64,000 nt of DNA, taken from assembly GCF_030816965.1 (NCBI RefSeq), contig NZ_JAUSYQ010000002.1, positions 5,491,501-5,555,500 of the forward strand, read 5' to 3'. Of the stretch, positions 1-64,000 are shown one piece after another. Position numbers and translations under genes: made by a program. The notes under the pieces were generated by a model that ran no database searches, was not told the origin of the DNA, and worked only from the letters and a program-made list of their open reading frames with translations. Within the stretch, counting starts at the first letter, position 1. The number at the start of each line of letters is the position of its first letter. The DNA is from Streptomyces canus (lineage in GTDB: Bacteria > Actinomycetota > Actinomycetes > Streptomycetales > Streptomycetaceae).

Positions 1-452
1 AGGTGCTGCGCACCGCCCCGCACGCCAAGGGGGTGCTCTTCGACCAGCCCTCGGTGATCGAAGGGGCGGCGACCCGGTTGGCCGACGACGTCTTTGACCG
101 GATCACGACCGTGGCCGGGGACTTCTTCGGCGAGGTGCCGTCCGGTCACGACGCCTATCTGATCAAGGCGGTGCTCCACGACTGGGACGACGAACGGGCC
201 GTGGCGATTCTGCGCCGGGTGCGCGAGGCGACAGCCGGCAGCGAAGCACCGCTGTTCCTCTGCGAGTTCGTGCTCTCCGGCCCGAACAGCTGGGACCGCG
301 GCAAGTTTCTCGACATCGAGATGCTGCTCCGCTTCGGCGGCAGGGAGCGCGACCTCGGCGAGTGGCGGTCGCTGCTCGGCGCGGCGGGGTTCGAGATCGT
401 CAACGAGCCGCCCGTCGGCGGCTGGGCGGTCATCGAATGCCGCGCGATCTGA
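1..452 (+). CDS. O-methyltransferase, C-terminal part (5' end outside window)
   Basis: This is the last ~150 residues of a SAM-dependent O-methyltransferase of the plant-type/acetylserotonin (Methyltransf_2) family, which in aromatic polyketide clusters methylates phenolic hydroxyls. The stretch LIKAVLHDWDDE followed by AVAILRRVREA is the family signature around the catalytic His. The C-terminal LLRFGGRERDLGEWRSLLGAAGF is also typical, with GGRER in the place of the usual GGKER. The reading frame is open to the window edge, so the SAM site and the dimerisation domain lie to the left. It is followed 17 nt later by a DUF1772 gene on the same strand, which suggests both are tailoring genes of the polyketide cluster. 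The family call is firm; the substrate is inferred. Confidence 0.88.
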   Translation, partial: VLRTAPHAKGVLFDQPSVIEGAATRLADDVFDRITTVAGDFFGEVPSGHDAYLIKAVLHDWDDERAVAILRRVREATAGSEAPLFLCEFVLSGPNSWDRGKFLDIEMLLRFGGRERDLGEWRSLLGAAGFEIVNEPPVGGWAVIECRAI

Positions 453-468
453 CCGGGAGGTCCGCGAC

Positions 469-927
469 GTGGTGACTCAACTGCTCGGTGTCGTGCAGCT
501 GGTGCTGTGCGGAGTCGTCGCCGGAGTTTTCGTCTCGGTGGCGCTGAGCGCCGTACCCGCCTTCTCCGCGCTGCCGCCGGACCGGTACGTCGAGGTCCAC
601 CGGCTCCTCGGCAGGGGCTACCACCCCGCCATGCCCGTGATCGTGAACGTCGCGACCGGGCTGGACCTCGTGCTCGCCCTGCTGTCGACGTCGGCGGCAA
701 GGTCGGCTCTGTTCGTCACCGGCCTGGTTCTGCTGATCGGCACCCAGTGCGTCTCGCACCTGCGCAACGTCCCGATCAACCGGACCCTCGCCGCGCTCGA
801 CGTGACGAGGCTTCCCGACAACTGGGAGGACCCCCGGACGCGGTGGCGCGGCTGGCACTACCTGCGGACCGCCCTGGCCCTGTGTGCGGTCACGGTGAAC
901 GCGGTGGCGCTGGTGGCGCCGGTCTGA
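469..927 (+). CDS. DUF1772 / anthrone oxygenase-like membrane protein
   Basis: A 152-residue integral membrane protein with about four hydrophobic segments (roughly residues 5-28, 55-75, 80-100 and 130-150). The centre has PINRTLA and a following WRGWHYLRTALA segment, the pattern of the DUF1772 family. Some members (anthrone oxygenases) oxidise anthrones to anthraquinones without an obvious cofactor. I chose the GTG at 469 because GGGAGG lies 8 nt upstream; a second GTG at 472 is possible. Its place between an O-methyltransferase and an aromatic polyketide operon supports a tailoring role, but general DUF1772 members of unknown function are also common in actinomycetes. Confidence 0.8.
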   Translation: MVTQLLGVVQLVLCGVVAGVFVSVALSAVPAFSALPPDRYVEVHRLLGRGYHPAMPVIVNVATGLDLVLALLSTSAARSALFVTGLVLLIGTQCVSHLRNVPINRTLAALDVTRLPDNWEDPRTRWRGWHYLRTALALCAVTVNAVALVAPV

Positions 928-971
928 GCCCCCGCCCGACCGCCCACCGCCCGTGTTCTCACCGCTGACCC

Positions 972-1012
972 GGTGCCGAGGGCTCCGTCTTCCCGACGGG
1001 GCCCTCGGCACC
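972..1012 (+). terminator. Strong hairpin after the DUF1772 gene
   Basis: An 18-bp stem (972-989 with 995-1012, one G-T wobble) closes a 5-nt loop 45 nt after the DUF1772 stop and 40 nt before the kinase start. There is no U-tract, which is usual for Streptomyces terminators. It probably separates the tailoring genes from the two-component operon. Confidence 0.75.
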
Positions 1013-1051
1013 GTCGATTCACAAGATCGGCGTACGGATAGATTGGCCGAT

Positions 1052-2221
1052 ATGAACCTGCGCAGGTGGCCGCCCGCGGTCGTCGACGTCGTGGTGGCCG
1101 CGGCCGTCGCCGCCGTGGTGTGCGTCGCGATACATATCGCCTACGAACCGGGCGCGTATCCCCCTGATCTGGGGGCGTACTTCCTGGGCACGGCAATTGG
1201 TGCCGTACTGCTGGCCAGACGGACCCATCCGCTCGGCGTGCTGGCCGCCACCACGGTCCTGCTGTTCGTCTACTACACCGTCGAATATCCGGGGATCGAG
1301 CCGGCGCTGCCACTGGCGGCGGCCCTGTACACCGCCTGCACGGCCGGACGTCTGAAGTGGTCCGCCGGTGTGGCGGCCTTCTTCGTCGGCGCCGACCTCG
1401 TCGTGCACGGCGTACGGCTGGGCGATCCTCCGCTTCCCCTGCTGACCAACATTGTTCAGGATTCCTCCCTGCTCATCGCGGTGATGCTGCTGGGTGACAC
1501 CGTGCGCAACCGGCGCATCCGGCTCGCCGAGGCGCAGGCGCGGCTCGAGGAGTCCGAGGCGCAACGGGAGCGGGAGGCCGCACAGCGGGTGACCGAGGAA
1601 CGGCTGCGCATCGCCCGCGAGGTGCACGACATCATCGGCCACTCGATCTCGGCGATCACCGTCCAGGCGGGCCTCGCCCAGGACGTGCTCAAGGACCGGC
1701 CCGAGGCGGCCGAGGCGGCGTTGCGCGTGGTCCGGCAGGCCGCCCGGGACGCGATGAGTGAACTCAAGGCCACCGTGGGCTTGTTGCGGGCTCAGGGCGA
1801 GGACGAGTGGTCTCCGGCTCCGACCCTGGCCGCTGTCGACGACCTGGCGGAGCTGGCGCGGCAGGCCGGGGTGGCGGTGTCGGTCACGGTGGACGGCGAG
1901 GCCCGGCCGCTGCCCGGCGTGGTGGATGCGTCGGCCTACCGTATCGTCCAGGAGTCCCTGACCAACGTCGTACGCCACTCGGGGGCACAGCGGGCGGCGG
2001 TCGGGATCCGGTACCTGCCCCGGGAGTTGGTGATCGAGGTGAACGACGACGGCCGAGGGCCGTCGGCCTCCCCCTCCGGACCACCGGGCTTCGGCCTGAC
2101 CGGCATGGGTGAGCGCGTGGCGGCGTTCGGTGGACAACTGGAGACAGGCGGGGGCGCGGACGGCGGATTCCGGGTGTGTGCCCGGCTGCCCGTGGAAGAG
2201 CAGGCCGAGGAGGCGGAGTGA
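1052..2221 (+). CDS. DesK-type sensor histidine kinase
   Basis: A 389-residue membrane histidine kinase. Five or so hydrophobic segments fill residues 5-160. A short coiled coil (EARLEESEAQREREAAQRV) leads into a HisKA_3 dimerisation domain with the phospho-acceptor motif RIAREVHDIIGHSIS. The HATPase domain follows with an N-box-like SLTNVVRHSG, the G1 box DDGRGP and GFGLTGMGERV. I chose ATG 1052 rather than the upstream GTG at 953 because the extra 33 residues fall inside the terminator hairpin. The kinase stop overlaps the GTG of the regulator by 4 nt, so the two are translationally coupled. The signal is unknown; the neighbouring multicopper oxidase is an obvious candidate target. Confidence 0.9.
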   Translation: MNLRRWPPAVVDVVVAAAVAAVVCVAIHIAYEPGAYPPDLGAYFLGTAIGAVLLARRTHPLGVLAATTVLLFVYYTVEYPGIEPALPLAAALYTACTAGRLKWSAGVAAFFVGADLVVHGVRLGDPPLPLLTNIVQDSSLLIAVMLLGDTVRNRRIRLAEAQARLEESEAQREREAAQRVTEERLRIAREVHDIIGHSISAITVQAGLAQDVLKDRPEAAEAALRVVRQAARDAMSELKATVGLLRAQGEDEWSPAPTLAAVDDLAELARQAGVAVSVTVDGEARPLPGVVDASAYRIVQESLTNVVRHSGAQRAAVGIRYLPRELVIEVNDDGRGPSASPSGPPGFGLTGMGERVAAFGGQLETGGGADGGFRVCARLPVEEQAEEAE

Positions 2222-2875
2222 CGATTCGAGTGGTGCTCGCGGACGACCAGATGCTGGTGCGGGCCGGATTCCGCGGCCTGTTGGACAACACGCCGGACAT
2301 CCAGGTCGTGGGCGAGGCGTCCGACGGCGCGCAGGCAGTACGGACCGTCCGCGAGACGGTGCCCGACGTGGTGCTGATGGACGTCCGTATGCCCGTGCTC
2401 GACGGGGTGGCGGCCACCCGGCAGATCACGGCGGACCCGGCTCTGGAGAGCGTACGGATCGTCGTGCTGACCACGTTCGAACTCGACGAGTATGTATTCG
2501 AGGGCGCTCCGGGCCGGCGCGAGCGGCTTCCTCGGCAAGGACATCGAACCCGAGCGCCTGCGCGAGGCGATACGCGTGGTCGCCGCCGGGGAGGCCCTGC
2601 TCACCCCACGCGTCACCCGCCAGGTGATCACCCGGTTCGCCGCACAGACTCCGGCGCCCAGGGACGAGGAGCGCCTGTCGGTGCTGACCGGACGGGAGCG
2701 CGAGGTCATGGCACTTGCCGCCCACGGGCTCACGAACGATGAGATCGGAAAGAAGCTGTACATGAGTCCGGCAACGGCTCGTACGCACGTCAGCCGGGCC
2801 ATGGTGAAACTGGGCGTGCGCGACCGTGCCCAATTGGTGGTGGTGGCCTACCAGACAGGCCTCGTCAGACCCTGA
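2218..2875 (+). pseudogene. NarL-family response regulator, interrupted by a +1 frameshift
   Basis: The N-terminal frame (from GTG 2218) encodes a receiver with DDQMLV, the phosphorylatable Asp in VVLMDVRMP and VLTTFELDEYVFE. At 2502-2504 an extra G in GAGGGCGCTC throws the frame off. Removing one G restores FEALRAGASGFLGKDIEP, as in every homologue, and the +1 frame then runs through a complete LuxR-type HTH (LTGREREVMALAAHGLTNDEI ... RTHVSRAMVKLGVRDRAQ) to a stop at 2873-2875. Either the regulator is inactivated or truncated after the beta-5/alpha-5 region, or the assembly carries a one-base error. It is the partner of the kinase directly upstream. Confidence 0.85.
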
Positions 2876-2890
2876 CGCTGCCTCCTCGAA

Positions 2891-2906
2891 TACGCGAATT
2901 TGCGTA
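2891..2906. promoter_or_regulatory. Near-palindrome upstream of the multicopper oxidase gene
   Basis: TACGC and GCGTA face each other across GAATTT in the 114-nt gap between the broken regulator and the oxidase gene. The symmetry and AT-rich centre suit a dimeric regulator. No binder can be named from sequence. Confidence 0.4.
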
Positions 2907-2935
2907 GTCGGTGGTCGCGTCCGGACGGATGAGGG

Positions 2936-2948
2936 GCACCCGGAGTGC
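2936..2948. promoter_or_regulatory. Operator-like inverted repeat GCAC-CCGGA-GTGC
   Basis: Two 4-bp arms are separated by 5 nt, 42 nt before the oxidase GTG. The architecture (arm, CCGxA, arm) matches GGTAC-CCGTA-GTACC found upstream of the two-component operon at 36.5 kb, so it is a candidate site for a NarL-type regulator, plausibly the frameshifted one just upstream. Confidence 0.4.
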
Positions 2949-2989
2949 TCATAGCGTTGTCGCCATGACAACGACTCTGGGAGACCCCG

Positions 2990-5104
2990 GTGTTTGAGCA
3001 ACTGGAAAACATGGACGAGGTCGCGGCAATGCTTTTGGTATTGCTGTGGGGAATAGCCGGTTACCGTGTCGGCCGACTGGTTTTCCGGCCCAGTCGGCAG
3101 AAACTCCGGAAAAGCGCACGACGTTCTCTGCGATTCATCTGGTTCTGTGCGCTCGCCGTGGCCGGAAGGCTGGCGGTCGCCGGTTACATGACCAGCTACG
3201 GCTGGGACTACGGTTCGAACCGGATGATCCTCGCGGTGCCGCTGCTGGTGCTGCCGTTCGCGGCGACACTGGCCCTGTCCGTGCCCGCCCTGCGTGCGAT
3301 CGCTGCCGCGGAGCCGGGCGATGCGGACGCGCCGACCACACCGGGACAGCGGTCGGCGGCTGCCGCTCCCCGGCTGGTGATCCCGGTTCAGACGACCGCC
3401 ATCGGCGCCCTCCTGGGGCTGTACGTGGTGTTCGTCGCCCGCCCGGTCCCTCCGTACACCAGGTACCTGATCGGCCTGTGGGGCGTGCTGGCGGTCGGTA
3501 CCGCGGTGCTGTCCCTCCGGCAGCGGATGCGGCAGGCCGCTCAGGGCGCGGGCGCCGCCCGGCGCCCGCGCCTCTGGGCCCGCATGGTCCGCTTCGTGGG
3601 CACGGTCGCCGCGGTCGCTCTGGGCCTGAGCGGCACCCTGAGCTACGCGCAGTCGGCCAGCCGCCTGCCCGGAAAGCTGGCGATGGACAGTTCTCCGATG
3701 GACTGGGGCGGCGGGCCGAAGGCCATGGCCGGCATGGCGATGGACCACTCGGGCAAGTCCGTACGGACCACGAGCGTCACGAACCTGACCGGCGACATCA
3801 GCGGAACGCCTGACGAGAGCTTCACCCTGACCGCCAAGGACTCCACGATCCGCCTGGCCTCCGGCAAGATCATCCACGGGATGGCTTTCAACGGGCGGAC
3901 CCCAGGGCCGGAACTGCGGGTCCACGAGGGCGACCTGGTCCAGGTGAAGCTCGTCAATCACCTGGCAGGTCGGCGGGCCGGTGTCACCCTGCACTGGCAC
4001 GGGCTGGACGTACCCAACGCCGAGGACGGCGTCGCGGGCGTGACCCAGAACGCCGTACAGCCCGGACACACCTTCACCTACCGGTTCCGGCCCCACCAGG
4101 TGGGCACCTTCTGGTACCACTCGCACCAGGACTCCTTCGAGGAGGTCACCCACGGTCTGTACGGCGCGCTGGTCGTCCTGCCCAGGAGCGGCCGGCCCCA
4201 GGGCCTCGACATGACCGTGCTCGCCCACCTGTGGCCGACCGCCAACGGGGTGCGTACCGCAGCGCTCGGCACGTCGGACCGTCTCCAGCGGCGCACCGTG
4301 GCCCCCGGCACCCGGGTGCGGCTGCGACTGGTCAACACCAGCAGCCTGGAGTCCGGTGAGACGGAGCCGACGTCGTTCACGCTGACCGGTGCCCCGTTCA
4401 CGGTGAGCGCCATCGACGGCACGGATCTCAACAAGCCCACCCCTCTGCGCCAGGCCCGGCTCCTGATCGGTGAAGGCGGCCGTGACGACCTCACCTTCAC
4501 GATGCCGGACCACCCGGTCAGGCTCTCGGACCTCCAGGGCTCAGCCTCCGACCTGGTCCTGCGGCCCGGCGGCACGGGCGACGGCACACGGGGCTCCATG
4601 AACTGGCCGGCCTTCGATCCAGCGGCGTACGGCAGCCCCGCGTCCACCCCGTTCGGGCCGCACAGCCACTTCGACCGGAAGTTCAAGCTGATCATCGACG
4701 ACCGTCCCGGCTACTACGACGGCAAGTTCTACTTCCTGCCCACCATCAACGGAAAGTCGTTCCCCCACATCCCGATGCTCATGGTGCGCAAGGGAGATCT
4801 GGTCGAGCAGACCTTCGTCAACCGCGGGCATGCCGGTCACCCGATGCACCTGCACGGCCACCACGCCCTGGTGCTGGCCCACAACGGCAAACCGGTCACG
4901 GGAAGCCCCTGGTGGACCGACACCCTGTACATCCAGCCGGGCGAGAGTTACCAGATCGCCTTCCGGGCCGACAATCCGGGCATCTGGATGGACCACTGCC
5001 ACAACCTGGAGCACGCCACCATGGGCATGGTGATGCACCTGGCCTACGAGGGTGTCAGCTCCCCGTTCGACATCGGCCGCGACACCGGCAACAAGCCCGA
5101 GTAA
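2990..5104 (+). CDS. Membrane-anchored multicopper oxidase
   Basis: A 704-residue fusion. Residues 1-220 contain about six hydrophobic segments in two clusters, and residues 270-704 form a cupredoxin-type multicopper oxidase. All copper motifs are present: HWHG (about 335), FWYHSHQ (about 374), HPMHLHGHH (about 617) and the T1/T3 motif HCHNLEHATMGM (about 669), which holds the T1 Cys and the axial Met. A Met/His-rich patch (MAGMAMDHS, about 245) follows the last membrane segment. Such enzymes oxidise phenols, Cu(I) or other metals at the outer face of the membrane. The GTG start at 2990 has only a weak ribosome site (GGGAGA). Next to an aromatic polyketide cluster, oxidative phenol chemistry is possible; copper detoxification is the alternative. 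Confidence 0.9.
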   Translation: MFEQLENMDEVAAMLLVLLWGIAGYRVGRLVFRPSRQKLRKSARRSLRFIWFCALAVAGRLAVAGYMTSYGWDYGSNRMILAVPLLVLPFAATLALSVPALRAIAAAEPGDADAPTTPGQRSAAAAPRLVIPVQTTAIGALLGLYVVFVARPVPPYTRYLIGLWGVLAVGTAVLSLRQRMRQAAQGAGAARRPRLWARMVRFVGTVAAVALGLSGTLSYAQSASRLPGKLAMDSSPMDWGGGPKAMAGMAMDHSGKSVRTTSVTNLTGDISGTPDESFTLTAKDSTIRLASGKIIHGMAFNGRTPGPELRVHEGDLVQVKLVNHLAGRRAGVTLHWHGLDVPNAEDGVAGVTQNAVQPGHTFTYRFRPHQVGTFWYHSHQDSFEEVTHGLYGALVVLPRSGRPQGLDMTVLAHLWPTANGVRTAALGTSDRLQRRTVAPGTRVRLRLVNTSSLESGETEPTSFTLTGAPFTVSAIDGTDLNKPTPLRQARLLIGEGGRDDLTFTMPDHPVRLSDLQGSASDLVLRPGGTGDGTRGSMNWPAFDPAAYGSPASTPFGPHSHFDRKFKLIIDDRPGYYDGKFYFLPTINGKSFPHIPMLMVRKGDLVEQTFVNRGHAGHPMHLHGHHALVLAHNGKPVTGSPWWTDTLYIQPGESYQIAFRADNPGIWMDHCHNLEHATMGMVMHLAYEGVSSPFDIGRDTGNKPE

Positions 5105-5216
5105 CCGCCGGGCCCCTCGGGACCGCCGGGCGCCCAGAGGCGTCCGGCGGTCCCGATCGCGCAGCCGAGCCGGGCGAGCAGACATCATGTACCGGACGGG
5201 CGCCGCCCTGCAGGGG

Positions 5217-7055
5217 TCAGGCGGCGACGCCGACAGGGAGGTCCTTTTGGACCAGACTCTCCCAGTAGGTCGCCAGAGAGCCGGCAAAGCGGGCCAGAAG
5301 ACCAGAGAAACGATAGTGCGCCGCACCGTCCGGGCCGGCGAGTTCCACCTCGACCAGGTGGGCCTGCACCAGCGCATCGAGGAGGTCCTCGGTGGTTCTC
5401 GCGTCCACCTGCAGTTCCCGGGAGGCGCGCTCATCGTTGAAGGGAGCGGTGCCGAGTCGGCCCAGCACGCGGAAGGCTGCCCGTTCGGGTTCGCTCAACG
5501 ACAGATAGCACCGGGTGTAGCGGGCCGCCAGGTCGATGTCGCCGACACGAAGCTCTTCCAGCCCGCTGACGGGATCGGACGCGCGGCGCAGCAGCTTGCG
5601 GATACTCCAGTGGCGGGCGGACACCAGCCGTTCCCCGGCCGCCCGCAGGGCCAGCGGCAGGCCACCGCAGAACCGCACCAGTTCGTCGGCCGCGTCCGGT
5701 TCCCGGGCAATGCGTTCCCGGCCGACGATGGCGGTGAGCAGTTCCAGTCCCTCCGCGGGGTCCAGGGGACCGAGTTCGAGCCGCTGTGCGCTCGCCAGTC
5801 CCGGAAGGCAGTATTCGCCGGTGACGAGAACGGCCCATTCGGGGCCGCTGGGCATGAGGGGTCTGAGCCGTCCCAGGTCGCTCGCGCCCTCCAGGACCAG
5901 CAGGCCCCCGCGGTCCGCCGCCCAGGAGCGGAACATGCTGCTGCGCTCCTCCTCGCCGACGGGGATGTCGGCAGGGTCGAACCCGACGACGCGAAGGAAC
6001 TCTCCGAGGATCTCCGCGGGTTCGGCGTCCCGGCCGCCCTCACGCACCAGACTGGCGTAGAGCTGACCGTCGGGGAATCTGTGGCGCGCCCGGTGGGCAG
6101 CCCGTCTGGCCAGGGCTCTCTTGCCGGCTCCCGGGGCGCCGACGACGAGAACGGTGCGCGGGGCGGTGTCGCCCGGGGTCAAGAGGCGGTCGAGGGCGCC
6201 GAGTTCGGCCTCGCGGCCGACGAAGTCGCCGATGTCGGGCGGCAGGGTGGCGGGAACCGAGGCGGTCACCGTGACCTGTTCTCTGACCGGCTCCGCTTCG
6301 CGCCGTTGCAGCACGGGGGCGTCCATGAGGATGTCCTGGTGTATCCGCTGCAGATTCGGCGACGGCACGATCCCGAGTTCGTCGCGCAGGGCGTGGCGCA
6401 CATCGTGGTACACCTGCAGCGCTGCCGATCGCCGGTCGCAGCGGTACAGAGCCAGCATCAGCTTCGCGTTCAGCTCTTCGTGCATGGGGTACTCGATGAC
6501 CAACTCGCGGAGCTCGCCTACGAGTTCGCCGTGGCGGCCGAGCCGCAGATCGGCGTCGATCCGCAGGAGGAGGGCACGCAGGAGGTTCTCCTCCAGCCGC
6601 GCGGCCTGTGCTTCCAGCAACGGACCTCTTCGCACGCCGGTGAGCACACCGCCACGCCGCAGCACCAGCGCCTCGTGCAGGAGCTGTGAGGCGCGCGTCA
6701 TGTCGCCGGCCTCGAACGCCTGGCGGCCGGAGAGGGACAGCCGCTCGAACTCGCACAGGTCGAGAGCTTCCGGAGCGATATCGGCCCGATAGCCGATCGG
6801 TGTAGTGACCAGGCAGTCGGTGTTCTCGTTACCGTGCAGCAGCTTTCTCAGCTGGTAGATGTAGGTGTGCACGGTGGCCGTGTAACCGTTCGGCGGATCG
6901 TCCGACCAGATCTCCTCGATCAGTGCCGGTGTCGGTACCACGCGATTGTGACTGGCCAGCAGCAATGCGAGCGCCGCGCGCAGTTTCGGCGCGGTGGGCG
7001 TGATGTCGCGCCCCTCATGGAGAATCTCGAATGGCCCCAGCAATCTGAAGTTCAT
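5217..7055 (-). CDS. AfsR/SARP-family transcriptional activator with NB-ARC-like domain
   Basis: A 612-residue regulator. The N terminus (MNFRLLGPFEIL, residues 1-95) is an OmpR-like winged helix, followed by a bacterial transcriptional activation domain (about 97-245, ending SAALQVYHDVRHALRDELGI). A P-loop ATPase region follows, with the FVGREAEL lead-in, the Walker A-like GAPGAGKR at about 306-313 and LLVLEGAS as Walker B. The Walker A Lys312 is followed by Arg instead of Ser/Thr, so nucleotide binding may be impaired. I chose ATG 7055 (GGGGGACGGG upstream) because the SARP fold begins there; the open frame extends to 7142. SARP proteins activate polyketide operons, and this one lies convergent to the oxidase and upstream-facing relative to nothing else, so the minus-strand cluster is the likely target. 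Confidence 0.9.
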   Translation of the reverse strand: MNFRLLGPFEILHEGRDITPTAPKLRAALALLLASHNRVVPTPALIEEIWSDDPPNGYTATVHTYIYQLRKLLHGNENTDCLVTTPIGYRADIAPEALDLCEFERLSLSGRQAFEAGDMTRASQLLHEALVLRRGGVLTGVRRGPLLEAQAARLEENLLRALLLRIDADLRLGRHGELVGELRELVIEYPMHEELNAKLMLALYRCDRRSAALQVYHDVRHALRDELGIVPSPNLQRIHQDILMDAPVLQRREAEPVREQVTVTASVPATLPPDIGDFVGREAELGALDRLLTPGDTAPRTVLVVGAPGAGKRALARRAAHRARHRFPDGQLYASLVREGGRDAEPAEILGEFLRVVGFDPADIPVGEEERSSMFRSWAADRGGLLVLEGASDLGRLRPLMPSGPEWAVLVTGEYCLPGLASAQRLELGPLDPAEGLELLTAIVGRERIAREPDAADELVRFCGGLPLALRAAGERLVSARHWSIRKLLRRASDPVSGLEELRVGDIDLAARYTRCYLSLSEPERAAFRVLGRLGTAPFNDERASRELQVDARTTEDLLDALVQAHLVEVELAGPDGAAHYRFSGLLARFAGSLATYWESLVQKDLPVGVAA

Positions 7056-7105
7056 CAGCAAAACCCGTCCCCCGATTCGTTTGCCATGGGTGATACGTGC
7101 GGTCG

Positions 7106-7157
7106 TCAACTTCCAGTTACTTGAAAGTTGACCTTCTATCACCTGGTAGAAGCTATC
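7106..7157. promoter_or_regulatory. Two short inverted repeats upstream of the SARP gene
   Basis: TCAACTT ... AAGTTGA and CTTCTA ... TAGAAG lie back to back in the 231-nt interval between the SARP start and the phosphotransferase-like stop. The interval is AT-richer than its surroundings, and this is the only plausible promoter region for the activator. Exact -35/-10 elements are not evident. Confidence 0.35.
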
Positions 7158-7286
7158 GGAGTCGCGGGGTCGGTACTAGATCAACTCCCATGAAAACACC
7201 GGCTCTTTGCCGATCTGTGGGAAAGTGGTGTGCACGCCGTCTCCCCACAGACCGCCTCGCGAAGCCGCAGGCTCAACTGAGCACAT

Positions 7287-9761
7287 TCAGCGGGAGACCT
7301 GCACAGTTCCCGCCGTACCGTCGACGGTGACGATCTGACCGTCACGGACCAGACTGGTGCCGTTGCCGGTCGCGAGGACCGCCGGCACCCGGTACTCCCT
7401 CGCGATGATCGCCGGGTGTGACAGCAGCCCACCGGTGTCCGTGACGAGGGCCCCGACGCTGGTGAAGAGAACGGACCACTGGGCCGTCGTCTCCGGGCAG
7501 ACCAGGACGTCTCCGGGTCGCAGCTTGCCGAACTCCGCCTCGCTCCTGATCACCCGGGCGGGTCCGGTGAACCGCCCCGCGGAGCCCGCGATTCCGCGGA
7601 TGACTCCCGTCTGCCGGTCGATACCGCCGTGGGCGCCCTCCCCGGAGACCTCCCGCCAGGACCACAGCCCGATGTCCAGCACGTGCCGGGCCTCCTGGGG
7701 GAGCTTGGCCATCCACCGGGGGTTCGGCCGGTCCGGGCCGACCGGATCGCCGTAGGACGCCGGTCCGGGGCTGGTCTCGGCCCAGGCGTACTCGCCCCGG
7801 CGCCGCGCGACGAGCGGACGCCTGTCGTCGCCGTCCCTCAGTGCGGCGAGGGCCTCGTCACGCTCCAGGAAGAAGACGTGATCGGCGGCGTCGAGCTGGC
7901 CGCGTCCGGCGAGCCTGCGGCCCACCTCCAGCACCGCGTAGCGCAGCACCGCGCCGGCGACCTGCGTGTAGTACGCGCTGTCGTCGCGGAGGGGATAGGC
8001 CCGCTGGGCGAGGGCCAGCACCCTGTCGAACCGCCGAAGAGCATCCGGGTCGCCCTCGAGCACCGCCCTCGCCGCGACGGTCGCCTCCTCCCGCTGCCGC
8101 GTCAGCGCCGCGACCTCGCTCTCCGGGTCGAAACACCGCGTGAGCTGATCGCGGACGAGGGCCAGCAGCAGGTGCGGCCGCTCCGCCATGGTCGGCGAGG
8201 TGAGGTCCATCTCCAGCGTGCGGTGTGCGTACTCACGCCGGTACGCGTCGAACCCCCGGGCGAAGTCCGTATCCACTGACGCGAGCTGATCGACGGTGCC
8301 CTCGTCTGCTTCCATGAGCACCTTGGCCAGCCCGGGGGTGTCCCGCGCGGTGTGCGTCAACGCGGCCAGGGCGTACGTGGGCTCGGTCGTCTTGCCGGGC
8401 AGCCCGGTCAGCAGCTTCAGAGTCTCGGACGTGTTCTGGCCCAGCAGATCCCGGCAGACCACGCCGAGCTCGCCGAGGACGAAGGTGCCGGCGCCGCCGA
8501 TCCGGTAGTGCACGTCCGAGGCGTGGTGGCGCGTCTCTTCGGTCTCCCTCAGATGGCCGGCCAGCGACTGGTCGTCGAGGCCCTGCCGGTCGGTGTCCCG
8601 CAGGGCGCCGAGCCGCGCGGCGAGCGCCGGCTGCCACTCCTCGTACCAACGGTCGAAGACCCTGGCGGGCTCGCCCGCACGAACCTCGGCGACCACGCGG
8701 GCCAGCCGGTCCTTGACCGCCTCCGCTCCCGAGACGGACACGTAGCGCGCGTACACCCAGCCGCCGATCTCGCGGAACTGGATGCACTCCCCGAGCCCGA
8801 AGCGGAACAGCCGGCTGGTCGCCTCGTCCAGCGTGGCCAGGACCATGGAACGGAACATCGGGGACAGGGGACGCGAGGAGTACGTCGACCGGGCCCAGTA
8901 CCCGTCGGGGACGTCGACCGGGATCGGCACCGGCTCCACGTGGTCGGGCAGCGCGGTGATGGGCCGCGCCTGCAGCAGCCACAGCCGCTCGCCGTCGAAG
9001 GCCCACTCGATGTCCTGCGGCGCGCCGAAATGCGCGTGAACTCTGCGGGCCAGGCGCGCCACTTCCCGTGCCTGCTCGGCATCGATGGCACCCCGCTCGC
9101 CCGAGGTGTGGGTGGCGGTGTCCCCGGAGACCGCCCACTCGTCCGGGGTCTCCCCGCCGTCGACGAGCCGGTCGCCGAGTCCCGGCACCGCGTTGATCCG
9201 TACCTCGTCGGAGCCCGTGACGGGGTTGACACTGAAGGCCACGCCCGCCGCGGTGGCGTCGACCATGCGCTGGACGAGCACCGGCATGCCACCGGCCGCC
9301 CCGCCGTCCTGCCGCCCCGCGTACTGGCGCACCCGCTCGGCGAACGCCGAGGCCCAGCAGGTGCGCACGGCATCGGCGAGCCCGGCGGAGCCCCGCACGT
9401 TCAGCACCGTCTGGTACTGGCCCGCGTAGGACGCTCCGGCGGTGTCCTCGGCGACGCCGGAGGAGCGGACCGCCAGCGCCTGCCCCGCCATGGCGTCGGC
9501 GATGCGGTACAGATCGGCGCGCACCCGCTGCGGCAGTTCGGCTCTGGTCACCCTCTCGGCCGTCACCTCGTCCCTGCTGTCGTCCAGACCGGCGTGGAGC
9601 AGGGTCTCCTCCAGCGCCGCGGCGGGCATGACGTATCCCTCGGGCACGGTGAAGCCCGCGTTCAGAAGCTCGCCCAGGACGGCTGCCTTGCGTCCGACGC
9701 GGTCCGCGTCGGGCAGGCCCACGGTGTGCAGGGACTGTCCGTAGGTGCTCGCGGTGGTCAT
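7287..9761 (-). CDS. PEP-synthase / rifampin-phosphotransferase-like enzyme
   Basis: An 824-residue three-domain enzyme. Residues 1-285 form the ATP-grasp PPDK_N domain (GRKAAVLGELLNAGFTVPEGYV, LAVRSSGVAEDTAGASYAGQY, IEWAFDGERLWLLQARPI). A long variable middle domain spans about 300-730. The C-terminal swivelling domain has TGGLLSHPAIIARE with the phosphohistidine at about His782, 42 residues from the end. The size and order match rifampin phosphotransferases, which move the beta-phosphate of ATP to an antibiotic via the His. Housekeeping PEP synthase is unlikely because the PEP/pyruvate barrel domain is absent. It closes the polyketide operon, so phosphorylation of the product or an intermediate (tailoring or self-protection) is the inference. 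Confidence 0.82.
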   Translation of the reverse strand: MTTASTYGQSLHTVGLPDADRVGRKAAVLGELLNAGFTVPEGYVMPAAALEETLLHAGLDDSRDEVTAERVTRAELPQRVRADLYRIADAMAGQALAVRSSGVAEDTAGASYAGQYQTVLNVRGSAGLADAVRTCWASAFAERVRQYAGRQDGGAAGGMPVLVQRMVDATAAGVAFSVNPVTGSDEVRINAVPGLGDRLVDGGETPDEWAVSGDTATHTSGERGAIDAEQAREVARLARRVHAHFGAPQDIEWAFDGERLWLLQARPITALPDHVEPVPIPVDVPDGYWARSTYSSRPLSPMFRSMVLATLDEATSRLFRFGLGECIQFREIGGWVYARYVSVSGAEAVKDRLARVVAEVRAGEPARVFDRWYEEWQPALAARLGALRDTDRQGLDDQSLAGHLRETEETRHHASDVHYRIGGAGTFVLGELGVVCRDLLGQNTSETLKLLTGLPGKTTEPTYALAALTHTARDTPGLAKVLMEADEGTVDQLASVDTDFARGFDAYRREYAHRTLEMDLTSPTMAERPHLLLALVRDQLTRCFDPESEVAALTRQREEATVAARAVLEGDPDALRRFDRVLALAQRAYPLRDDSAYYTQVAGAVLRYAVLEVGRRLAGRGQLDAADHVFFLERDEALAALRDGDDRRPLVARRRGEYAWAETSPGPASYGDPVGPDRPNPRWMAKLPQEARHVLDIGLWSWREVSGEGAHGGIDRQTGVIRGIAGSAGRFTGPARVIRSEAEFGKLRPGDVLVCPETTAQWSVLFTSVGALVTDTGGLLSHPAIIAREYRVPAVLATGNGTSLVRDGQIVTVDGTAGTVQVSR

Positions 9762-9809
9762 CTCATCTCTTTCGAAGACGTGGGGGGAATGGAAGGCGTC
9801 CTCACCGCG

Positions 9810-10187
9810 TCAGGCGGTCTGGGCCTGTTCGGCCGAGAACTGGGAGACACAGCGCATCAGGCTGTTGATGAAGTGCGCCTTGAACTTCTCCGGCGTCGAG
9901 GTGTCCCGCGGCGTGGCGAGGAACGGCTGGAGCTTCTCCTCCAGCTGGTGCACGCCGGGCTGGGTGCCCATGTGCCGGCCGACCGCCGCGAAGTCGCCTT
10001 CGTAGTGGATGAAGCGCACCAGCGTCGCGTCCTTGATGAACACGCCGGTGCCGAGCAGACGGCCGACCTCGTTTCCGTCCTCGTCGCGCAGCACGGGGGT
10101 GTCCACGCGCTGGAAGCCGGCGAAGATCTCCGTGATCTCCTCCTCGTTGCCGGGCTTCACGTCGTAGGTGATGGCGGCGTAAGGCAT
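9810..10187 (-). CDS. SchA/CurD-like domain protein
   Basis: A 125-residue soluble protein beginning MPYAAITYDVKPGNEEEI, with GTGVFIKDATLVRFIHYEGDF and FINSLMRCVSQF near the end. This is the SchA/CurD-like family, found almost only in type II polyketide clusters (curamycin, spore pigment). The biochemical role is not established; the ferredoxin-like N-terminal half resembles ABM monooxygenases. It lies between a ketoreductase (70 nt upstream) and the phosphotransferase-like gene (48 nt downstream). Confidence 0.85.
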   Translation of the reverse strand: MPYAAITYDVKPGNEEEITEIFAGFQRVDTPVLRDEDGNEVGRLLGTGVFIKDATLVRFIHYEGDFAAVGRHMGTQPGVHQLEEKLQPFLATPRDTSTPEKFKAHFINSLMRCVSQFSAEQAQTA

Positions 10188-10257
10188 GGTTGTCGTCCTT
10201 CCAAAGGGGTTCGGGGGCGGCGGCTACGGGGCGGAAGCCCCCTAGGGGGTGGACCCC

Positions 10258-10995
10258 CTAGATGCCACCGTCGACATTGAGGGTCGCGCCGGTGACGTAA
10301 CGGGCCAGGTCACTGGCCAGGTACAGCACGGCACCTGCTACGTCCTCCGGCGTGCCGAGTCGGCCGAGCGCCGTCATCGAGCGCACCTTGGCGAGCAGCG
10401 GGGGCGGCAGTTCCTCCGCCGGGTCGGTCGCGATCACGCCGGGGGCCACGGTGTTGAAGCGCAGCCCGCGCGGGCCGAACTCCTTGCACAGCGAGCGGGT
10501 CAGGCCGATGACACCTGCCTTGGCCGCCGTGTAGTGGGCGCGGCCGGCGAAGCCGCGCAGGCTCACCGCGGCACCGACGTTGACCACCGAGGCGGCCTCG
10601 TCGAGCAGTGGCAGGAACGCCTGCGTCACCAGGAATACGGTGGTCAGGTCACCGTCGAGCACGCGGTGCCACTCCTCGGGGGCGAGCTGCTCGATGCGTT
10701 CGTGTCCGTCCACGCCGGCGTTGTTCACCAGGACGTCCACGCCGCCCAGGGCGGTGCGTGCCGCGTCGACGAGCTCGGCGACCTCGGCCGGGTCGGTGAG
10801 GTCGGCCCGTACGACGGCGTGCGCGCCGCCGGTTTCCTTGAGCTGCCGGGCCAGTTCGGCCGCGGCGGAACCGTCCGCGCGGTGCACGGCGAGGACGCGG
10901 GCACCGGCCTGGGCGAACGCCAGGCTGATGGTGCGCCCGATGCCCCGGGTGCCGCCCGTCACCACGATGCGCTTGCCTGCGACATCGAGTCGCAT
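10258..10995 (-). CDS. Short-chain dehydrogenase (ketoreductase-like) lacking the catalytic Ser
   Basis: A 245-residue classical SDR with TGGTRGIG for the cofactor, NNAG at the active-site helix and YTAAK as catalytic Tyr/Lys. Aligning with FabG by fixed spacing (13 residues before the Tyr) puts Ala where the catalytic Ser normally sits (GAAVSLRGFAGRAHY against GSVVGTMG...ANY). The nearby Ser is three residues further on. The C terminus YVTGATLNVDGGI is complete. ATG 10995 has AAGGAGAC upstream. In pentangular-type clusters SDRs of this class reduce a distal ketone. This copy may be a weak or altered reductase or partner to the second SDR at 11673-12407. Confidence 0.88.
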   Translation of the reverse strand: MRLDVAGKRIVVTGGTRGIGRTISLAFAQAGARVLAVHRADGSAAAELARQLKETGGAHAVVRADLTDPAEVAELVDAARTALGGVDVLVNNAGVDGHERIEQLAPEEWHRVLDGDLTTVFLVTQAFLPLLDEAASVVNVGAAVSLRGFAGRAHYTAAKAGVIGLTRSLCKEFGPRGLRFNTVAPGVIATDPAEELPPPLLAKVRSMTALGRLGTPEDVAGAVLYLASDLARYVTGATLNVDGGI

Positions 10996-11029
10996 GGATG
11001 TCTCCTTGGGTCCTTGTGGCCGCGGCGGC

Positions 11030-11335
11030 TCAGTAGCTCGCGACGACCTGGTAGATGCCGAACGGGCGGCCCTTGCTCGCGTCCTGGAAGGGGCGCAGCG
11101 GGGCGGTGGTGTCGCGGTGGGAGGAGCCTTGCTCCCAGCCTTCGAACGCCTCACGGCTCTCCCACTCGCTCATCACGAGGAAGGCGCCGTCGTCGAGGGT
11201 GGAGCGCAGCAGTTCGTTGCCCAGCAGGCCGGGCGTGCCCCGCAGGGCCTCACTGATCCGGCGGTACGCGGCGGAGACGGCGTCCGGGTCGGACTCCGGC
11301 GCCGCCGCGTACACCAGTACGCGCAGCCTGCTCAT
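11030..11335 (-). CDS. Antibiotic biosynthesis monooxygenase (ABM)-like protein
   Basis: A 101-residue single-domain protein with the ABM dimeric alpha-beta barrel pattern: LRVLVYAAAPE, AYRRISEALRGTPGLLGNELLRS and FLVMSEWESREAFEGWEQG. Such cofactor-independent oxygenases oxidise aromatic rings to quinones. The ATG overlaps the stop of the preceding ABM-like gene (ATGA). Two adjacent ABM proteins may form a hetero-oligomer or act at different ring positions. Confidence 0.85.
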   Translation of the reverse strand: MSRLRVLVYAAAPESDPDAVSAAYRRISEALRGTPGLLGNELLRSTLDDGAFLVMSEWESREAFEGWEQGSSHRDTTAPLRPFQDASKGRPFGIYQVVASY

Positions 11336-11670
11336 GAACCCGCGGCGGTGAGGGAGGCCGCACCGGTCATGGCGTACCGCACGTGCATGGTCGTCATCGA
11401 GCCGGACAGCCGGTACGGGTGCAGCTTCGAGCGGTGCTCCAGATGCTCCTCGCTCTGCTCGTACGTGCGGAAGCTGTCCTCGTCGGTCCAGTCGCTGACG
11501 ATGTAGTAGATGTCGGGTTCCTCGGCACTGGCCGACAGCCACTGACCGAGGTTGGCGGGCCGGCCGGTGATCACCGAGGCACCGTCGTACCAGGCGCGCT
11601 CGAAGTCGGCGCCACGACCGGGGTGGACCTGCATCCGCAGGGTGACGCGGAACGCGTTCGGGCAGGTCAT
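11332..11670 (-). CDS. Antibiotic biosynthesis monooxygenase (ABM)-like protein
   Basis: A 112-residue protein (MTCPNAFRVTLRMQVHPGRG, YIVSDWTDEDSFRTYEQSEEH) of the same ferredoxin-like ABM superfamily as its downstream neighbour. Its start lies 2 nt after the SDR stop and its stop overlaps the next ATG by 4 nt, so all three genes are tightly coupled. The longer open frame to 12435 is a shadow of the SDR. Quinone formation on the polyketide is inferred from family and context. Confidence 0.85.
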   Translation of the reverse strand: MTCPNAFRVTLRMQVHPGRGADFERAWYDGASVITGRPANLGQWLSASAEEPDIYYIVSDWTDEDSFRTYEQSEEHLEHRSKLHPYRLSGSMTTMHVRYAMTGAASLTAAGS

Positions 11671-11672
11671 GG

Positions 11673-12407
11673 TCAGATACCTCCGTCGACGTGCAGGGTC
11701 TCGCCGGTGACGTAGGCGGACAGGGTGCTGGCGAGGAAGAGCACGGCGCCGGCGACCTCCTCGGGCCTGCCGAGGCGGCCGAGCGCGGTGAGCTGCCGGT
11801 AGCGGGCGCGGGTTTCCTCGGGCAGCGGCTCGTTCTCCGGCTCGATGACGCCCGGAGCGACGACGTTGACCCGGATGCCGCGGGGGCCGAGTTCCTTGGC
11901 GAGGGAGCGCGTCAGTCCGACCAGGCCCGCCTTCGACGCCGTGTAGTGGGCGCGCAGCGGAATTCCCACCATCGCCGACCGGGAGCCGACGGCGATGACG
12001 GAGGAGCCCTCGCCCAGCAGCGGCAGGCTTTTCTGGACCAGCAGGTAGGTGCCGGTGAGGTTGGTGTCGAGAACGCGGTGCCAGTCCTCGGGGGTGAGCT
12101 TGTCGAACGGGACGTGTGTGATCGCTCCGGCGTTGGCGACGACCGCGTCCAGCGAGCCGAAGCGCGCCTCGGCCTCGCCGACGAGCGCCTCGATGTCCTC
12201 GCTCCTGCTGACGTCCGCGCGCATGACGTGGTGGTCGGGGCCGATCTCCTTCAGCTCCCGCTGGAGGCTCTGCGCGGCCTCGTCGTCGTGGCGGGAACAG
12301 GTCAGCAGCCGGGCGCCGGAACGGGCGAGCGCGAGGGCGATGCCGCGGCCGATGCCCCGGGTGCCGCCGGTCAGCAGTACGGTCCTGCCGTCGAGTTGTA
12401 TGGTCAT
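11673..12407 (-). CDS. Short-chain dehydrogenase / ketoreductase
   Basis: A 244-residue classical SDR. It shows TGGTRGIG (cofactor loop), NAGAITH, the catalytic Ser in AVGSRSAMVG, YTASK, and the terminal YVTGETLHVDGGI. Unlike the paralogue at 10258-10995, the full Ser-Tyr-Lys triad is present. It probably reduces a polyketide ketone. The upstream 70-nt gap contains copies of a GATGTGA motif also found before the ACP gene. Confidence 0.9.
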   Translation of the reverse strand: MTIQLDGRTVLLTGGTRGIGRGIALALARSGARLLTCSRHDDEAAQSLQRELKEIGPDHHVMRADVSRSEDIEALVGEAEARFGSLDAVVANAGAITHVPFDKLTPEDWHRVLDTNLTGTYLLVQKSLPLLGEGSSVIAVGSRSAMVGIPLRAHYTASKAGLVGLTRSLAKELGPRGIRVNVVAPGVIEPENEPLPEETRARYRQLTALGRLGRPEEVAGAVLFLASTLSAYVTGETLHVDGGI

Positions 12408-12477
12408 GGGTGAATTGCTCCTGACGTGATGTCACATCGGGCGTGAGAAAGGTGATGTGAGATGCGACCGGCGGAGG

Positions 12478-13320
<843 letters not shown>

Positions 13321-13333
<13 letters not shown>

Positions 13334-14538
13334 AGCACGAGGGCGGAGTTGAAGCCGCCGAATCCCCGTGCCAGGACCAGCGCGGTCCTCAAAGGGGCCT
13401 CGCGTGGCGTGCCGACGACGAGATCGAGGCGGTACGCGGCTGCCGGGTCGACCCCGGCTGTCGGCGGGATCACGCCGTCGCGGAGGGCCAGCAGTGCGGT
13501 CGCGGCATCGAGCGAGCCGCCGCCGGCGAAGAGCCGGCCGGTCATGGTCTTGGGTGCCGTGACCGGCACGCCGTGCTCGCCGAAGAGCCCGGCGATGGCC
13601 TCTGCCTCGGCCCGGTCGGCCTCCGGCACTCCGGCGGCGTCCGCGAAGACCACATCGATGTCCCCCGGCTCGCACCCGGCGCGGGCCAGGGCGAGCTCGG
13701 CGGCACGGCGCAGGGCCGGCGGCCGGCCCGAGCCGGGCGGCGGGTCGAAGGTCGCCGCGTAGCCGACGACCCGGCCGTAGAGGAAGACGCCCGGGCGGGC
13801 GCGGGCACTGTCCTCGTCCTCCACGACGAGGATCGCGCCGCCCTCGCCAGGCACAAACCCGGCCGCGTCGATGTCGAAGGGCACGTAGGCGCGGGTGGGG
13901 TCGGTGGCGGTGCTCAGCAGCTTGCTGGTCTGCAGGCACACCAGCGCGTACGGCGACAGCGGCGCCTCCGTGCCACCGGTGAGCGCGAGCTTCGTGCCGT
14001 CCCGGATCACCCGCAGGGCCTGGCCGATCGCGTCGAGACCGCCCGCCTGCTCGCTGACCACGACGCCGCACGGGCCGCGCATACCGTGACGAATGGAGAG
14101 CTGGCCGGTCGTCGCCGCGTAGAACCAGGCGATCGACTGGAACGTCGTCACATGGTCCGGGCCGAGCCGCCACAGTCGGCCCAGCTCACCCTGGCCGAAC
14201 TCGTTGCCGCCGCTGGAACTCGCGGTCACCACGGCCATGTCGTACTCGCCCAGACCGGTCTCGTCGAGCGGCAGGGCCGACGCGTCGGACAGTGCGGTCT
14301 CGGCCGCGACCAGCGCGAACTGCGTCCAGCGGTCAGTCTGCACGACGAGCCGCCTGGGCAGGTGGGCGAGCGGTTCGAAGCCGGTCACCTCGCCGGCCAG
14401 CGACGTCGGATACGCCGAGCCGTCGAAGCGGCTGATCGGGCCGATGCCGCTGACCCCGGCCAGCGTGTTGCGCCAGTACTCATCGACGCCGACTCCGTTC
14501 GGGGCCACGATCCCGAGGCCCGTCACCACGGCACTCAT
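13321..14538 (-). CDS. Type II PKS chain-length factor (KS-beta)
   Basis: A 405-residue ketosynthase homologue. The active-site Cys is replaced by Gln in [12 protein letters not shown] (about residue 162), which defines chain-length factors. The C terminus [20 protein letters not shown] is typical. It forms a heterodimer with KS-alpha and fixes the polyketide length; Gln catalyses decarboxylation of the malonyl starter. Its ATG overlaps the KS-alpha stop by 4 nt. Confidence 0.95.
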
Positions 14539-15803
14539 GCCACCCTCCCGGGGCGGGCCAGCAGCATCGCGGTCTGGAACCCGCCGAATCCGCTGCCGAC
14601 GGTCAGGACCACGTCCAGCTCTGCCTCGCGGGCGATCCGGGGCACGTAGTCGAGGTCGCATTCCGGGTCGCTGGTTCTCAGGTTCGCCGTCGGCGGCACG
14701 ACCCCGTGTTCGATGGCCAGCGCACACGCGGCGATCTCGATGGAGCCGATGGCGCCGAGCGAGTGGCCCACCATCGACTTGATGGAGCTGACCGGCACCT
14801 GGTGGGCCCGCTCCCCGAGGCTGCGCTTGAACGCGGCCGTCTCGTGCCGGTCGTTCTGCCGGGTTCCGGAGCCGTGCGCGTTGATGTAGTCGATGTCCTC
14901 GGGGCGCACTCCGGCACGGCGCATGGCCACCGTGATGGCCTCCGCCATCTCCCGCCCGTCCGGCTTGAGGCCGGTCATGTGGTACGCGTTGCTCCGGCCC
15001 GCGAACCCGACGACCTCGGCGTAGACGTGGGCGCCGCGGGCCTTCGCCGCCTCGCGTTCCTCCAGGACGAACACGGCGCTTCCTTCGCCCATGACGAAGC
15101 CGTCGCGGTGGGCGTCGAAGGGGCGTGAGGCGTGCTCGGGGTCGGCGTTGTTCGGCGAGGTCGCCTTGATCGCGTCGAAGCTGGCTGCCGAGATCGGGGA
15201 GATCGGTGCGTCGGTGGCGCCTGCCAGCATGACCTCCGCCGAGCCCTCCTCGATCAGACCGGCGGCGTAACTCACCGCGTCCAGACCGGAGGTGCATCCC
15301 GTGGACACCGTGGTCACCGGGCCCTCGGCCCCCACCGTCCAGGCGACCTCCGCCGAGAACGAGCTGGGGACCAGGTATCCGTACAACTGGGGCACCGCGT
15401 AGGCGTGGTCGACGATCCAGTCGCGTCCGCTGTTGCTCACGACCGCGTATTCGTTTTCCAAGCCAATCGTGGCGCCGACCGCGCTTCCTATGGAAACGCC
15501 GACCGTATCGGAATCGACCGTGTCGAATTCCAGCCCGCTGTCCGCCACTGCCTCACGAGCACAGACCACGGCGAATTGTGCGGCCCGGTCCATACGGCGG
15601 GCCTCCTGCGGGGTAAGCCCTGCCGCAGCCGTGTCGAAGTCGCACTCGGCGGCAATCCTGGAGCGAAACGGAGTGGCGTCGAAAACGCTGATTGCATGGG
15701 TCGCCGTACGCCCGGACGTCAGCAGCTCCCAGAATTCCTTGCGGCCGATGCCACCGGGCGCCACCACCCCGATACCGGTGATGACCGCACGCCGCCGCGG
15801 CAT
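14535..15803 (-). CDS. Type II PKS ketosynthase (KS-alpha)
   Basis: A 422-residue beta-ketoacyl synthase with catalytic Cys in [14 protein letters not shown] (about residue 169), the first His in [15 protein letters not shown] and the second in [13 protein letters not shown]. It condenses malonyl-ACP units with KS-beta. ATG 15803 overlaps the cupin TGA (TGATG); the GTG one codon upstream is an alternative. The order cyclase, cupin, KS-alpha, KS-beta, ACP, aromatase matches spore-pigment and pentangular polyphenol clusters. Confidence 0.96.
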
Positions 15804-16228
15804 CACGCCGCTCCGACGTTGATCTGCGGCGCGGCCGGTTCGACGAGCGGCTCGGTGTCCACGTGGCCCAGTTCGGGCCGGGGAGCCAGCGGGCAGAGGT
15901 GGAAGACCGCCTCGGCGGGCTCATCGCCGCCGTTCTCCACCCGGTGCCGCACGTCCTTGGGGACCAGCAGCCCTTCGCCGGCGCCGACGGTGACGGGCTC
16001 TCCGTCCAGCCGTACGACGACGGTGCCCCTCGTCACGTAGAGGAACTCCTCGGAGTACGGATGGTAGTGCTCGGCGACGAACTCGCCCGCGGCCAGGGTG
16101 AGCAGGCCAAGAAAGCCGGTCGTCGCGCCGGCGGTCTTCGGGCCGAGCACCACCCGGATCTCGCCGCCGCGGCGGCGATTGACCTCCACGTCAGCCGCGG
16201 CGACCTTGGTGTGCTGGGTGACAGGCAC
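15803..16228 (-). CDS. Cupin-domain polyketide cyclase-like protein
   Basis: A 141-residue single cupin with [16 protein letters not shown] (metal-binding His/Glu motif 1) and [10 protein letters not shown] (motif 2). Homologues of this type (WhiE-ORFII family) sit next to KS-alpha in pigment and pentangular clusters and are thought to help cyclisation. I chose GTG 16228 because GGAGAGGAG lies 6 nt upstream and homologues start near there. An ATG at 16291 in the same frame overlaps the preceding gene and is the alternative. Confidence 0.88.
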
Positions 16229-16283
16229 TGCTGACTCCTCTCCGGGCTGGTGCCCTGTCCGAGGGCACGAGACGGTCTGTGGC

Positions 16284-16613
16284 TCAGGCATCGGCGGACT
16301 GCCACATGTAGAACCGCGCGGCCATGGCGTCGGCCGGCCGGCGCCAGGTCTGGGGGTCGTACGGCTCGATGAAGTGCTCCAGCTCGGAATTGACCTGCTG
16401 GAACAGCGGGTGCCGGCGGATCTCCGGCGTGAGCCCGCCGAGCGACTCCCGCGATTCGATCAGGTGGAAATAGAGATCGTGAAAGCGGAAGAGTGAACGG
16501 CGTTTCACCCCGACCAGTCCGGGGAGTTCAGTACGGTCCGAATCGGCGAATATCCTGGCGACCTCCTGTGCATCGCCGGGTGCCATCCTGGCAACGATGA
16601 GTGTTTGATTCAC
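16284..16613 (-). CDS. TcmI-family polyketide cyclase
   Basis: A 109-residue ferredoxin-like protein ([71 protein letters not shown]). This is the polyketide_cyc family of TcmI and WhiE-ORFVII, which close later rings of tetracenomycin-type chains. It is the first gene of the operon. Confidence 0.93.
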
Positions 16614-16657
16614 GGTAGCCCCCGCTTCTCGGGTTCTTTTTCCAAGCAGAACGATGC

Positions 16658-16680
16658 CAGGGGGTGTTGAAATACCCCTG
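16658..16680. promoter_or_regulatory. Inverted repeat upstream of the polyketide operon
   Basis: CAGGGG and CCCCTG flank an AT-rich GTGTTGAAATA centre, 45 nt before the TcmI start and just after the TetR stop. It could be the TetR operator, part of the operon promoter or a weak terminator of the TetR transcript. The sequence alone does not decide. Confidence 0.45.
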
Positions 16681-16712
16681 AGTCATCTCTGAAGCGGTGG
16701 CGTCCCGTAACT

Positions 16713-17453
16713 TCAGACGGGACTTCGGACGGCGGCGCGGTCGGAGGCCGAGTCTGCGTCGCGTGGGGCCCCATGTATCGACGCAGGCGGGTCGAGGAGG
16801 CCGTCGAGTACGGCGTCCAGCACGTCCCCCGGCCCCCGCACGGAACCGCTCGACGACGTACCCCGCCAGAAGACGACGCTCATCACGAGCCAGCCCAAGA
16901 GCAGTTCCGACACGAAGTCCTGGTCAAGGCCACTGCGGAACCGGCCCACCGCCATGCCTTCCCCGACGAGCGAGCCGACAACGACACGGAGGGGTGCGGT
17001 CACTCGCTCGTCGAACGCCGTCTCGAGACCGAGCGGGGCGTCGCGCCGCACCTCGGGTCCGGCCCCGAAGAGCCACAGCCAGGTCACCAGACGAGGATGC
17101 GCACGCAGCACCTCGGCCATCAGAACCAGTCCGTCACGTATCCCCGTACCGCCCAGTACGCCGGCCGCCCCGTCACGCGGCGGCAGCAGGTCCGTCACCC
17201 GCGGTATGGCGCCGGCCAGCAACGCCTCCTTGCCGGCCCAGCGCCGGTAGATGGTGGACTTGCCGACACCCGCGGTGGCCGCGATGCGCTCCACCGTCAG
17301 GTAGGCAGGTCCCATGCCCTGTGCCATCAACAGGTCGACGGCCGCGAAGACAGCTCGCTCGACCTGCTCGCTGCGGGGACGGCCGGGCCGCGCGGCCGGT
17401 GTCCACGACTGGTCACCGGCCTGCGGACGTCGGGTACGAGCGGAGGCGTTCAC
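16713..17453 (-). CDS. TetR-family transcriptional regulator
   Basis: A 246-residue repressor. The helix-turn-helix lies at about residues 45-75 (LTVERIAATAGVGKSTIYRRWAGKEALL), followed by an all-helical ligand domain (GLVLMAEVLRAHPRLVTWLWLFGAGPEV, LLLGWLVMSVVFW). The GTG at 17453 overlaps the TGA of the small membrane protein gene by 4 nt. It is transcribed towards the polyketide operon and ends 100 nt before it, so it may be cotranscribed and probably controls the cluster or the adjacent membrane protein. Confidence 0.9.
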   Translation of the reverse strand: MNASARTRRPQAGDQSWTPAARPGRPRSEQVERAVFAAVDLLMAQGMGPAYLTVERIAATAGVGKSTIYRRWAGKEALLAGAIPRVTDLLPPRDGAAGVLGGTGIRDGLVLMAEVLRAHPRLVTWLWLFGAGPEVRRDAPLGLETAFDERVTAPLRVVVGSLVGEGMAVGRFRSGLDQDFVSELLLGWLVMSVVFWRGTSSSGSVRGPGDVLDAVLDGLLDPPASIHGAPRDADSASDRAAVRSPV

Positions 17454-17707
17454 GACTGGGTCTGCGGGCCGGCGGCCCGGGAGCGTCCGACCGCGAACCA
17501 CAGAATGGCGGCCAGCAGGGGGAAGAAGAAGATGAACGCGATCCAGGCAACCCTGGTCCGGGTCGCGGCGGGCGCCTTCACCACTCCGGCGACAGCGGCC
17601 ACGACAAGCGCCGTGTACACGATGCCGACGATCGCCAGAAGACCGATCAGCAGCGAGGCCCACGGCTCTCCCAGGTTTGCGAACCCTCCGGCGGCAATGA
17701 CAGTCAT
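17450..17707 (-). CDS. Small PLDc_N-type membrane protein
   Basis: An 85-residue protein with two membrane segments (about 17-41 and 54-72: LLIGLLAIVGIVYTALVVAAV and VAWIAFIFFFPLLAAILWFAVGR). The second segment with FFPLLAAILWFAVGR is the phospholipase_D-nuclease N-terminal (PLDc_N) pattern, a membrane domain without the nuclease. ATG 17707 has GAGAAGGG upstream. It is coupled to the TetR gene. Confidence 0.8.
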   Translation of the reverse strand: MTVIAAGGFANLGEPWASLLIGLLAIVGIVYTALVVAAVAGVVKAPAATRTRVAWIAFIFFFPLLAAILWFAVGRSRAAGPQTQS

Positions 17708-18333
17708 GCTGTTCCCTTCTCCCGTCGCCGCGCTGCTGCACGACGACAACTTGTCTTCGATCCGAGAAGGTATGGGCGCACTGAGCACCGGACATCCGCT
17801 CAGCCGCGACGGGCGGTTACGTCAGTTTTCGTACGTGGCGAGCCCTCGACGCCTGTGGGCGGGCAAAGGTTCCCCCGCCGCAGAAGCCGGCCGCCGTCAT
17901 CAGCTCCGGCTACATCGCCCTGGAGATGGCCGAGGTGCTCACTACCCGTGGCCTCAGCGTCACATGAGGCGCGGCCGCGCACGGGATCATGGGGGAGGTC
18001 GCGCGGATGGCCCTGTGCGCTTGGCGGAACACGCGATCCGTCCCCACGTCCTCACATGGCAGCGGGCAGGGAACGCCGGAGCCTGTGCCCCGGGTACCGG
18101 TCGATGCGCGGACGCCCGACTCATTCATGTCGGACGCCTGGTCGTCCCGAGCGGGGTACGCGAAGCGGGACGAGGTGCCTGCGGACAACACGACGACCCG
18201 GTGTCCGGCCGGCGCCACGCACCAGCGCGTGCACCAGCAGACCGCCGTACTTCAACGCTCTGACCAGGCAAAACAGCACCCCGTCCGGTACCGATCTCAC
18301 CCGAACCTCATTCGGGACGAAGAGAGGCGTGAA
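17708..18333. other. Decayed intergenic stretch
   Basis: 626 nt with no intact gene on either strand. Apart from the oxidoreductase remnant at 17821-17967, several short protein-like runs occur in changing frames, which suggests a degraded gene or an old rearrangement boundary between the polyketide region and the core chromosome. Confidence 0.6.
17821..17967 (+). pseudogene. Remnant of an FAD/NAD(P)-dependent disulfide oxidoreductase
   Basis: A 48-codon open stretch with the NAD-binding Rossmann segment PAAVISSGYIALEMAEVL followed by TTRGLSVT, then a stop. Intact CoA-disulfide-reductase-like enzymes read V(I/V)GGGYIGLEMAE...RGLxVT here, preceded by an R-T-x-x-A-L-D-A stretch that is also recognisable (RTWRALDA). 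Both flanking domains are missing. Confidence 0.6.
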
Positions 18334-19533
18334 TCAGGACGCGAGGCGTTGCAGGCGGCTGGTGGCCTCGGTGAGAACGTCGTCCCTCTTGCAGAAGGTG
18401 AAGCGGACCTGGCTGCGGCCGGCGTTTGGGTCGTCGTAGAAGACGGAGTTGGGGACAGCGACGACGCCGCAGCGTTCGGGCAGCGAGCGGCAGAAAGCGT
18501 AGGCGTCCTTCTCGCCGAAGGGGGCGATGTCGGTGGTGATGAAGTAAGTGCCCTGGGGCTGGTAGACCTCGAACCCGGCTGCGCGCAGGCCGTCGCCGAG
18601 CAGGTCCCGCTTGCGCTGGAGGTCGGCGCGGAAGCTGTCGAAGTACGTGTCCGGCAGACGCAGCGCCTCGGCGATCGCGTACTGGAAGGGGCCCGCGCTG
18701 ACGTAGGTCAGGTACTGCTTGGCCGTCCGGACGGCGGCGACGAGCGGGCCGTCCGCCGTGATCCAGCCGACCTTCCAGCCCGTGAACGAGAACGTCTTGC
18801 CGGCCGAGCCGATGGTGACCGTGCGCTCCCGCATCCCCGGGAAGGTGGCCAGCGGTAGGTGCTCGGCTTCGTCGAACACCAGGTGCTCGTACACCTCGTC
18901 CGTGACCACCAGCAGATCCCGCTCCACGGCCAGTTCGGCGATCGCCGTCAGCTCCTCACGGGTGAGGACGGTGCCGGTGGGGTTGTGCGGGGTGTTGATG
19001 AGCAGGAGCCGGGTCCGGTCGGTCACCGCGGCGCGCAGTTCGTCGAGGTCGAGACGGAAGCGGGCGCCCCCCTCGAAGTGCGGCCGCAGGGTGACCGGGA
19101 CCCTGGTCCCGCCCGCCATCGCGATGCAGGCCGCGTAGGAGTCGTAGTACGGCTCCAGGGCGACGACCTCGTCACCGGGCTCGACCAGGGCGAGCAGCGC
19201 GGCGGCGATCGCCTCCGTGGCGCCCGCGGTGACCAGTACCTCGGTGTCCGGGTCGTACGACAGCCCGTACCGCCGCTCCTGATGTGCCGCGATCGCAGTA
19301 CGCAGCTCCGGGACGCCCGGGCCCGGCGGGTACTGGTTGCCCCGCCCGTCCCGCAGCGCCCGCACGGCCGCCTCCCTGACCTCCTCGGGGCCGTCCGTGT
19401 CGGGGAAGCCCTGGCCCAGGTTGATCGATCCGGTCTGCAGGGCCAGGGCGGACATCTCGGCGAAGATCGTCGTCCCGAACTCGGCGAGACGGCGGTTGAG
19501 CAGGGGGCGCGCACTGGAGGTCATGCCGCTCAT
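18334..19533 (-). CDS. PLP-dependent class I aminotransferase
   Basis: A 399-residue fold-type I aminotransferase. Features are INLGQGFPDTDGP near the N terminus, NTPHNPTGTVLTREEL, VVTDEVYEHLVFD and the PLP lysine in TIGSAGKTFSFTGWKVGW. This pattern is shared by kynurenine/glutamine aminotransferases and N-succinyldiaminopimelate aminotransferase (DapC-like), and the substrate cannot be fixed from sequence. Two in-frame ATGs (19533, 19524) are possible. Confidence 0.92.
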   Translation of the reverse strand: MSGMTSSARPLLNRRLAEFGTTIFAEMSALALQTGSINLGQGFPDTDGPEEVREAAVRALRDGRGNQYPPGPGVPELRTAIAAHQERRYGLSYDPDTEVLVTAGATEAIAAALLALVEPGDEVVALEPYYDSYAACIAMAGGTRVPVTLRPHFEGGARFRLDLDELRAAVTDRTRLLLINTPHNPTGTVLTREELTAIAELAVERDLLVVTDEVYEHLVFDEAEHLPLATFPGMRERTVTIGSAGKTFSFTGWKVGWITADGPLVAAVRTAKQYLTYVSAGPFQYAIAEALRLPDTYFDSFRADLQRKRDLLGDGLRAAGFEVYQPQGTYFITTDIAPFGEKDAYAFCRSLPERCGVVAVPNSVFYDDPNAGRSQVRFTFCKRDDVLTEATSRLQRLAS

Positions 19534-19663
19534 CCTGCGCCCAAGCTCTGGAGTTCCTCAACTCTGCTTTGGCCCGTGAGACAGAGGGGCATCTCCAGCT
19601 CACGCAACCGGCGAGGCGCCCACGGGGGGTCGCTTCGGGGGGGTAACGGAAGGAGGGTGAGCC

Positions 19664-19963
19664 ATGGTCATCGGCATCATCCTGGCGGTGTTCGCGGTCC
19701 TGTTCGTAGGGGCCCTGGTGTCCGCCGCGAACAGGAAGAAGAGCGTCAAGCTGGTCAAGCCTGTCAAGGAGCCCCGCGGCGGGCGGTCCCGGGCGCACCG
19801 GGACAGCTGGTGGGCCGGCGGCGCGACGGGCGCCGGCTCGTCCTGCGGTTCGTCGAGCGGCGACTCCGGTGGGCACTCCGGTGGTCACTCCTGCGGCGGT
19901 GGGTCGTCCTGTGGTGGCGGGTCGTCCTGCGGCGGCGGGGGCGGATGCGGGGGAGGCGGCTGA
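19664..19963 (+). CDS. Small membrane protein with Gly/Ser/Cys-rich tail
   Basis: A 99-residue protein. One N-terminal membrane segment (residues 2-22, VIGIILAVFAVLFVGALVSAA) is followed by a basic linker (RKKSVKLVKPVKEPRGGRSR) and a tail almost wholly of Gly, Ser, Cys and His, with five cysteines in repeated GGGSSC and GGGGC units. The start has an excellent ribosome site (AAGGAGG). Such tails occur in small actinomycete membrane proteins of unknown role; metal or redox interaction is only a guess. Confidence 0.75.
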   Translation: MVIGIILAVFAVLFVGALVSAANRKKSVKLVKPVKEPRGGRSRAHRDSWWAGGATGAGSSCGSSSGDSGGHSGGHSCGGGSSCGGGSSCGGGGGCGGGG

Positions 19964-20388
19964 CACGGGGCAGCTGAGCTCCGGCAGGGGGAACCGCATC
20001 CGAAACCGGGGGAGCGGGGGAACGCGGGGGCGTGGGTCCGGACCTGGGTCGGGACGCACGCCCCCGCTTGTCGCATTGACGCACGCCCCCGCTTGTCGCT
20101 TCTTCACTCCGGTGCTCCGGCGCACGTTCCGGCCGCCGTGGCGCACGCCGTAGTTGAACAGATGAGCTGGAGAGCCCACGGAGGGATGGAAACCCCACGA
20201 AGTTGGGTAAAAACGCTGTGGTGGCCCCACTGTTCATGATTCCCTCTAAATCACCAACGCAGCCCCTCGGACGTCCTACGGACCCGTCCTGACCTCCCGA
20301 CTGGGCTGACCGGGCCGATCCCCCCACAGTCGCCCGGATGTGCCGGACCCCACTCCACCCTTTCTTTGCGTGCTAGCGGAGCCGATCC
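19964..20388. other. 425-nt intergenic region with direct repeats
   Basis: No gene is evident. It holds the 22-bp direct repeats at 20053-20099 and a TTGAACAG / CTGTTCA pair (about 20153-20237) around a run of A residues that may include the promoter of the DUF2617 gene. Confidence 0.55.
20024..20099. repeat. Duplicated 22-bp unit able to form alternative hairpins
   Basis: A 22-bp unit is repeated at 20053-20074 and 20078-20099 (period 25). Each copy contains CACGCCCCCGC, the exact complement of GCGGGGGCGTG at 20024-20034, so one left arm can pair with either copy. It may be a terminator for the upstream gene with a duplicated right arm. Confidence 0.65.
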
Positions 20389-20913
20389 ATGCTCACGACC
20401 CTGAACACCTCGTACACCGACACGCGCGCGGCCGACCTCGCCTGGGCCCTGGGGCGCGAGCCGCTTCCCGCCCTGGCCACGCTCGATCTCGAAATCGGCG
20501 CGGCAAAGCTTCAGTTGAGACTCCTCGGCGCGTCCCACCAAGTACTCCTGGAGGAGGATCGGGGCACCTGTTCGGAGACGGTGGCCTGCATCCCCGGCGG
20601 CAGTACGCCGCTGCCCCTGGGCGTGGCCAAGCGGGTGGGGGACTGGGAGTACGAGTTCGCCGCACGCGTCGAGGTGCTGTCGCCGGGTCAGTTCGCCGGG
20701 CGGGCCCAGGAGTTGCTGGCACTGGTGTCCGACCATCCGAACGGGCTCGCGGGGGTTTTTCCGGGTAGCCCGCACGCGTTCACGGCGCTGCTGGCCCAGC
20801 GGTACGACGGGCAGGTGCACTGGCGCACCTGGCACGCGTACCCGCAGGACGGGCAGTTGGTGGCCACGCGGACGCGGGTCGGGGTCCGGGCCCGGGTCGG
20901 GACGTCGGGCTGA
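20389..20913 (+). CDS. DUF2617 family protein
   Basis: A 174-residue soluble protein ([77 protein letters not shown]) matching the actinomycete DUF2617 family as I recall it. Function unknown. Homologues usually sit just upstream of a membrane spermidine synthase gene, as here (89 nt). Confidence 0.85.
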
Positions 20914-20950
20914 GCCACGCAAACCCCTGTTTCCCGTTTGCTCCTCAGTT

Positions 20951-20962
20951 CCACACGTGTGG
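20951..20962. promoter_or_regulatory. Perfect 12-bp palindrome CCACACGTGTGG
   Basis: It lies in the gap before the spermidine synthase gene, 39 nt from the chosen GTG. Its symmetry and position suit an operator. An alternative GTG start (20957) falls inside it, which argues against that start. Confidence 0.5.
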
Positions 20963-21001
20963 GTGACGAAGCGTGCCACATCAGTGACGTACGGTCGCAA
21001 C

Positions 21002-22642
21002 GTGATCGAGCCGCATGCCCCCGCCCCGCCCGGCGCTCCGCCGTCCTGGGCCGGGCCTGCGCGGCTGCCCGTCCGCCCCGGCACGGGCCGCTTCCTCGTC
21101 CTCGCCTGTGTCTTCGTCTGTGCGGCCTGCGGACTGGTGTACGAACTCGAACTGGTCGCTCTCGCCTCGTACCTGATCGGCGACTCGGTCACCCAGGCCT
21201 CCGTGGTGCTGTCCGTCATGGTCTTCGCGATGGGCATCGGCTCCCTCGTCGCCAAGCGGCTGCGCCGGCACGCGGCGGCGGCCTTCGGCGCACTCGAGGC
21301 GCTGCTCGCGCTGGTCGGCGGGTGCAGCGCGATGGCGCTGTACGCCGTCTTCGCGTGGACCGGCGACTGGGGCGGACTGTGGGCGAGCGGTCCGCGCTGG
21401 CTCCTGGTCGCCTTCTCCCTCGCCATCGGTCTGCTCATCGGCGCCGAAGTCCCCTTGCTGATGGAGCTGGTCCAGCGCATCCGCCGCCAGGACGCGGGCG
21501 GCGCCGTGGCCGACCTGTTCGCGGCGGACTACGTCGGCGCGCTGGTCGGCGGCCTGGCCTTCCCCTTCCTCCTGCTGCCGCTGCTGGGCCAGTTGACCGG
21601 CGCGATGCTCACCGGCGCGGTCAACGCGGTCGCGGGCGGTGCCCTGGTCCTCGGCCTGTTCCGCCGCGACCTGACCCGCCGGGCCGGCTGGCTGCTGCTG
21701 GCCGCCAACCTCGCCGTGCTCGGTGTCCTCGCCACCGCCGCCGTCCTCGTCGACGACTTCGAGCGGGCCGCGCGAGAGGCGGTCTACGGCGACGACGTGC
21801 GCGTCGCCCTCCAGACCGGCATCCAGGAGGTCGTCCTCACCGGCGGCACCGACGGCCGCCCCCTCGGCCTCTACCTCGACGGCCGCCTGAGGGTCAGCGG
21901 CCGTGACGAGCGCCGCTACCACGAGGCCCTCGTCACCCCCGTGATGGACGGCAGCCACGGGCGCGTGCTCGTCCTCGGCGGCGGCGACGGCCTCGCCGCC
22001 CGCGAGGTGCTGAGGTACCCGGACGTACGGCGGGTCGACATCGTCGAGATCGACCCCGCGGTGGTGGACCTGGCCCGCCGCGACCCGGCGCTGTCCCGGC
22101 TCAACGGCCACGTGTACGGCGACGCGCGCGTGCGGGTGACCACCGCGGACGCGTTCCCCCGGCTGCGGACGGCGGCGCCCGAGCCGTCGTACGACGTGGT
22201 GATCGCCGATCTGCCCGACCCCGGCATCACCGCGAGCACCAAGCTGTACTCGGAGGAGTTCTACGGCCTGGTCCGCCGTGTCCTGGCCCCCGAGGGCCGT
22301 CTCGTCGTGCACGCGGGGCCGGTCTCCTCCCGGCCCCGGGTCTTCTGGACGGTGGAGTCGACGATGCGTGCGGCGGGTCTGCACACCACCCCCTACCGCG
22401 TCGGCGGCCGCGACTCCGGCTTCGCCGCGGGCCCCGACCGCACGGCCGGCGCCTCCCGCGCACCGCGCGACTGGGGCTTCGTGCTCGCCTCACCGGGAGC
22501 ACACCCGGCACTGGGCCCGGGCGTTTGGGGGCCGAGACCGGCGACCCTGACGCGGGAGTCCCTGGGGGCGGCGCGGCGGGCGGCGGAGGCGACCCGGATC
22601 GTAGGGCTGCCGGCGTCGACATTGGTGCATCCGCGCTACTGA
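21002..22642 (+). CDS. Membrane-anchored spermidine synthase (polyamine aminopropyltransferase-like)
   Basis: A 546-residue fusion. About seven hydrophobic segments fill residues 30-235, and a class I methyltransferase-fold spermidine synthase domain spans 260-500. It contains [46 protein letters not shown] and [24 protein letters not shown], the last two being the catalytic Asp and substrate-channel motifs. GTG 21002 fits a leaderless start and gives an N terminus ([10 protein letters not shown]) without the palindrome; GTG 20957 is the alternative. It probably acts in polyamine-related metabolism at the membrane. Confidence 0.88.
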
Positions 22643-22712
22643 GACCGAAGGGCGCGGTCACTTTCCATCAACGCGGGCGCATGACCGTCCCCCCTGGGTA
22701 GGCTCGGCAACC

Positions 22713-23495
22713 ATGGAGCATGAGGTGTTCGTTCCGGTTACGGTCGAGCGGCTGAGCGAAGCCCTGGGGGATCCCGCCAGGGTCGCCCGGGCGGTTCCCG
22801 GGCTCCAGCAGGACGCCGGCGCGGACCCCGTCGCCGGGCGCCTGAAGGTGCGGGTCGGCAGCCACTCCATCACCTACCGCGGCGCGGTACGCGTCACCGG
22901 CCGGGACGACGGCTCGTACGCCGTCGAGGGCGACGCCACCGAGACCCGCGGCACCGGCTCGGTCACCCTCGCCCTCACTCTCCGCCTGCGCGACACGGAG
23001 GGCGGCACGACCCTGACCTTCGACGGCACGGCCACGGCGGACGGCCGCGTCACGGAACTCCCGCAGGACGCGGTGGGTGCCGCCGTCGTACGGCTGCTGA
23101 ACCGTTTCGCGGAGGCCCTGGGCGAGACGGAGGAGGAACCGGAGCAGCCGCAGGCGAAGTCGGAACAGCCGGCGGACACACCGGAGCAGCCGGAGCAGCC
23201 GGAGCGGCAGGAGACATCGCAAGCCGTGGAGACTCCCGAGGAGTCCCCGGCGCCCCCCGTCGACGACTTCACGGAACCCGCCAACCCCCCGGCCGAAGCG
23301 GCCCACGCCCGTCGCACGATGATCGGCCGCAGCGCGGAGGAGGTCGACCACGCACCGCCGCGGGGCCGCTACGCCCCCGTCCCGGCCCCTCAGACAGTGG
23401 CCTCGGGAGCGGCCCTCCGCTGGGCGGCCCCGGCAGCGGCAGTGGTCCTGGCATCGGCGATCGTGGTGACCCGGGTACTGAGAAAACGCCGTTGA
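22713..23495 (+). CDS. CoxG-like SRPBCC protein with C-terminal membrane anchor
   Basis: A 260-residue protein. Residues 1-140 form an SRPBCC/CoxG-like fold (MEHEVFVPVTVERLSEAL, VARAVPGLQQD, YRGAVRVTG). Then comes an acidic Pro/Glu/Gln-rich linker (about 142-200, repeated EQPEQPE units) and a membrane helix near the end (AAPAAAVVLASAIVVTRVL). CO-dehydrogenase subunit G relatives are often annotated so, but no CO dehydrogenase genes are nearby. The linker suggests a lipid- or ligand-binding domain displayed from the membrane. Confidence 0.8.
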   Translation: MEHEVFVPVTVERLSEALGDPARVARAVPGLQQDAGADPVAGRLKVRVGSHSITYRGAVRVTGRDDGSYAVEGDATETRGTGSVTLALTLRLRDTEGGTTLTFDGTATADGRVTELPQDAVGAAVVRLLNRFAEALGETEEEPEQPQAKSEQPADTPEQPEQPERQETSQAVETPEESPAPPVDDFTEPANPPAEAAHARRTMIGRSAEEVDHAPPRGRYAPVPAPQTVASGAALRWAAPAAAVVLASAIVVTRVLRKRR

Positions 23496-23508
23496 GTAGT
23501 GTCGTCCC

Positions 23509-24300
23509 GTGAGCCAAGAAGACATCACACTGACCGCGGGCGACGCGGAAGTGACCTTGCAGCCGGGAAACGGTGGACGGGTCGGGGGACTGCGGGTCGG
23601 AGGCGTCGAACTGCTGCGGCAGGGAGAGCGCTTCGGGTGCTTCCCGATGGTCCCCTGGTGCGGCCGCATCCGGGACGGACGGTTCCGTGACGGCGCCGAC
23701 GTCCACCAGATGCCGCTCAACTCCCCACCGCACGCCATCCACGGCACGGCCCGCGACGGCGCCTGGAGCATCGCCCGCACCACCAACGACGAGGCCGTCC
23801 TCACGTACGACCTCGTCAAGCCCTGGCCCTACGCGGGCCGCGTCACCCAGATCGCGGCGCTCACGCCGGACGCCCTGACGCTCACGATGTCCGTGGAGAC
23901 GTACGACTCCTCCTTCCCGGCCCAGATCGGCTGGCACCCCTGGTTCAACCGTGTCCTCGACGGCGGCGAGCCGGTCCGGCTCGACTTCACCGCTGCCTGG
24001 CAGGAGGAGCGCGGCGACGACCACCTGCCCACCGGCAACCGCGTCGAGCCGAAGCCGAGCCCCTGGGACGACTGCTTCGGCATGCCCGGCGGCGTCGACG
24101 TCACGCTCACCTGGCCCGGGCAGCTGGAGCTGAAGGTCGCCAGCCGCGAGGAATGGGTCGTGGTGTACGACGAGCAGGAGGCCGCCGTCTGCGTGGAGCC
24201 GCAGACCGGGCCGCCCAACGGCCTGAACACGCTGCCGCGCCTGGTCACGCCCCTGGAGCCGCTGGAGGCCTCGACGACCTGGAGCTGGCGCCGCCTCTAA
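23509..24300 (+). CDS. Aldose 1-epimerase family protein
   Basis: A 263-residue galactose-mutarotase-like protein: LQPGNGGRVGGLRVGG, FPMVPWCGRIRDGRF, HAIHGTARDGAW with the conserved active-site His, FPAQIGWHPWFNR with the second His, and VCVEPQTGPPNGLN with the catalytic Glu. It interconverts hexose anomers or hexose-6-phosphates. It lies 10 nt before pyrE and is likely cotranscribed. Confidence 0.9.
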   Translation: MSQEDITLTAGDAEVTLQPGNGGRVGGLRVGGVELLRQGERFGCFPMVPWCGRIRDGRFRDGADVHQMPLNSPPHAIHGTARDGAWSIARTTNDEAVLTYDLVKPWPYAGRVTQIAALTPDALTLTMSVETYDSSFPAQIGWHPWFNRVLDGGEPVRLDFTAAWQEERGDDHLPTGNRVEPKPSPWDDCFGMPGGVDVTLTWPGQLELKVASREEWVVVYDEQEAAVCVEPQTGPPNGLNTLPRLVTPLEPLEASTTWSWRRL

Positions 24301-24310
24301 GCTGACAGGC

Positions 24311-24859
24311 ATGACTGACGCACGCGCCGCCCTGAAGCAGCAGATCCTCGACAAGGCCGTGGTGCACGGCAAGGTGACCCTGTCGTCCGGCCTGGAGGCC
24401 GACTACTACGTCGACCTTCGCCTGGTGACCCTCGACGGCGAGGCCGCTCCCCTGGTCGGACAGGTGCTGCTCGACCTGACCGCCGACCTGGAGTTCGACG
24501 CGGTCGGCGGTCTGACGATGGGCGCGGACCCGGTCGGCACGGCCATGCTGCACGCCGCCGCCGCGCGCGGGCGCAGGCTCGACGCCTTCGTCGTACGGAA
24601 GGCGGCGAAGGCGCACGGTATGCAGAAGCGGGTGGAGGGGCCGGACATCGCGGGGCGCCGGGTCCTGGTCGTCGAGGACACCTCCACCACCGGGAACTCC
24701 CCGCTCGAAGCGGTCGCGGCCGTGCGCGAGGCGGGCGCCGAGGTCGTCGCCGTCGCCACGATCGTCGACCGGGCCACCGGCGCCGCCGAGAAGATCGAGC
24801 AGGGCGCGGGAGTGCCGTACCGCTTCGCGTACTCGAAGGACGAGCTGGACCTGGACTGA
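24311..24859 (+). CDS. pyrE: Orotate phosphoribosyltransferase
   Basis: A 182-residue type I phosphoribosyltransferase. GRRVLVVEDTSTTGNSPLEAV is the PRPP-binding motif, FVVRKAAKAHG the flexible-loop lysine region, and SSGLEADYYVDLRLVTL the OPRTase N terminus. It converts orotate and PRPP to OMP in pyrimidine synthesis. It lies 139 nt upstream of the aldolase gene, an order I remember from other streptomycetes. Confidence 0.95.
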   Translation: MTDARAALKQQILDKAVVHGKVTLSSGLEADYYVDLRLVTLDGEAAPLVGQVLLDLTADLEFDAVGGLTMGADPVGTAMLHAAAARGRRLDAFVVRKAAKAHGMQKRVEGPDIAGRRVLVVEDTSTTGNSPLEAVAAVREAGAEVVAVATIVDRATGAAEKIEQGAGVPYRFAYSKDELDLD

Positions 24860-24998
24860 CCGCGGACCGGTCGCGGGATGGACCATCCGGCCAAGTCTGG
24901 AAAGATGAGGCCGACGATGACGTCGAACCCCCACACAAGGTCTAGGTCAGGGCCGTAAGCACGCAGTACGCCAACCCGCAGATACAAGGAGCGGACAG

Positions 24999-26030
24999 AT
25001 GCCCATCGCAACCCCCGAGGTCTACAACGAGATGCTCGACCGGGCGAAGGCAGGCAAGTTCGCCTACCCGGCCATCAACGTGACCTCGACCCAGACCCTG
25101 CACGCTGCGCTGCGCGGCTTCGCTGAGGCCGAGAGCGACGGCATCATCCAGATCTCGACCGGTGGTGCCGAGTTCCTGGGCGGCCAGTACAGCAAGGAGA
25201 TGGTCACGGGTTCCGTGGCCCTCGCCGAGTTCGCGCACATCGTCGCCGAGAAGTACCCGGTCACCGTCGCGCTGCACACCGACCACTGCCCCAAGGACAA
25301 GCTCGACGGGTACGTACGCCCGCTGCTTGCCGTGTCCGAGGAGCGCGTGAAGGCCGGCGGCAACCCGCTGTTCCAGTCGCACATGTGGGACGGCTCGGCG
25401 GAGACCCTCGCCGACAACCTCTCCATCGCCCAGGAGCTCCTGGAGCGCGCCCGCGCCGCCAAGATCATCCTCGAGGTCGAGATCACCCCGACCGGCGGCG
25501 AGGAGGACGGTGTCTCGCACGAGATCAACGACTCCCTCTACACGACGGTCGACGACGCGATCCGTACGGCCGAGGCGCTCGGGCTCGGTGAGAAGGGGCG
25601 CTACCTGCTGGCCGCCTCCTTCGGCAACGTCCACGGTGTGTACAAGCCGGGCAACGTCGTCCTCCGCCCCGACCTGCTGAAGCAGCTGAACGACGGCGTG
25701 GCCGCCAAGTTCGGCAAGCCGGCCGGGTCCCAGCCGTTCGACTTCGTCTTCCACGGCGGCTCCGGCTCCACGGAGGAGGAGATCCGCACCGCGCTGGAGA
25801 ACGGCGTCGTCAAGATGAACATCGACACCGACACGCAGTACGCCTTCACGCGTCCGGTCGCCGACCACATGTTCCGCAACTACGACGGCGTCCTGAAGGT
25901 CGACGGCGAGGTCGGCTCCAAGAAGACCTACGACCCGCGCACCTGGGGCAAGCTGGCCGAGGCGTCGATGGCCGCCCGGGTCGTCGAGGCGACGCAGAAC
26001 CTGCGCTCCGCGGGCACGAAGATCAAGTAA
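24999..26030 (+). CDS. fba: Class II fructose-bisphosphate aldolase
   Basis: A 343-residue zinc aldolase. It has HTDHCPKDKLDGYV (catalytic Asp and first zinc His), EVEITPTGGEEDGV, FGNVHGVYKPGNV (second His), FVFHGGSGSTEEEI (third His and phosphate loop) and VKMNIDTDTQYAFTRPV. It splits fructose 1,6-bisphosphate in glycolysis and makes it in gluconeogenesis. ATG 24999 has AAGGAG 8-10 nt upstream and the gene has a clear terminator. Confidence 0.97.
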   Translation: MPIATPEVYNEMLDRAKAGKFAYPAINVTSTQTLHAALRGFAEAESDGIIQISTGGAEFLGGQYSKEMVTGSVALAEFAHIVAEKYPVTVALHTDHCPKDKLDGYVRPLLAVSEERVKAGGNPLFQSHMWDGSAETLADNLSIAQELLERARAAKIILEVEITPTGGEEDGVSHEINDSLYTTVDDAIRTAEALGLGEKGRYLLAASFGNVHGVYKPGNVVLRPDLLKQLNDGVAAKFGKPAGSQPFDFVFHGGSGSTEEEIRTALENGVVKMNIDTDTQYAFTRPVADHMFRNYDGVLKVDGEVGSKKTYDPRTWGKLAEASMAARVVEATQNLRSAGTKIK

Positions 26031-26053
26031 GGCTCTGCACGGCTGTTTACGGT

Positions 26054-26079
26054 GAGCCCGGTGCCACGGCACCGGGCTC
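26054..26079 (+). terminator. Terminator hairpin after fba
   Basis: GAGCCCGGTGCC and GGCACCGGGCTC form a perfect 12-bp stem 24 nt after the aldolase stop. It ends 17 nt before the transporter ATG, so the transporter must have its promoter within or right after it (GTATACC at 26083 is a candidate -10). Confidence 0.9.
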
Positions 26080-26096
26080 GCTGTATACCTGGGGTC

Positions 26097-27602
26097 ATGC
26101 CCGACGTCCGGCTGGCCTCGCCGCAAGGCAAGTGGATCCTGCTCACCACCGTCCTCGGCTCCAGCATGGCGCTGCTGGACTCGACCGTCGTCAACGTCGC
26201 CCTGCCGCGCATCGGCCGCGACCTGGACACCGACCTGGCCGCCCTCCAGTGGACGGTCAACGCGTACATGCTGACGCTGGCCGGGCTGATCCTGCTCGGC
26301 GGCTCCCTCGGGGACCGGTACGGCCGCCGCAAGGTCTTCGTCGTCGGGGTGGTGTGGTTCGCGGCCGCCTCCCTGCTGTGCGGCCTCGCTCCGAACGCGG
26401 GCGTCCTCGTCGCCGCCCGGGCCCTCCAGGGAGTGGGCGGCGCCCTGCTCACACCGGGTTCGCTGGCGTTGATCCAGGCCTCCTTCCATCCCGACGACCG
26501 GGGCCGGGCCGTCGGCCTGTGGTCCGGGTTCGGCGGTGTCGGCGCGGCCGTCGGCCCGTTCGTGGGCGGCTGGCTGGTGGACGGCCCGGGCTGGCGCTGG
26601 GTGTTCCTGCTCAACGTCCCGCTGGCCCTGGTGTGCGCGCCGATCGCCGTACGGCATGTGCCGGAGTCGGATGGGGGCACCTCCCGCTCGAGGGGAGCCG
26701 AGAGCGGGGGAGGACGGGCCGGCCACGGCCGGTTCGACGTGCTCGGCGCGGTCCTGGGCGCGCTGGCGCTCGCGCTGGTGACGTACGCGCTGATCGAGGC
26801 GCGTTCCGGGTCCCTGTTGGTCGCCTTTACGGCGGTCGCGGGTGTGGCCGCCGGAGTGGCCTTCGTCGCCGTCGAGAAGCGCCGTCCCGACCCGATGATG
26901 CCGCTCGGGATCTTCGCGTCCCGGCAGTTCACCGCGGTCAACCTGGTGACCCTGTGCGTGTACGCGGCCTTCGGCGGGTTCTTCTTCCTGGGCGCCGTCC
27001 AGCTCCAGGTGGTGGTCGGTTACTCAGCCCTCCAGGCCGGTACGGCCCTGCTGCCGACGACCGTCCTGATGCTGCTGTTCTCCGCCCGCTCGGGCGCCCT
27101 GGCCGACCGCATCGGGCCGCGTATCCCGCTCACCGTCGGACCGCTGCTGTGCGCCGCCGGGATGCTGCTGATGCTGCGGGTCGGCCCGGACGCCTCGTAC
27201 CTGGCCGACGTCCTGCCCGCGCTGCTGGTCCTGGGCACCGGCATGGTCACGCTGGTGGCCCCGCTGACGGCGACCGTGCTGGGCTCGGTGGACGCCTCGC
27301 GGGCCGGGCTGGCCAGCGGCATCAACAACGCGGCCGCCCGGGCGGCGGGCCTGATCGCGGTGGCCGCGCTGCCGCTGGTCACGGGGATGGGGGAGGAGGC
27401 GTACCGGTCGCCCACGGCGTTCGACAGTGCGTTCGGGCGGGCGATGACGGTGTGCGCGGGGGTGCTGGTGGTGGGGGCGGTGGTGGCCTTCGCGACGGTA
27501 CGGTCGCTGCCGGCGGGGTGTCGGAAGCCGGAGTGCCGGACGCATGGAGCCGTGCTGGCACCGCCGCTGGAGGGGGAGCGGGCTCGCGCGCGACTCTCGT
27601 AG
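26097..27602 (+). CDS. MFS drug transporter, DHA2 family
   Basis: A 501-residue transporter with 14 predicted membrane segments. GSSMALLDSTVVNVALPRIGRDL (motif D1), LGDRYGRRKVFV (motif A) and LQGVGGALLTPGSLALI (motif B/C area) mark the DHA2/QacA-EmrB type of drug-proton antiporter. ATG 26097 has no ribosome site, which suggests a leaderless transcript. The cytoplasmic loop after the sixth helix (about residues 190-210, SDGGTSRSRGAESGGGRAG) is encoded by a dispersed repeat inserted in frame. Confidence 0.92.
   Translation: MPDVRLASPQGKWILLTTVLGSSMALLDSTVVNVALPRIGRDLDTDLAALQWTVNAYMLTLAGLILLGGSLGDRYGRRKVFVVGVVWFAAASLLCGLAPNAGVLVAARALQGVGGALLTPGSLALIQASFHPDDRGRAVGLWSGFGGVGAAVGPFVGGWLVDGPGWRWVFLLNVPLALVCAPIAVRHVPESDGGTSRSRGAESGGGRAGHGRFDVLGAVLGALALALVTYALIEARSGSLLVAFTAVAGVAAGVAFVAVEKRRPDPMMPLGIFASRQFTAVNLVTLCVYAAFGGFFFLGAVQLQVVVGYSALQAGTALLPTTVLMLLFSARSGALADRIGPRIPLTVGPLLCAAGMLLMLRVGPDASYLADVLPALLVLGTGMVTLVAPLTATVLGSVDASRAGLASGINNAAARAAGLIAVAALPLVTGMGEEAYRSPTAFDSAFGRAMTVCAGVLVVGAVVAFATVRSLPAGCRKPECRTHGAVLAPPLEGERARARLS
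26671..26715 (+). repeat. Dispersed palindromic repeat inside the MFS gene
   Basis: GGGGGCACCTCCCGCTCGAG followed by AGCCGAGAGCGGGGGAG is, as I recall, one of the most frequent short repeats in Streptomyces genomes. Its arms CTCCCGCTC and GAGCGGGGGAG pair with a 2-nt bulge. It adds a soft Gly/Ser-rich insert in a loop without breaking the frame. Confidence 0.75.
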
Positions 27603-27604
27603 GT

Positions 27605-27709
27605 CGTCTGCGGGCCGGTGGGGGCTGGTCGCGCAGTTCCCCGTGCCCCTGAAAGCGGTGATGCGGCTCCGCGTCGTGGGCGCGACCGGCCACAACGCAC
27701 CCGCAGACG
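27605..27709. repeat. 105-bp Streptomyces interspersed repeat with terminal inverted repeats
   Basis: CGTCTGCGGG at the left end and CCCGCAGACG at the right end are exact complements. Inside, GGCTGGTCGCG (from 27624) faces CGCGACCGGCC (from 27681). The inner GTCGCGCAGTTCCCC block is a sequence I recognise from many Streptomyces intergenic regions. It starts 3 nt after the MFS stop. No coding capacity is expected; it behaves like a REP/MITE-type element. Confidence 0.85.
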
Positions 27710-27741
27710 AAACACTGCCTTCCGCGAGGGAGACTGGACCC

Positions 27742-28155
27742 ATGTCGATTCACGAGAACCTCCTCGGGGGCCCGCCCCCGACCCACCTCCCCGACGACCC
27801 GGAGCCCCGTGAGCTCCTGGCGAACGGCACCGCGCCGGCGGATGTCGCCGCGAAGTACCCGACCTCCTCGCTGGCCTGGGCCCAGCTGGCCGACGAGGCG
27901 TTCGAGCGGGGCAGCGTCGTCGAGTCGTACGCCTATGCCCGTACGGGCTACCACCGCGGCCTGGACGCGCTGCGCCGCAACGGCTGGAAGGGCCATGGAC
28001 CGGTCCCGTGGGAGCACGAGCCGAACCGCGGCTTCCTGCGCGCCCTGCACGGCCTCGCCCGTGCCGCCGGTGCCATCGGTGAGCAGGCCGAGTACGAGCG
28101 CTGCTCGCAGTTCCTGAAGGACTCCTCGCTCACGGCGGCCGAGACGCTGGGCTGA
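27742..28155 (+). CDS. DUF3151 family protein
   Basis: A 137-residue protein (MSIHENLLGGPPPTHLPDD, YPTSSLAWAQLADEAFERG, YAYARTGYHRGLDALRRNGWKG, ARAAGAIGEQAEYERCSQFL) that matches the actinobacterial DUF3151 family, helical with a TPR-like feel. Function unknown. ATG 27742 is chosen because the upstream frame runs through the interspersed repeat. Confidence 0.85.
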   Translation: MSIHENLLGGPPPTHLPDDPEPRELLANGTAPADVAAKYPTSSLAWAQLADEAFERGSVVESYAYARTGYHRGLDALRRNGWKGHGPVPWEHEPNRGFLRALHGLARAAGAIGEQAEYERCSQFLKDSSLTAAETLG

Positions 28156-28172
28156 TCCGTCACCGCTTTCCG

Positions 28173-28199
28173 GGCCCGCCTGATGTGACCAGGCGGGCC
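28173..28199 (+). terminator. Rho-independent terminator after the DUF3151 gene
   Basis: GGCCCGCCTG and CAGGCGGGCC form a 10-bp stem with a 7-nt loop, followed by TTGCCTTTT, a rare U-tract for this genome. Confidence 0.9.
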
Positions 28200-28305
28200 T
28201 TGCCTTTTCCACAGACCATGGAAGAGGATGCCCGGCGGGGACCGGGGCCCCGTGTCGGTAACGGCAGGGCGGACCGCTACCCGGAGTACACAACAGGAGA
28301 CAGCG

Positions 28306-29148
28306 ATGTCGTCCCATGAGGCTCATGAAGCGCAGGAGCCGGAGACCCCGCATCTCGACTTCCAAGGCACGACGCCGTACGAGGACTACGTCAAGGCGGA
28401 CGTGCTCACCCACCTCCAGCAAACCCTCTCCGACGATCCCGGAGAGATGGTCTTCCTGGTCACGACCCAGGTCATGGAGCTGTGGTTCACCGTCATCGTG
28501 CACGAGTGGGAGACCGCGGCGGGTGCGCTGCGCTCCGACGACGTGCCCACGGCCGTTGCCGCGCTGAAGCGTTCCGTACGGGAGCTGGAGGCGCTGAACG
28601 CCTCCTGGAAGCCGCTCGGCCAGCTGACGCCCGCGCAGTTCAACTCCTACCGCTCGGCGCTCGGCGAGGGCTCCGGCTTCCAGTCGGCGATGTACCGCCG
28701 CATGGAGTTCCTGCTGGGCGACAAGTCCGCGTCCATGCTCGTCCCGCACCGGGGCGCACCGCGTGTCCACGCCGAGCTGGAGAAGGCGCTGCACGAGCCG
28801 AGCCTGTACGACGAGGTGCTGCGGCTGCTCGCGCGGCGCGGGTACGCGATCCCTTCCGCCGTCCTGGACCGGGACGTCTCGCGCCGGTACGAGCCGTCGG
28901 AGGAGGTCGAGGCCGCCTGGACGGCCCTCTACTCCGGCCCCGAGAACGACGAACTGGCCCGCCTGGGCGAGGCGTTGACCGATGTCGCCGAGCTGGTGTG
29001 GCGCTGGCGCAACGACCATCTCGTCGCCACCCGGCGCGCGATGGGCGCCAAGGCCGGCACGGGCGGCTCCGCCGGGGTGGCCTGGCTGGAGAAGCGCGCG
29101 CAGAAGAACGTGTTCCCGGAGCTGTGGACGGCCCGGTCCCATGTCTGA
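28306..29148 (+). CDS. kynA: Tryptophan 2,3-dioxygenase
   Basis: A 280-residue heme dioxygenase. It shows the TPYEDYVKADVLTHLQQ start of the family, FLVTTQVMELWFTVIVHEWE, QFNSYRSALGEGSGFQSAMYRRMEF and the heme-ligand His region WRNDHLVATRRAMG. It opens the indole ring of tryptophan to N-formylkynurenine. AGGAGACAG precedes the ATG. Its end overlaps kynU by 8 nt, making one catabolic operon. Confidence 0.95.
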   Translation: MSSHEAHEAQEPETPHLDFQGTTPYEDYVKADVLTHLQQTLSDDPGEMVFLVTTQVMELWFTVIVHEWETAAGALRSDDVPTAVAALKRSVRELEALNASWKPLGQLTPAQFNSYRSALGEGSGFQSAMYRRMEFLLGDKSASMLVPHRGAPRVHAELEKALHEPSLYDEVLRLLARRGYAIPSAVLDRDVSRRYEPSEEVEAAWTALYSGPENDELARLGEALTDVAELVWRWRNDHLVATRRAMGAKAGTGGSAGVAWLEKRAQKNVFPELWTARSHV

Positions 29149-30358
29149 ACTCACTTTCAAGGCGCAGGAGTGGGACGCGGGTGACGAACTGGCGGGCGTG
29201 CGCTCCCGGTTCGTGCTCGATGACGTGGTGTACCTCGACGGGAACTCACTGGGCGCGCTCCCGGCCGCCGTCCCGGGACGGGTCGAGGACGTCGTACGCC
29301 GTCAGTGGGGGTCGCTCAGGATCCGGTCCTGGGACGAGAGCGGCTGGTGGACCGCGCCCGAGCGGATCGGCGACCGGATCGCCCCGCTGGTCGGGGCGGC
29401 GGCCGGGCAGATCGTGGTCGGCGACTCGACAAGTGTCAACGTCTTCAAGGCACTTGTGGGAGCCGTGCGGCTCGCGGGCGGACCGGACTCCGGCCGTGAC
29501 GAGGTGATCGTGGACGAGAGCACCTTCCCCACGGACGGCTACATCGCCGAGTCCGCGGCCCGGATGACGGGCTGCACCCTGCGGGCGGTGACCCCGGCGG
29601 AGGTGCCGGGCGTGCTGAGCGGCCGTACGGCGGCCGTCCTGCTCAACCACGTCGACTACCGCACCGGGCGCCTGCACGACCTGCCCGGGCTCACCGCCGC
29701 CGTGCACGCGGCGGGCGCGATCGCCGTCTGGGACCTGTGCCACAGCGCGGGCGCCCTGCCGGTCGGTCTCGACGCGCACGGCGTCGACCTCGCGGTCGGC
29801 TGCACCTACAAGTACCTGAACGGCGGCCCGGGTTCACCGGCGTACCTCTATGTGCGCCGCGAGCTCCAGGACCGCTTCGACTCCCCTCTGCCGGGCTGGA
29901 CCTCGCACGCCGACCCCTTCGGCATGAGCCCGTCCTACGCCCCCGCCGAGGGCGCGCTGCGGGGCCGCGTGGGCACGCCCGACATCCTCTCCATGCTCGC
30001 CCTGGAGGCCGCCCTCGAGGTCTGGGACGGGGTGTCGGTCGAGGCGGTGCGCGCCAAGTCCCTCGCCCTGACGGACTTCTTCCTGGAGTGCGTCGCGTCG
30101 TACGTCGACGATGGCCGCGTCGAGTGTGTGACCCCCCTGGCCCACCGGGAGCGGGGCAGCCAGGTCGCGCTGCGCTGCGAGGACGCGGGCGAGGTGATGA
30201 AGCGCCTCATCGAGCGGGGTGTGGTGGGCGACTTCCGGCACCCGGACGTGCTGCGGTTCGGGTTCACGCCGTTGTACGTCGGGTTCGCGGACGTGGAGCG
30301 GGCGGCGCGGGTGCTGGGGGAGACACTCGATGCGGGTGGGCGCGGCTTCTCCGGCTGA
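29141..30358 (+). CDS. kynU: Kynureninase
   Basis: A 405-residue PLP enzyme of the kynureninase family. DGNSLGALP near the N terminus, STSVNVFKALVGAVRLAGG, LLNHVDYRTGRLHD, WDLCHSAGALPVGLDAHGVD and the PLP lysine in GCTYKYLNGGPGSPAYL are all present. It cleaves kynurenine to anthranilate and alanine. Together with kynA and the downstream formamidase-like gene it gives the complete three-step route from tryptophan to anthranilate. Confidence 0.95.
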   Translation: MSELTFKAQEWDAGDELAGVRSRFVLDDVVYLDGNSLGALPAAVPGRVEDVVRRQWGSLRIRSWDESGWWTAPERIGDRIAPLVGAAAGQIVVGDSTSVNVFKALVGAVRLAGGPDSGRDEVIVDESTFPTDGYIAESAARMTGCTLRAVTPAEVPGVLSGRTAAVLLNHVDYRTGRLHDLPGLTAAVHAAGAIAVWDLCHSAGALPVGLDAHGVDLAVGCTYKYLNGGPGSPAYLYVRRELQDRFDSPLPGWTSHADPFGMSPSYAPAEGALRGRVGTPDILSMLALEAALEVWDGVSVEAVRAKSLALTDFFLECVASYVDDGRVECVTPLAHRERGSQVALRCEDAGEVMKRLIERGVVGDFRHPDVLRFGFTPLYVGFADVERAARVLGETLDAGGRGFSG

Positions 30359-31017
30359 CCGGCTTCTCCGGCTCACCGGCGTCTCCTGGCGTCAGGCCGG
30401 GGTGACGTACACCCCGGCTTTTCGCGGCCGCTACCGCCGCGTCCGCCGCGCGTGCGGCGGCGGCCGGGCCGGGGGCCGTTCCGGTGATGAGGAGGGCGTG
30501 GCGGAGGGGGACCGAGAGCGCCCGTACGACGCTCGCCGGGTCCGTGCCGACCCGGAGCTCCCCGCGCGCGACGCCCCCCGCCACGTACGCGGCCCACTCG
30601 GCGACCCGTACGTCGTGGAAGTGCCGCAGCGCCTCGGCCGTACGGTCGTCGCAGGCCGCCGCGGCGATGAGCGCGCGGAACAAGGCGCCCTGCCGGGGAT
30701 CGGCGAGTGTCCGCCGGACCTGGGAGGCGTTGGCGCGCAGGTCGTCCCGGACCGAGCCGGTGCGGGTGCGCGGCAGCGACTGTGCGGCCATGTCGGTGAG
30801 CAGGTCGGCCCACCAGCGCGGTGACCGTCCCCCACCGCCGGTACACGGTCGTCTTGCCGACCTGCGCGCGCCGGGCGACCTCCGCGAGATCGACGCGGTC
30901 GAACCCCTGCTCGGCGAGCACGTCTTCCGCCGCCCGGCGCACGGCCGTACGGACACGCGCGGTATGCCCTCCGGGACGGACGGTGCCCGGTTCGGCACCC
31001 GTGTCCGCGCACGTCAT
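30264..31017 (-). pseudogene. TetR-family regulator, frameshifted
   Basis: From ATG 31017 one frame encodes the TetR HTH (VDLAEVARRAQVGKTTVYRRWGTVTALV). The ligand domain (ADLLTDMAAQSLPRTRTGSVRDD, ALFRALIAAAACDDRTAEALRHF, GELRVGTDPASVVRALS) continues only in another frame. Removing one C from the CCC at 30809-30811 joins them as TALVADLLTDMA, as expected for the family. The shifted frame then runs into a Pro/Arg-rich tail that overlaps the end of kynU by 95 nt, so the original 3' end may also be damaged. It diverges from the formamidase-like gene and was probably its or the kyn operon's repressor. Confidence 0.75.
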
Positions 31018-31032
31018 CGGCCTGATAGCGTC

Positions 31033-31047
31033 CCGGCCAACGGCCGG
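31033..31047. promoter_or_regulatory. Inverted repeat CCGGCC-AAC-GGCCGG between TetR and hydrolase genes
   Basis: Perfect 6-bp arms with a 3-nt centre lie 16 nt from the TetR start in the 91-nt divergent interval, the classic place for an autoregulatory TetR operator. Confidence 0.5.
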
Positions 31048-31108
31048 ATTCTCTTCCAGGATGCTTTCACGGTCCGTCAAATCCGTTTCATCGCTGAGAG
31101 GTTGGAGC

Positions 31109-32032
31109 ATGCCGGACGACGCCGCATCCCGTGCCGCCGCAGAAGCCCGTGCCGCGGCCGAGGAGGAGTCGGCCTTCTCGCACGCGGCGGTCGACCCCGA
31201 CGCCACCGCGGTGTACGGCGACGATCCCGACCAGGTGATCGACTTCTACGCCCCGCGCGAGGCTCTGTCTCCCGGGGGCGGCCTCGCGCCGTTGATCGTC
31301 GTCCTGCACGGCGGGGCGTGGCGGGCGCCGTACGACCGGCGCCATGTGACTCCGTTCGCGGACTTCCTGGCGCGGCGGGGGTTCGCGGTGGCCAACGTGG
31401 AATACCGGCGGGGCGGGGTGTCCGTTCCGGGGCAGGGCGCTGCCGGCGGGGCGGGTGACGTCGGCCCCGTCGCCGGGCGTTGGCCCGAGACCTTCGACGA
31501 CGTGGCCGCCGCGATGGACGCGCTTCCCGCGCTCGTACGGGAGTTCCTGCCGCAGGCCGATCCGCGCCGCATGGTGGTCACCGGTCACTCCGCGGGCGGT
31601 CACCTCGCGTTGTGGGCCGCGGCCCGGCACCTCCTGCCGGACGACGCCGCCTGGCGCACCGACCGCCCCGCCCCCTTCCGCGGGGTTGTCGCACTGGCCC
31701 CGATCGCCGACTTCACGGTCGCCGAGAAGCTGGACGTGTGCGGCGGGGCCTGCCGTCAACTCCTGGGCGGGGAAGAGGTGTTCACCGCGCGCGTGCCGTA
31801 CGCCGACCCCGCCCTGCTGCTTCCCACGGGCATCGCGACCACACTCGTCCAGGGCCGCGCCGACACGGTCGTCCCGCAGGCGGTCGCCGAGGCGTACGCG
31901 GACGCGGCGGCCAAGGCGGGCGAGGTGGTGGGCCTGACGCTGCTGGAGGACGTCGGCCACTTCCCGCTGATCGACCCGGCGGCGGACGCGTGCGCGGTGG
32001 TGGCGGAGGAGATCGCGCAGTTGGCGTGGTGA
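31109..32032 (+). CDS. Alpha/beta hydrolase, probable kynurenine formamidase
   Basis: A 307-residue hydrolase. VVLHGGAWRAPYD holds the HGGxW oxyanion motif seen in kynurenine formamidases and related esterases, VTGHSAGGHLALWAA holds the nucleophile Ser, QGRADTVVP the Asp and DVGHFPLIDP the His. Removal of the formyl group from N-formylkynurenine is the step missing between kynA and kynU, and the gene lies beside them. It could instead be a general esterase. GAGAGGTTGGAGC precedes ATG 31109. Confidence 0.82.
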   Translation: MPDDAASRAAAEARAAAEEESAFSHAAVDPDATAVYGDDPDQVIDFYAPREALSPGGGLAPLIVVLHGGAWRAPYDRRHVTPFADFLARRGFAVANVEYRRGGVSVPGQGAAGGAGDVGPVAGRWPETFDDVAAAMDALPALVREFLPQADPRRMVVTGHSAGGHLALWAAARHLLPDDAAWRTDRPAPFRGVVALAPIADFTVAEKLDVCGGACRQLLGGEEVFTARVPYADPALLLPTGIATTLVQGRADTVVPQAVAEAYADAAAKAGEVVGLTLLEDVGHFPLIDPAADACAVVAEEIAQLAW

Positions 32033-32069
32033 CGTCGGTTCCCGGCCCCTGTCCTTCCCTTCCCGGTGA

Positions 32070-32089
32070 TACCCGTAATACCTGAGAGC
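32070..32089. promoter_or_regulatory. Operator-like motif TACCCGTAATACCTGAGAG
   Basis: Eighteen of 19 bases are identical to the motif at 36514-36532. It lies 107 nt before the hydrolase GTG, which is the first gene of a four-gene overlapping run ending in a two-component system. It is a likely binding site for one or both NarL-type regulators. Confidence 0.6.
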
Positions 32090-32195
32090 TATGACCCCAA
32101 AGAGCTCCCTGGCGTGACGCGGACGACAGCCTCTGCTCCGTAACTTCCCTTCCAGACAAGCCCGATGGCCGGGCGGACGGGAAGGGACGAGGACT

Positions 32196-33221
32196 GTGGG
32201 GAGCAGCTGGAGGGGTGGGCGCGAGGGCCGCGCTGACGCGCGGCGGCACAGGGGGGACGACCGGCGCTCCCACAGATGGCGCCGGGTGCTCCTCGCCACC
32301 CTCGTCATGGTCGCGGTGGTGGCCCCCCTCTCCGCGGCCGCCCGCCCGGAAATCCCCGCCCCGTCCCCGGCCACCCTCCCGGAGCTCACCGCCACCACCC
32401 TCGACAGGACCTACGCGGCCAACACCGCCAACGCGGCAGAGGCGGCCCGCATGGCCGCAGCCCACGGCGACACCCACCGCGCCGAGGCGGACCGCGAGAT
32501 GGCCGCACCCGGCCGGCATCTGCTCACCTTCGACGGCCGGGGCCCGGGAAGGGCGACAGAGGTCTTCGGCGACCTCGCCCGCGCCGACCACGTGGCCGTC
32601 CTGGTGCCCGGCTCCGACACCTCCCTGGACACCTACGACCGCTTCCGTGCGGCGGCGGCGGCCCTGCAGCGGCAACTCACCGGCACCGCCCCCCACGGAA
32701 CCCGGACCGCGGTGGTCGCCTGGCTCGGCTACCGCACCCCGGACACGGTCAGCACCACGGTCCTGACCACGGACAGGGCGGACGAAGCGGCCCCCCACCT
32801 GCGCGCGTTCATACGCCGACTCCAGGGCGTCGTCGGCCGCCCCACCACCGTCTCCCTCGTCTGCCACTCGTACGGCACGGTCGTCTGCGCCAGGGCCGCG
32901 AGCCACCTGGACATCGACGCCCTCGCACTGGTCGGCAGCCCCGGCACCGGCGCGGACACCGCCGCGGCCCTGCACACCCCCGCCCGGATCTGGGCGGCCC
33001 GGGGCAAGGACGACTGGGTCGGCGAGGTCCCCCATGTGAGGACCGACCTCTTCGGCGTCACCGTCGGCTTCGGCACCGACCCGGTCTCCCCGGCCTTCGG
33101 CGCCCACGTCTTCGCCGCCGGCGAGGGCGGCCACAGCGACTACTTCAGCCCGGGCTCGGCCTCCCTGACCAACCTCGCCCGGATCGTCCTCGGAGACACC
33201 GCGGAGGTGACCCGTGCCTGA
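32196..33221 (+). CDS. Exported DUF1023-type alpha/beta hydrolase
   Basis: A 341-residue protein. A basic N terminus and one hydrophobic segment (about 31-48, VLLATLVMVAVVAPLSAAA) suggest export or anchoring. A long Ala-rich helical stretch follows, then a hydrolase domain with ADHVAVLVPGSDTSLDTYDRF, the nucleophile in SLVCHSYGTVVC, DDWVGEV and a terminal GHSDYF. This is the DUF1023 pattern as I recall it. The GTG start has AAGGGACGAGG upstream. It overlaps the acyltransferase gene by 8 nt. Confidence 0.85.
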   Translation: MGSSWRGGREGRADARRHRGDDRRSHRWRRVLLATLVMVAVVAPLSAAARPEIPAPSPATLPELTATTLDRTYAANTANAAEAARMAAAHGDTHRAEADREMAAPGRHLLTFDGRGPGRATEVFGDLARADHVAVLVPGSDTSLDTYDRFRAAAAALQRQLTGTAPHGTRTAVVAWLGYRTPDTVSTTVLTTDRADEAAPHLRAFIRRLQGVVGRPTTVSLVCHSYGTVVCARAASHLDIDALALVGSPGTGADTAAALHTPARIWAARGKDDWVGEVPHVRTDLFGVTVGFGTDPVSPAFGAHVFAAGEGGHSDYFSPGSASLTNLARIVLGDTAEVTRA

Positions 33222-34455
33222 GACCCACCACACCCGGGGCGGCGTACGCGACGCGATACGCCACGGCACGGACGGCATACGCCGGGCCGCCGACCGGATC
33301 GACGCGGCGACACCCCCCGAGCGGGACCGTGCCGTCGACGCCCTGCGCGCCTTCGCGATCCTCGGCGTCGTCCTCGGCCACTGGCTGGTGACGGCCCTGG
33401 TCGCCGACGGCGGCACCCTGCACACCGCGAGCCCGTTGCAGCACATGCCCTGGCTGGCCCCGATCTCCTGGGCGTTCCAGACCCTGGCCGTGTTCTTCCT
33501 GGTGGGCGGCCATGTGGCGACACGCGGCTACACCTCGGCACGCGCCCGCGGGGCGACGTACGGACAGTGGCTGACCAGCCGTCTGTCGCGGCTCTTCAAG
33601 CCGGTGGCCGTCGTCCTCGCCCTGTGGACGGTGGCGGCGGCGGCCCTGCTGCTGACGGGAGCTCAGTTCGAGACGGTCCGCACGCTGGTCAGACTCGCCC
33701 TGTCCCCGATGTGGTTCCTCCTGGTCTTCAGCGCTCTGACGGCGGCGACCCCGCTGCTGCTGCGGCTCCACCCGCTGTGGCCGCTGGCCGTCGTCCTGCA
33801 CGTGGACATCGTGCGCTTCGGGCTCGGCGGCCCGGACTGGCTCGGCTGGGTGAACCTGGCGGCCGGCTGGCTGGTGCCGTACACCCTGGGCGCCGCGTGG
33901 ACGCGGGGCGAGCTGGAGGGGCGGCGCTCCGGATGGCTGCTGTTCGGGGCTGGTGCGGTGGTGACCGCGGTGCTCGTCGGGTGGGCGGGGTATCCGGCGT
34001 CGATGGTCGGGGTGCCGGGTGCCTCCGTCTCCAACCTGAACCCGCCGACGCTGGCCGCCGTCACCTTCGGACTGGCCCAGTGCGGCCTCGCCCTGCTGCT
34101 GCGCGACCGGTTGCGCAGCGGCATGCGACGTCCTCCGGTCTGGGCAGCCGTGGCGCTCGTCAACCTCTCCGCGATGACGATCTTCCTCTGGCATCAGACA
34201 GCGCTGATGGCCACCACGGCCACCGGCCTCGTCGCGGGCCGGCTGCCCGGTCTGCACACCGCCCCCGACGGACTGGGCTGGGTGGCGGCCCGGCTGGCCT
34301 GGATCCCGGTGTTCGTCCTCGCTCTGGCGGTCTGCCGGTCGGCCTTCCGGTCCTTCGAGCAGGGGCCGCGCAGGGCCGGCGGCCGTCCGTCACGGGTGAT
34401 CCGTGTCCACCGACGTACGGAGTCGGCCGCAACGAAGGAGGCGCGTCGTGCCTAG
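33214..34455 (+). CDS. Membrane acyltransferase (acyltransferase-3 family)
   Basis: A 413-residue protein with about ten membrane segments. The N-terminal RDRAVDALRAFAILGVVLGHW is the acyltransferase-3 (OafA/NodX-like) signature with the catalytic-type His after helix 1, and NLSAMTIFLWHQTALM is the conserved late helix. Such enzymes acylate cell-surface sugars or other exported molecules. It overlaps both neighbours by 8 nt, so it is made together with the hydrolase and the histidine kinase, which suggests that the operon responds to and modifies the envelope. Confidence 0.87.
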   Translation: MPETHHTRGGVRDAIRHGTDGIRRAADRIDAATPPERDRAVDALRAFAILGVVLGHWLVTALVADGGTLHTASPLQHMPWLAPISWAFQTLAVFFLVGGHVATRGYTSARARGATYGQWLTSRLSRLFKPVAVVLALWTVAAAALLLTGAQFETVRTLVRLALSPMWFLLVFSALTAATPLLLRLHPLWPLAVVLHVDIVRFGLGGPDWLGWVNLAAGWLVPYTLGAAWTRGELEGRRSGWLLFGAGAVVTAVLVGWAGYPASMVGVPGASVSNLNPPTLAAVTFGLAQCGLALLLRDRLRSGMRRPPVWAAVALVNLSAMTIFLWHQTALMATTATGLVAGRLPGLHTAPDGLGWVAARLAWIPVFVLALAVCRSAFRSFEQGPRRAGGRPSRVIRVHRRTESAATKEARRA

Positions 34456-35818
34456 GGTGGTCGGCGTGAGGGATTCGGGGGTCCAGCAGGTGGTCGTGGG
34501 GCGTCTTCTGCGCTGGCTGCGAGTGCTGCGCGCCGACCTGTGCACGCTCCGGGTCGATCCGCTGCCCCCGTCCGTGTGGCTCCGCTGGTTGCCGCACGGT
34601 GTGCTGTGCATGGTGGCCTTCGGGGTCACGGTCGGCGCCGTGGCGCAACTCTCGGACAACGGCGGGGTGGGGCTCACACTCGCCTTCGCGATCGGTCTCG
34701 CACAGGGTGCCGCCGTCGTGTTCGCGCTGTGGCGGCCGGTCCCGGCGTGGTGGATCTCGACCGTGGCCATGGTGGTCGGTGCCATGGAGGTCCGCCGACA
34801 GCTGCTGGCCGGCGGCGCCCACGACTTCACCTGGCCCTGGAGCTCCGCCGGACTCATCGGGCACATGGCCGTGCTGCTGCTGCTCGCCCTGCGGGTGCCC
34901 ACGCGCGTGGCTGTCGAGGCACTGGCGGTGACCCTGCTTCTCACGTACCTCATCGAGGGCGTGCTGGGTGCGGCCGACTTCCAGCCCACCGGAGTGCTCG
35001 CAGTCACCCTGTTCACGGTGGTGGTAGTGCTCGGCACCGCCCTGCGCGGCCGCCGAGAGGCCAGCACGGCGCTCGTCGAGCAGACCACCCTCACCGCGGA
35101 GGAGCGGGCCCGCCGCACCCTGCTCGAGGAGCGCAGCCGTATCGCGCGCGAACTGCACGACGTCGTCGCCCACCACATGTCCGTCATCTCGATCCAGGCA
35201 CAGGTCGCCCCGCACCTCGTCGAGAACCCGTCGGAAGAGCTCCGGGAGAACCTCGACGGCATCCGGCAGAACGCGCTGGAGGCGCTGACCGAACTGCGCC
35301 GGGTCCTGGGCGTGCTGCGGGCCGAGCACCCCGAGACGCCGGAGCGGCCCGCAGACCCCGCCACCGGCACCGCGCCGCACGCCCCGCAGCCCACCCTCGA
35401 CCGGCTCGACGCGCTGGTGGAGAACACCCGGGCGGCCGGAACGGCCGTCGAGGTCGACGTGCGGGGTGCCCGGCGGCCGCTGCCGCCCGGCGTGGACCTG
35501 TCGGCGTACCGGATCGTGCAGGAGGCGCTGAGCAACGTCCTGCGACACGCGCCCGGCGCGACCGCCTCCGTCGCGCTCGTCCACTATGTGCACGGCGTGG
35601 ACGTGCGGGTCGTCAACTCACGGCCCACCCGCAGCGTGCCGTCCTCCCCGGGCGCGGGGCACGGCCTGCTCGGCATGCGGGAGCGGGCCGCGATGCTCGG
35701 CGGCACCCTGCGCGCCGGACCCCGGCCCGACGGCGGCTACGAGGTGGCCGCGTATCTTCCGACGGCACCCCCGGGCGCGCCCGACCACGTCACCGACCCG
35801 AAGGACACCACCGCATGA
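34448..35818 (+). CDS. DesK-type sensor histidine kinase
   Basis: A 456-residue kinase. Five or six membrane helices fill residues 30-205. A HisKA_3 domain has RIARELHDVVAHHMSVISIQAQ (phospho-acceptor His), and the HATPase has QEALSNVLRHAPGA and GHGLLGMRERAAMLGG. GTG 34448 is chosen because GAAGGAGG lies 5 nt upstream and it overlaps the previous stop. It overlaps its response regulator by 4 nt. Confidence 0.92.
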   Translation: MPRVVGVRDSGVQQVVVGRLLRWLRVLRADLCTLRVDPLPPSVWLRWLPHGVLCMVAFGVTVGAVAQLSDNGGVGLTLAFAIGLAQGAAVVFALWRPVPAWWISTVAMVVGAMEVRRQLLAGGAHDFTWPWSSAGLIGHMAVLLLLALRVPTRVAVEALAVTLLLTYLIEGVLGAADFQPTGVLAVTLFTVVVVLGTALRGRREASTALVEQTTLTAEERARRTLLEERSRIARELHDVVAHHMSVISIQAQVAPHLVENPSEELRENLDGIRQNALEALTELRRVLGVLRAEHPETPERPADPATGTAPHAPQPTLDRLDALVENTRAAGTAVEVDVRGARRPLPPGVDLSAYRIVQEALSNVLRHAPGATASVALVHYVHGVDVRVVNSRPTRSVPSSPGAGHGLLGMRERAAMLGGTLRAGPRPDGGYEVAAYLPTAPPGAPDHVTDPKDTTA

Positions 35819-36498
35819 CGAGCGGCACAAGCAGCCCCATCCGCGTACTCATCGCCGACGACCAGCAGATGGTCCGGCAGGGCTTCAGCGTGCTGCTGGG
35901 CGCCCAGCCCGGCATCGAGGTGGTCGGGCAGGCGGTCGACGGACTGGACGCCATCGCCAAGGTCGACGAACTCGTCCCGGACGTCGTCCTGATGGACATC
36001 CGCATGCCTGAGCTGGGCGGCATCGAGGCCACCCGCCGCATCACGGGTGAGCGCCCGGAGATCCGGGTCCTGGTGCTGACCACGTTCGACCTCGACGAGT
36101 ACGTCTACGAGGCGCTGCGGGCCGGTGCCTCCGGGTTCCTGCTGAAGGACGCCTCCGCGGAGCAGCTCGCCGAGGCCGTGCGGGTGGTGGCGGCCGGGGA
36201 CGCGCTGCTCGCGCCCGGCATCACCCGGCGGCTGATCGCCGAGTTCTCCCGTCTCGACAACCGGCCCCGTGCCCCGCTCAAGAGGCGGGTCGGCGAGCTG
36301 ACCGAGCGGGAGACGGAGGTCCTCGCGCTGATCGCGCAGGGCCTGTCGAACGCGGAGATCGCCGAGCGGCTGGTCGTGGCCGAGCAGACGGTGAAGACCC
36401 ACGTGGGCCGCATCCTGGTGAAGCTGGGACTCAGGGACCGTACGCAGGCGGCGGTGTTCGCGTACGAGTCGGGGCTGGTGCGGCCGTCGGGTTACTGA
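35815..36498 (+). CDS. NarL/LuxR-family response regulator
   Basis: A 227-residue regulator. The receiver has IADDQQMVRQGF, the phospho-acceptor Asp in VVLMDIRMPELGG and the switch Lys in GFLLKDAS. The LuxR-type HTH is LTERETEVLALIAQGLSNAEI ... VKTHVGRILVKLGLRDR. It is the cognate partner of the upstream kinase and, being closely similar to the regulator at 37971-38636, may bind the same operators. Confidence 0.94.
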   Translation: MTSGTSSPIRVLIADDQQMVRQGFSVLLGAQPGIEVVGQAVDGLDAIAKVDELVPDVVLMDIRMPELGGIEATRRITGERPEIRVLVLTTFDLDEYVYEALRAGASGFLLKDASAEQLAEAVRVVAAGDALLAPGITRRLIAEFSRLDNRPRAPLKRRVGELTERETEVLALIAQGLSNAEIAERLVVAEQTVKTHVGRILVKLGLRDRTQAAVFAYESGLVRPSGY

Positions 36499-36510
36499 TC
36501 AGCCGCCCTC

Positions 36511-36539
36511 CGGTACCCGTAGTACCTGAGAGGGATGCC
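36511..36539. promoter_or_regulatory. Operator-like motif with GGTAC-CCGTA-GTACC symmetry
   Basis: TACCCGTAGTACCTGAGAG repeats the motif at 32070. Here it is a perfect inverted repeat of 5-bp arms around CCGTA. It lies 60-85 nt before the second kinase gene, the right position for activation by a NarL-type dimer. Confidence 0.6.
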
Positions 36540-36597
36540 GAAGGACCCGTCTCGCTGGTGACGACGGGGACCCCCGCCCCCGCCTACCGTTCTGAAC

Positions 36598-37974
36598 GTG
36601 ACCGATACGACCGAGACGCACATGACACCTCCGCACGGCGGCAGCGGCGGGTACGACGCGTACAAGTTCCGCAGCCCGGAGTTCAGAGCCGCCGTGGACG
36701 CCCTGCGTGGCCTGCGGCACGACCTGATCAGTGACGCCTTCGCCTATCGCCCGCTGCCTCCCCGGAGTGCCGGCAAGGGGCTCTCCCGACTGCTGACCGG
36801 GCGGCTGCGGGAGTACGCGGTCTGGACACCACACGCGGTGATCACCGCGGCCGGCCTGATCGCGATGCTCATCGGCTCGGACAACAGCGGCCGCGGCGCG
36901 GCCACCAATCTCTTCGTCGGCGTGCTCGCCCTGGTCCCGATCCTGCTGACCATGGTGCGGCCGATCATGGCCTTCTGGCTGTCGTTGGCCGCGACCGCGA
37001 TCGCCTATCCGATGGCTTTCGTCAACTCCTGGCAGCAGGGCTGGCCATGGCTACCGGGCAGCTTCGCCTGCCACCTCGTCGTGCTCACCGTGGTGGCCCT
37101 GCGCACCAGGCCGCGCACCGCCGCGTGGATGTGGCTGCTGACCGGGGCCTACGGCCTGATATGGCAGGCAGCCCTCGGCGGCAGTCACTACTACCGCTCC
37201 AACACCGTGGAGCTGCTGTTCATCTCAGCGCTGTCCATGCTCGTCGTGAGCGTCTGGCACATACGCCGGAGCGCCGAGCAGACGGTGACCGCCCAGCAGA
37301 CGGTGACCGAGCACGAACGCTCCCGCCGCACGCTGCTCGAGGAACGCACGACCATCGCCCGCGAGCTGCACGACGTGGTCGCCCACCACATGTCGGTCGT
37401 CGCCATCCAGGCGGAGGCCGCGCCCTACCGGGTGGAGAACCCGCCCCCGGAGCTGGAGAAGGCGTTCGCCACCATCCGGGAGAACGCGGTGGCGGCCCTG
37501 ACCGAGCTGCGCCGGGTCCTCGGAGTGGTCCGCGCCGAGGACTACGAAGCACCGGACGCCCCGCAGCCCACCCTCGCCGACCTCGACGGGCTGATCGACA
37601 ATGTGCGGGAGGCGGGCCTGAGCGTCGACAAGGCGGTCACCGGAGCGGTGCGCGAACTCCCGCAGGGCGTCGAGCTGTCGGCGTACCGGATCGTCCAGGA
37701 GGCACTGAGCAACACCCTGCGCCACGCCCCCGGGGCGAGCGCACGGGTCGAGATCGGATACGTCCTCGGTGGCCTGGGCCTGCGCATAGTCAACGGCCCG
37801 CGGCCCGAGCTGTCGCTGCTGAAGCCCTCGTCCGGAGCGGGCCACGGCATCACCGGCATGCGGGAGCGGGTCTCCATGCTGAACGGCGAGATGACGGCGG
37901 GTGCCACGGACGAGGGAGGGTACGAGGTGGCGGTGTTCCTCCCGGTGCCGCTCAGGGGCGAGGGTGAGGCATGA
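36598..37974 (+). CDS. DesK-type sensor histidine kinase
   Basis: A 458-residue paralogue of the kinase at 34448. An N-terminal ~75-residue cytoplasmic region is followed by five or six membrane helices (75-215), a coiled coil (SAEQTVTAQQTVTEHERSRR), HisKA_3 with TIARELHDVVAHHMSVVAIQ, and HATPase with QEALSNTLRHAPGA and GHGITGMRERVSML. The GTG at 36598 has little leader. Its stop overlaps the regulator ATG. Confidence 0.92.
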   Translation: MTDTTETHMTPPHGGSGGYDAYKFRSPEFRAAVDALRGLRHDLISDAFAYRPLPPRSAGKGLSRLLTGRLREYAVWTPHAVITAAGLIAMLIGSDNSGRGAATNLFVGVLALVPILLTMVRPIMAFWLSLAATAIAYPMAFVNSWQQGWPWLPGSFACHLVVLTVVALRTRPRTAAWMWLLTGAYGLIWQAALGGSHYYRSNTVELLFISALSMLVVSVWHIRRSAEQTVTAQQTVTEHERSRRTLLEERTTIARELHDVVAHHMSVVAIQAEAAPYRVENPPPELEKAFATIRENAVAALTELRRVLGVVRAEDYEAPDAPQPTLADLDGLIDNVREAGLSVDKAVTGAVRELPQGVELSAYRIVQEALSNTLRHAPGASARVEIGYVLGGLGLRIVNGPRPELSLLKPSSGAGHGITGMRERVSMLNGEMTAGATDEGGYEVAVFLPVPLRGEGEA

Positions 37975-38636
37975 CGATCCGTGTCCTGGTCGCGGACGAC
38001 CAGATGATGGTCCGCGAGGGCTTCTCGGTGCTGCTCAACGCGATGCCGGGCATCGAGGTGGTCGGCGAGGCCGTCAACGGCCGCGAGGCGGTCGACCGGG
38101 TCCGTGAACTCGCCCCCGACGTGGTCCTGATGGACATCCGGATGCCGGAGCTGAACGGCATCGAGGCGACCAGGGAGATCGTCGCGGCCGACGGCACGGC
38201 GAAGGTCCTGGTCCTGACGACCTTCGACCTCGACGAGTACGTCTACCAGGCCCTGCGCGCGGGAGCCTCGGGCTTCCTCCTCAAGGACGCCTCGGCCCGT
38301 CAACTCGCCGAGGGGGTGAGGGTGGTGGCCTCCGGCGAGGCACTCCTCGCACCCTCGGTCACCAGGCGCCTGATCACGGAGTTCTCCAAACTCTCCGAGT
38401 CCCCCCGCCTCATGACCTCGGCGCACTCGGCCTACGGCGACCTCACCGACCGCGAGACGGAGGTCCTGATCCTGATCGCGCAGGGCCTGTCGAACTCGGA
38501 GATGGCCGAGCGGCTGATGGTCGCCGAGTCGACGATCAAGACCCACGTCAGCCGCATCCTGGTGAAGCTGGGCCTCAGGGACCGTACGCAAGCGGCGGTG
38601 TTCGCGTACGAGGCGCGACTGGTGACGCCGAGGTAG
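37971..38636 (+). CDS. NarL/LuxR-family response regulator
   Basis: A 221-residue regulator with VADDQMMVREGFSVLLNAMPG, VVLMDIRMPELNG (Asp), GFLLKDASARQLAEG and HTH LTDRETEVLILIAQGLSNSEMAERL ... IKTHVSRILVKLGLRDRTQAAVFAYE. The recognition-helix region differs from its paralogue at only a few positions, so cross-binding is plausible. Confidence 0.94.
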   Translation: MTIRVLVADDQMMVREGFSVLLNAMPGIEVVGEAVNGREAVDRVRELAPDVVLMDIRMPELNGIEATREIVAADGTAKVLVLTTFDLDEYVYQALRAGASGFLLKDASARQLAEGVRVVASGEALLAPSVTRRLITEFSKLSESPRLMTSAHSAYGDLTDRETEVLILIAQGLSNSEMAERLMVAESTIKTHVSRILVKLGLRDRTQAAVFAYEARLVTPR

Positions 38637-38667
38637 GGCGGTGTGCGGCTCTCCTGGTGACGTGGTG

Positions 38668-39747
38668 TCAGTTCTCCAGGCGGACCGGCATCAGGATCGA
38701 GAAGCCGCCCTCGTCGTCGGGTCGGCGGATCGCGATCGGCGCCGTGGGGGCTGTGAGCTCCAGGACCAGCCGGTCCCGGGCTCCGGCGGCCAGGGCGTCC
38801 AGCAGGAACGCGCGGTTGACCGCGACCCGGTCCGACGCACCGCCGCCGTCGCCGTCACCTTCGGCGCAGACGGTCACCGTGCCGTCGTCTTCCACGCTGA
38901 GCACGCTGAGATCATGCGTTCCGGTCTCGTCGCTGCGGACGGGACCCGTCTCCAGGGCCTTCCGGAAGTCCGGGACCTCGACGAGGGCGCGGCGGTCACC
39001 GGTCTGGGGGAGGAGACGACGGTAGTCGGGGAAGTCGTGGTCGAGACACCGGCCGGCGGCCTGCCTGTCCCCGGCCTCCAGTGCCACGCGGTCACCGTCG
39101 AGCGAGAGCCGGACAGGTTCCCCGCCGTGCAACAGCGCCCGCATCGCGTCGGCGAGCGGGGTGGGCACGATGACCTGCACCCGGCTTCCGTCGTGCCCGG
39201 TGATGCCGGCCCGCGCGACAGCCATGCGGTATCGGTCGGTGGCCACGACCTGGAGGTTCTCGCCCTCGATGTCGAACAGGATCCCGCCGAGCATCGGCAG
39301 TTCCGGGTCGGTGCTCGCCGCGAAACGGACGGTGTCCAGTGCGGCCGCCAGCTCGGGCGCCGCGATGGTCAGCCGGACGGTGGCGACACGGAGCGAAGTC
39401 ATGAGGTTCTCCCGTTGATCGAGTAGGGCTCGGAGTGCGGAGAACTCGCTGCGGGCGTCCGACAGCCCCAGTTCCAGGCGGCGCAGGTGCGCCGTGAGCA
39501 GTTTCCGGACCAGATCGGTGTCCGTGCCGGACCAACTGGCCAGCACCAGCCGGATGTCCGCCAGCGGCATCCCGGCCCGGCGCACGCGGGCCAGCAGCCG
39601 GGCCTCTTCGAGTTGCCCGGGTCCGTACCAGCGATAACCGCTCACCGGATCCACCCAGGCGGGCACGAGCACACCGGCACGGTCGTAGAACCGCAGGGCG
39701 CTCACGCCCAGTCCGCTGTCGCGAGCCATCTCGCCAATACTGCGCAT
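38668..39747 (-). CDS. MerR regulator fused to a DNA-polymerase-III-beta (sliding clamp)-like domain
   Basis: A 359-residue two-part protein. Residues 1-75 are a MerR winged helix (MRSIGEMARDSGLGVSALRFYDRAGVL, VSGYRWYGPGQLEEARLLARVRRAGM), followed by a dimerisation helix to about 120. Residues 125-359 resemble the second and third domains of the beta clamp: VVATDRYRMAVARAG is the clamp signature, VIVPTPLADAMRALL and DFPDYRRLLP follow, and the end GFSILMPVRLEN mimics the clamp C terminus (LMPVRL). ATG 39747 has GGAG upstream; GTG 39759 is an alternative. I remember this architecture from other streptomycetes. No function is known to me; the clamp part may sense a ligand or act as a dimer ring. 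Confidence 0.88.
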   Translation of the reverse strand: MRSIGEMARDSGLGVSALRFYDRAGVLVPAWVDPVSGYRWYGPGQLEEARLLARVRRAGMPLADIRLVLASWSGTDTDLVRKLLTAHLRRLELGLSDARSEFSALRALLDQRENLMTSLRVATVRLTIAAPELAAALDTVRFAASTDPELPMLGGILFDIEGENLQVVATDRYRMAVARAGITGHDGSRVQVIVPTPLADAMRALLHGGEPVRLSLDGDRVALEAGDRQAAGRCLDHDFPDYRRLLPQTGDRRALVEVPDFRKALETGPVRSDETGTHDLSVLSVEDDGTVTVCAEGDGDGGGASDRVAVNRAFLLDALAAGARDRLVLELTAPTAPIAIRRPDDEGGFSILMPVRLEN

Positions 39748-39840
39748 GTCGTTCTCCACGCCCTGAACTTTGGGCCCTGCACAAGGTCGAGGGTCAACCC
39801 GTTCCGTGCGGACCGCCGGGCGAGGTGACAGCGGAGCTGT

Positions 39841-40130
39841 TCAGATGCCCGCGCCGTTGGTGGCCGGCAAGAGCTCAGCCAGTTCGGCATCGTCCGGACG
39901 GTGGACCGCCTTGGCCGCCTTGCGCAGAACGGCGCGGTCGGGTGGTTCAGCGGTTTCGGTGGCTCGGGTGGCGCGGGGTCCGCGTCCCACGCGCCGAGTC
40001 GGAGCGTTCCCGGCGGCGACCAGCGCACGCGTAGGGCGGCGGGGCCCGGGTTCTCGATGATGTACGTCGGTGGCCCGGTGCCCCGGTTGGACACCGGCCT
40101 TCGGGACGCTCCCACCGGAGTCGCGTTCAT
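39841..40130 (-). pseudogene. Possible frameshifted small gene of unknown family
   Basis: The minus frame from 40130 reads a protein-like segment (YIIENPGPAALRVRW, GTLRLGAWDADP). Near 39930 the quality passes to another minus frame that reads DRAVLRKAAKAVHRPDDAEL to a stop at 39841-39843. Two good halves in different frames suggest one broken gene. I do not recognise the family. Confidence 0.35.
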
Positions 40131-40163
40131 CGACGCGGAGGCTCAGCTGAAACAGCTTCGGAG

Positions 40164-40298
40164 TCGGGCCCCCGCACAGCCGTCCGCGACTCCAAGGCCC
40201 CCGCCCGGGCCACCCTCTCCTTTCCGGCCCCCGCCTTCACCGCCCTCATCGACCACCTGAAAGAACACCCCTGGTCAGAAGCACGCCTCCCGGGCTAG
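40164..40298 (+). pseudogene. DUF397-like C-terminal fragment
   Basis: This frame reads VRDSKAPARATLSFPAPAF and then TALIDHLKEHPWSEARLPG to a TAG. DUF397 proteins end with VRDSK-P-x(4)-L-x-F-x(6)-F. The N-terminal half (W-x-x-S-x-x-S) is absent, so it is a remnant. Intact DUF397 genes usually accompany XRE regulators; none is here. Confidence 0.4.
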
Positions 40299-40307
40299 CG
40301 TCCCCGC

Positions 40308-41522
40308 ATGGCAGCCTTCGATCCCTGGGACCCGGCGTTTCTCGCCGACCCGTACCCCGCCTACGCCGAGCTCCGCGCCAACGGCCGTGTGCAGTACTAC
40401 GAGCCCACGAACCAGTGGCTCGTCCCGCACCACGCCGACGTCTCCGCGCTGCTCAGGGACCGCAGGCTCGGGCGGACGTACCAGCACCGGTTCACGCACG
40501 AGGACTTCGGACGGTCCGCGCCGCCCGCCGCGCACGAGCCGTTCCACACGCTCAACGACCACGGGATGCTCGACCTGGAGCCCCCGGACCACACCCGGAT
40601 CCGGCGCCTGGTGTCGAAGGCGTTCACGCCGCGCACAGTCGAGCAGCTGAGGCCGTATGTGACCAAGCTGGCCGGTGAGCTGGTGGACCGGCTCGTCGCG
40701 GAGGGTGGCGGTGATCTGCTCACCGATGTCGCCGAGCCGCTTCCCGTCGCCGTGATCGCCGAGATGCTGGGGATCCCCGAGCCGGACCGGGCGCCACTGC
40801 GGCCCTGGTCGGCGGACATCTGCGGGATGTACGAGCTGAACCCGCCGGCGGATGTGGCGGCGAGGGCGGTACGGGCGTCGGTCGAGTTCTCCGACTACCT
40901 CCGCGACCTGATCGCCGAGCGCCGCAAGAACCCCGGCGACGACCTCATCTCCGGGCTCATCGCCGCGCACGACGAGGGTGACCGGCTCACCGAGCAGGAG
41001 ATGATCTCCACCTGCGTCCTGCTGCTCAACGCGGGCCACGAGGCCACCGTGAACGCCACGGTCAACGGCTGGTACGCCCTGTTCCGGAACCCGGAACAGT
41101 TGGCCGCCCTGCGCGCGGACCACTCCCTCGTCCCGCGAGCCGTCGAAGAGCTCATGCGCTACGACACCCCCCTCCAGCTCTTCGAACGCTGGGTCCTGGA
41201 CGAGATCGAGGTCGACGGGACGACGATCCCGAGGGGTGCCGAGATCGCTCTGCTCTTTGGTTCCGCCAACCACGACCCGGCCACATTCCCGAACCCGGAG
41301 CGCCTCGACCTCACCCGCACCGACAACCCGCACATCTCCTTCAGCGCCGGCATCCACTACTGCATCGGCGCCCCCCTGGCCCGTATCGAACTGGCGGCCT
41401 CCATGACGGCCGTACTGGAGAAGGCCCCGACGCTCGCCCTGGCGGCGGACCCGGAGCGGAAGCCGAACTTCGTGATCCGGGGGCTGGAGGGGCTGCGCGT
41501 CCACATCGCCCAGGGGGAGTGA
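40308..41522 (+). CDS. Cytochrome P450 (CYP107-like)
   Basis: A 404-residue soluble P450. The heme loop is FSAGIHYCIGAPLARIEL, the oxygen-activation helix is LLNAGHEATVNATVN (AGxE-T), the ExxR motif is EELMRYDTPLQLFER and MLDLEPPDHTRIRRLVSKAFTPR is the helix C region. It resembles CYP107-type hydroxylases of macrolide or steroid-like substrates; the natural substrate is unknown. No ferredoxin gene lies beside it. Though near the cluster in the window, it is in a core-like position, so a link to the polyketide is doubtful. Confidence 0.94.
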   Translation: MAAFDPWDPAFLADPYPAYAELRANGRVQYYEPTNQWLVPHHADVSALLRDRRLGRTYQHRFTHEDFGRSAPPAAHEPFHTLNDHGMLDLEPPDHTRIRRLVSKAFTPRTVEQLRPYVTKLAGELVDRLVAEGGGDLLTDVAEPLPVAVIAEMLGIPEPDRAPLRPWSADICGMYELNPPADVAARAVRASVEFSDYLRDLIAERRKNPGDDLISGLIAAHDEGDRLTEQEMISTCVLLLNAGHEATVNATVNGWYALFRNPEQLAALRADHSLVPRAVEELMRYDTPLQLFERWVLDEIEVDGTTIPRGAEIALLFGSANHDPATFPNPERLDLTRTDNPHISFSAGIHYCIGAPLARIELAASMTAVLEKAPTLALAADPERKPNFVIRGLEGLRVHIAQGE

Positions 41523-41686
41523 CCGCACGGGGCCGGGAGGTACGTGCACGGACGCAACGACCGTTACTCAGGCTTCAGTTGAGTACGCGTGCTCATACCC
41601 GGCGCTCGCCGCGCGGCCAGTATGGAAGCACGGCGCCGCCGAGAGCGCCGGTGGGATCCAGCTGAGCCTTGCAGGGAGAATTTCTC

Positions 41687-42139
41687 ATGTCGCGTCGCAT
41701 CGTTGTGTCCGTCGCTGCCGGTGTCGTCGTCCTCGGAGGTGCCGGTGCCTTCGCCCTCGCCTACGCCGGGGACCAGTCGCCGGGGCTGACGCACAGCATG
41801 GCCCGCTACACCGCTCCCGCCGCCGACCGCGACGGCTCGTTGACCTTCACCACTGACGTCACGGCGTCCTCCGATGTCAAGAGCGTGAAGGTGCTGGCCT
41901 GGCCGGCGAACTCGTCCTTCGCGAAGAAGGGGCTGACGGCCAAGGACATGGCCGCCGTGGAGTCGGCCGTCTGCAAGCCCTCGGGCGGGGAGAGCGAGCG
42001 GTGTACCTACAAGGTCGCCGTCACCCGCGCCGATGCCGAAGGCTCCCCGAAGGGTCAGTGGCACGTGGCCGTCCTGGTCACCACCAAGGACGGCGACACG
42101 ACCCTGGACACCAAGGCGGCCGACTTCACGGTGGCCTGA
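41687..42139 (+). CDS. Exported protein of the DUF5707 type
   Basis: A 150-residue protein with a signal or anchor segment (MSRRIVVSVAAGVVVLGGAGAFALAYA). The mature part is a single beta-rich domain (LTFTTDVTASSDVKSVKVLAWP, CKPSGGESERCTYKVAVTRAD with two Cys that could pair, GQWHVAVLVTTKDGDTTLDTKAADFTV). I connect it with DUF5707 from memory, with moderate certainty. AGGGAGAA precedes ATG 41687. Confidence 0.75.
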   Translation: MSRRIVVSVAAGVVVLGGAGAFALAYAGDQSPGLTHSMARYTAPAADRDGSLTFTTDVTASSDVKSVKVLAWPANSSFAKKGLTAKDMAAVESAVCKPSGGESERCTYKVAVTRADAEGSPKGQWHVAVLVTTKDGDTTLDTKAADFTVA

Positions 42140-42186
42140 TCCGGAGGTGATCCGGCCCAGTGCCCCGGACGCACAGGGCCGCCCGC

Positions 42187-42444
42187 TCAATCCGGCCGAG
42201 GCCGGCGGCGGCCCACCAGCCGTACCAGCAGAGTGAGGACCAGGAGCGGCAGAAAGGCTCCCCCCACCACCACGAACGGCAGCTCCGTGAACAGGACCGT
42301 CACGTCCATGCCCTCGTTCTCGAAGCCGCCGCCCAGGTGGCGTCGGGTACGGGGCATGGACAGCCACAGCAGGGGGGCCGCGGTCGCCCCCGCCGCCGAC
42401 AGCGCACAGCCCCCGCAGGTCACTGCGTCCCCATGCCGTTTCAT
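42187..42444 (-). CDS. Small membrane protein downstream of the ABC exporter
   Basis: An 85-residue ORF with a weak hydrophobic segment (12-29) and a strong membrane helix (about 50-75, VLFTELPFVVVGGAFLPLLVLTLLVRLV) ending in a basic tail. It starts 34 nt after the permease stop on the same strand and may be a third operon member. No family recognised. Confidence 0.5.
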   Translation of the reverse strand: MKRHGDAVTCGGCALSAAGATAAPLLWLSMPRTRRHLGGGFENEGMDVTVLFTELPFVVVGGAFLPLLVLTLLVRLVGRRRPRPD

Positions 42445-42477
42445 GCCTGAAGGGACGTGCGTGCCCCGGCCTGCGGT

Positions 42478-44046
42478 TCAGGTCGTCAGGTCTCGTCGTC
42501 GCAGCCCCGCAAGGCCCGCCGCCACCAGCACCCCCGCGAGCCCGAGCAGGACCAGCACCGGCCCCCACTCCATTTCCCCGCCCGGCAGCTTCGGCAGGTG
42601 ACCGAAGGGAGACAGGTCCAGGACCGTCCGCGGGACGTCGAGGGCCGGGCCGACCCAGCCGATCAGCAGCACCGCCCCGGCGACTCCCCAGGCCAGCGGA
42701 GCGACGCGCGGGGCCAGGCCGTACAGCAGGACCGCCAGTCCGCCGACCACCCACACCGCGGCCACCTGCACCAGGCACGCGCCCAGGACGGGGCCGACCT
42801 CCTTGCCGTAGCCCACGGCGAAGCCGAGACCCGCGAGCAGCATGATGAGCGCCGCGCCTCCGAAGGCGATCACCAGGTGGCCCGAGGCCCACCGCAGGCG
42901 GCCCACCGCGTTCGCCAGGACCGGTTCCGCCCGCATCGACGTCTCCTCACCGTGCAGCCGCAGTACCGACGCGACGACGTACAGCGCGGCCACCAGCCCC
43001 AGCATCCCGGTCATCGAGGCGAGGAAGGCGTCCGTGATCCCGGACTGTCCGCCCATCCGCTCGAAGATCTCGCGGGCCTTCTCGTTGTCGCCCACCAGGT
43101 CGGCCACGCCGTCCGTCAGACCGCCGTAGACCACCCCGGCCAGGAAGAAGCCGATCGACCAGCCGAGCACGGCGCCCCGCTGCAGCCGCCACGCCAGGGC
43201 GCCCGCCGTGCCCAGGCGGCCGACAGGGGGTCCCGGGCGCGTCGGTACGAAGCTCATGCCCACGTCCCTGCGGCCGGCCAGTACGTAGGCCAGCGCGCCC
43301 TGGGCCGCCACCGCCGCCGCGAACAGCGCCAGCACCCACCAGCGTTCGCCGGCGAAAGGGCGCAACTGCGACAGCCACCCGAGCGGCGACAGCCAGGTCA
43401 GGACGGACGACCCGTCGGTGGACACCGAGTCCCCTGACGCCCTCAGTACGAAGGCCACGCCCAGCACGCCCGCCGTCAGGCCCCGCGCCAGCCGCGCGCT
43501 CTCCGTCAGCTGCGCGACGATCGCGGCCATCGTGGCGAAGAGCATGCCCACGGCGGCCAGCCCCAGGCCGAACGCCAGAGCGCCCGCCACTCCCTGGCCC
43601 GCCAGACCCGCCGTCACCAGAAGTGCCAGCACACCGCTCGCCACCGCCGCCGCCAGCAGCGCGGCCGTCAGTGAGGCGCGGCGGCCCACCACGCCGGAGG
43701 CGATCAGTTCCTGCCGGCCGGACTCCTCCTCGTCACGGGTGTGGCGTACGACGACCAGGAGACCGGTGACGGCGGCGAGCGCCCCCGCGTAGACGCCGAC
43801 GCGCCAGGCGGTGAGGGCGCCGAGGGAGTCGTCGAAGGCGGGGCCGATCAGCGCGCGGAAGGAGGAGTTGGTGGCCACCTGGTGCAGCAGGTCGGCGCGC
43901 TCGGCCCCGGTGCCGTACAGGCCCTTGAGGGTGTTCGGCATGGACAGGACCATCAGGGTGTTCACCGCCACCCACACCGGGATCATCAGCCGGTCGCGGC
44001 GCAGGTTGAAGCGGAACAGGACGCCCGTGCCGGCGAGGGAGGTCAT
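42478..44046 (-). CDS. ABC-2 type exporter permease
   Basis: A 522-residue protein with about twelve membrane segments in two similar halves. [19 protein letters not shown] at the start and [27 protein letters not shown] at about 280 are the paired half-starts of the exporter family that includes tetronasin-type polyether exporters. It forms the channel for the ATPase encoded upstream; the ATG overlaps its stop by 4 nt. Confidence 0.9.
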
Positions 44047-44990
44047 GACGCCGCCCCCTCGTTCTGGTAGTGCCGCAGGAACAGTTCCTCCAGCGTCGGC
44101 GGCGTCGAGGTCAGCGAGCGCACCCCGGACTCGCTCAACTGCCGTAGCACCGCGTCGAGTCGGTCCGTGTCCACCTGCAACCGGACCCGATGGCCCTGGA
44201 CGTCGAGGTCGTGGACGCCCGGCAGACGTGCCAACCCGTCGGGAGCGCCGGCGAGTTCGGCCGTGACGCTGGTGCGGGTCAGGTGGCGCAGCTCGGCGAG
44301 CGAGCCCGTCTCGACCGTGCGGCCGCGCCGGATGATGCTCACCCGGTCGCACAACTCCTCGACCTCGCTGAGGATGTGGGACGACAGCAGGACCGTACGG
44401 CCGCGCTCCCGCTCCTCCTCGACACAGCGCTGGAAGACCTCCTCCATCAGCGGATCCAGGCCCGAGGTCGGCTCGTCCAGGATCAGCAGGTCCGCGTCCG
44501 AGGCGAACGCGGCGACCAGGGCGACCTTCTGGCGGTTGCCCTTCGAGTAGGTGCGGCCCTTCTTGGTGGGGTCCAGCTCGAAGCGTTCGATCAGGTCGGC
44601 GCGGCGCGCCCGGTCGAGACCGCCCGCCCGTCGCCCGCCACCACCCTGCCTGACGCGCTTCGCGCGGCCCCCATCGTGCAGACGGCCGTAGAGGTCGATC
44701 ACCTCGCCGCCGGAGAGGTTGCGCCACAGCGTCACGTCCCCCGGCACGTAGGCGATCCGGCGGTGCACCTCGACCGCGTCGGCCCACGGGTCGCGGCCGA
44801 GCACCTGCGCGGCGCCGGAGTCGGCGCGCAGCAGGCCGAGCAGGACGCGGATGGTGGTGGACTTGCCGGCGCCGTTGGGGCCGAGGAAGCCGTGCACCTC
44901 GCCGGTGGTGACCTCCAGGTCGAGGCCGTCGAGGGCCTGGGTGCCGCCGAACGACTTGTGGAGACCGGAGACGGTGATTGCCTTCGTCAT
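44043..44990 (-). CDS. ABC transporter ATP-binding protein with in-frame insert
   Basis: A 315-residue ATPase: Walker [11 protein letters not shown], signature-like [13 protein letters not shown], Walker [14 protein letters not shown], switch His in [13 protein letters not shown]. After GRLH the sequence [18 protein letters not shown] is inserted before the conserved [17 protein letters not shown] helix. Family members have only a few residues there, so the insert looks acquired. It is paired with the permease and divergent from a MarR-type regulator. Confidence 0.92.
44621..44678 (-). repeat. Probable repeat-derived insert in the ABC ATPase gene
   Basis: The segment coding for the 18-residue Gly/Arg insert contains CGCGCGAAGCGCG, a tight hairpin, next to a G-rich run. 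Its composition differs from the flanking codons and it interrupts a conserved helix boundary. I think it is a dispersed genomic repeat captured in frame, but I cannot search for other copies. Confidence 0.45.
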
Positions 44991-44992
44991 GC

Positions 44993-45030
44993 TTCAGAAA
45001 GTACGCTTCTTTCAGAAATTTGTGAAGTTA
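44993..45030. promoter_or_regulatory. Operator region between ABC exporter and MarR-type regulator
   Basis: TTCAGAAA occurs at 44993-45000 and 45011-45018 (18-nt period), and CTTTCA ... TGAAG makes a partial palindrome. The 74-nt divergent interval is AT-rich and must hold both promoters. The regulator beside it is the likely binder. Confidence 0.55.
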
Positions 45031-45064
45031 AGGAAGCGCGTGAACCCCCGTTAGGCTGGTGGCC

Positions 45065-45559
45065 ATGACGGAGTCCAAGGCGGTGCAACGGGACCCGGAG
45101 GCGGTCTCACGGTTCGTGGAGCGGTTCGCGGCGCAGCTCGTCGAGGCGGGGTTGCCGCGTATGCCGGCGCGGGTCTTCTCCGCGCTGCTGGCATCCGACA
45201 GCGGTGCTCTGACCTCCGCCGAGCTGGGCGAGCAGCTTCGGATCAGCCCCGCGGCCGTCTCGGGGGCGGTGCGCTACCTGGCGCAGGTGCACATGCTGTC
45301 GCGCGAGCGGGAGCCCGGCTCGCGGCGGGAGCGGTACCGGGTCCACTCCGACCAGTGGTACCAGGCGCTCACCAACCGCGAGGCGATCATCAAACGCTGG
45401 GAGGATGCCCTGCGCGAGGGGGTGGCCAGCCTGGGCGCCGAGACTCCGGCGGGACACAGGCTGGCCGAGACCCTCGCGTTCTTCGAGTTCATCGAGAAGG
45501 ACGTGGCGGAGATGATGGAGCGCTGGAGGATCCACCGCGCCAGGCTCTTCGGGGCCTAA
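45065..45559 (+). CDS. MarR/GbsR-type transcriptional regulator
   Basis: A 164-residue winged-helix protein: AGLPRMPARVFSALLASDSGALTSAELGEQLRISPAAVSGAVRYLAQVHML is the HTH, and a basic wing (EREPGSRRERYRV) and a helical C terminus (FFEFIEKDVAEMMERW) follow. Such regulators repress divergent exporters. ATG 45065 is preferred over GTG 45059; either would be nearly leaderless. Its stop overlaps that of the convergent permease gene by 2-3 nt. Confidence 0.9.
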   Translation: MTESKAVQRDPEAVSRFVERFAAQLVEAGLPRMPARVFSALLASDSGALTSAELGEQLRISPAAVSGAVRYLAQVHMLSREREPGSRRERYRVHSDQWYQALTNREAIIKRWEDALREGVASLGAETPAGHRLAETLAFFEFIEKDVAEMMERWRIHRARLFGA

Positions 45560-47064
45560 CGCTCCTTCGTCTCCTCCAGTACCGTCCGCCCCAGCAGCAG
45601 ATACCGCTCGGGCGACCGCCGCTTCAGGTACTGCGCATAGCCGATGCCCAGCGCCGCGACGGCCGCCACCAGCCACGGCGTGGCCTTCAGCACCAGCGAA
45701 CCGGACTCCGTGCCGGCCGCCGCGCCCATGTTGGACACCAGCAGGACGACCACGGCGAGCATGGCGATGCCGCCGACCAACGGGGCCGTGAGAGTCCGGA
45801 ACCAGTGGCGGCTCTCCGGGTGGTGCTTGCGGAAGTACGCCAGCACCGCGAAGGAGCACACCGCCTGCACGATCAGGATCGCCATGGTGCCGAGGATGGC
45901 GAGCAGGACGTACGTGCCGCTGTACGGGTCCTTGCCGGCCGCCCAGAACGCCAGCAGGAGTACGGCGGTCACGATCGTCTGCACCAGGCCCGCGACGTGC
46001 GGAGAGCCGTGCCGGGGGTGGGTGCGGCCGACCGTGTGCTTCAGCGAGGGCAGGACGCCCTCGCGGCCCAGCGCGTACATGTAGCGGGCGGCGCAGTTGT
46101 GGAAGGCCATGCCGCAGGCCAGCGAGCCGGTGATCATCAGCCACTGCATGACGTCGACCGCCCAGTGTCCGACGTACTGCTCGGTCGGGCCGAAGAAGAG
46201 CTGCAGGGGGTTGGCGGTGGCGACCTCGACGGCCTTGGACTCGCCGGTGCCCGAGATGGCCATCCAGGAGACGAAGACGTAGAAGACGCCGACGCCCAGG
46301 ACGGAGATCATCGTCGCCTTGGGGATGATCTTCTTCGGGTTGCGGGACTCCTCGCCGTACATCGCCGTCGACTCGAAGCCGACCCACGACCAGAAGGCGA
46401 AGAAGAGACCGAGCCCGGCGGAGGTGCCCTTGAAGGCGTTGACCGGGTTGACGGGGTCCAGGCTGAAGCCGTCCGGGCCGCCGCCGTGGAAGGCGACCGA
46501 GACCGCCATCGCGGCGAGGATCGTCACCTCGGTGGCCAGGAGTACGACGAGGAGCTTCTCGGCGACCGAGACACCGAACCAGGTGCCCGTCGCGTTGACC
46601 GCGAGCATCAGGACCGCGAACGCCCACCAGGGGATGTGCACCCCGGTCTGGTCCTTCAGCGTCCCCGTCGCGAACGTCGAGAAGATGCCGATGAGCGCCG
46701 GCTCGAAGACGACGTACGCGAAGGTGGCGAGCAGTCCCGACGCGAGGCCCGCCGTGCGGCCGAGGCCGTAGGAGATGAAGCCGTAGAAGGCGCCGGTCGA
46801 GGTGATGTGCTTCGCCATCGAGGTGAAGCCGACGGAAAAGATTGCCAGGACGACCATTGCGACGAGGTAGCTCGCGGGTGCGCCGATGCCATTGCCCGCC
46901 GACACCATGAAGGGCACGTTGCCCGTCATCGCGGTGATCGGCGCGGCGGTCGCCACGGCCATGAAGACCACGCCCAGCAGGCCGATGGCGTTGGGCTTCA
47001 ACCGGTGAACCGTGCCTCCCTCGTCCGTCTTCGCCGCCGGGGCGACTCCCTCGTCCACTGCCAT
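45556..47064 (-). CDS. APC-family amino acid/ethanolamine permease
   Basis: A 502-residue transporter with about twelve membrane helices. HRLKPNAIGLLGVVFMAVATAAPITAM, AGNGIGAPASYL, FFAFWSWVGFESTAMYGEESRNPKK (the conserved E-E-S-R-x-P-x-K motif) and YALGREGVLP are typical of the amino acid-polyamine-choline family. It is divergent from eutB across 149 nt, so ethanolamine import is a reasonable guess; amino acids are the alternative. Confidence 0.9.
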   Translation of the reverse strand: MAVDEGVAPAAKTDEGGTVHRLKPNAIGLLGVVFMAVATAAPITAMTGNVPFMVSAGNGIGAPASYLVAMVVLAIFSVGFTSMAKHITSTGAFYGFISYGLGRTAGLASGLLATFAYVVFEPALIGIFSTFATGTLKDQTGVHIPWWAFAVLMLAVNATGTWFGVSVAEKLLVVLLATEVTILAAMAVSVAFHGGGPDGFSLDPVNPVNAFKGTSAGLGLFFAFWSWVGFESTAMYGEESRNPKKIIPKATMISVLGVGVFYVFVSWMAISGTGESKAVEVATANPLQLFFGPTEQYVGHWAVDVMQWLMITGSLACGMAFHNCAARYMYALGREGVLPSLKHTVGRTHPRHGSPHVAGLVQTIVTAVLLLAFWAAGKDPYSGTYVLLAILGTMAILIVQAVCSFAVLAYFRKHHPESRHWFRTLTAPLVGGIAMLAVVVLLVSNMGAAAGTESGSLVLKATPWLVAAVAALGIGYAQYLKRRSPERYLLLGRTVLEETKER

Positions 47065-47095
47065 CGGGTGGCCCCTCTCCTTGCCCGTCCACTAC

Positions 47096-47110
47096 GTTCC
47101 GAACCGGAAC
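47096..47110. promoter_or_regulatory. Perfect inverted repeat GTTCCG-AAC-CGGAAC
   Basis: It lies 31 nt upstream of the permease start and 103 nt from eutB in their shared promoter region. Symmetry and position suit a regulator of ethanolamine utilisation, but no regulator gene adjoins. Confidence 0.5.
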
Positions 47111-47213
47111 TCTGTAGCCCGAATAAGTCGAGCAAGGGTCTCGGGGCGTTAAATGTTTGTCAACCAGACCTTTAGAAATCTGACGGCAACACGCGGCACT
47201 TAGCGTCGTCGGC

Positions 47214-48605
47214 ATGAGCTACACGTCCGTTCTCGGCGGTCGACGCCACCGCTTCGACACCCTCGCCCGTCTGCTCGCCGCCGCGAGCCCCGAACGCTCC
47301 GGCGACCGGCTGGCGGGACTCGCGGCCGCTTCCGAACAGGAGCGGGTGGCCGCGCGCTGGGCGCTGGCGGACGTGCCGCTCACGGAGTTTCTGGCCGAGC
47401 CGCTGATCCCGTACGAGACGGACGACGTGACACGGCTGATCCTCGACACGCACGACGCGGCCGCCTTCGCGCCGGTGGCGGGGCTGACGGTGGGCGAGTT
47501 CCGGGAGTGGCTGCTGTCTCCCGGAGCCGACGCGGGGGCGCTGGCCGCCCTCGCGCCCGGGCTCACCCCCGAGATGGTCGCCGCGGTCTCCAAGCTGATG
47601 GGCAACGCGGACCTGGTCGCGGTGGCCCGCAAGGTGCGCGTGGTCACCGCGTTCCGCTCGACGATCGGGCTGCCGGGACGGCTGGCGACCCGGCTCCAGC
47701 CCAACCATCCCACCGACGACCCGGCGGGCGTGGCGGCGGCCCTCCTCGACGGACTGCTGCTGGGCTCCGGCGACGCGGTGATCGGCATCAACCCGGCGAC
47801 CGACAGCCCCAAGGCCGTACGAGACCTGCTGGAACTGCTCGACGGGGTGATCCGGCGGTACGCGATCCCCACCCAGTCCTGTGTGCTGTGCCATGTCACG
47901 ACGAGCGTGGACCTGATGTCCCGCGGCGCCCCGGTGGACCTGGTCTTCCAGTCGATCGCGGGGACACAGGCGGCGAACGCGTCCTTCGGGGTGACGCTGG
48001 GCCTGCTCGACGAGGCGTACGAAGCCGCCCTCGCCCTGGAGCGGGGCACGGTCGGCCACAACGTCATGTACTTCGAGACCGGGCAGGGCAGCGCCCTGTC
48101 GGCGGGCGCGCACCACGGGGTGGACCAGCAGACGGTGGAGGCCCGGGCGTACGCGGTGGCGCGGCGCTACGACCCGCTGCTCGTGAACACGGTCGTCGGC
48201 TTCATCGGCCCGGAGTACCTCTACGACGGCCGGCAGATCCTGCGCGCCGCCCTGGAGGACCACTTCTGCGGCAAACTCCTCGGCCTGCCCATGGGGCTGG
48301 ACATCTGCTACACCAACCACGCCGACGCGGACGACGACGACATCGCCACGATGCTCACGATGCTCGGCGTGGCCGGCGCGTCCTTCGTGATCTGCACACC
48401 GGGCGGCGACGACATCATGCTCAACTACCAGTCCGCCTCGTACCACGACGCGTTGTACCTCCGGGAGGTCCTGGGCCTGCGCCCGGCGCCGGAGTTCGAG
48501 AGCTGGCTCGACTCGATCGGGCTGCTGGACGAGAAGGGCGGGATCCGCGAGACGACCGGAGCGGCCCACCCGCTGACGGCGATCGGGAAGGAGCTGGCGG
48601 CATGA
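47214..48605 (+). CDS. eutB: Ethanolamine ammonia-lyase large subunit
   Basis: A 463-residue EutB. LMGNADLVAVARKVRVVTAFRSTIGLPGRLATRLQPNHPTDDP, GLLLGSGDAVIGINPATDS, TQSCVLCHVTTSVDLM, YFETGQGSALSAGAHHGVDQQT (active-site Glu and Gln) and GLPMGLDICYTNHADADDDD are conserved. It binds adenosylcobalamin with EutC and converts ethanolamine to acetaldehyde and ammonia. No microcompartment shell or reactivase gene is nearby, so this is the stand-alone type. The ATG has a very short leader. Confidence 0.96.
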   Translation: MSYTSVLGGRRHRFDTLARLLAAASPERSGDRLAGLAAASEQERVAARWALADVPLTEFLAEPLIPYETDDVTRLILDTHDAAAFAPVAGLTVGEFREWLLSPGADAGALAALAPGLTPEMVAAVSKLMGNADLVAVARKVRVVTAFRSTIGLPGRLATRLQPNHPTDDPAGVAAALLDGLLLGSGDAVIGINPATDSPKAVRDLLELLDGVIRRYAIPTQSCVLCHVTTSVDLMSRGAPVDLVFQSIAGTQAANASFGVTLGLLDEAYEAALALERGTVGHNVMYFETGQGSALSAGAHHGVDQQTVEARAYAVARRYDPLLVNTVVGFIGPEYLYDGRQILRAALEDHFCGKLLGLPMGLDICYTNHADADDDDIATMLTMLGVAGASFVICTPGGDDIMLNYQSASYHDALYLREVLGLRPAPEFESWLDSIGLLDEKGGIRETTGAAHPLTAIGKELAA

Positions 48606-49345
48606 GCGAAGTGGCCGTGCAGACAAGTGAGTTGTGGTCGTCGCTGCGGCAGCGCACCCAGGCCCGCATCGGCCTCGGCCGCGCCGGTTCCGCCCTCCCC
48701 ACCCGGCACCGCCTGGAACTGCAGGCGGCGCACGCGGCCGCGCGGGACGCCGTGCACTCGCCGTTCGAGCCCGACGTGATCGCGGCGGGGCTGGCCGGGA
48801 CGCCGACGGTACGGGTGCGCAGCTCGGCTCCGGACCGGCTCACCTACCTCCAGCGGCCGGACCTGGGCCGCCGCCTCGAGCCCATGGACCGGGCCCATCT
48901 GCCCACGGGGGAGTGGGACGCGGTCTTCGTGGTCGCCGACGGGCTGTCCAGCCGGGCGGTGCACGAGCACGCGGCGGCGGTGGTGCGGGAGACGGCGGCC
49001 CGCCTCGAGAACTGGCATCTCGCTCCCGTCGTCCTGGCCGAACAGGCCCGCGTGGCCCTCGGCGACGACGTCGCGCACGCGATGGGCGCCGCGATGGTCG
49101 TCGTCCTGGTCGGTGAACGGCCCGGTATGTCGGCGGCGGACTCCCTGGGCGCGTATCTCACGTACCGGCCCACCCCGGGCGTGACGACGGACGCCGACCG
49201 CAACTGCCTGTCCAACATCCGCCCGCCCCTGGGCCTGTCGTACACGGGGGCGGCGGAAAAGCTGGCGGGGCTGATGACCAGGGCCCGCGAGCTCGGCCTG
49301 ACCGGGGTGAACCTGAAGGACGAGACAGACGCACTGCCGCGCTAG
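48602..49345 (+). CDS. eutC: Ethanolamine ammonia-lyase small subunit
   Basis: A 247-residue EutC. RTQARIGLGRAGSALPTRHRLELQAAHAAARDAVH, VFVVADGLSSRAVHEHAA, GDDVAHAMGAAMVVVLVGERPGMSAADSLGAYLTY and DADRNCLSNIRPPLGLSY are family signatures for cobalamin contact. Start overlaps the eutB stop (ATGA). A tandem repeat array begins 31 nt after its stop. Confidence 0.96.
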   Translation: MSEVAVQTSELWSSLRQRTQARIGLGRAGSALPTRHRLELQAAHAAARDAVHSPFEPDVIAAGLAGTPTVRVRSSAPDRLTYLQRPDLGRRLEPMDRAHLPTGEWDAVFVVADGLSSRAVHEHAAAVVRETAARLENWHLAPVVLAEQARVALGDDVAHAMGAAMVVVLVGERPGMSAADSLGAYLTYRPTPGVTTDADRNCLSNIRPPLGLSYTGAAEKLAGLMTRARELGLTGVNLKDETDALPR

Positions 49346-49376
49346 ACCGGACCGGCCAGGGGGCGCCCGCGGCGGC

Positions 49377-49689
49377 GCGCTTCGTCGACGGCGAGCTCGT
49401 GTCGGGCGGTGTGTTTCGTGCACGGCGGGTTGGTGTCGGGGGGTGTGTTTCGCGTGCGGCGGGTTGGTGCTGGGCGGCGCGCCTTGTCGACGGCGGGCCG
49501 GTGCCGGGCGGTGTGCTTCCTGTACGGCGGGCTGGTGCGGGGACGCACCTTGTCGACGGCGGGCCCGGTGCCGGGCGGCGCACCTCGTCGACGGTCGGCC
49601 GGTGCCGGTGCCGGTGCCGACGACGCGCCTCGCACCGAAAGCCGATGTCGGCGAGGCACCTCGCCCACGGCAAGCCGCTGTCCGGGGCC
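49377..49689. repeat. Tandem repeat array, about nine degenerate 34-bp units
   Basis: Units start at 49377, 49411, 49445, 49479, 49513, 49545, 49580, 49625 and 49656. Five are exactly 34 bp, others 31-42 bp. A common core reads GTCGACGGCGGGCCGGTG, with the variable start GCGC, GTGT or GCAC. A tenth partial unit follows at 49690. Units are not a multiple of 3, so reading frames through the array rotate and the ORFs over it are not credible genes. It fills the whole gap between eutC and the kinase-like gene. Confidence 0.85.
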
Positions 49690-49735
49690 GTGCCTGGTCA
49701 ACGGCTCCTCGTCCGCCCCGCTTCCGCCCGCTTCC

Positions 49736-50584
49736 TCACCGCCCCGGCAACACCAACCCCAACGCCCCCTCCCGCACCGTCCACGTCCGTCTCCGTACCG
49801 GTCCCGCCACCCCCGCGTCCGCCCGGTAGCGGAAATCCGCCCCGGTGACGGTCACCGTCCTGCCGGTGGCCAGCAGCGGGGACGCCTCCGCGCCCACCGA
49901 CAGCGGGCGTATCTCCACCGAGGCCAGGCCGCCGCCGTAGCCGGGGGTCACCGAGACCGCCTCCAGGGGTTGGTCCAGGTCCACCAGCGTGACCCCGTCG
50001 ACCTCCACCCGCAGCCGCGAGGGCCCGGGAAGGACAGGCGCGGTCTCCCGGGCGGGACGGGCCGGCACCAGGGTCCGTACGAGGGACTGGCAGGTCCGCA
50101 GCCAGGGCCGCGCGGCCTCCACGGGCTCCTCCCGCGCGACCAGCGCGGGAATCCGCAGTGCGCCGAGGACCACCCCGTCGCTGTCGTCCACGAGCATGTC
50201 CAGCCGCCGCTCGGTCCCCTCCAGCACCGCTCGCGCGGCCGCCACCGCCCCCATCGGCACCCCGAGGGCGTGGGCGACTCCGAGCATCGGCCCCACCGGC
50301 ACCACCGACAGCACACATTCGGCCAGCTGCCGCTGCCGGTGCAGCAGCACCACCGCCCGCATCAGCGCACGGTCGTCGCCGACGACCACCGGCCGCCGCG
50401 AGCCGCGCCGCGCCAGCGCCCGGGCGAACTCCTCGGGCCCGTCCGGCAGACACACCTTCGTCGCCGCACCCGCGCTGAGCACGTCTTTCACGATCCGTAC
50501 GGACTCGCCGTCCGTCTGCCGGGCGACCGGGTCGATCACCACCAGCAGGTGATCAAAAGTCGCGGAAGTCGCCACCTCGGCCAT
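49736..50584 (-). CDS. Diacylglycerol kinase-like (DAGK catalytic domain) protein
   Basis: A 282-residue protein: [39 protein letters not shown] at the N terminus, a middle ([44 protein letters not shown]) that corresponds to the usual GGDGT...LGTGNDFA region, and a beta-rich C-terminal half ([14 protein letters not shown]). The canonical GGDGT and GTGND motifs are replaced by VGDDRAL and PVGPML, so kinase activity is doubtful. It is divergent from purA. Confidence 0.75.
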
Positions 50585-50616
50585 GCCTCGCTTCCTCGGG
50601 TAGCATCTTGGTGCAA

Positions 50617-50646
50617 GAGCCCCTTGCGCTATTGCGCCAGGGGCTT
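50617..50646. promoter_or_regulatory. Hairpin in the purA leader region
   Basis: GAGCCCCTTGCGC and GCGCCAGGGGCTT pair with one mismatch around TATT, about 125 nt before the purA GTG. It could be a leader structure of purA or a barrier between the divergent genes. Confidence 0.45.
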
Positions 50647-50772
50647 CGTCTATTCCGGGGCACCCGGGTCCGACGGGCAGCGGCCGACGACGGCCGTGGT
50701 GCACGCGACGGAGGAACCGTACGCGTACGCCCCCGACCTTGGACATGCCCCGCCCGGAAGGGGTGTACGCGC

Positions 50773-52056
50773 GTGCCCGCACTTGTGCTGCTCGGTGCTC
50801 AGTGGGGTGACGAAGGCAAGGGAAAGGCAACCGACCTGCTCGGTGGCTCGGTGGACTATGTGGTGCGCTACCAGGGCGGCAACAACGCCGGCCACACGGT
50901 AGTCGTGGGCGATCAGAAGTACGCCCTCCACCTCCTCCCTTCCGGAATCCTGTCTCCGGGGTGCACCCCGGTCATCGGCAACGGTGTCGTCGTCGATCCG
51001 TCGGTCCTGTTCTCCGAGCTGAACGGACTGAACGACCGCGGCGTCGACACCTCCAAGCTCCTGATCAGCGGCAACGCCCACATCATCACGCCCTACAACG
51101 TCACCGTCGACAAGGTGACGGAACGCTTCCTCGGAAAGCGCAAGATCGGCACGACGGGGCGCGGCATCGGACCGACCTACGCCGACAAGATCAACCGCGT
51201 GGGCATCCGCATCCAGGACCTGTACGACGAGTCGATCCTGACCCAGAAGGTCGAGGCGGCCCTCGACGGCAAGAACCAGCTCCTGACCAAGGTCTTCAAC
51301 CGACGCGCCATAGAGGTCGGTCAGGTCGTCGAGGAGCTGCTGAGCTACGCGGACCGGCTCAAGCCCTACGTCGCCGACACGGTCCTGGTGCTCAACCAGG
51401 CCCTGGAGCAGGACAAGGTCGTCCTGTTCGAGGGTGGCCAGGGCACGCTCCTGGACATCGACCACGGCACGTACCCCTTCGTCACCTCCAGCAACCCCAC
51501 CGCGGGCGGTGCCTGCACGGGTGCGGGCGTCGGCCCCACGAAGATCAGCCGGGTCATCGGCATCCTCAAGGCCTACACGACCCGGGTCGGTTCGGGCCCG
51601 TTCCCGACCGAGCTGTTCGACGAGGACGGCGACGCCCTGCGCCGCATCGGCGGTGAGCGGGGTGTCACCACCGGCCGTGACCGTCGCTGCGGCTGGTTCG
51701 ACGCGGTGATCGCCCGGTACGCGACCCGCGTCAACGGCCTCACCGACTTCTTCCTCACCAAGCTCGACGTGCTCACCGGCTGGGAGCAGATCCCGGTCTG
51801 TGTCGCGTACGAGATCGACGGCGAGCGCGTCGAGGAGCTCCCGTACTCCCAGACCGACTTCCACCACGCGAAGCCGGTCTACGAGTACCTCCCGGGCTGG
51901 AGCGAGGACATCACCAAGGCGAAGTCCTTCTCCGACCTCCCGAAGAACGCCCAGGACTACGTGAAGGCGCTGGAGGAGATGTCCGGCGCCCCGATCTCCG
52001 CGATCGGCGTGGGCCCGGGCCGGGACGAGACGATCGAGATCAACTCGTTCCTGTAA
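50773..52056 (+). CDS. purA: Adenylosuccinate synthetase
   Basis: A 427-residue enzyme of normal length. [16 protein letters not shown] is the GTP loop with catalytic Asp, [10 protein letters not shown] the catalytic His, [14 protein letters not shown] the IMP loop, [19 protein letters not shown] the Q-loop/switch and [16 protein letters not shown] the aspartate loop. It makes adenylosuccinate from IMP, the first step to AMP. GTG 50773 is chosen because it gives [15 protein letters not shown], with GGAAGGGG 9 nt upstream. Confidence 0.98.
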
Positions 52057-52078
52057 ATCCCTTTTGTTCGCCAGCTGT

Positions 52079-52110
52079 TGGGCCGGTCATGGACTTCCTT
52101 GACCGGCCCA
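52079..52110 (+). terminator. Terminator hairpin after purA
   Basis: TGGGCCGGTCA and TGACCGGCCCA form a perfect 11-bp stem with a 10-nt loop, 23 nt after the purA stop. Confidence 0.9.
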
Positions 52111-52147
52111 TGGCTTGCTCCTGGTTCCGCGCGCGACCGGCGGGACG

Positions 52148-52170
52148 GGACTATCTACGCGGGTAGTTCC
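52148..52170. promoter_or_regulatory. Nested inverted repeat before the 5'-nucleotidase gene
   Basis: CTAC-GCGG-GTAG lies inside GGACTA ... TAGTTCC, 36-58 nt before the ATG. It may be an operator or a leader hairpin; phosphate- or purine-linked control is only a guess from the product. Confidence 0.4.
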
Positions 52171-52205
52171 GTCTCTCCTCCCTCCCCCTTTCCAGGAGCC
52201 CTTCC

Positions 52206-54017
52206 ATGCCCGTCAGTCCCCTGAACCGTCGAGCGTTCGTGAAGAAGTCAGCCGTCACCGGTGCGGCCGTGGCCGTCGCGGGGACGGCGGGAGCTCCCGC
52301 CGCCCAGGCCGCCGAGCGCGAGCCGGTGCAGAAGAACCGCACCTGGTCGTTCTCCGTCCTCGGCACCACCGACCTGCACAGCCACGTCTTCGACTGGGAC
52401 TACTACCTCGACAAGGCGTACTCCGACAGCAAGGGCAACTCCGTCGGTGTCGCCCGGGTCGCCACGCTCATCAAGCAGCAGCGCGCGGCCAAGGGTGAGG
52501 AGCACGTGCTGCTCGTCGACGCCGGCGACATCATCCAGGGCACCTCACTGGCGTACTACTTCGCGCGCGTGCAGCCCATCACCGGCAAGGACGCGCCGAA
52601 GCACCCGATGGCCGTCGCCATGAACCACATGCGCTACGACGCCGCCGCCCTCGGCAACCACGAGTTCAACTACGGCATCGAGGTGCTCAGGAAGTTCGAG
52701 AGCCAGTGCCGCTTCCCGCTGCTGGGCGCCAACGCCCTGGACGCGAAGACGCTGAAGCCCGCCTTCCAGCCGTACACCGTGAAGCGGATCTGTGTGCCGG
52801 GCGCCCCCGACATCAAGGTCGGCATCCTCGGCCTCACCAACCCCGGAATCGCCCTGTGGGACAAGGACAACGTCAGCGGGAAGATGGTCTTCCCCGGCCT
52901 GGTCGAGCAGGCGAAGAAGTATGTGCCCCGGCTGCGGGCGCTCGGCTGTGACGTCGTCTTCCTGACCGACCACTCGGGACTCGACGGTTCCTCGTCGTAC
53001 GGCGACGAACTGCCGTACGTCGAGAACGCCTCGAACCTCGTCGCCCAGCAGGTTCCCGGCATCGACGCGATCCTCGTCGGCCACACCCACGTCGAGGTGC
53101 CGTCGTACACCGTGAAGAACGAGGAGACCGGCGAGGACGTGCTGCTGTCCGAGCCGTACTGCTGGGGCTACCGGCTCAGCGTCTTCGACTTCGAGCTGGA
53201 ACTCGTGCGCGGGCAGTGGAAGGTGACGAAGAAGACCGCCCAGACCCTGAACCCCCGCACGGTCGACGAGGACCCGGAGATCAAAAAGCTCCTGGAGGCC
53301 GACCACGAGCTGGTCGTGAAGTACGTCAACACGGCCGTCGGCACCTGCACCGAGGACCTCTCGGCGGTGGAGTCCTGCTGGAAGGACGTCCCCATCATGG
53401 ACTTCATCCACCAGGTCCAGATGGACACCGTGAAGGCGGGCCTGTCGGCCTCCGACGCGGCCCTCCCGCTGATCTCGGTCGCCGCCCCCTTCTCCCGCAC
53501 CGCCGACATCCCCGCGGGCAGCGTCACCATCAAGGACATCGCCGGGCTCTACATCTACGACAACACCCTCTACGGCAAGAAGCTCACCGGCGCCCAGCTC
53601 AAGGACTACCTGGAGTACGCGGCGAAGTACTACCACCAGGTGCCGGCGGGCACGGCCGTGGACACCTCGACGCTGACCAACGCCAACAGCTTCTGGGACT
53701 ACATGTACGACACCGCCGCGGGCGTCTCGTACGACATCGACATCGCGCAGGCCGAGGGCTCGCGGATCAAGAACCTGGCCTACAACGGAACTCCGGTCAC
53801 CGACGACCAGGTCTTCGTCGTCGCCGTCAACAACTACCGTGCCAACGGCGGCTCCGGCTACCCCCACATCGCCGCCGCGGACATCGCCTACAGCTCCACC
53901 AACGAGATCCGCCAGCTGATGATCGACTACGTGACCTCGAAGGCCACGCTGGACCCGAAGGACTTCGCGGTCACCAACTGGAAGCTGACGCAGGGCGGTA
54001 CGGCGGTCTTCTCCTGA
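52206..54017 (+). CDS. Tat-exported 5'-nucleotidase / metallophosphoesterase
   Basis: A 603-residue secreted enzyme. A twin-arginine signal (NRRAFVKKSAVTGAAVAVAG) ends near AQAAE. The metallophosphatase domain (45-330) has TTDLHSH, DAGDIIQGT, ALGNHEFNYG, LTDHSG and VGHTHVEVPS. The 5'-nucleotidase C-terminal domain (380-560) has ISVAAPFSRTADIPAGSVTIKD and VVAVNNYRANGGSGYPH. It releases phosphate from nucleotides outside the cell. Confidence 0.95.
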   Translation: MPVSPLNRRAFVKKSAVTGAAVAVAGTAGAPAAQAAEREPVQKNRTWSFSVLGTTDLHSHVFDWDYYLDKAYSDSKGNSVGVARVATLIKQQRAAKGEEHVLLVDAGDIIQGTSLAYYFARVQPITGKDAPKHPMAVAMNHMRYDAAALGNHEFNYGIEVLRKFESQCRFPLLGANALDAKTLKPAFQPYTVKRICVPGAPDIKVGILGLTNPGIALWDKDNVSGKMVFPGLVEQAKKYVPRLRALGCDVVFLTDHSGLDGSSSYGDELPYVENASNLVAQQVPGIDAILVGHTHVEVPSYTVKNEETGEDVLLSEPYCWGYRLSVFDFELELVRGQWKVTKKTAQTLNPRTVDEDPEIKKLLEADHELVVKYVNTAVGTCTEDLSAVESCWKDVPIMDFIHQVQMDTVKAGLSASDAALPLISVAAPFSRTADIPAGSVTIKDIAGLYIYDNTLYGKKLTGAQLKDYLEYAAKYYHQVPAGTAVDTSTLTNANSFWDYMYDTAAGVSYDIDIAQAEGSRIKNLAYNGTPVTDDQVFVVAVNNYRANGGSGYPHIAAADIAYSSTNEIRQLMIDYVTSKATLDPKDFAVTNWKLTQGGTAVFS

Positions 54018-54123
54018 AGTCGTTGAAGTTTCGCCAACTGAAGGTGCGATAAGCGCAGCCTGTCAGCAGGCCATGCTTATTTCTTCGATATGCGCCGCAC
54101 ATCCCTCAAAAGGGACGTGGTCC

Positions 54124-54186
54124 GGACGCGCGCGCATTGAGCTGTCAACAATTTTGCTGATAGTTCTCTGGTCAGCGCGCGCGTCC
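54124..54186 (+). promoter_or_regulatory. AT-rich promoter-like core between perfect 12-bp GC arms
   Basis: GGACGCGCGCGC (54124-54135) and GCGCGCGCGTCC (54175-54186) are exact inverted copies around a 39-nt AT-rich core (TTGAGCTGTCAACAATTTTG, then CTGATAGTTCTC). TTGAGC and TGATAG could serve as -35 and -10. The right arm ends 28 nt before the DUF3500 gene GTG. Confidence 0.6.
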
Positions 54187-54214
54187 ATCCCAACCTCGTC
54201 CCCAGGGAGTGTTC

Positions 54215-55459
54215 GTGAGCAGGGAAAGAACCAGTCAGGCGCGCAAGCGGCGCACATGGCGGACCGTGGCCGGAGTCGCCGCCGGTGTCGTCCTCGTCGG
54301 TGGTGGATTCGTGGCGGCGAACGCCGCGACCACCACCGACACGAAGACGGCGGCCCACTTCGCGGTGAACAAGAAGGCCACCGGCGTCGGCGCCGTGGTC
54401 AGCGCCGCCAACGCGTTCCTCAACACGCTGGACTCCGACCAGCAGTCCGAGACGGTCCTGGACTTCAGCCAGGCCAACGCGACCGCCTGGTCGAACCTGC
54501 CGTGCGGCGGCAACTGCCGCCCCGGCATCCGGACCGGCTCGCTGTCCGACGACCAACTCAGCGCGCTCCAGAACGTGTTGAAGGTGGCCCTGGGGTCCGG
54601 CAAGGACACCGGCTACGAGCACGTCATGCAGACTCTGAAGGCCGACGACGTGCTCGCCTCCGCACAGAGCACCAGCTCCTCCTCCGCCGCCCCGACGGAC
54701 GCCCCCTCGGCCGACCCGACGGCCAGTCCCACGGCCACGGACGTTCCGACCGGCACGCCCCCCTCGGGCGGTCCCGGAGGCGGCGGCGGTGCCGGCGGTG
54801 GGGGTTACGGCAGCGGCGTCTACTACCTGGCGTTCCTCGGCACCCCCTCGGCGACCGGCACCTGGCAGCTGCACTTCGGCGGCCACCACCTCGCCGTGAA
54901 CGTCACCTACAAGGACGGCAAGGTCGCCGGTGCCAGCCCGTTCTTCAGCGGCGTCGAGCCCACCACATGGACCGCCGACGACGGCACCACCTACTCCCCG
55001 ATGGCGAAGTTCCGCGACGGCCTGCTCAAGGTGACGAGCAGCCTGACCACCGAGCAGCTGGCCACCGCCAAGCTGTCCGAGTCCTTCAGTGACGTTCTGC
55101 TCGGCCCGGGCAAGGACGGCCAGTTCCCGGCGACCAAGGAGGGCATCAAGGTCAGCGCTCTGTCGGCAAAGCAGAAGAAGCTGGTCCTGGAGGCCATCCA
55201 TCCCTGGGTCGCCGACGTGGACGACGCCACGGCGAAAAAGCTCATGAAGACGTACGAGCGGGAGCTGAACCAGACCTACGTCAGCTACTCCGGCGGCACC
55301 GGCCTGGACACCCAGGGCGACTACGTCCGGATCGACGGCCCCAGCGTGTGGATCGAGTTCGTCTGCCAGGACGGCGTGGTCTACCGGGACCAGATCCACT
55401 ACCACACCGTGTACCGGGACCACACCCGCGACTACGGCAGCGAGTTCTCCTTCTCATGA
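54215..55459 (+). CDS. Exported DUF3500 protein
   Basis: A 414-residue secreted or anchored protein. The signal segment lies at about 17-38 (VAGVAAGVVLVGGGFVAANAA). The DUF3500 domain is split by a low-complexity Ser/Thr/Pro and Gly-rich linker (about 150-195). After the linker come YYLAFLGTPSATGTWQLHFGGHHLAVNVTY, PFFSGVEPTTW and IWIEF-like VWIEFVCQDGVVYRDQIHYHTVYRDHTRDYG. Function is not established. The linker in the middle of the domain is unusual. It is coupled to the HupE-like gene by a 4-nt overlap, and DUF3500/HupE pairs occur elsewhere. Confidence 0.87.
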   Translation: MSRERTSQARKRRTWRTVAGVAAGVVLVGGGFVAANAATTTDTKTAAHFAVNKKATGVGAVVSAANAFLNTLDSDQQSETVLDFSQANATAWSNLPCGGNCRPGIRTGSLSDDQLSALQNVLKVALGSGKDTGYEHVMQTLKADDVLASAQSTSSSSAAPTDAPSADPTASPTATDVPTGTPPSGGPGGGGGAGGGGYGSGVYYLAFLGTPSATGTWQLHFGGHHLAVNVTYKDGKVAGASPFFSGVEPTTWTADDGTTYSPMAKFRDGLLKVTSSLTTEQLATAKLSESFSDVLLGPGKDGQFPATKEGIKVSALSAKQKKLVLEAIHPWVADVDDATAKKLMKTYERELNQTYVSYSGGTGLDTQGDYVRIDGPSVWIEFVCQDGVVYRDQIHYHTVYRDHTRDYGSEFSFS

Positions 55460-56799
55460 CCGGACCGCGAAACTGGCTGACCACAGCGCTGCGCTGGGTT
55501 GCCGGGATCGCGATCGCGGTACCGGCGACGCTCCTGCTCGGGGCGTCGCCGGCCGCCGCGCATCCGATGCCGCACTCGGTGGTGCAGCTCGACGTGTACG
55601 AGCACTCGGTCTCGGGCCGCCTGGAACTGCCCCTCGACGACTTCGCCCGCGCCAGCGGGATCGAGGTGTCCGAGAAGACGCTGAGTGCCCGAACCGGGGC
55701 CGTCCGCGCCTACCTGGTCCAGCACATCCGACCCACCGCCACCGACGGCAGCACCTGGCAGGTCACCGTCGGCCGCCCGATCCTGAGCCGGGCCGTGCAG
55801 ACCGACACCGGCCGGTACCGCGAGCTGGTCGTCCGGGCCGTGCTCACCCCGCCGGCCGGCACTGACGTACGGCACTTCACCTTCGGCTACGACGTCATCG
55901 TCCACCAGGTCATCACCCACACCGCGCTGGTAACGGTCCGTCAGGACTGGTCGGCCGGTCAGGTCGACGGTGAGGGCACCACGCAGGTCGGCACGATCCG
56001 TGTCGACACCCGGACCATGAAGGTGCCGGCCCTGAAGGTCGACCTGGCCGCGGGCAGCGCATGGCGGGGCTTCGTCGCCATGGTCGAACTCGGTGGCGAC
56101 CACATCCTCACCGGCACCGACCATCTGCTGTTCCTGCTCATCCTGCTGCTGCCCGCCCCGCTGGCGGCGAGCGGAGGGCGCTGGAACGGTCTGGTGGGCG
56201 CGAGGAAAGCCCTGGGCCGCATCGGCCGCATCACGCTCGCCTTCACCGCCGGCCACTCCGCCGCACTGGCCGCCACCGCGCTCGGCCACCTCGACATCCC
56301 CGCCTGGCCGGTCGAGGCGTTCATCGCGGCGAGCATCCTGGTCGGCGCGATCCATGCCGTCCGGCCGCTCTTCCCGGGCAAGGAGGCACTCGTGGCCGGG
56401 GTCTTCGGGCTCGGCCACGGCATGGCGTTCTCCTTCGTGCTCGCCGAGATGCGGCTGACCGCGGGCCAGTTGGCGACCAGCCTCCTCGGCTTCAACCTCG
56501 GCATCGAACTGGTCCAGCTCCTGCTGGTGTGCCTCGCCCTGCCGTCCCTGCTGGTCCTGGCCCGCCTCAGGGTCCAGCCCGCCCTGCGGCTGACCGGCGC
56601 GGTGCTCACCGGCACGGCGGCTCTCGGCTGGCTCGCCGACCGTCTCGGCCTGTCCAACCCCGCGGCCCGGGCCGCCGACAGCGCCGGATCCCATACGACG
56701 GTGCTGCTGGCCGCGCTCGTGGCGACCGCGGTGTCCGCCGTGGCCTGGACGCTGTTCGCCCGCCGCCGGGCCCCGGCCGACCCTGTCCTGGTGGTCTGA
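55456..56799 (+). CDS. HupE/UreJ-family membrane protein
   Basis: A 447-residue protein: signal peptide (to about AAAHP), an extracytoplasmic domain of ~190 residues, then seven or so membrane helices. MVELGGDHILTGTDHLLFLLILLLPAPL is the HupE/UreJ_2 signature, with FTAGHSAALAATALG and GLGHGMAFSFVLAEM as the other conserved His-containing helices. Members are thought to move Ni, Co or other metals. Its coupling with the His-rich DUF3500 protein suggests a shared metal- or heme-related task. Confidence 0.9.
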   Translation: MTGPRNWLTTALRWVAGIAIAVPATLLLGASPAAAHPMPHSVVQLDVYEHSVSGRLELPLDDFARASGIEVSEKTLSARTGAVRAYLVQHIRPTATDGSTWQVTVGRPILSRAVQTDTGRYRELVVRAVLTPPAGTDVRHFTFGYDVIVHQVITHTALVTVRQDWSAGQVDGEGTTQVGTIRVDTRTMKVPALKVDLAAGSAWRGFVAMVELGGDHILTGTDHLLFLLILLLPAPLAASGGRWNGLVGARKALGRIGRITLAFTAGHSAALAATALGHLDIPAWPVEAFIAASILVGAIHAVRPLFPGKEALVAGVFGLGHGMAFSFVLAEMRLTAGQLATSLLGFNLGIELVQLLLVCLALPSLLVLARLRVQPALRLTGAVLTGTAALGWLADRLGLSNPAARAADSAGSHTTVLLAALVATAVSAVAWTLFARRRAPADPVLVV

Positions 56800-56888
56800 C
56801 GGCCCTACCGGTACCCGACGTCCATCGGATGTTTACTCGTGGTTGGTATCACTGGTACCCGACCCATTCATCCGCCACGGGGGGCTCG

Positions 56889-57773
56889 ATGGACGCGGAG
56901 ATCTGGACCAAGGAGCTGGGCAGACCGGGCAGCACAAGGGAGTTGGGCGCGGTACGGCTGTCCGCCGTGCGGTGCCCGGCGACGGAGTTACCGGGCGGCG
57001 GGACGGGCGCACCGGGCGGCCACCGCTACCACCTCACGCTGCTGCTGGGGGGTGCGCTGGCGCTGGACCAGGAGGACAGGTCGGCGCGGCCCGGCCCCGG
57101 GGACCTGGTGCTGGTGGACGGGGGCCGGCCCTTCCGGCTGGCCCTCACCGCGCCCCGGAACGTGCTGGTCACCGCCCACCTCCCGGTCGTTCCCGGTGAT
57201 CCGGCGCAGTGCGTGGCGCGCACGATCGGCGGACGGCAGGGGCTGGGCGCCCTGGTCTCCGGGCTCCTGACGGGACTGGCCCGGGACACCACCTTCTACC
57301 GGCCCGCCGACGAGCGCCGGCTGGGCGTGGCCGTACTCGAACTCACCGGCGCGTTACTGGACCAGGGACGCCCGGACCCCGCCCCTCAGCCGCTCCTCCC
57401 GCGCATCCAGGCGTACGTCCTGGCGCACCTGGGCGACGGCCCTCTCACGCCCGACGACGTGGCCGCCGCGCATCACATCTCCACCCGCTATCTGCACCGC
57501 CTCTTCCAGCGCCAGGGCCTGACCGTGGCCGCCTGGATCAAGACGCAGCGGCTGGAGCGGTGCCGGCGCGACCTGGCCGATCCGCGGCTGGCCCACCTCC
57601 CCGTCCATGCCGTCGCGGCCCGCTGGGGATTCGCCCAACCTGCCGATTTCAGCAGGGCGTTCCGCACCGCCTACAGGATCTCCCCCACCTGTTTCCGGGG
57701 ACGCTCCCTGCCAACAAACAGTGCGCGCGCTGCCAACGACAGGCACCTCACGGCTCAGCAGACTCACGGATAA
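56889..57773 (+). CDS. AraC-family regulator with two TTA codons
   Basis: A 294-residue regulator. The N-terminal half is the AraC-binding-like domain of the NphR/FeaR type (GHRYHLTLLLGGALALDQED), and the C-terminal double HTH (about 190-285) has LTPDDVAAAHHISTRYLHRLFQRQGLTVAAWIKTQRLERCRRDLADP and VAARWGFAQPADFSRAFRTAYRISP. TTA codons lie at 56988-56990 and 57354-57356. In Streptomyces these need the bldA tRNA, so expression should be late or development-linked. ATG 56889 is the first after a GGGGGCTCG weak site. Confidence 0.9.
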   Translation: MDAEIWTKELGRPGSTRELGAVRLSAVRCPATELPGGGTGAPGGHRYHLTLLLGGALALDQEDRSARPGPGDLVLVDGGRPFRLALTAPRNVLVTAHLPVVPGDPAQCVARTIGGRQGLGALVSGLLTGLARDTTFYRPADERRLGVAVLELTGALLDQGRPDPAPQPLLPRIQAYVLAHLGDGPLTPDDVAAAHHISTRYLHRLFQRQGLTVAAWIKTQRLERCRRDLADPRLAHLPVHAVAARWGFAQPADFSRAFRTAYRISPTCFRGRSLPTNSARAANDRHLTAQQTHG

Positions 57774-57803
57774 GCACTGCAACCACATCCATGGGGGAGC
57801 CGT

Positions 57804-57974
57804 ATGGCCGAGAACCAAGCCGCTGCCGCGGCGGCGAGCGAGCAGAAGCCGGTGGAACCGCGAGGCGGAGCCGGGGTGTTCGACGTGGACCCGGACCAGT
57901 CCGGGGTCAGCCAGGACCCGAAGAAGGTCGTCAAGGGCGACATATCCGTCTTCCCCGAGAACACGGAGGTCTGA
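57804..57974 (+). CDS. 56-residue acidic ORF upstream of the lysin gene
   Basis: ATG 57804 with GGGGAG 6 nt upstream encodes a 56-residue hydrophilic protein (MAENQAAAAAASEQKPVEPRG, GVFDVDPDQSGVSQDPKKV, DISVFPENTEV). Third-position GC bias is maintained. It ends 1 nt before the lysin ATG, so the two are translationally coupled. No family recognised. Confidence 0.65.
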   Translation: MAENQAAAAAASEQKPVEPRGGAGVFDVDPDQSGVSQDPKKVVKGDISVFPENTEV

Positions 57975-57975
57975 C

Positions 57976-58974
57976 ATGGGATCCGTCTCGGGGATGCTCG
58001 CGCAGATGCGCGCCCTCATCGGCACCGGTGAGTACCCGCCCGGCTCGAACAGCAACAAGATCACCGACTGGTACGGCTTCGACGACGCATGGTGCGACAT
58101 GACCGTCAGCTACGCCGCCGCCCACTCGGACAACCTCAGCGCGGTCTGCGGCAAGTTCGCCTACACGGTCGCGCACGCCAACGCCTTCAAGGCGAAGGGC
58201 CGTTGGCACTACGGGCTCGGCGGGATCCGCCCGGGCGACATCGTCTTCTTCGACTGGAACGGCAGCCGGTCCATCAGCAGGATCGACCACGTCGGCGTCG
58301 TCGAGGCGGTGCACTCCAACGGCACCATCACCACCATCGAGGGCAACACCAGCAACAAGTGCATGCGCCACAGCCGCAACTCCGCCTGCGTGGTGGGCTA
58401 CGGCCGCCCCGGCTACGGCGACGCGAGCCCGCTGCCGCCCACCGACGGCATCCTGCGCAAGGGCTCCAAGGGCGCGGCGGTCAAGACGCTCCAGAAGAAC
58501 CTGAACACCGTCATGAAGTCCGGACTGGTCGTCGACGGCGACTTCGGTCCGGCCACCGACACCGCCGTACGGGCCTTCCAGAAGAAGTACGGCCTGACGG
58601 TCGACGGTCAGTACGGGCCGGCGTCGGCCGCGGTGATGAAGTCCGCGCTGAAGGGCGGCACCAAGCCGATCCCGCCCACCCCGCGCCCGCCGGCCGCCGG
58701 AAAGCTCAAGGTGGACGGCGAGTTCGGGCCGGCGACCTGCGCGGCGATGCAGCGCGCCCTGAACAAGCACGGGGCCAAGCTGAGCGTGGACGGTGGCTTC
58801 GGACCGTTGACGAAGAAGGCCCTGCAGAGCTATCTGAAGGTCGCCGCGGACGGGGTCGTCGGGCCCAACACGGTCAAGGCCCTCCAGAAGAAGGTGGGTT
58901 CGGGAGTCGACGGCAAGTGGGGTGCGGACACCACCCGCCACCTCCAGACGGCTCTGAACGCCGGCACGTTCTGA
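57976..58974 (+). CDS. CHAP-domain lysin with peptidoglycan-binding repeats, no signal peptide
   Basis: A 332-residue protein. An NlpC/CHAP-like hydrolase domain fills residues 1-150, with the catalytic Cys in FDDAWCDMTVSYAAAHS, the His in IDHVGVVEAV and the third residue region TTIEGNTSN. Then come three PG_binding_1 units, seen as LQKNLNTVM..VDGDFGPATDTAVRAFQKKYG, KVDGEFGPATCAAMQRALN and VDGGFGPLTKKALQSYLK, plus a shorter fourth (VDGKWGADTTRHLQTAL). It resembles phage endolysins. No Sec, Tat or lipoprotein signal is visible, which is strange for a cell-wall hydrolase. Confidence 0.9.
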   Translation: MGSVSGMLAQMRALIGTGEYPPGSNSNKITDWYGFDDAWCDMTVSYAAAHSDNLSAVCGKFAYTVAHANAFKAKGRWHYGLGGIRPGDIVFFDWNGSRSISRIDHVGVVEAVHSNGTITTIEGNTSNKCMRHSRNSACVVGYGRPGYGDASPLPPTDGILRKGSKGAAVKTLQKNLNTVMKSGLVVDGDFGPATDTAVRAFQKKYGLTVDGQYGPASAAVMKSALKGGTKPIPPTPRPPAAGKLKVDGEFGPATCAAMQRALNKHGAKLSVDGGFGPLTKKALQSYLKVAADGVVGPNTVKALQKKVGSGVDGKWGADTTRHLQTALNAGTF

Positions 58975-58981
58975 ACGGACG

Positions 58982-59009
58982 GGGACTCCGGTCGGCGGGC
59001 CGGAGTCCC
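58982..59009 (+). terminator. Terminator hairpin after the lysin gene
   Basis: GGGACTCCGG and CCGGAGTCCC form a perfect 10-bp stem with an 8-nt loop, 8 nt after the stop. Confidence 0.9.
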
Positions 59010-59025
59010 TCTCCCCACGGCTGCT

Positions 59026-59213
59026 TCAGCAGCCGGTCGCCCAGGTGTGGGAGTCGCCGCGGTCGTTGGCCATGCCGTTGCAGCCGACCTCCTGGCCGGG
59101 GTCGAGGCAGAGGACATGCCCCGGCGGACGGCAGCGGCTGCGTGGGCGGGCGCGGCTGTGAGGGGAGCGAGGGCGGCGAGCGGCACGGAGGTGATCAAGG
59201 CGGGGCGCATCAT
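59026..59213 (-). pseudogene. Small exported Cys-containing protein, frameshifted
   Basis: From ATG 59213 (or 59210) a good signal peptide is read (MMRPALITSVPLAALAPLTA, then APAHA). Shortly after, at about 59135, a different minus frame encodes GHVLCLDPGQEVGCNGMAND and then RGDSHTWATGC to a stop at 59026-59028. The joined product would be a ~60-residue secreted peptide with three Cys. One base must be gained (or two lost) to join the frames. Confidence 0.55.
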
Positions 59214-59229
59214 CGAGGACTGCGGGAGG

Positions 59230-59514
59230 TCAGGCCGTGGGGTGCAGGCGGCCCGTGACGCTCCGGTACGCCGCCCCGAGCACCGCCGCGTTCACCACGG
59301 CCCCCAGGGCGATCCCGGCCCACGCCCACGCTTCCGGCAGCATCACGAACAGCAGCGAGGCCGGGGCCGTGACAAGGAACGCCCAGACGCCGGCGAGGCT
59401 CGCGTCGGCGTGTTCGACGAACAGCGCGTCCACGCCGACCCAGCAGAGGACGGCGGCCACGAGGAGCAGGTAGCCGAGAGCGAGCGGGTTGCGGAAGTAG
59501 CGCGAGCCGTTCAT
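59230..59514 (-). CDS. SCO4225-type small membrane protein
   Basis: A 94-residue protein with three membrane helices (about 12-32, 40-60 and 65-85: LALGYLLLVAAVLCWVGVDALF, ASLAGVWAFLVTAPASLLFVML, WAGIALGAVVNAAVLGAAYR). I remember this pattern as the SCO4225 family of Streptomyces membrane proteins; function unknown. Confidence 0.75.
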   Translation of the reverse strand: MNGSRYFRNPLALGYLLLVAAVLCWVGVDALFVEHADASLAGVWAFLVTAPASLLFVMLPEAWAWAGIALGAVVNAAVLGAAYRSVTGRLHPTA

Positions 59515-59618
59515 GTGGACCCCCAGGTGATCGGTCGGTGCGTCGGTGATCCCCACGATGCCTGGCCTTCCGCGGCCACCGCCTGAGTTGCGATACTCAA
59601 CGTCTTCGCGGGGTGTAC

Positions 59619-59774
59619 CCAGGCCCGCACGAACTCCCCCGTGTGCGCCCGCGCCCACTGCGCGAACGTCCGGGCCGGGCGCCCCGGAATCGCGCGCCCC
59701 GGCTCCCCGGCGCGCGCGAGCCGCCGTGCCGACTCGCTCCCCACGTGGCCCGTCGCACCGGGGGAGCGGTCCAC
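59619..59774 (-). pseudogene. Internally deleted NmrA/SDR-type NAD(P)-binding protein
   Basis: The frame reads GATGHVGSESARRLARAGE, the Rossmann glycine motif and first helix of NmrA-like reductases, and then passes directly to GRPARTFAQWARAHTGEF, the extreme C terminus of the same family. About 200 residues between are missing. The reading frame stays open, which points to a clean in-frame deletion. Confidence 0.65.
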
Positions 59775-59792
59775 CTGCTCCCTCTGGAGTAG

Positions 59793-59827
59793 CCCGGGAT
59801 AAATACCACATACGGGCATATCCTGGG
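59793..59827. promoter_or_regulatory. Inverted repeat CCCGGGATA ... TATCCTGGG
   Basis: Nine-bp arms with one mismatch flank an AT-rich 17-nt centre, 42 nt before the ATG of the 97-residue gene. Probably promoter/operator of that gene. Confidence 0.45.
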
Positions 59828-59868
59828 ATTGTGCATTTCTGCGTGTCGATCTGGAGAAGGTGAGTGCG

Positions 59869-60162
59869 ATGCGCGTACTGCTCAAGGTGTCCATGGACAC
59901 GGAGAAGGCGAACGAGGCCATCAGCCACGGCACCCTGCCGAAGCTGATCGAGCAGTCGATGGAACAGATCAAGCCCGAAGCGGCCTACTTCACCGCCGAG
60001 AACGGTCAGCGCACCGCCTACATGGTCTTCGACATGCAGGACAGCTCACTGATGCCGGTGATCAGTGAGCCGTTCTTCATGAACCTGGGCGCCAAGATCA
60101 GCTACACCCCGGTGATGAACTACGAGGACGTGCAGAAGGGGCTCTCCCAGCTGGGGCGCTGA
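59869..60162 (+). CDS. Small protein of ferredoxin-like (DUF3303-like) appearance
   Basis: A 97-residue soluble protein: MRVLLKVSMDTEKANEAISHG, KPEAAYFTAENGQRTAYMVFDMQD, FFMNLGAKISYTPVMNYEDVQKGL. The beta-alpha-beta-beta pattern suits a dimeric ferredoxin-like fold; the exact family is uncertain. ATG 59869 has GAGAAGG upstream. Confidence 0.75.
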   Translation: MRVLLKVSMDTEKANEAISHGTLPKLIEQSMEQIKPEAAYFTAENGQRTAYMVFDMQDSSLMPVISEPFFMNLGAKISYTPVMNYEDVQKGLSQLGR

Positions 60163-60165
60163 CCC

Positions 60166-60816
60166 TCAGCTGAAGATGATCATCGAGCCCTGGGCGAGAC
60201 TCCGGGTGGCCGCCGCGTGCAGTCCCAGCCAGACATGACGTTCACGGGCGAAGGGGCTGGGGTCGTACGGTGCGGGGACGGCCGGCTCCTCCAGCTCCGT
60301 GGGGGCGCGCGGCGGCTCGGGGGGCGCCGGGGGGTTGGCCGGGTCGATGCCGATCACCGGGGCCACGAACTCCAGCTCCCGCAGCAGGGTCTGCGAGGAG
60401 CCCAACGGGCCGCCGCCCGCGAGGAGTTCCTCACTCGCCAGCGGGTGCGGGAAGTCGACGGGGACGTACGCGCCCGCATGGTCGTAGTGCCAGACCAGAT
60501 GGGACTGCTGGGCCGTCGTCTCGAACATCTCCAGCAACTGCTCGTAGTCACCGCCGAGTTCGTCGACCGGGGTGACCGGGAGCCCGCAGACCTGGAGCAG
60601 ATAGGCGCGGCGCAGGAAGTGCAGGGCGTCGTAGTCGAACCCGGCCACCGGGGCGACCTCGCCGGACAGGCCCGGCATGTACTGGTACACCGGCACCGGC
60701 GGCAACCCGGCCTCGGCGAGCACCTTGTTGTATTGCGCGAGCTCGTCGGCGAACGGGTTGTCCGGGGTGTGGCACAACACGTCGACGAGCGGGACCAGCC
60801 ACAGGTCACAGGCCAA
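60166..60816 (-). CDS. Conserved protein of unknown function
   Basis: A 216-residue soluble protein (ACDLWLVPLVDVLCHTPDNPF, YQYMPGLSGEVAPVAGFDYDALHFLRRAYLLQVCGLPVTPVDELG, VWHYDHAGAYVPVDFPHPL) with a Pro-rich stretch near 165-185. No family recognised. I propose a TTG start at 60816 because GAGGAGC lies about 6 nt upstream and the conserved-looking part begins there; ATG 60858 in the same frame is the alternative. Confidence 0.75.
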   Translation of the reverse strand: MACDLWLVPLVDVLCHTPDNPFADELAQYNKVLAEAGLPPVPVYQYMPGLSGEVAPVAGFDYDALHFLRRAYLLQVCGLPVTPVDELGGDYEQLLEMFETTAQQSHLVWHYDHAGAYVPVDFPHPLASEELLAGGGPLGSSQTLLRELEFVAPVIGIDPANPPAPPEPPRAPTELEEPAVPAPYDPSPFARERHVWLGLHAAATRSLAQGSMIIFS

Positions 60817-60981
60817 AAGACAGCTCCTCGGATACTCGCGGTGCGCGGATGTCCTCACATGGTGGTCAAGGCAGGGTAGTCGGTGGGACGCCGGGGCGGA
60901 TCCCGTCGTAGGGGAGTCGTAGCGGAGTCGTGTCGCGGTCGTAGGGGCCGGGTGCAGGTCCCATACCCGTGCCCGGCGCGC

Positions 60982-61680
60982 TCAGTCGGCGGTGAGGCCC
61001 TCGATGAGGGTCAGATAGTGGCCGTTGTAGGCGGCGAGGAGCTTGCGGGCGGTCCCGGTGTCCCGCCGGTACAGGGCGTCGGCGACCTCGGGGTGCCGGG
61101 ACCACAGGCTGCCGCGCAGATCGGTGAGCCGGCGCAGGTGCTGGACCGTGCACACCCAGGTCTGGACGCGCAGCCGGTGCAGGAAGTCGGCGAGGTAGGG
61201 GTTGCCGAACAGGACGCTCAGCTCGCGCCAGAAGCGCAGGTCGTAGCCGATCAGTACGGTCAGGTCGCCCGCGACGGCGGCCCGCTGGGCCTCCTCGCCG
61301 CGCCGCCGTACGCCCGCCACGGCCGCGGCGGTACGGGGCTCGTCGAGCTCCTGGAGGATGCGGTGGCCGGCGTCGAGTGCCTGGAACATGCCGTCCGTGA
61401 CCAGACTGCGGGCTTCGATCATGCCGCGGAAGTCGTCGAGGGAGTACTCGTGCACATGAAAGCCCCGGTGCTGGTCGGCCTCCAGGAGCCCCTGCGCCGA
61501 CAGATCGACGAGGGCCTCACGCACCGGGGTGGCGGAGACGCCGTACTGCTCGGCGATCTCCTTCACCGTGAACTCCTGCCCCGGCTGGAGCCGCCCGGCC
61601 AGCACCTCGTCCCGCAGCGCGTCCGCGATCTGCTGCCGCAGCGTACTGCGGGTGACGGAACCGTTGCTGCTGCCGGGCAT
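60982..61680 (-). CDS. GntR-family (FadR/FCD) transcriptional regulator
   Basis: A 232-residue regulator. The winged helix is RQQIADALRDEVLAGRLQPGQEFTVKEIAEQYGVSATPVREALVDLSAQGLL, and the all-helical FCD ligand domain (90-225) has IEARSLVTDG, DLRFWRELSVLFGNPYLADF and HPEVADALYRRD. FCD regulators respond to small organic acids. It lies 91 nt downstream of the aminotransferase gene on the same strand, making that gene and the divergent DJ-1 gene likely targets. Confidence 0.92.
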   Translation of the reverse strand: MPGSSNGSVTRSTLRQQIADALRDEVLAGRLQPGQEFTVKEIAEQYGVSATPVREALVDLSAQGLLEADQHRGFHVHEYSLDDFRGMIEARSLVTDGMFQALDAGHRILQELDEPRTAAAVAGVRRRGEEAQRAAVAGDLTVLIGYDLRFWRELSVLFGNPYLADFLHRLRVQTWVCTVQHLRRLTDLRGSLWSRHPEVADALYRRDTGTARKLLAAYNGHYLTLIEGLTAD

Positions 61681-61710
61681 CGTCGGGCGCCTCCCTCGCG
61701 CAGGTGCAGA

Positions 61711-61744
61711 TGGCGTGCTCGTACATATGTCTACGAGCACGCCA
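61711..61744 (-). terminator. Perfect 13-bp hairpin between aminotransferase and GntR genes
   Basis: TGGCGTGCTCGTA and TACGAGCACGCCA pair without mismatch around CATATGTC, 28 nt after the aminotransferase stop and 31 nt before the GntR ATG. It should terminate aminotransferase transcripts; being symmetric it could also be bound by the regulator. Confidence 0.75.
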
Positions 61745-61771
61745 CCTTACGCGTTCGAAGGCCCCGAGTGC

Positions 61772-63127
61772 TTACTCCGTGTACTCGTCCGCCACGGAGA
61801 GCGCGCTGTCCAGCGCGGCCAGCCCCTCCTTCAGCTCCGCCTCGCTGACGTTGCACGGCGGCACCACATGCGTCCGGTTCATGTTGACGAAGGGCCAGAC
61901 GCCCTGCTTCTTCGCGGCGGCCCCGAACGCGGCCATCGGGGCGTTCGCCTCGCCCGCCGCGTTGTAGGGCACGAGCGGCTCGCGGGTCTCCCTGTTCTTC
62001 ACGAGCTCCAGCGCCCAGAACATGCCGACACCACGCACCTCGCCGACGCTCGGGTGCCGCTCGGCGAGCTCCCGGAGCGCGGGCTCCATGACGGCCGTAC
62101 CGAGGTGCTTGGCGTTGTCGACGACGCCCTCCTCCGCCATGACGTTGATCGTCGCGACGGCGGCGGCGCAGGCGAGGGGGTGCCCGGAGTAGGTGAGGCC
62201 GCCCGGGTAGGGCCGCTTGCCGAAGGTCTCCGCGACGGCGCCGGAGATGGCGACCCCGCCGAGCGGCACGTATCCGCTGTTGACGCCCTTGGCGAAGGTC
62301 ATCAGGTCGGGGGTGACGTCGAACAGGTCGGCGGCGAACCACTCACCGGTGCGCCCGAACCCGGCCATGACCTCGTCCAGGATGAAGACGATCCCGTACG
62401 TGTCGCAGATCTCGCGGACACCGGCGAGGTAGCCGGGCGGCGGGACCATGATCCCCGCGGTGCCGGGGATGGACTCCAGGATGATCGCGGCGACGGTGGC
62501 CGGCCCCTCGAAGGCGATGGTCGTCTCCAGGTGCTCCAGCGCCCGCGCGGTCTCCTGCTCCTCCGTCTCGGCGTAGAAGCGGGACCGGTAGAGGAAGGGC
62601 GCCCAGAAGTGCACGACCCCGGCGGAGGCGCTGTCGGAGGCCCAGCGCCGCGGATCCCCGGTGAGGTTGACGGCCTGCTGGGTGCCGCCGTGGTACGACC
62701 GGTAGGCGGACAGCACCTTGGGCCGCCCGGTGTGCAGCCGCGCCATCCGGACGGCGTGCTCGACGGCGTCGGCACCGCCGTTGGTGAAGAAGATCTTGTC
62801 CAGGTCCCCGGGCGTCCGCTCGGCGATCAGCCGGGCCGCCTCCGACCGCGCCTCGATCGCGAAGGCGGGCGCGAACGTCGTCAGGTGCGCGGCCTGCTCC
62901 TGTATCGCGGCGACGACCTTCGGATGCTGGTAGCCGATGTTGGTGTAGACGAGCCCGCTGGTGAAGTCGAGATAGCGGTTCCCGTCGTAGTCCCAGAAGT
63001 ACGACCCCTCCGCACCGGCGACGGCGAGCGGGTCGATGAGCTCCTGCGCGGACCAGGAGTGGAACACATGAGCACGGTCCGCGGCCTTCACGGCGGCGCC
63101 GACCTCGGGGTGGGGCTGAGGGGTCAT
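61772..63127 (-). CDS. Class III aminotransferase
   Basis: A 451-residue PLP enzyme: GSYFWDYDGNRYLDFTSGLVYTNIGYQHPKV, FFTNGGADAVEHAVRMARLHTG, YRSYHGGTQQAVNLTGDPRRW, FILDEVMAGFGRTGEWFA, LMTFAKGVNSGYVPLGGVAIS (PLP lysine) and NRTHVVPPCNVSEAELKEGL. It belongs with beta-alanine, taurine or omega-amino acid:pyruvate aminotransferases. It is divergent from the DJ-1 gene and linked to a GntR gene, as in amino acid or pyrimidine breakdown loci. Confidence 0.93.
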   Translation of the reverse strand: MTPQPHPEVGAAVKAADRAHVFHSWSAQELIDPLAVAGAEGSYFWDYDGNRYLDFTSGLVYTNIGYQHPKVVAAIQEQAAHLTTFAPAFAIEARSEAARLIAERTPGDLDKIFFTNGGADAVEHAVRMARLHTGRPKVLSAYRSYHGGTQQAVNLTGDPRRWASDSASAGVVHFWAPFLYRSRFYAETEEQETARALEHLETTIAFEGPATVAAIILESIPGTAGIMVPPPGYLAGVREICDTYGIVFILDEVMAGFGRTGEWFAADLFDVTPDLMTFAKGVNSGYVPLGGVAISGAVAETFGKRPYPGGLTYSGHPLACAAAVATINVMAEEGVVDNAKHLGTAVMEPALRELAERHPSVGEVRGVGMFWALELVKNRETREPLVPYNAAGEANAPMAAFGAAAKKQGVWPFVNMNRTHVVPPCNVSEAELKEGLAALDSALSVADEYTE

Positions 63128-63197
63128 GCCAGTGAGCGTAAATGTCCGCGATGCGGAAGCGGTATGGGCGTCCTGTCTGTGGACGGCGGCTTTCCGC

Positions 63198-63258
63198 GAC
63201 AGGTTGTCCAGGACCCCACCATTGACAGCCTGCTGTCGAAATGACAGCATGTTGTCAT
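63198..63258. promoter_or_regulatory. Three GACA ... TGTC sites in the divergent promoter
   Basis: GACA-GGT-TGTC (63198-63208), GACAG-CCTG-CTGTC (63224-63237) and ATGACA-GCATGT-TGTCAT (63241-63258) share the same half-site with spacers of 3, 4-6 and 6 nt. They occupy the 170-nt interval between the aminotransferase and DJ-1 genes. A GntR-type dimer is the most likely binder. Confidence 0.6.
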
Positions 63259-63297
63259 CTGGGGGAAACCCGAGCTTCCAAGCCCGAGGAGGCAGTC

Positions 63298-63930
63298 ATG
63301 AGCCGCAAGCCCGTGCATCTCGCCGTGTACGACACCTACGCCGACTGGGAGACGGGACACGCCACGGCCTATCTCGCCCGCGCCGGGTACGAGATCCGGA
63401 CGGTCGGGCCCTCGCGTGAGCCGGTGAACTCCGTCGGGGGGCTGCGGGTGCAGCCCGCGTGCGCCCTGGACGACGTACGGCCGTCCGAGAGCTCCCTGCT
63501 GATCCTGCCGGGCGCCGATCTCTGGACGGAGACATCAGCCGCTGACGCGGCGGGCGGCGACGACCTCGCCCCCTTCGCCCGCAAGGCGCGGGAGTTCCTC
63601 GACGCCGGGGTTCCCGTCGCCGCGATCTGCGGGGCCACCGCGGGGCTCGCGCGCGAGGGGCTGCTGGACGACCGGAATCACACCAGTGCCGTGTCCTTCT
63701 ATCTGGCGGCCACGGGGTACGGCGGCGGCGAGCGGTACGTCGACGCGGACGCCGTGACCGACCGCGGGCTGATCACCGCCGGACCCACCGAGCCGGTGGC
63801 GTTCGCCCGGGAGATCTTCCGGTTGCTCGGGGTGTACGACGGCGAGGTGCTGGACGCCTGGTACCGGCTGTTCCACGACTCCGACGCCGAGGCGTACGCC
63901 GTGCTGGAGAAGGCGCAGGCGTCCGGGTGA
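63298..63930 (+). CDS. DJ-1/PfpI family protein
   Basis: A 210-residue glutamine-amidotransferase-like protein. VHLAVYDTYADWETGHATAYLARAGYEIRTVG is the N-terminal half, LLILPGADLW the Glu/Asp region and VAAICGATAGLAREGLLDDRNHTS contains the nucleophile-elbow Cys. Members act as deglycases, proteases or isonitrile hydratases; no specific activity can be assigned. GAGGAGGCAGTC precedes the ATG. Its stop overlaps the next GTG by 4 nt. Confidence 0.92.
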   Translation: MSRKPVHLAVYDTYADWETGHATAYLARAGYEIRTVGPSREPVNSVGGLRVQPACALDDVRPSESSLLILPGADLWTETSAADAAGGDDLAPFARKAREFLDAGVPVAAICGATAGLAREGLLDDRNHTSAVSFYLAATGYGGGERYVDADAVTDRGLITAGPTEPVAFAREIFRLLGVYDGEVLDAWYRLFHDSDAEAYAVLEKAQASG

Positions 63931-64000
63931 GCCGGGAGCGGCAGGATCTGCTCAGCCGCAGCGCGCTCGGCGCGTTCCGGCTCAACGGCCAGTTCCTCAC
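63927..64000 (+). CDS. MarR-type regulator, N-terminal fragment (3' end outside window)
   Basis: GTG 63927 overlaps the DJ-1 stop (GTGA). The 24 visible codons read SRERQDLLSRSALGAFRLNGQFL, the helical N terminus typical of MarR regulators. The HTH would lie to the right of the window, so the call rests on a short match and on the habit of DJ-1 genes to pair with such regulators. Confidence 0.55.
   Translation, partial: MSRERQDLLSRSALGAFRLNGQFL

Follow-up and report, generated by a model that had tools for sequence, protein, structure and literature searches.

A probable pentangular polyphenol cluster of Streptomyces canus with an RPH-like phosphotransferase gene

Known pentangular clusters and the gene set of the window

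Pentangular polyphenol clusters carry three cyclases: a single-domain TcmN type, a cupin and a TcmI type (PMC4383371). The frankiamicin/pradimicin core comprises a minimal core with a ketoreductase and a PdmH/PdmI-type ABM pair, all also present in the locus described here, whereas tetracenomycin clusters have one more distant ABM homologue and lack a pentangular-type ketoreductase (PMC4383371). Our locus likewise resembles the tabulated xan/arx/ltm clusters, with their order cyclase-cupin-KSα-KSβ-ACP-aromatase, LtmE, a ketoreductase (LtmF2), an ABM-sized pair (LtmG1/G2), LtmJ, a CurD-like protein, a third ketoreductase, an asparagine synthase and a SARP (PMC9127795). From size and position, LtmE, a small monooxygenase, and LtmJ would be anthrone-oxygenase-like proteins. 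Unlike our locus, the ltm table has no PEP/RPH-like or multicopper oxidase gene (PMC9127795). Compared with ours, the fkm cluster has far fewer tailoring genes and no counterpart of the PEP-like enzyme.

The window is a 64,000-nt stretch of Streptomyces canus DNA (GCF_030816965.1, NZ_JAUSYQ010000002.1, 5,491,501-5,555,500, forward strand). All core genes named in a sequence-only reading of it were present on the minus strand, each uninterrupted and with its one stop codon at the end. The core operon begins with a TcmI-type cyclase gene (16284..16613; PF04673, 5.6e-43), which overlaps by 8 bp a TcmJ-type cupin cyclase gene (15803..16291; PF07883, 1.9e-19). KSα (14535..15803; PF00109/PF02801) has the Cys-His-His motifs, found as GCTS (Cys), HGSGT and GHSLG. 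In KSβ, the chain length factor (13321..14538; PF00109/PF02801), Gln replaces Cys in SEQAGG, and its nearest PDB match is the actinorhodin CLF (1TQY_B). The acyl carrier protein (12945..13199; PF00550, 2.2e-8) has Ser40 in YDSL and is followed by a single-domain TcmN-type aromatase/cyclase (12478..12942; PF03364/PF10604).

The ketoreductase SDR1 (11673..12407), positioned like LtmF2/XanZ3/Arx21, has 5THQ as its top PDB match (280 bits, 1.4e-82), which we take to be the pentangular ketoreductase ARX21 (listed in the PDB as a 3-oxoacyl-ACP reductase). Two adjacent, co-directional ABM genes follow with a 4-bp overlap, ABM1 (11332..11670; PF03992, 7.4e-12) in a PdmH/FkmO1-like position and ABM2 (11030..11335; PF03992, 1.8e-13) in a PdmI/FkmO2-like one. 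SDR2 (10258..10995) also matches 5THQ best (235 bits) and, by family and neighbours, is probably the counterpart of LtmF3/XanZ4; the 125-aa SchA/CurD protein (9810..10187; PF04486, 4.2e-52) is probably that of LtmD4/XanV. The operon genes had been described as mostly overlapping, but from the cyclase gene to the PEP-like gene overlaps occur at four of the 11 junctions and the remainder are gaps of 2-121 bp.

Further tailoring genes lie in a plus-strand operon at the left. The C-terminal part of an O-methyltransferase (351 aa in total; PF00891; L003:16397-17452) occupies 1..452, its start lying 603 bases left of the window. It is followed by an anthrone-oxygenase-like gene (469..927; PF08592, 8.9e-11) and, further on, by a multicopper oxidase gene (2990..5104; PF07732, 5.5e-37, and PF07731) whose product appears, on visual inspection of its N-terminus, to be membrane-anchored. 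As had been proposed, the left edge of the window cuts the cluster. The operon runs on leftward with the O-methyltransferase remainder, a second anthrone-oxygenase-like gene, a lipoprotein-like ORF (L003:14917-15894) with zero Pfam matches, and an asparagine synthase gene. A xanthone is not expected, since the window cluster showed no recognisable gene for a XanO4-type FAD monooxygenase, a P450, a glycosyltransferase or a carboxylase.

The minimal PKS (Cys in KSα, Gln in KSβ, Ser in the ACP), the three cyclases, the ABM pair and the 5THQ-like SDR1 agree with both the defining pentangular set (PMC4383371) and the xan/arx/ltm table (PMC9127795), which supports the earlier pentangular-like assignment. 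A tetracenomycin-type or other linear product shares the three cyclase families (PMC4383371) and is very improbable here, given the adjacent ABM pair and the pentangular-type ketoreductase. A whiE spore pigment cluster, which would have the SchA/CurD, cupin, KS pair, ACP, aromatase and TcmI families in common, can be dismissed because the same genome has a separate whiE-like locus (L004) whose KSβ is 50% identical to that of the window (vs 61-65% for the best 30 other matches listed), and which has no ketoreductase match, a single 27% ABM match inside a long SchA-like gene, and a SchA protein of 385 aa vs 125 aa.

For comparison, 20 regions of 17 genomes were hand-picked from 204 genomes with a KSβ match, among them the genome that holds the window, and a further five KSβ loci were chosen from nine genomes. 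The KS trees had 28 rows; less the window and the genome's own whiE locus these are 26 related loci, some on short contigs. The window KSβ formed a deep, unresolved branch among these rows, which include no named reference KSβ. Placement of KSβ in the whiE clade, with all flanking genes conserved in pigment loci, had been named as grounds for abandoning the assignment; the comparison gave no such grounds, as the protein is unlike its own genome's whiE-like KSβ, the one whiE sequence in the tree. Concatenated trees held 16 of 18 loci, the own whiE locus and G017 being omitted for too many missing genes.

The RPH-like enzyme and its occurrence in other clusters

The core operon ends with a gene for an 824-aa RPH-like (PEP-like) phosphotransferase (7287..9761, minus strand; PPDK_N and PEP-utilizer domains), which starts 48 bp after the SchA/CurD gene. 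The protein consists of an ATP-grasp domain (~1-275), an acceptor domain (~275-715) and a swivel phosphohistidine domain. Its swivel histidine, His782, is C-terminal and follows the acceptor domain, as in RPH (PMC4844700). Listeria RPH (5FBS/5HV1) has the same domain order and the same acceptor fold, although the two enzymes are ~20% identical and ours lies in a biosynthetic cluster. In a profile alignment, five of seven RPH residues are identical (K22=K25, R117=R99, T136=T118, R666=R592, H825=H782), and two are changed (E667 to D593, K670 to A596). The acceptor domain is predicted to have the rifampin-binding-domain fold (RIF-BD), with RPH as its sole clear solved relatives, and RPH is first in the Foldseek list for the whole enzyme. 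The NCBIfam model RIF_Ptrans_rph gave 254.4 bits, below its cut-off of 999. Phenylphosphate synthase of Thauera, by which a phenol is phosphorylated (PMC7500099), and HpeI (9GOJ, which ranks high for the ATP-grasp part) are phosphohistidine enzymes of the same superfamily; unlike our enzyme, they have split subunits and a catabolic role.

Homologues of the RPH-like gene occur in three further pentangular clusters, giving four clusters in two actinomycete families with the window. The window cupin is 64-71% identical to the cupins of these three clusters and 53-63% to those of other compared loci. The related cluster of S. morookaense DSM 40503 (NZ_JABBXF010000033.1) has a near-identical gene order that ends with SchA/CurD and then the PEP-like gene (46%), cyclase, ketoreductase and ABM proteins that are 57-72% identical, and a SARP nearby. 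It differs from the window in having anthrone-oxygenase genes within the operon, a glycosyltransferase gene directly behind the PEP-like gene, and FAD hydroxylases, a P450 and a transporter; the fetched stretch gave no multicopper oxidase or asparagine synthase match. In another related cluster the RPH-like gene abuts a luciferase-like monooxygenase gene. Genomes with the cluster enzyme also carry separate paralogues, and in genome G777 a relative of the enzyme sits beside an O-methyltransferase gene, outside any recognised PKS. A plasmid collection yielded no PEP-like enzyme at E 1e-60, and KSβ relatives of at most ~62% identity.

The sequence-only reading had taken three additions as marks of an unusual product, an argument that proved one third right. 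The phosphotransferase-like enzyme is indeed rare, and its recurrence in three further pentangular clusters shows that its interest had been undersold. The other two marks were dropped: of the 12 other pentangular-type loci annotated, 11 have anthrone-oxygenase-like genes, and multicopper oxidase matches (39-45% identity) turned up in 5/26 related loci, three of the five with >70% query coverage.

Proposed pathway and alternative roles of the enzyme

Taking together the gene set, the linkage, the conserved catalytic residues and the predicted fold, we consider the locus to be, with moderate confidence, a pentangular-polyphenol type II PKS cluster, presumably acetate-primed, in which an RPH-like enzyme phosphorylates the aromatic scaffold. 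KSα, KSβ and the ACP would make a poly-β-ketone, which the TcmN-, cupin- and TcmI-type cyclases, the ABM pair and SDR1 would fold into a five-ring core. By the roles of their homologues, SDR2, SchA/CurD, the two anthrone-oxygenase-like proteins, the O-methyltransferase and the multicopper oxidase would carry out reduction, oxidation and methylation, and the asparagine synthase may form an amide or lactam from a carboxyl, as is the case for xantholipin and albofungin. The ATP-grasp domain would load the β-phosphate of ATP onto His782; the swivel domain, which bears this histidine, would then hand the phosphate over to a hydroxyl group on the aromatic scaffold held in the acceptor domain.

The likeness to the rifampin-inactivating enzyme suggests that the phosphate is put on the cluster's five-ring aromatic compound or a precursor. 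The acceptor would be the pentangular scaffold, and the phosphate most plausibly a transient activating or masking group, or else a means of self-protection. In its general form the proposal is finely balanced: in a pentangular subclass spanning at least two actinomycete families, an RPH-type enzyme would phosphorylate the polyketide, as an obligatory phospho-intermediate or a phospho-prodrug, and would share its acceptor fold, and probably its origin, with drug-inactivating RPH. To our knowledge, phosphoryl transfer to the scaffold is not a known step in type II aromatic polyketide pathways. A literature search returned no paper combining type II polyketide, pentangular and phosphoenolpyruvate synthase, and none of the matches listed pointed to an RPH/PEP-like enzyme in an aromatic polyketide cluster; the "phosphotransferase" of PMC9469721 is a vector neo gene, and PMC6164072, PMC9327801 and PMC12664062 contained nothing that bears on the question. 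If true, the proposal would mean that polyphenols are activated by a new chemistry or come with built-in self-protection, and would tie the fold of a clinically important resistance enzyme to a biosynthetic source.

Among the alternatives to a biosynthetic step, self-resistance is a real possibility, though the less favoured one. The finished polyphenol would be phosphorylated inside the cell, as rifampin is by RPH, and restored outside by a phosphatase or exporter. The structural matches to RPH and the G777 relative point this way, and the proteins scanned from the asparagine synthase to the TetR frame included no recognisable transporter. However, biosynthetic genes closely flank the gene in three clusters (SchA/CurD, glycosyltransferase or luciferase-like monooxygenase genes), and no phosphatase was recognised among the subset of neighbours scanned. 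Self-resistance is also one of the two forms that our preferred explanation could take.

It is unlikely that the enzyme is a ligase like RedH or PigC, in which phosphorylation would activate a carbonyl or hydroxyl and join two parts (a dimer, or an amine or pyrrole-like partner). RedH and PigC are its second and third NCBIfam matches (278.8 and 259.5 bits), and the RedH profile matched all six enzymes of this kind compared. These scores fall far under the cut-offs (1350 and 1300), RPH and PEP synthase score nearly equally, and among those neighbours that were scanned in the four clusters, no shared genes for making such a partner stood out. RedH and PigC are absent from the VIA-align list, which carries no weight either way.

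It is far-fetched to read the enzyme as a normal PEP synthase or pyruvate dikinase that lies in the cluster by chance: Pfam domains alone do not separate the enzyme from these two, and PEP synthase is first in the whole-enzyme Z list, owing to the ATP-grasp part, but the histidine is C-terminal, not central, TIGR01418 gave 228.6 bits vs a cut-off of 739.75, and the linkage in four clusters of two families, in genomes with separate paralogues, already counts against it.

Regulators and edges of the locus

The span first assigned to the cluster, 7287..16613, does hold the core genes; it omits a SARP-type regulator with NB-ARC/AAA (5217..7142, minus strand; PF03704, 1.9e-41). Within the plus-strand operon, a histidine kinase gene (953..2221; PF07730, 3.8e-18) precedes a putative response-regulator gene (2222..2879, end approximate), assigned by eye from domains in frame translations and broken across two frames near 2500. 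To the right of the core operon, a minus-strand frame with a TetR-type regulator (16713..17795, frame limits rather than a gene start; PF00440, 3.9e-9) is followed by an aminotransferase gene (18334..19533, minus strand), whose identity to six orthologues is 78-95% in the N-terminal part and 60-75% in the C-terminal part. Aminotransferase-type C-terminal fragments sit left of the cluster, and the 3' end of the aminotransferase gene may be the right edge of an insertion.

Organization and class of the cluster

The core of the window cluster is a further member of the known pentangular class, set apart by a dedicated enzyme resembling rifampin phosphotransferase (RPH), for which we propose a mechanism. 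The core operon lies on the minus strand and runs from the TcmI-type cyclase gene (16284-16613) to the PEP-synthase-like gene that encodes the RPH-like enzyme (7287-9761), with all 12 genes intact. The sequence-only reading had claimed catalytic residues for this operon, and these are present. It had also described the genes as mostly overlapping, which did not hold: overlap occurs at 4 of the 11 junctions, and the remainder have gaps of 2-121 bp. The SARP gene (5217-7142) comes next after the operon. The plus strand of the window carries genes for a multicopper oxidase, an anthrone-oxygenase-like protein and a histidine kinase, the last followed by a response regulator gene (2222-2879) whose receiver and LuxR-type HTH lie in different frames, through either a genuine frameshift or an error in the sequencing. 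An O-methyltransferase gene, also on the plus strand, has its 3' end inside the window. Its start lies beyond the left edge, where the same plus-strand operon also holds a second anthrone-oxygenase-like gene, an asparagine synthase gene and a lipoprotein-like ORF. The latter (14917-15894 of L003, the stretch left of the window) encodes 325 aa without a Pfam match and is flanked by the asparagine synthase and anthrone-oxygenase-like genes.

A spore-pigment identity was rejected, because the genome has a distinct whiE-like locus (G000:C2:5304457-5324456), whose KSβ is 50% identical to that of the window. This locus, separate from the window, contains a long SchA-like gene, a cupin gene, a KS pair, an ACP-sized ORF and an aromatase gene. 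A large gene nearby resembles an FAD hydroxylase, judged from the start of its sequence alone. At 1e-120, the window KSβ had a match in 204 of 295 genomes (own genome included), and the genome's own whiE KSβ was not among the matches at this threshold. Identity to other Streptomyces was 61-65% for the best 30 matches, with a top value of 66% (G017) among the matches listed; in a class-wide draw, the top value was 67% (G601). In KSα and KSβ trees, each set having 28 rows with a single whiE row, the window sequence stands apart from whiE on a deep, unresolved branch.

According to PMC4383371, pentangular clusters combine three cyclases of the Tcm type with a pentangular ketoreductase and two adjacent ABM genes. 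The window cluster has all of the features listed there. For both ketoreductases, SDR1 and SDR2, the sole PDB match at 1e-50 or better is the solved ketoreductase 5THQ, which we take to be the pentangular enzyme ARX21. PMC6689052 describes ABM proteins as possible fidelity partners rather than oxygenases. The lanthomicin table in PMC9127795 gives xan, arx and ltm the same families as the window, two small monooxygenases of 149-153 aa among them; by size and position, these would be the counterparts of our two anthrone-oxygenase-like proteins. At least one anthrone-oxygenase-like match was found in 11 of 12 other pentangular-type loci, L050 being without one. Multicopper oxidase matches occur at 39-45% identity in L040 and L042-L045 (three covering over 70% of the query) and, weakly, at 26-28% in L046 and L085. 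In xantholipin and albofungin, the lactam is formed by asparagine synthases of this class (PMC9469721). The proteins scanned from the asparagine synthase to the operon include no recognisable FAD monooxygenase of the XanO4 kind, and a xanthone is therefore not expected.

Relatives of the RPH-like enzyme

The RPH-like enzyme is rare. It was found in 1 of 294 other Streptomyces genomes (E 1e-80) and in 1 of 371 at 1e-100, a draw overlapping the former. Two others matched at 1e-90 among 394 genomes class-wide (own included). In 200 genomes of the family of G601, four matched at 1e-100, G601 among them, and the eight genomes searched from the genus of G792 yielded no further copy. Scanning genome contigs with two peptide patterns returned five loci, one in S. 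morookaense, one in a Thermoplasmata MAG (39%) and one in each of three MAGs (28-29%). The Thermoplasmata relative is encoded at L060:5888-8326. G349 has a more distant relative (42%), and a match at G792:C1:819305 (L102) omits the middle, acceptor domain.

Our comparison set comprised six enzymes, that of the window and five relatives sharing 46-50% identity with it; four of the six lie in pentangular clusters. The gene immediately follows SchA/CurD in S. morookaense, lies ~9 kb from KSβ in G601 and ~19-20 kb from the KS genes in G792. The stretch fetched from G601 yielded no SDR2, SchA or second anthrone-oxygenase gene. No PKS gene was recognised in the stretches fetched around the G777 and G821 copies. 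The G777 copy adjoins an O-methyltransferase gene beside a large regulator-like gene; the G821 copy has a neighbor resembling that O-methyltransferase by its sequence start, again with a large regulator-like gene beside. These are possibly modification or detoxification pairs. The enzyme is absent from the stretches fetched for 12 other pentangular-type loci (L039, L042, L044-L052 and L085).

The four PKS-linked copies form one group with modest support (83/94), split from the genomes' own paralogues at 100/100. Their clusters are also grouped by cyclase, ketoreductase and ABM proteins (88/93), which pair the window with S. morookaense at 100/99. Adding the KS pair to the concatenation did not recover the four-cluster group, yet did not reject it (AU p 0.271); the group is likewise absent from trees built on the KS proteins alone.

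Proposed action of the RPH-like enzyme

In the best and most likely reading, phosphoryl would pass from ATP to His782 and then to a hydroxyl of the aromatic scaffold. We favor this because the fold and most catalytic residues match RPH, and because enzymes of this superfamily phosphorylate phenol (PMC7500099). RedH and PigC condense the two halves of prodiginines, according to PMC11188435. Within the stretches scanned, the four copies have very different tailoring genes around them, whereas a pentangular core is common to all, and the substrate is therefore probably core-derived. The best explanation spans two roles for the phosphate: our first choice is a transient activating or masking group on the scaffold, and the main rival is self-protection through phosphorylation of the finished product.

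Chromosomal setting

The window occupies G000:C2:5491501-5555500 in a genome of 10.66 Mb. The cluster may sit on an insertion of ~24 kb, with the 3' end of an aminotransferase gene (18334-19533, right of the cluster) as the insertion point. The proteins scanned include no recognisable integrase, and none of the left-flank biosynthetic genes was found beside the aminotransferase gene in six relatives, apart from histidine-kinase-like matches in one. The genes right of the cluster resemble ordinary chromosome. Compared with six orthologues, the intact aminotransferase shows 78-95% identity over residues 1-290 and 60-75% over 295-399, a drop that is partly general, since one orthologue shows 65-77% to the other five over 295-399. 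The stronger sign of a possible insertion is that, across the cluster from this copy, lie two C-terminal aminotransferase fragments nearer to the orthologues from other species. For the first (L003:9602-9808), identity is 78-86% with five orthologues, 64% with the remaining one and 65% with the window copy. The second (L003:10993-11390) shares 69-87% with the orthologues and 71% with the window copy.
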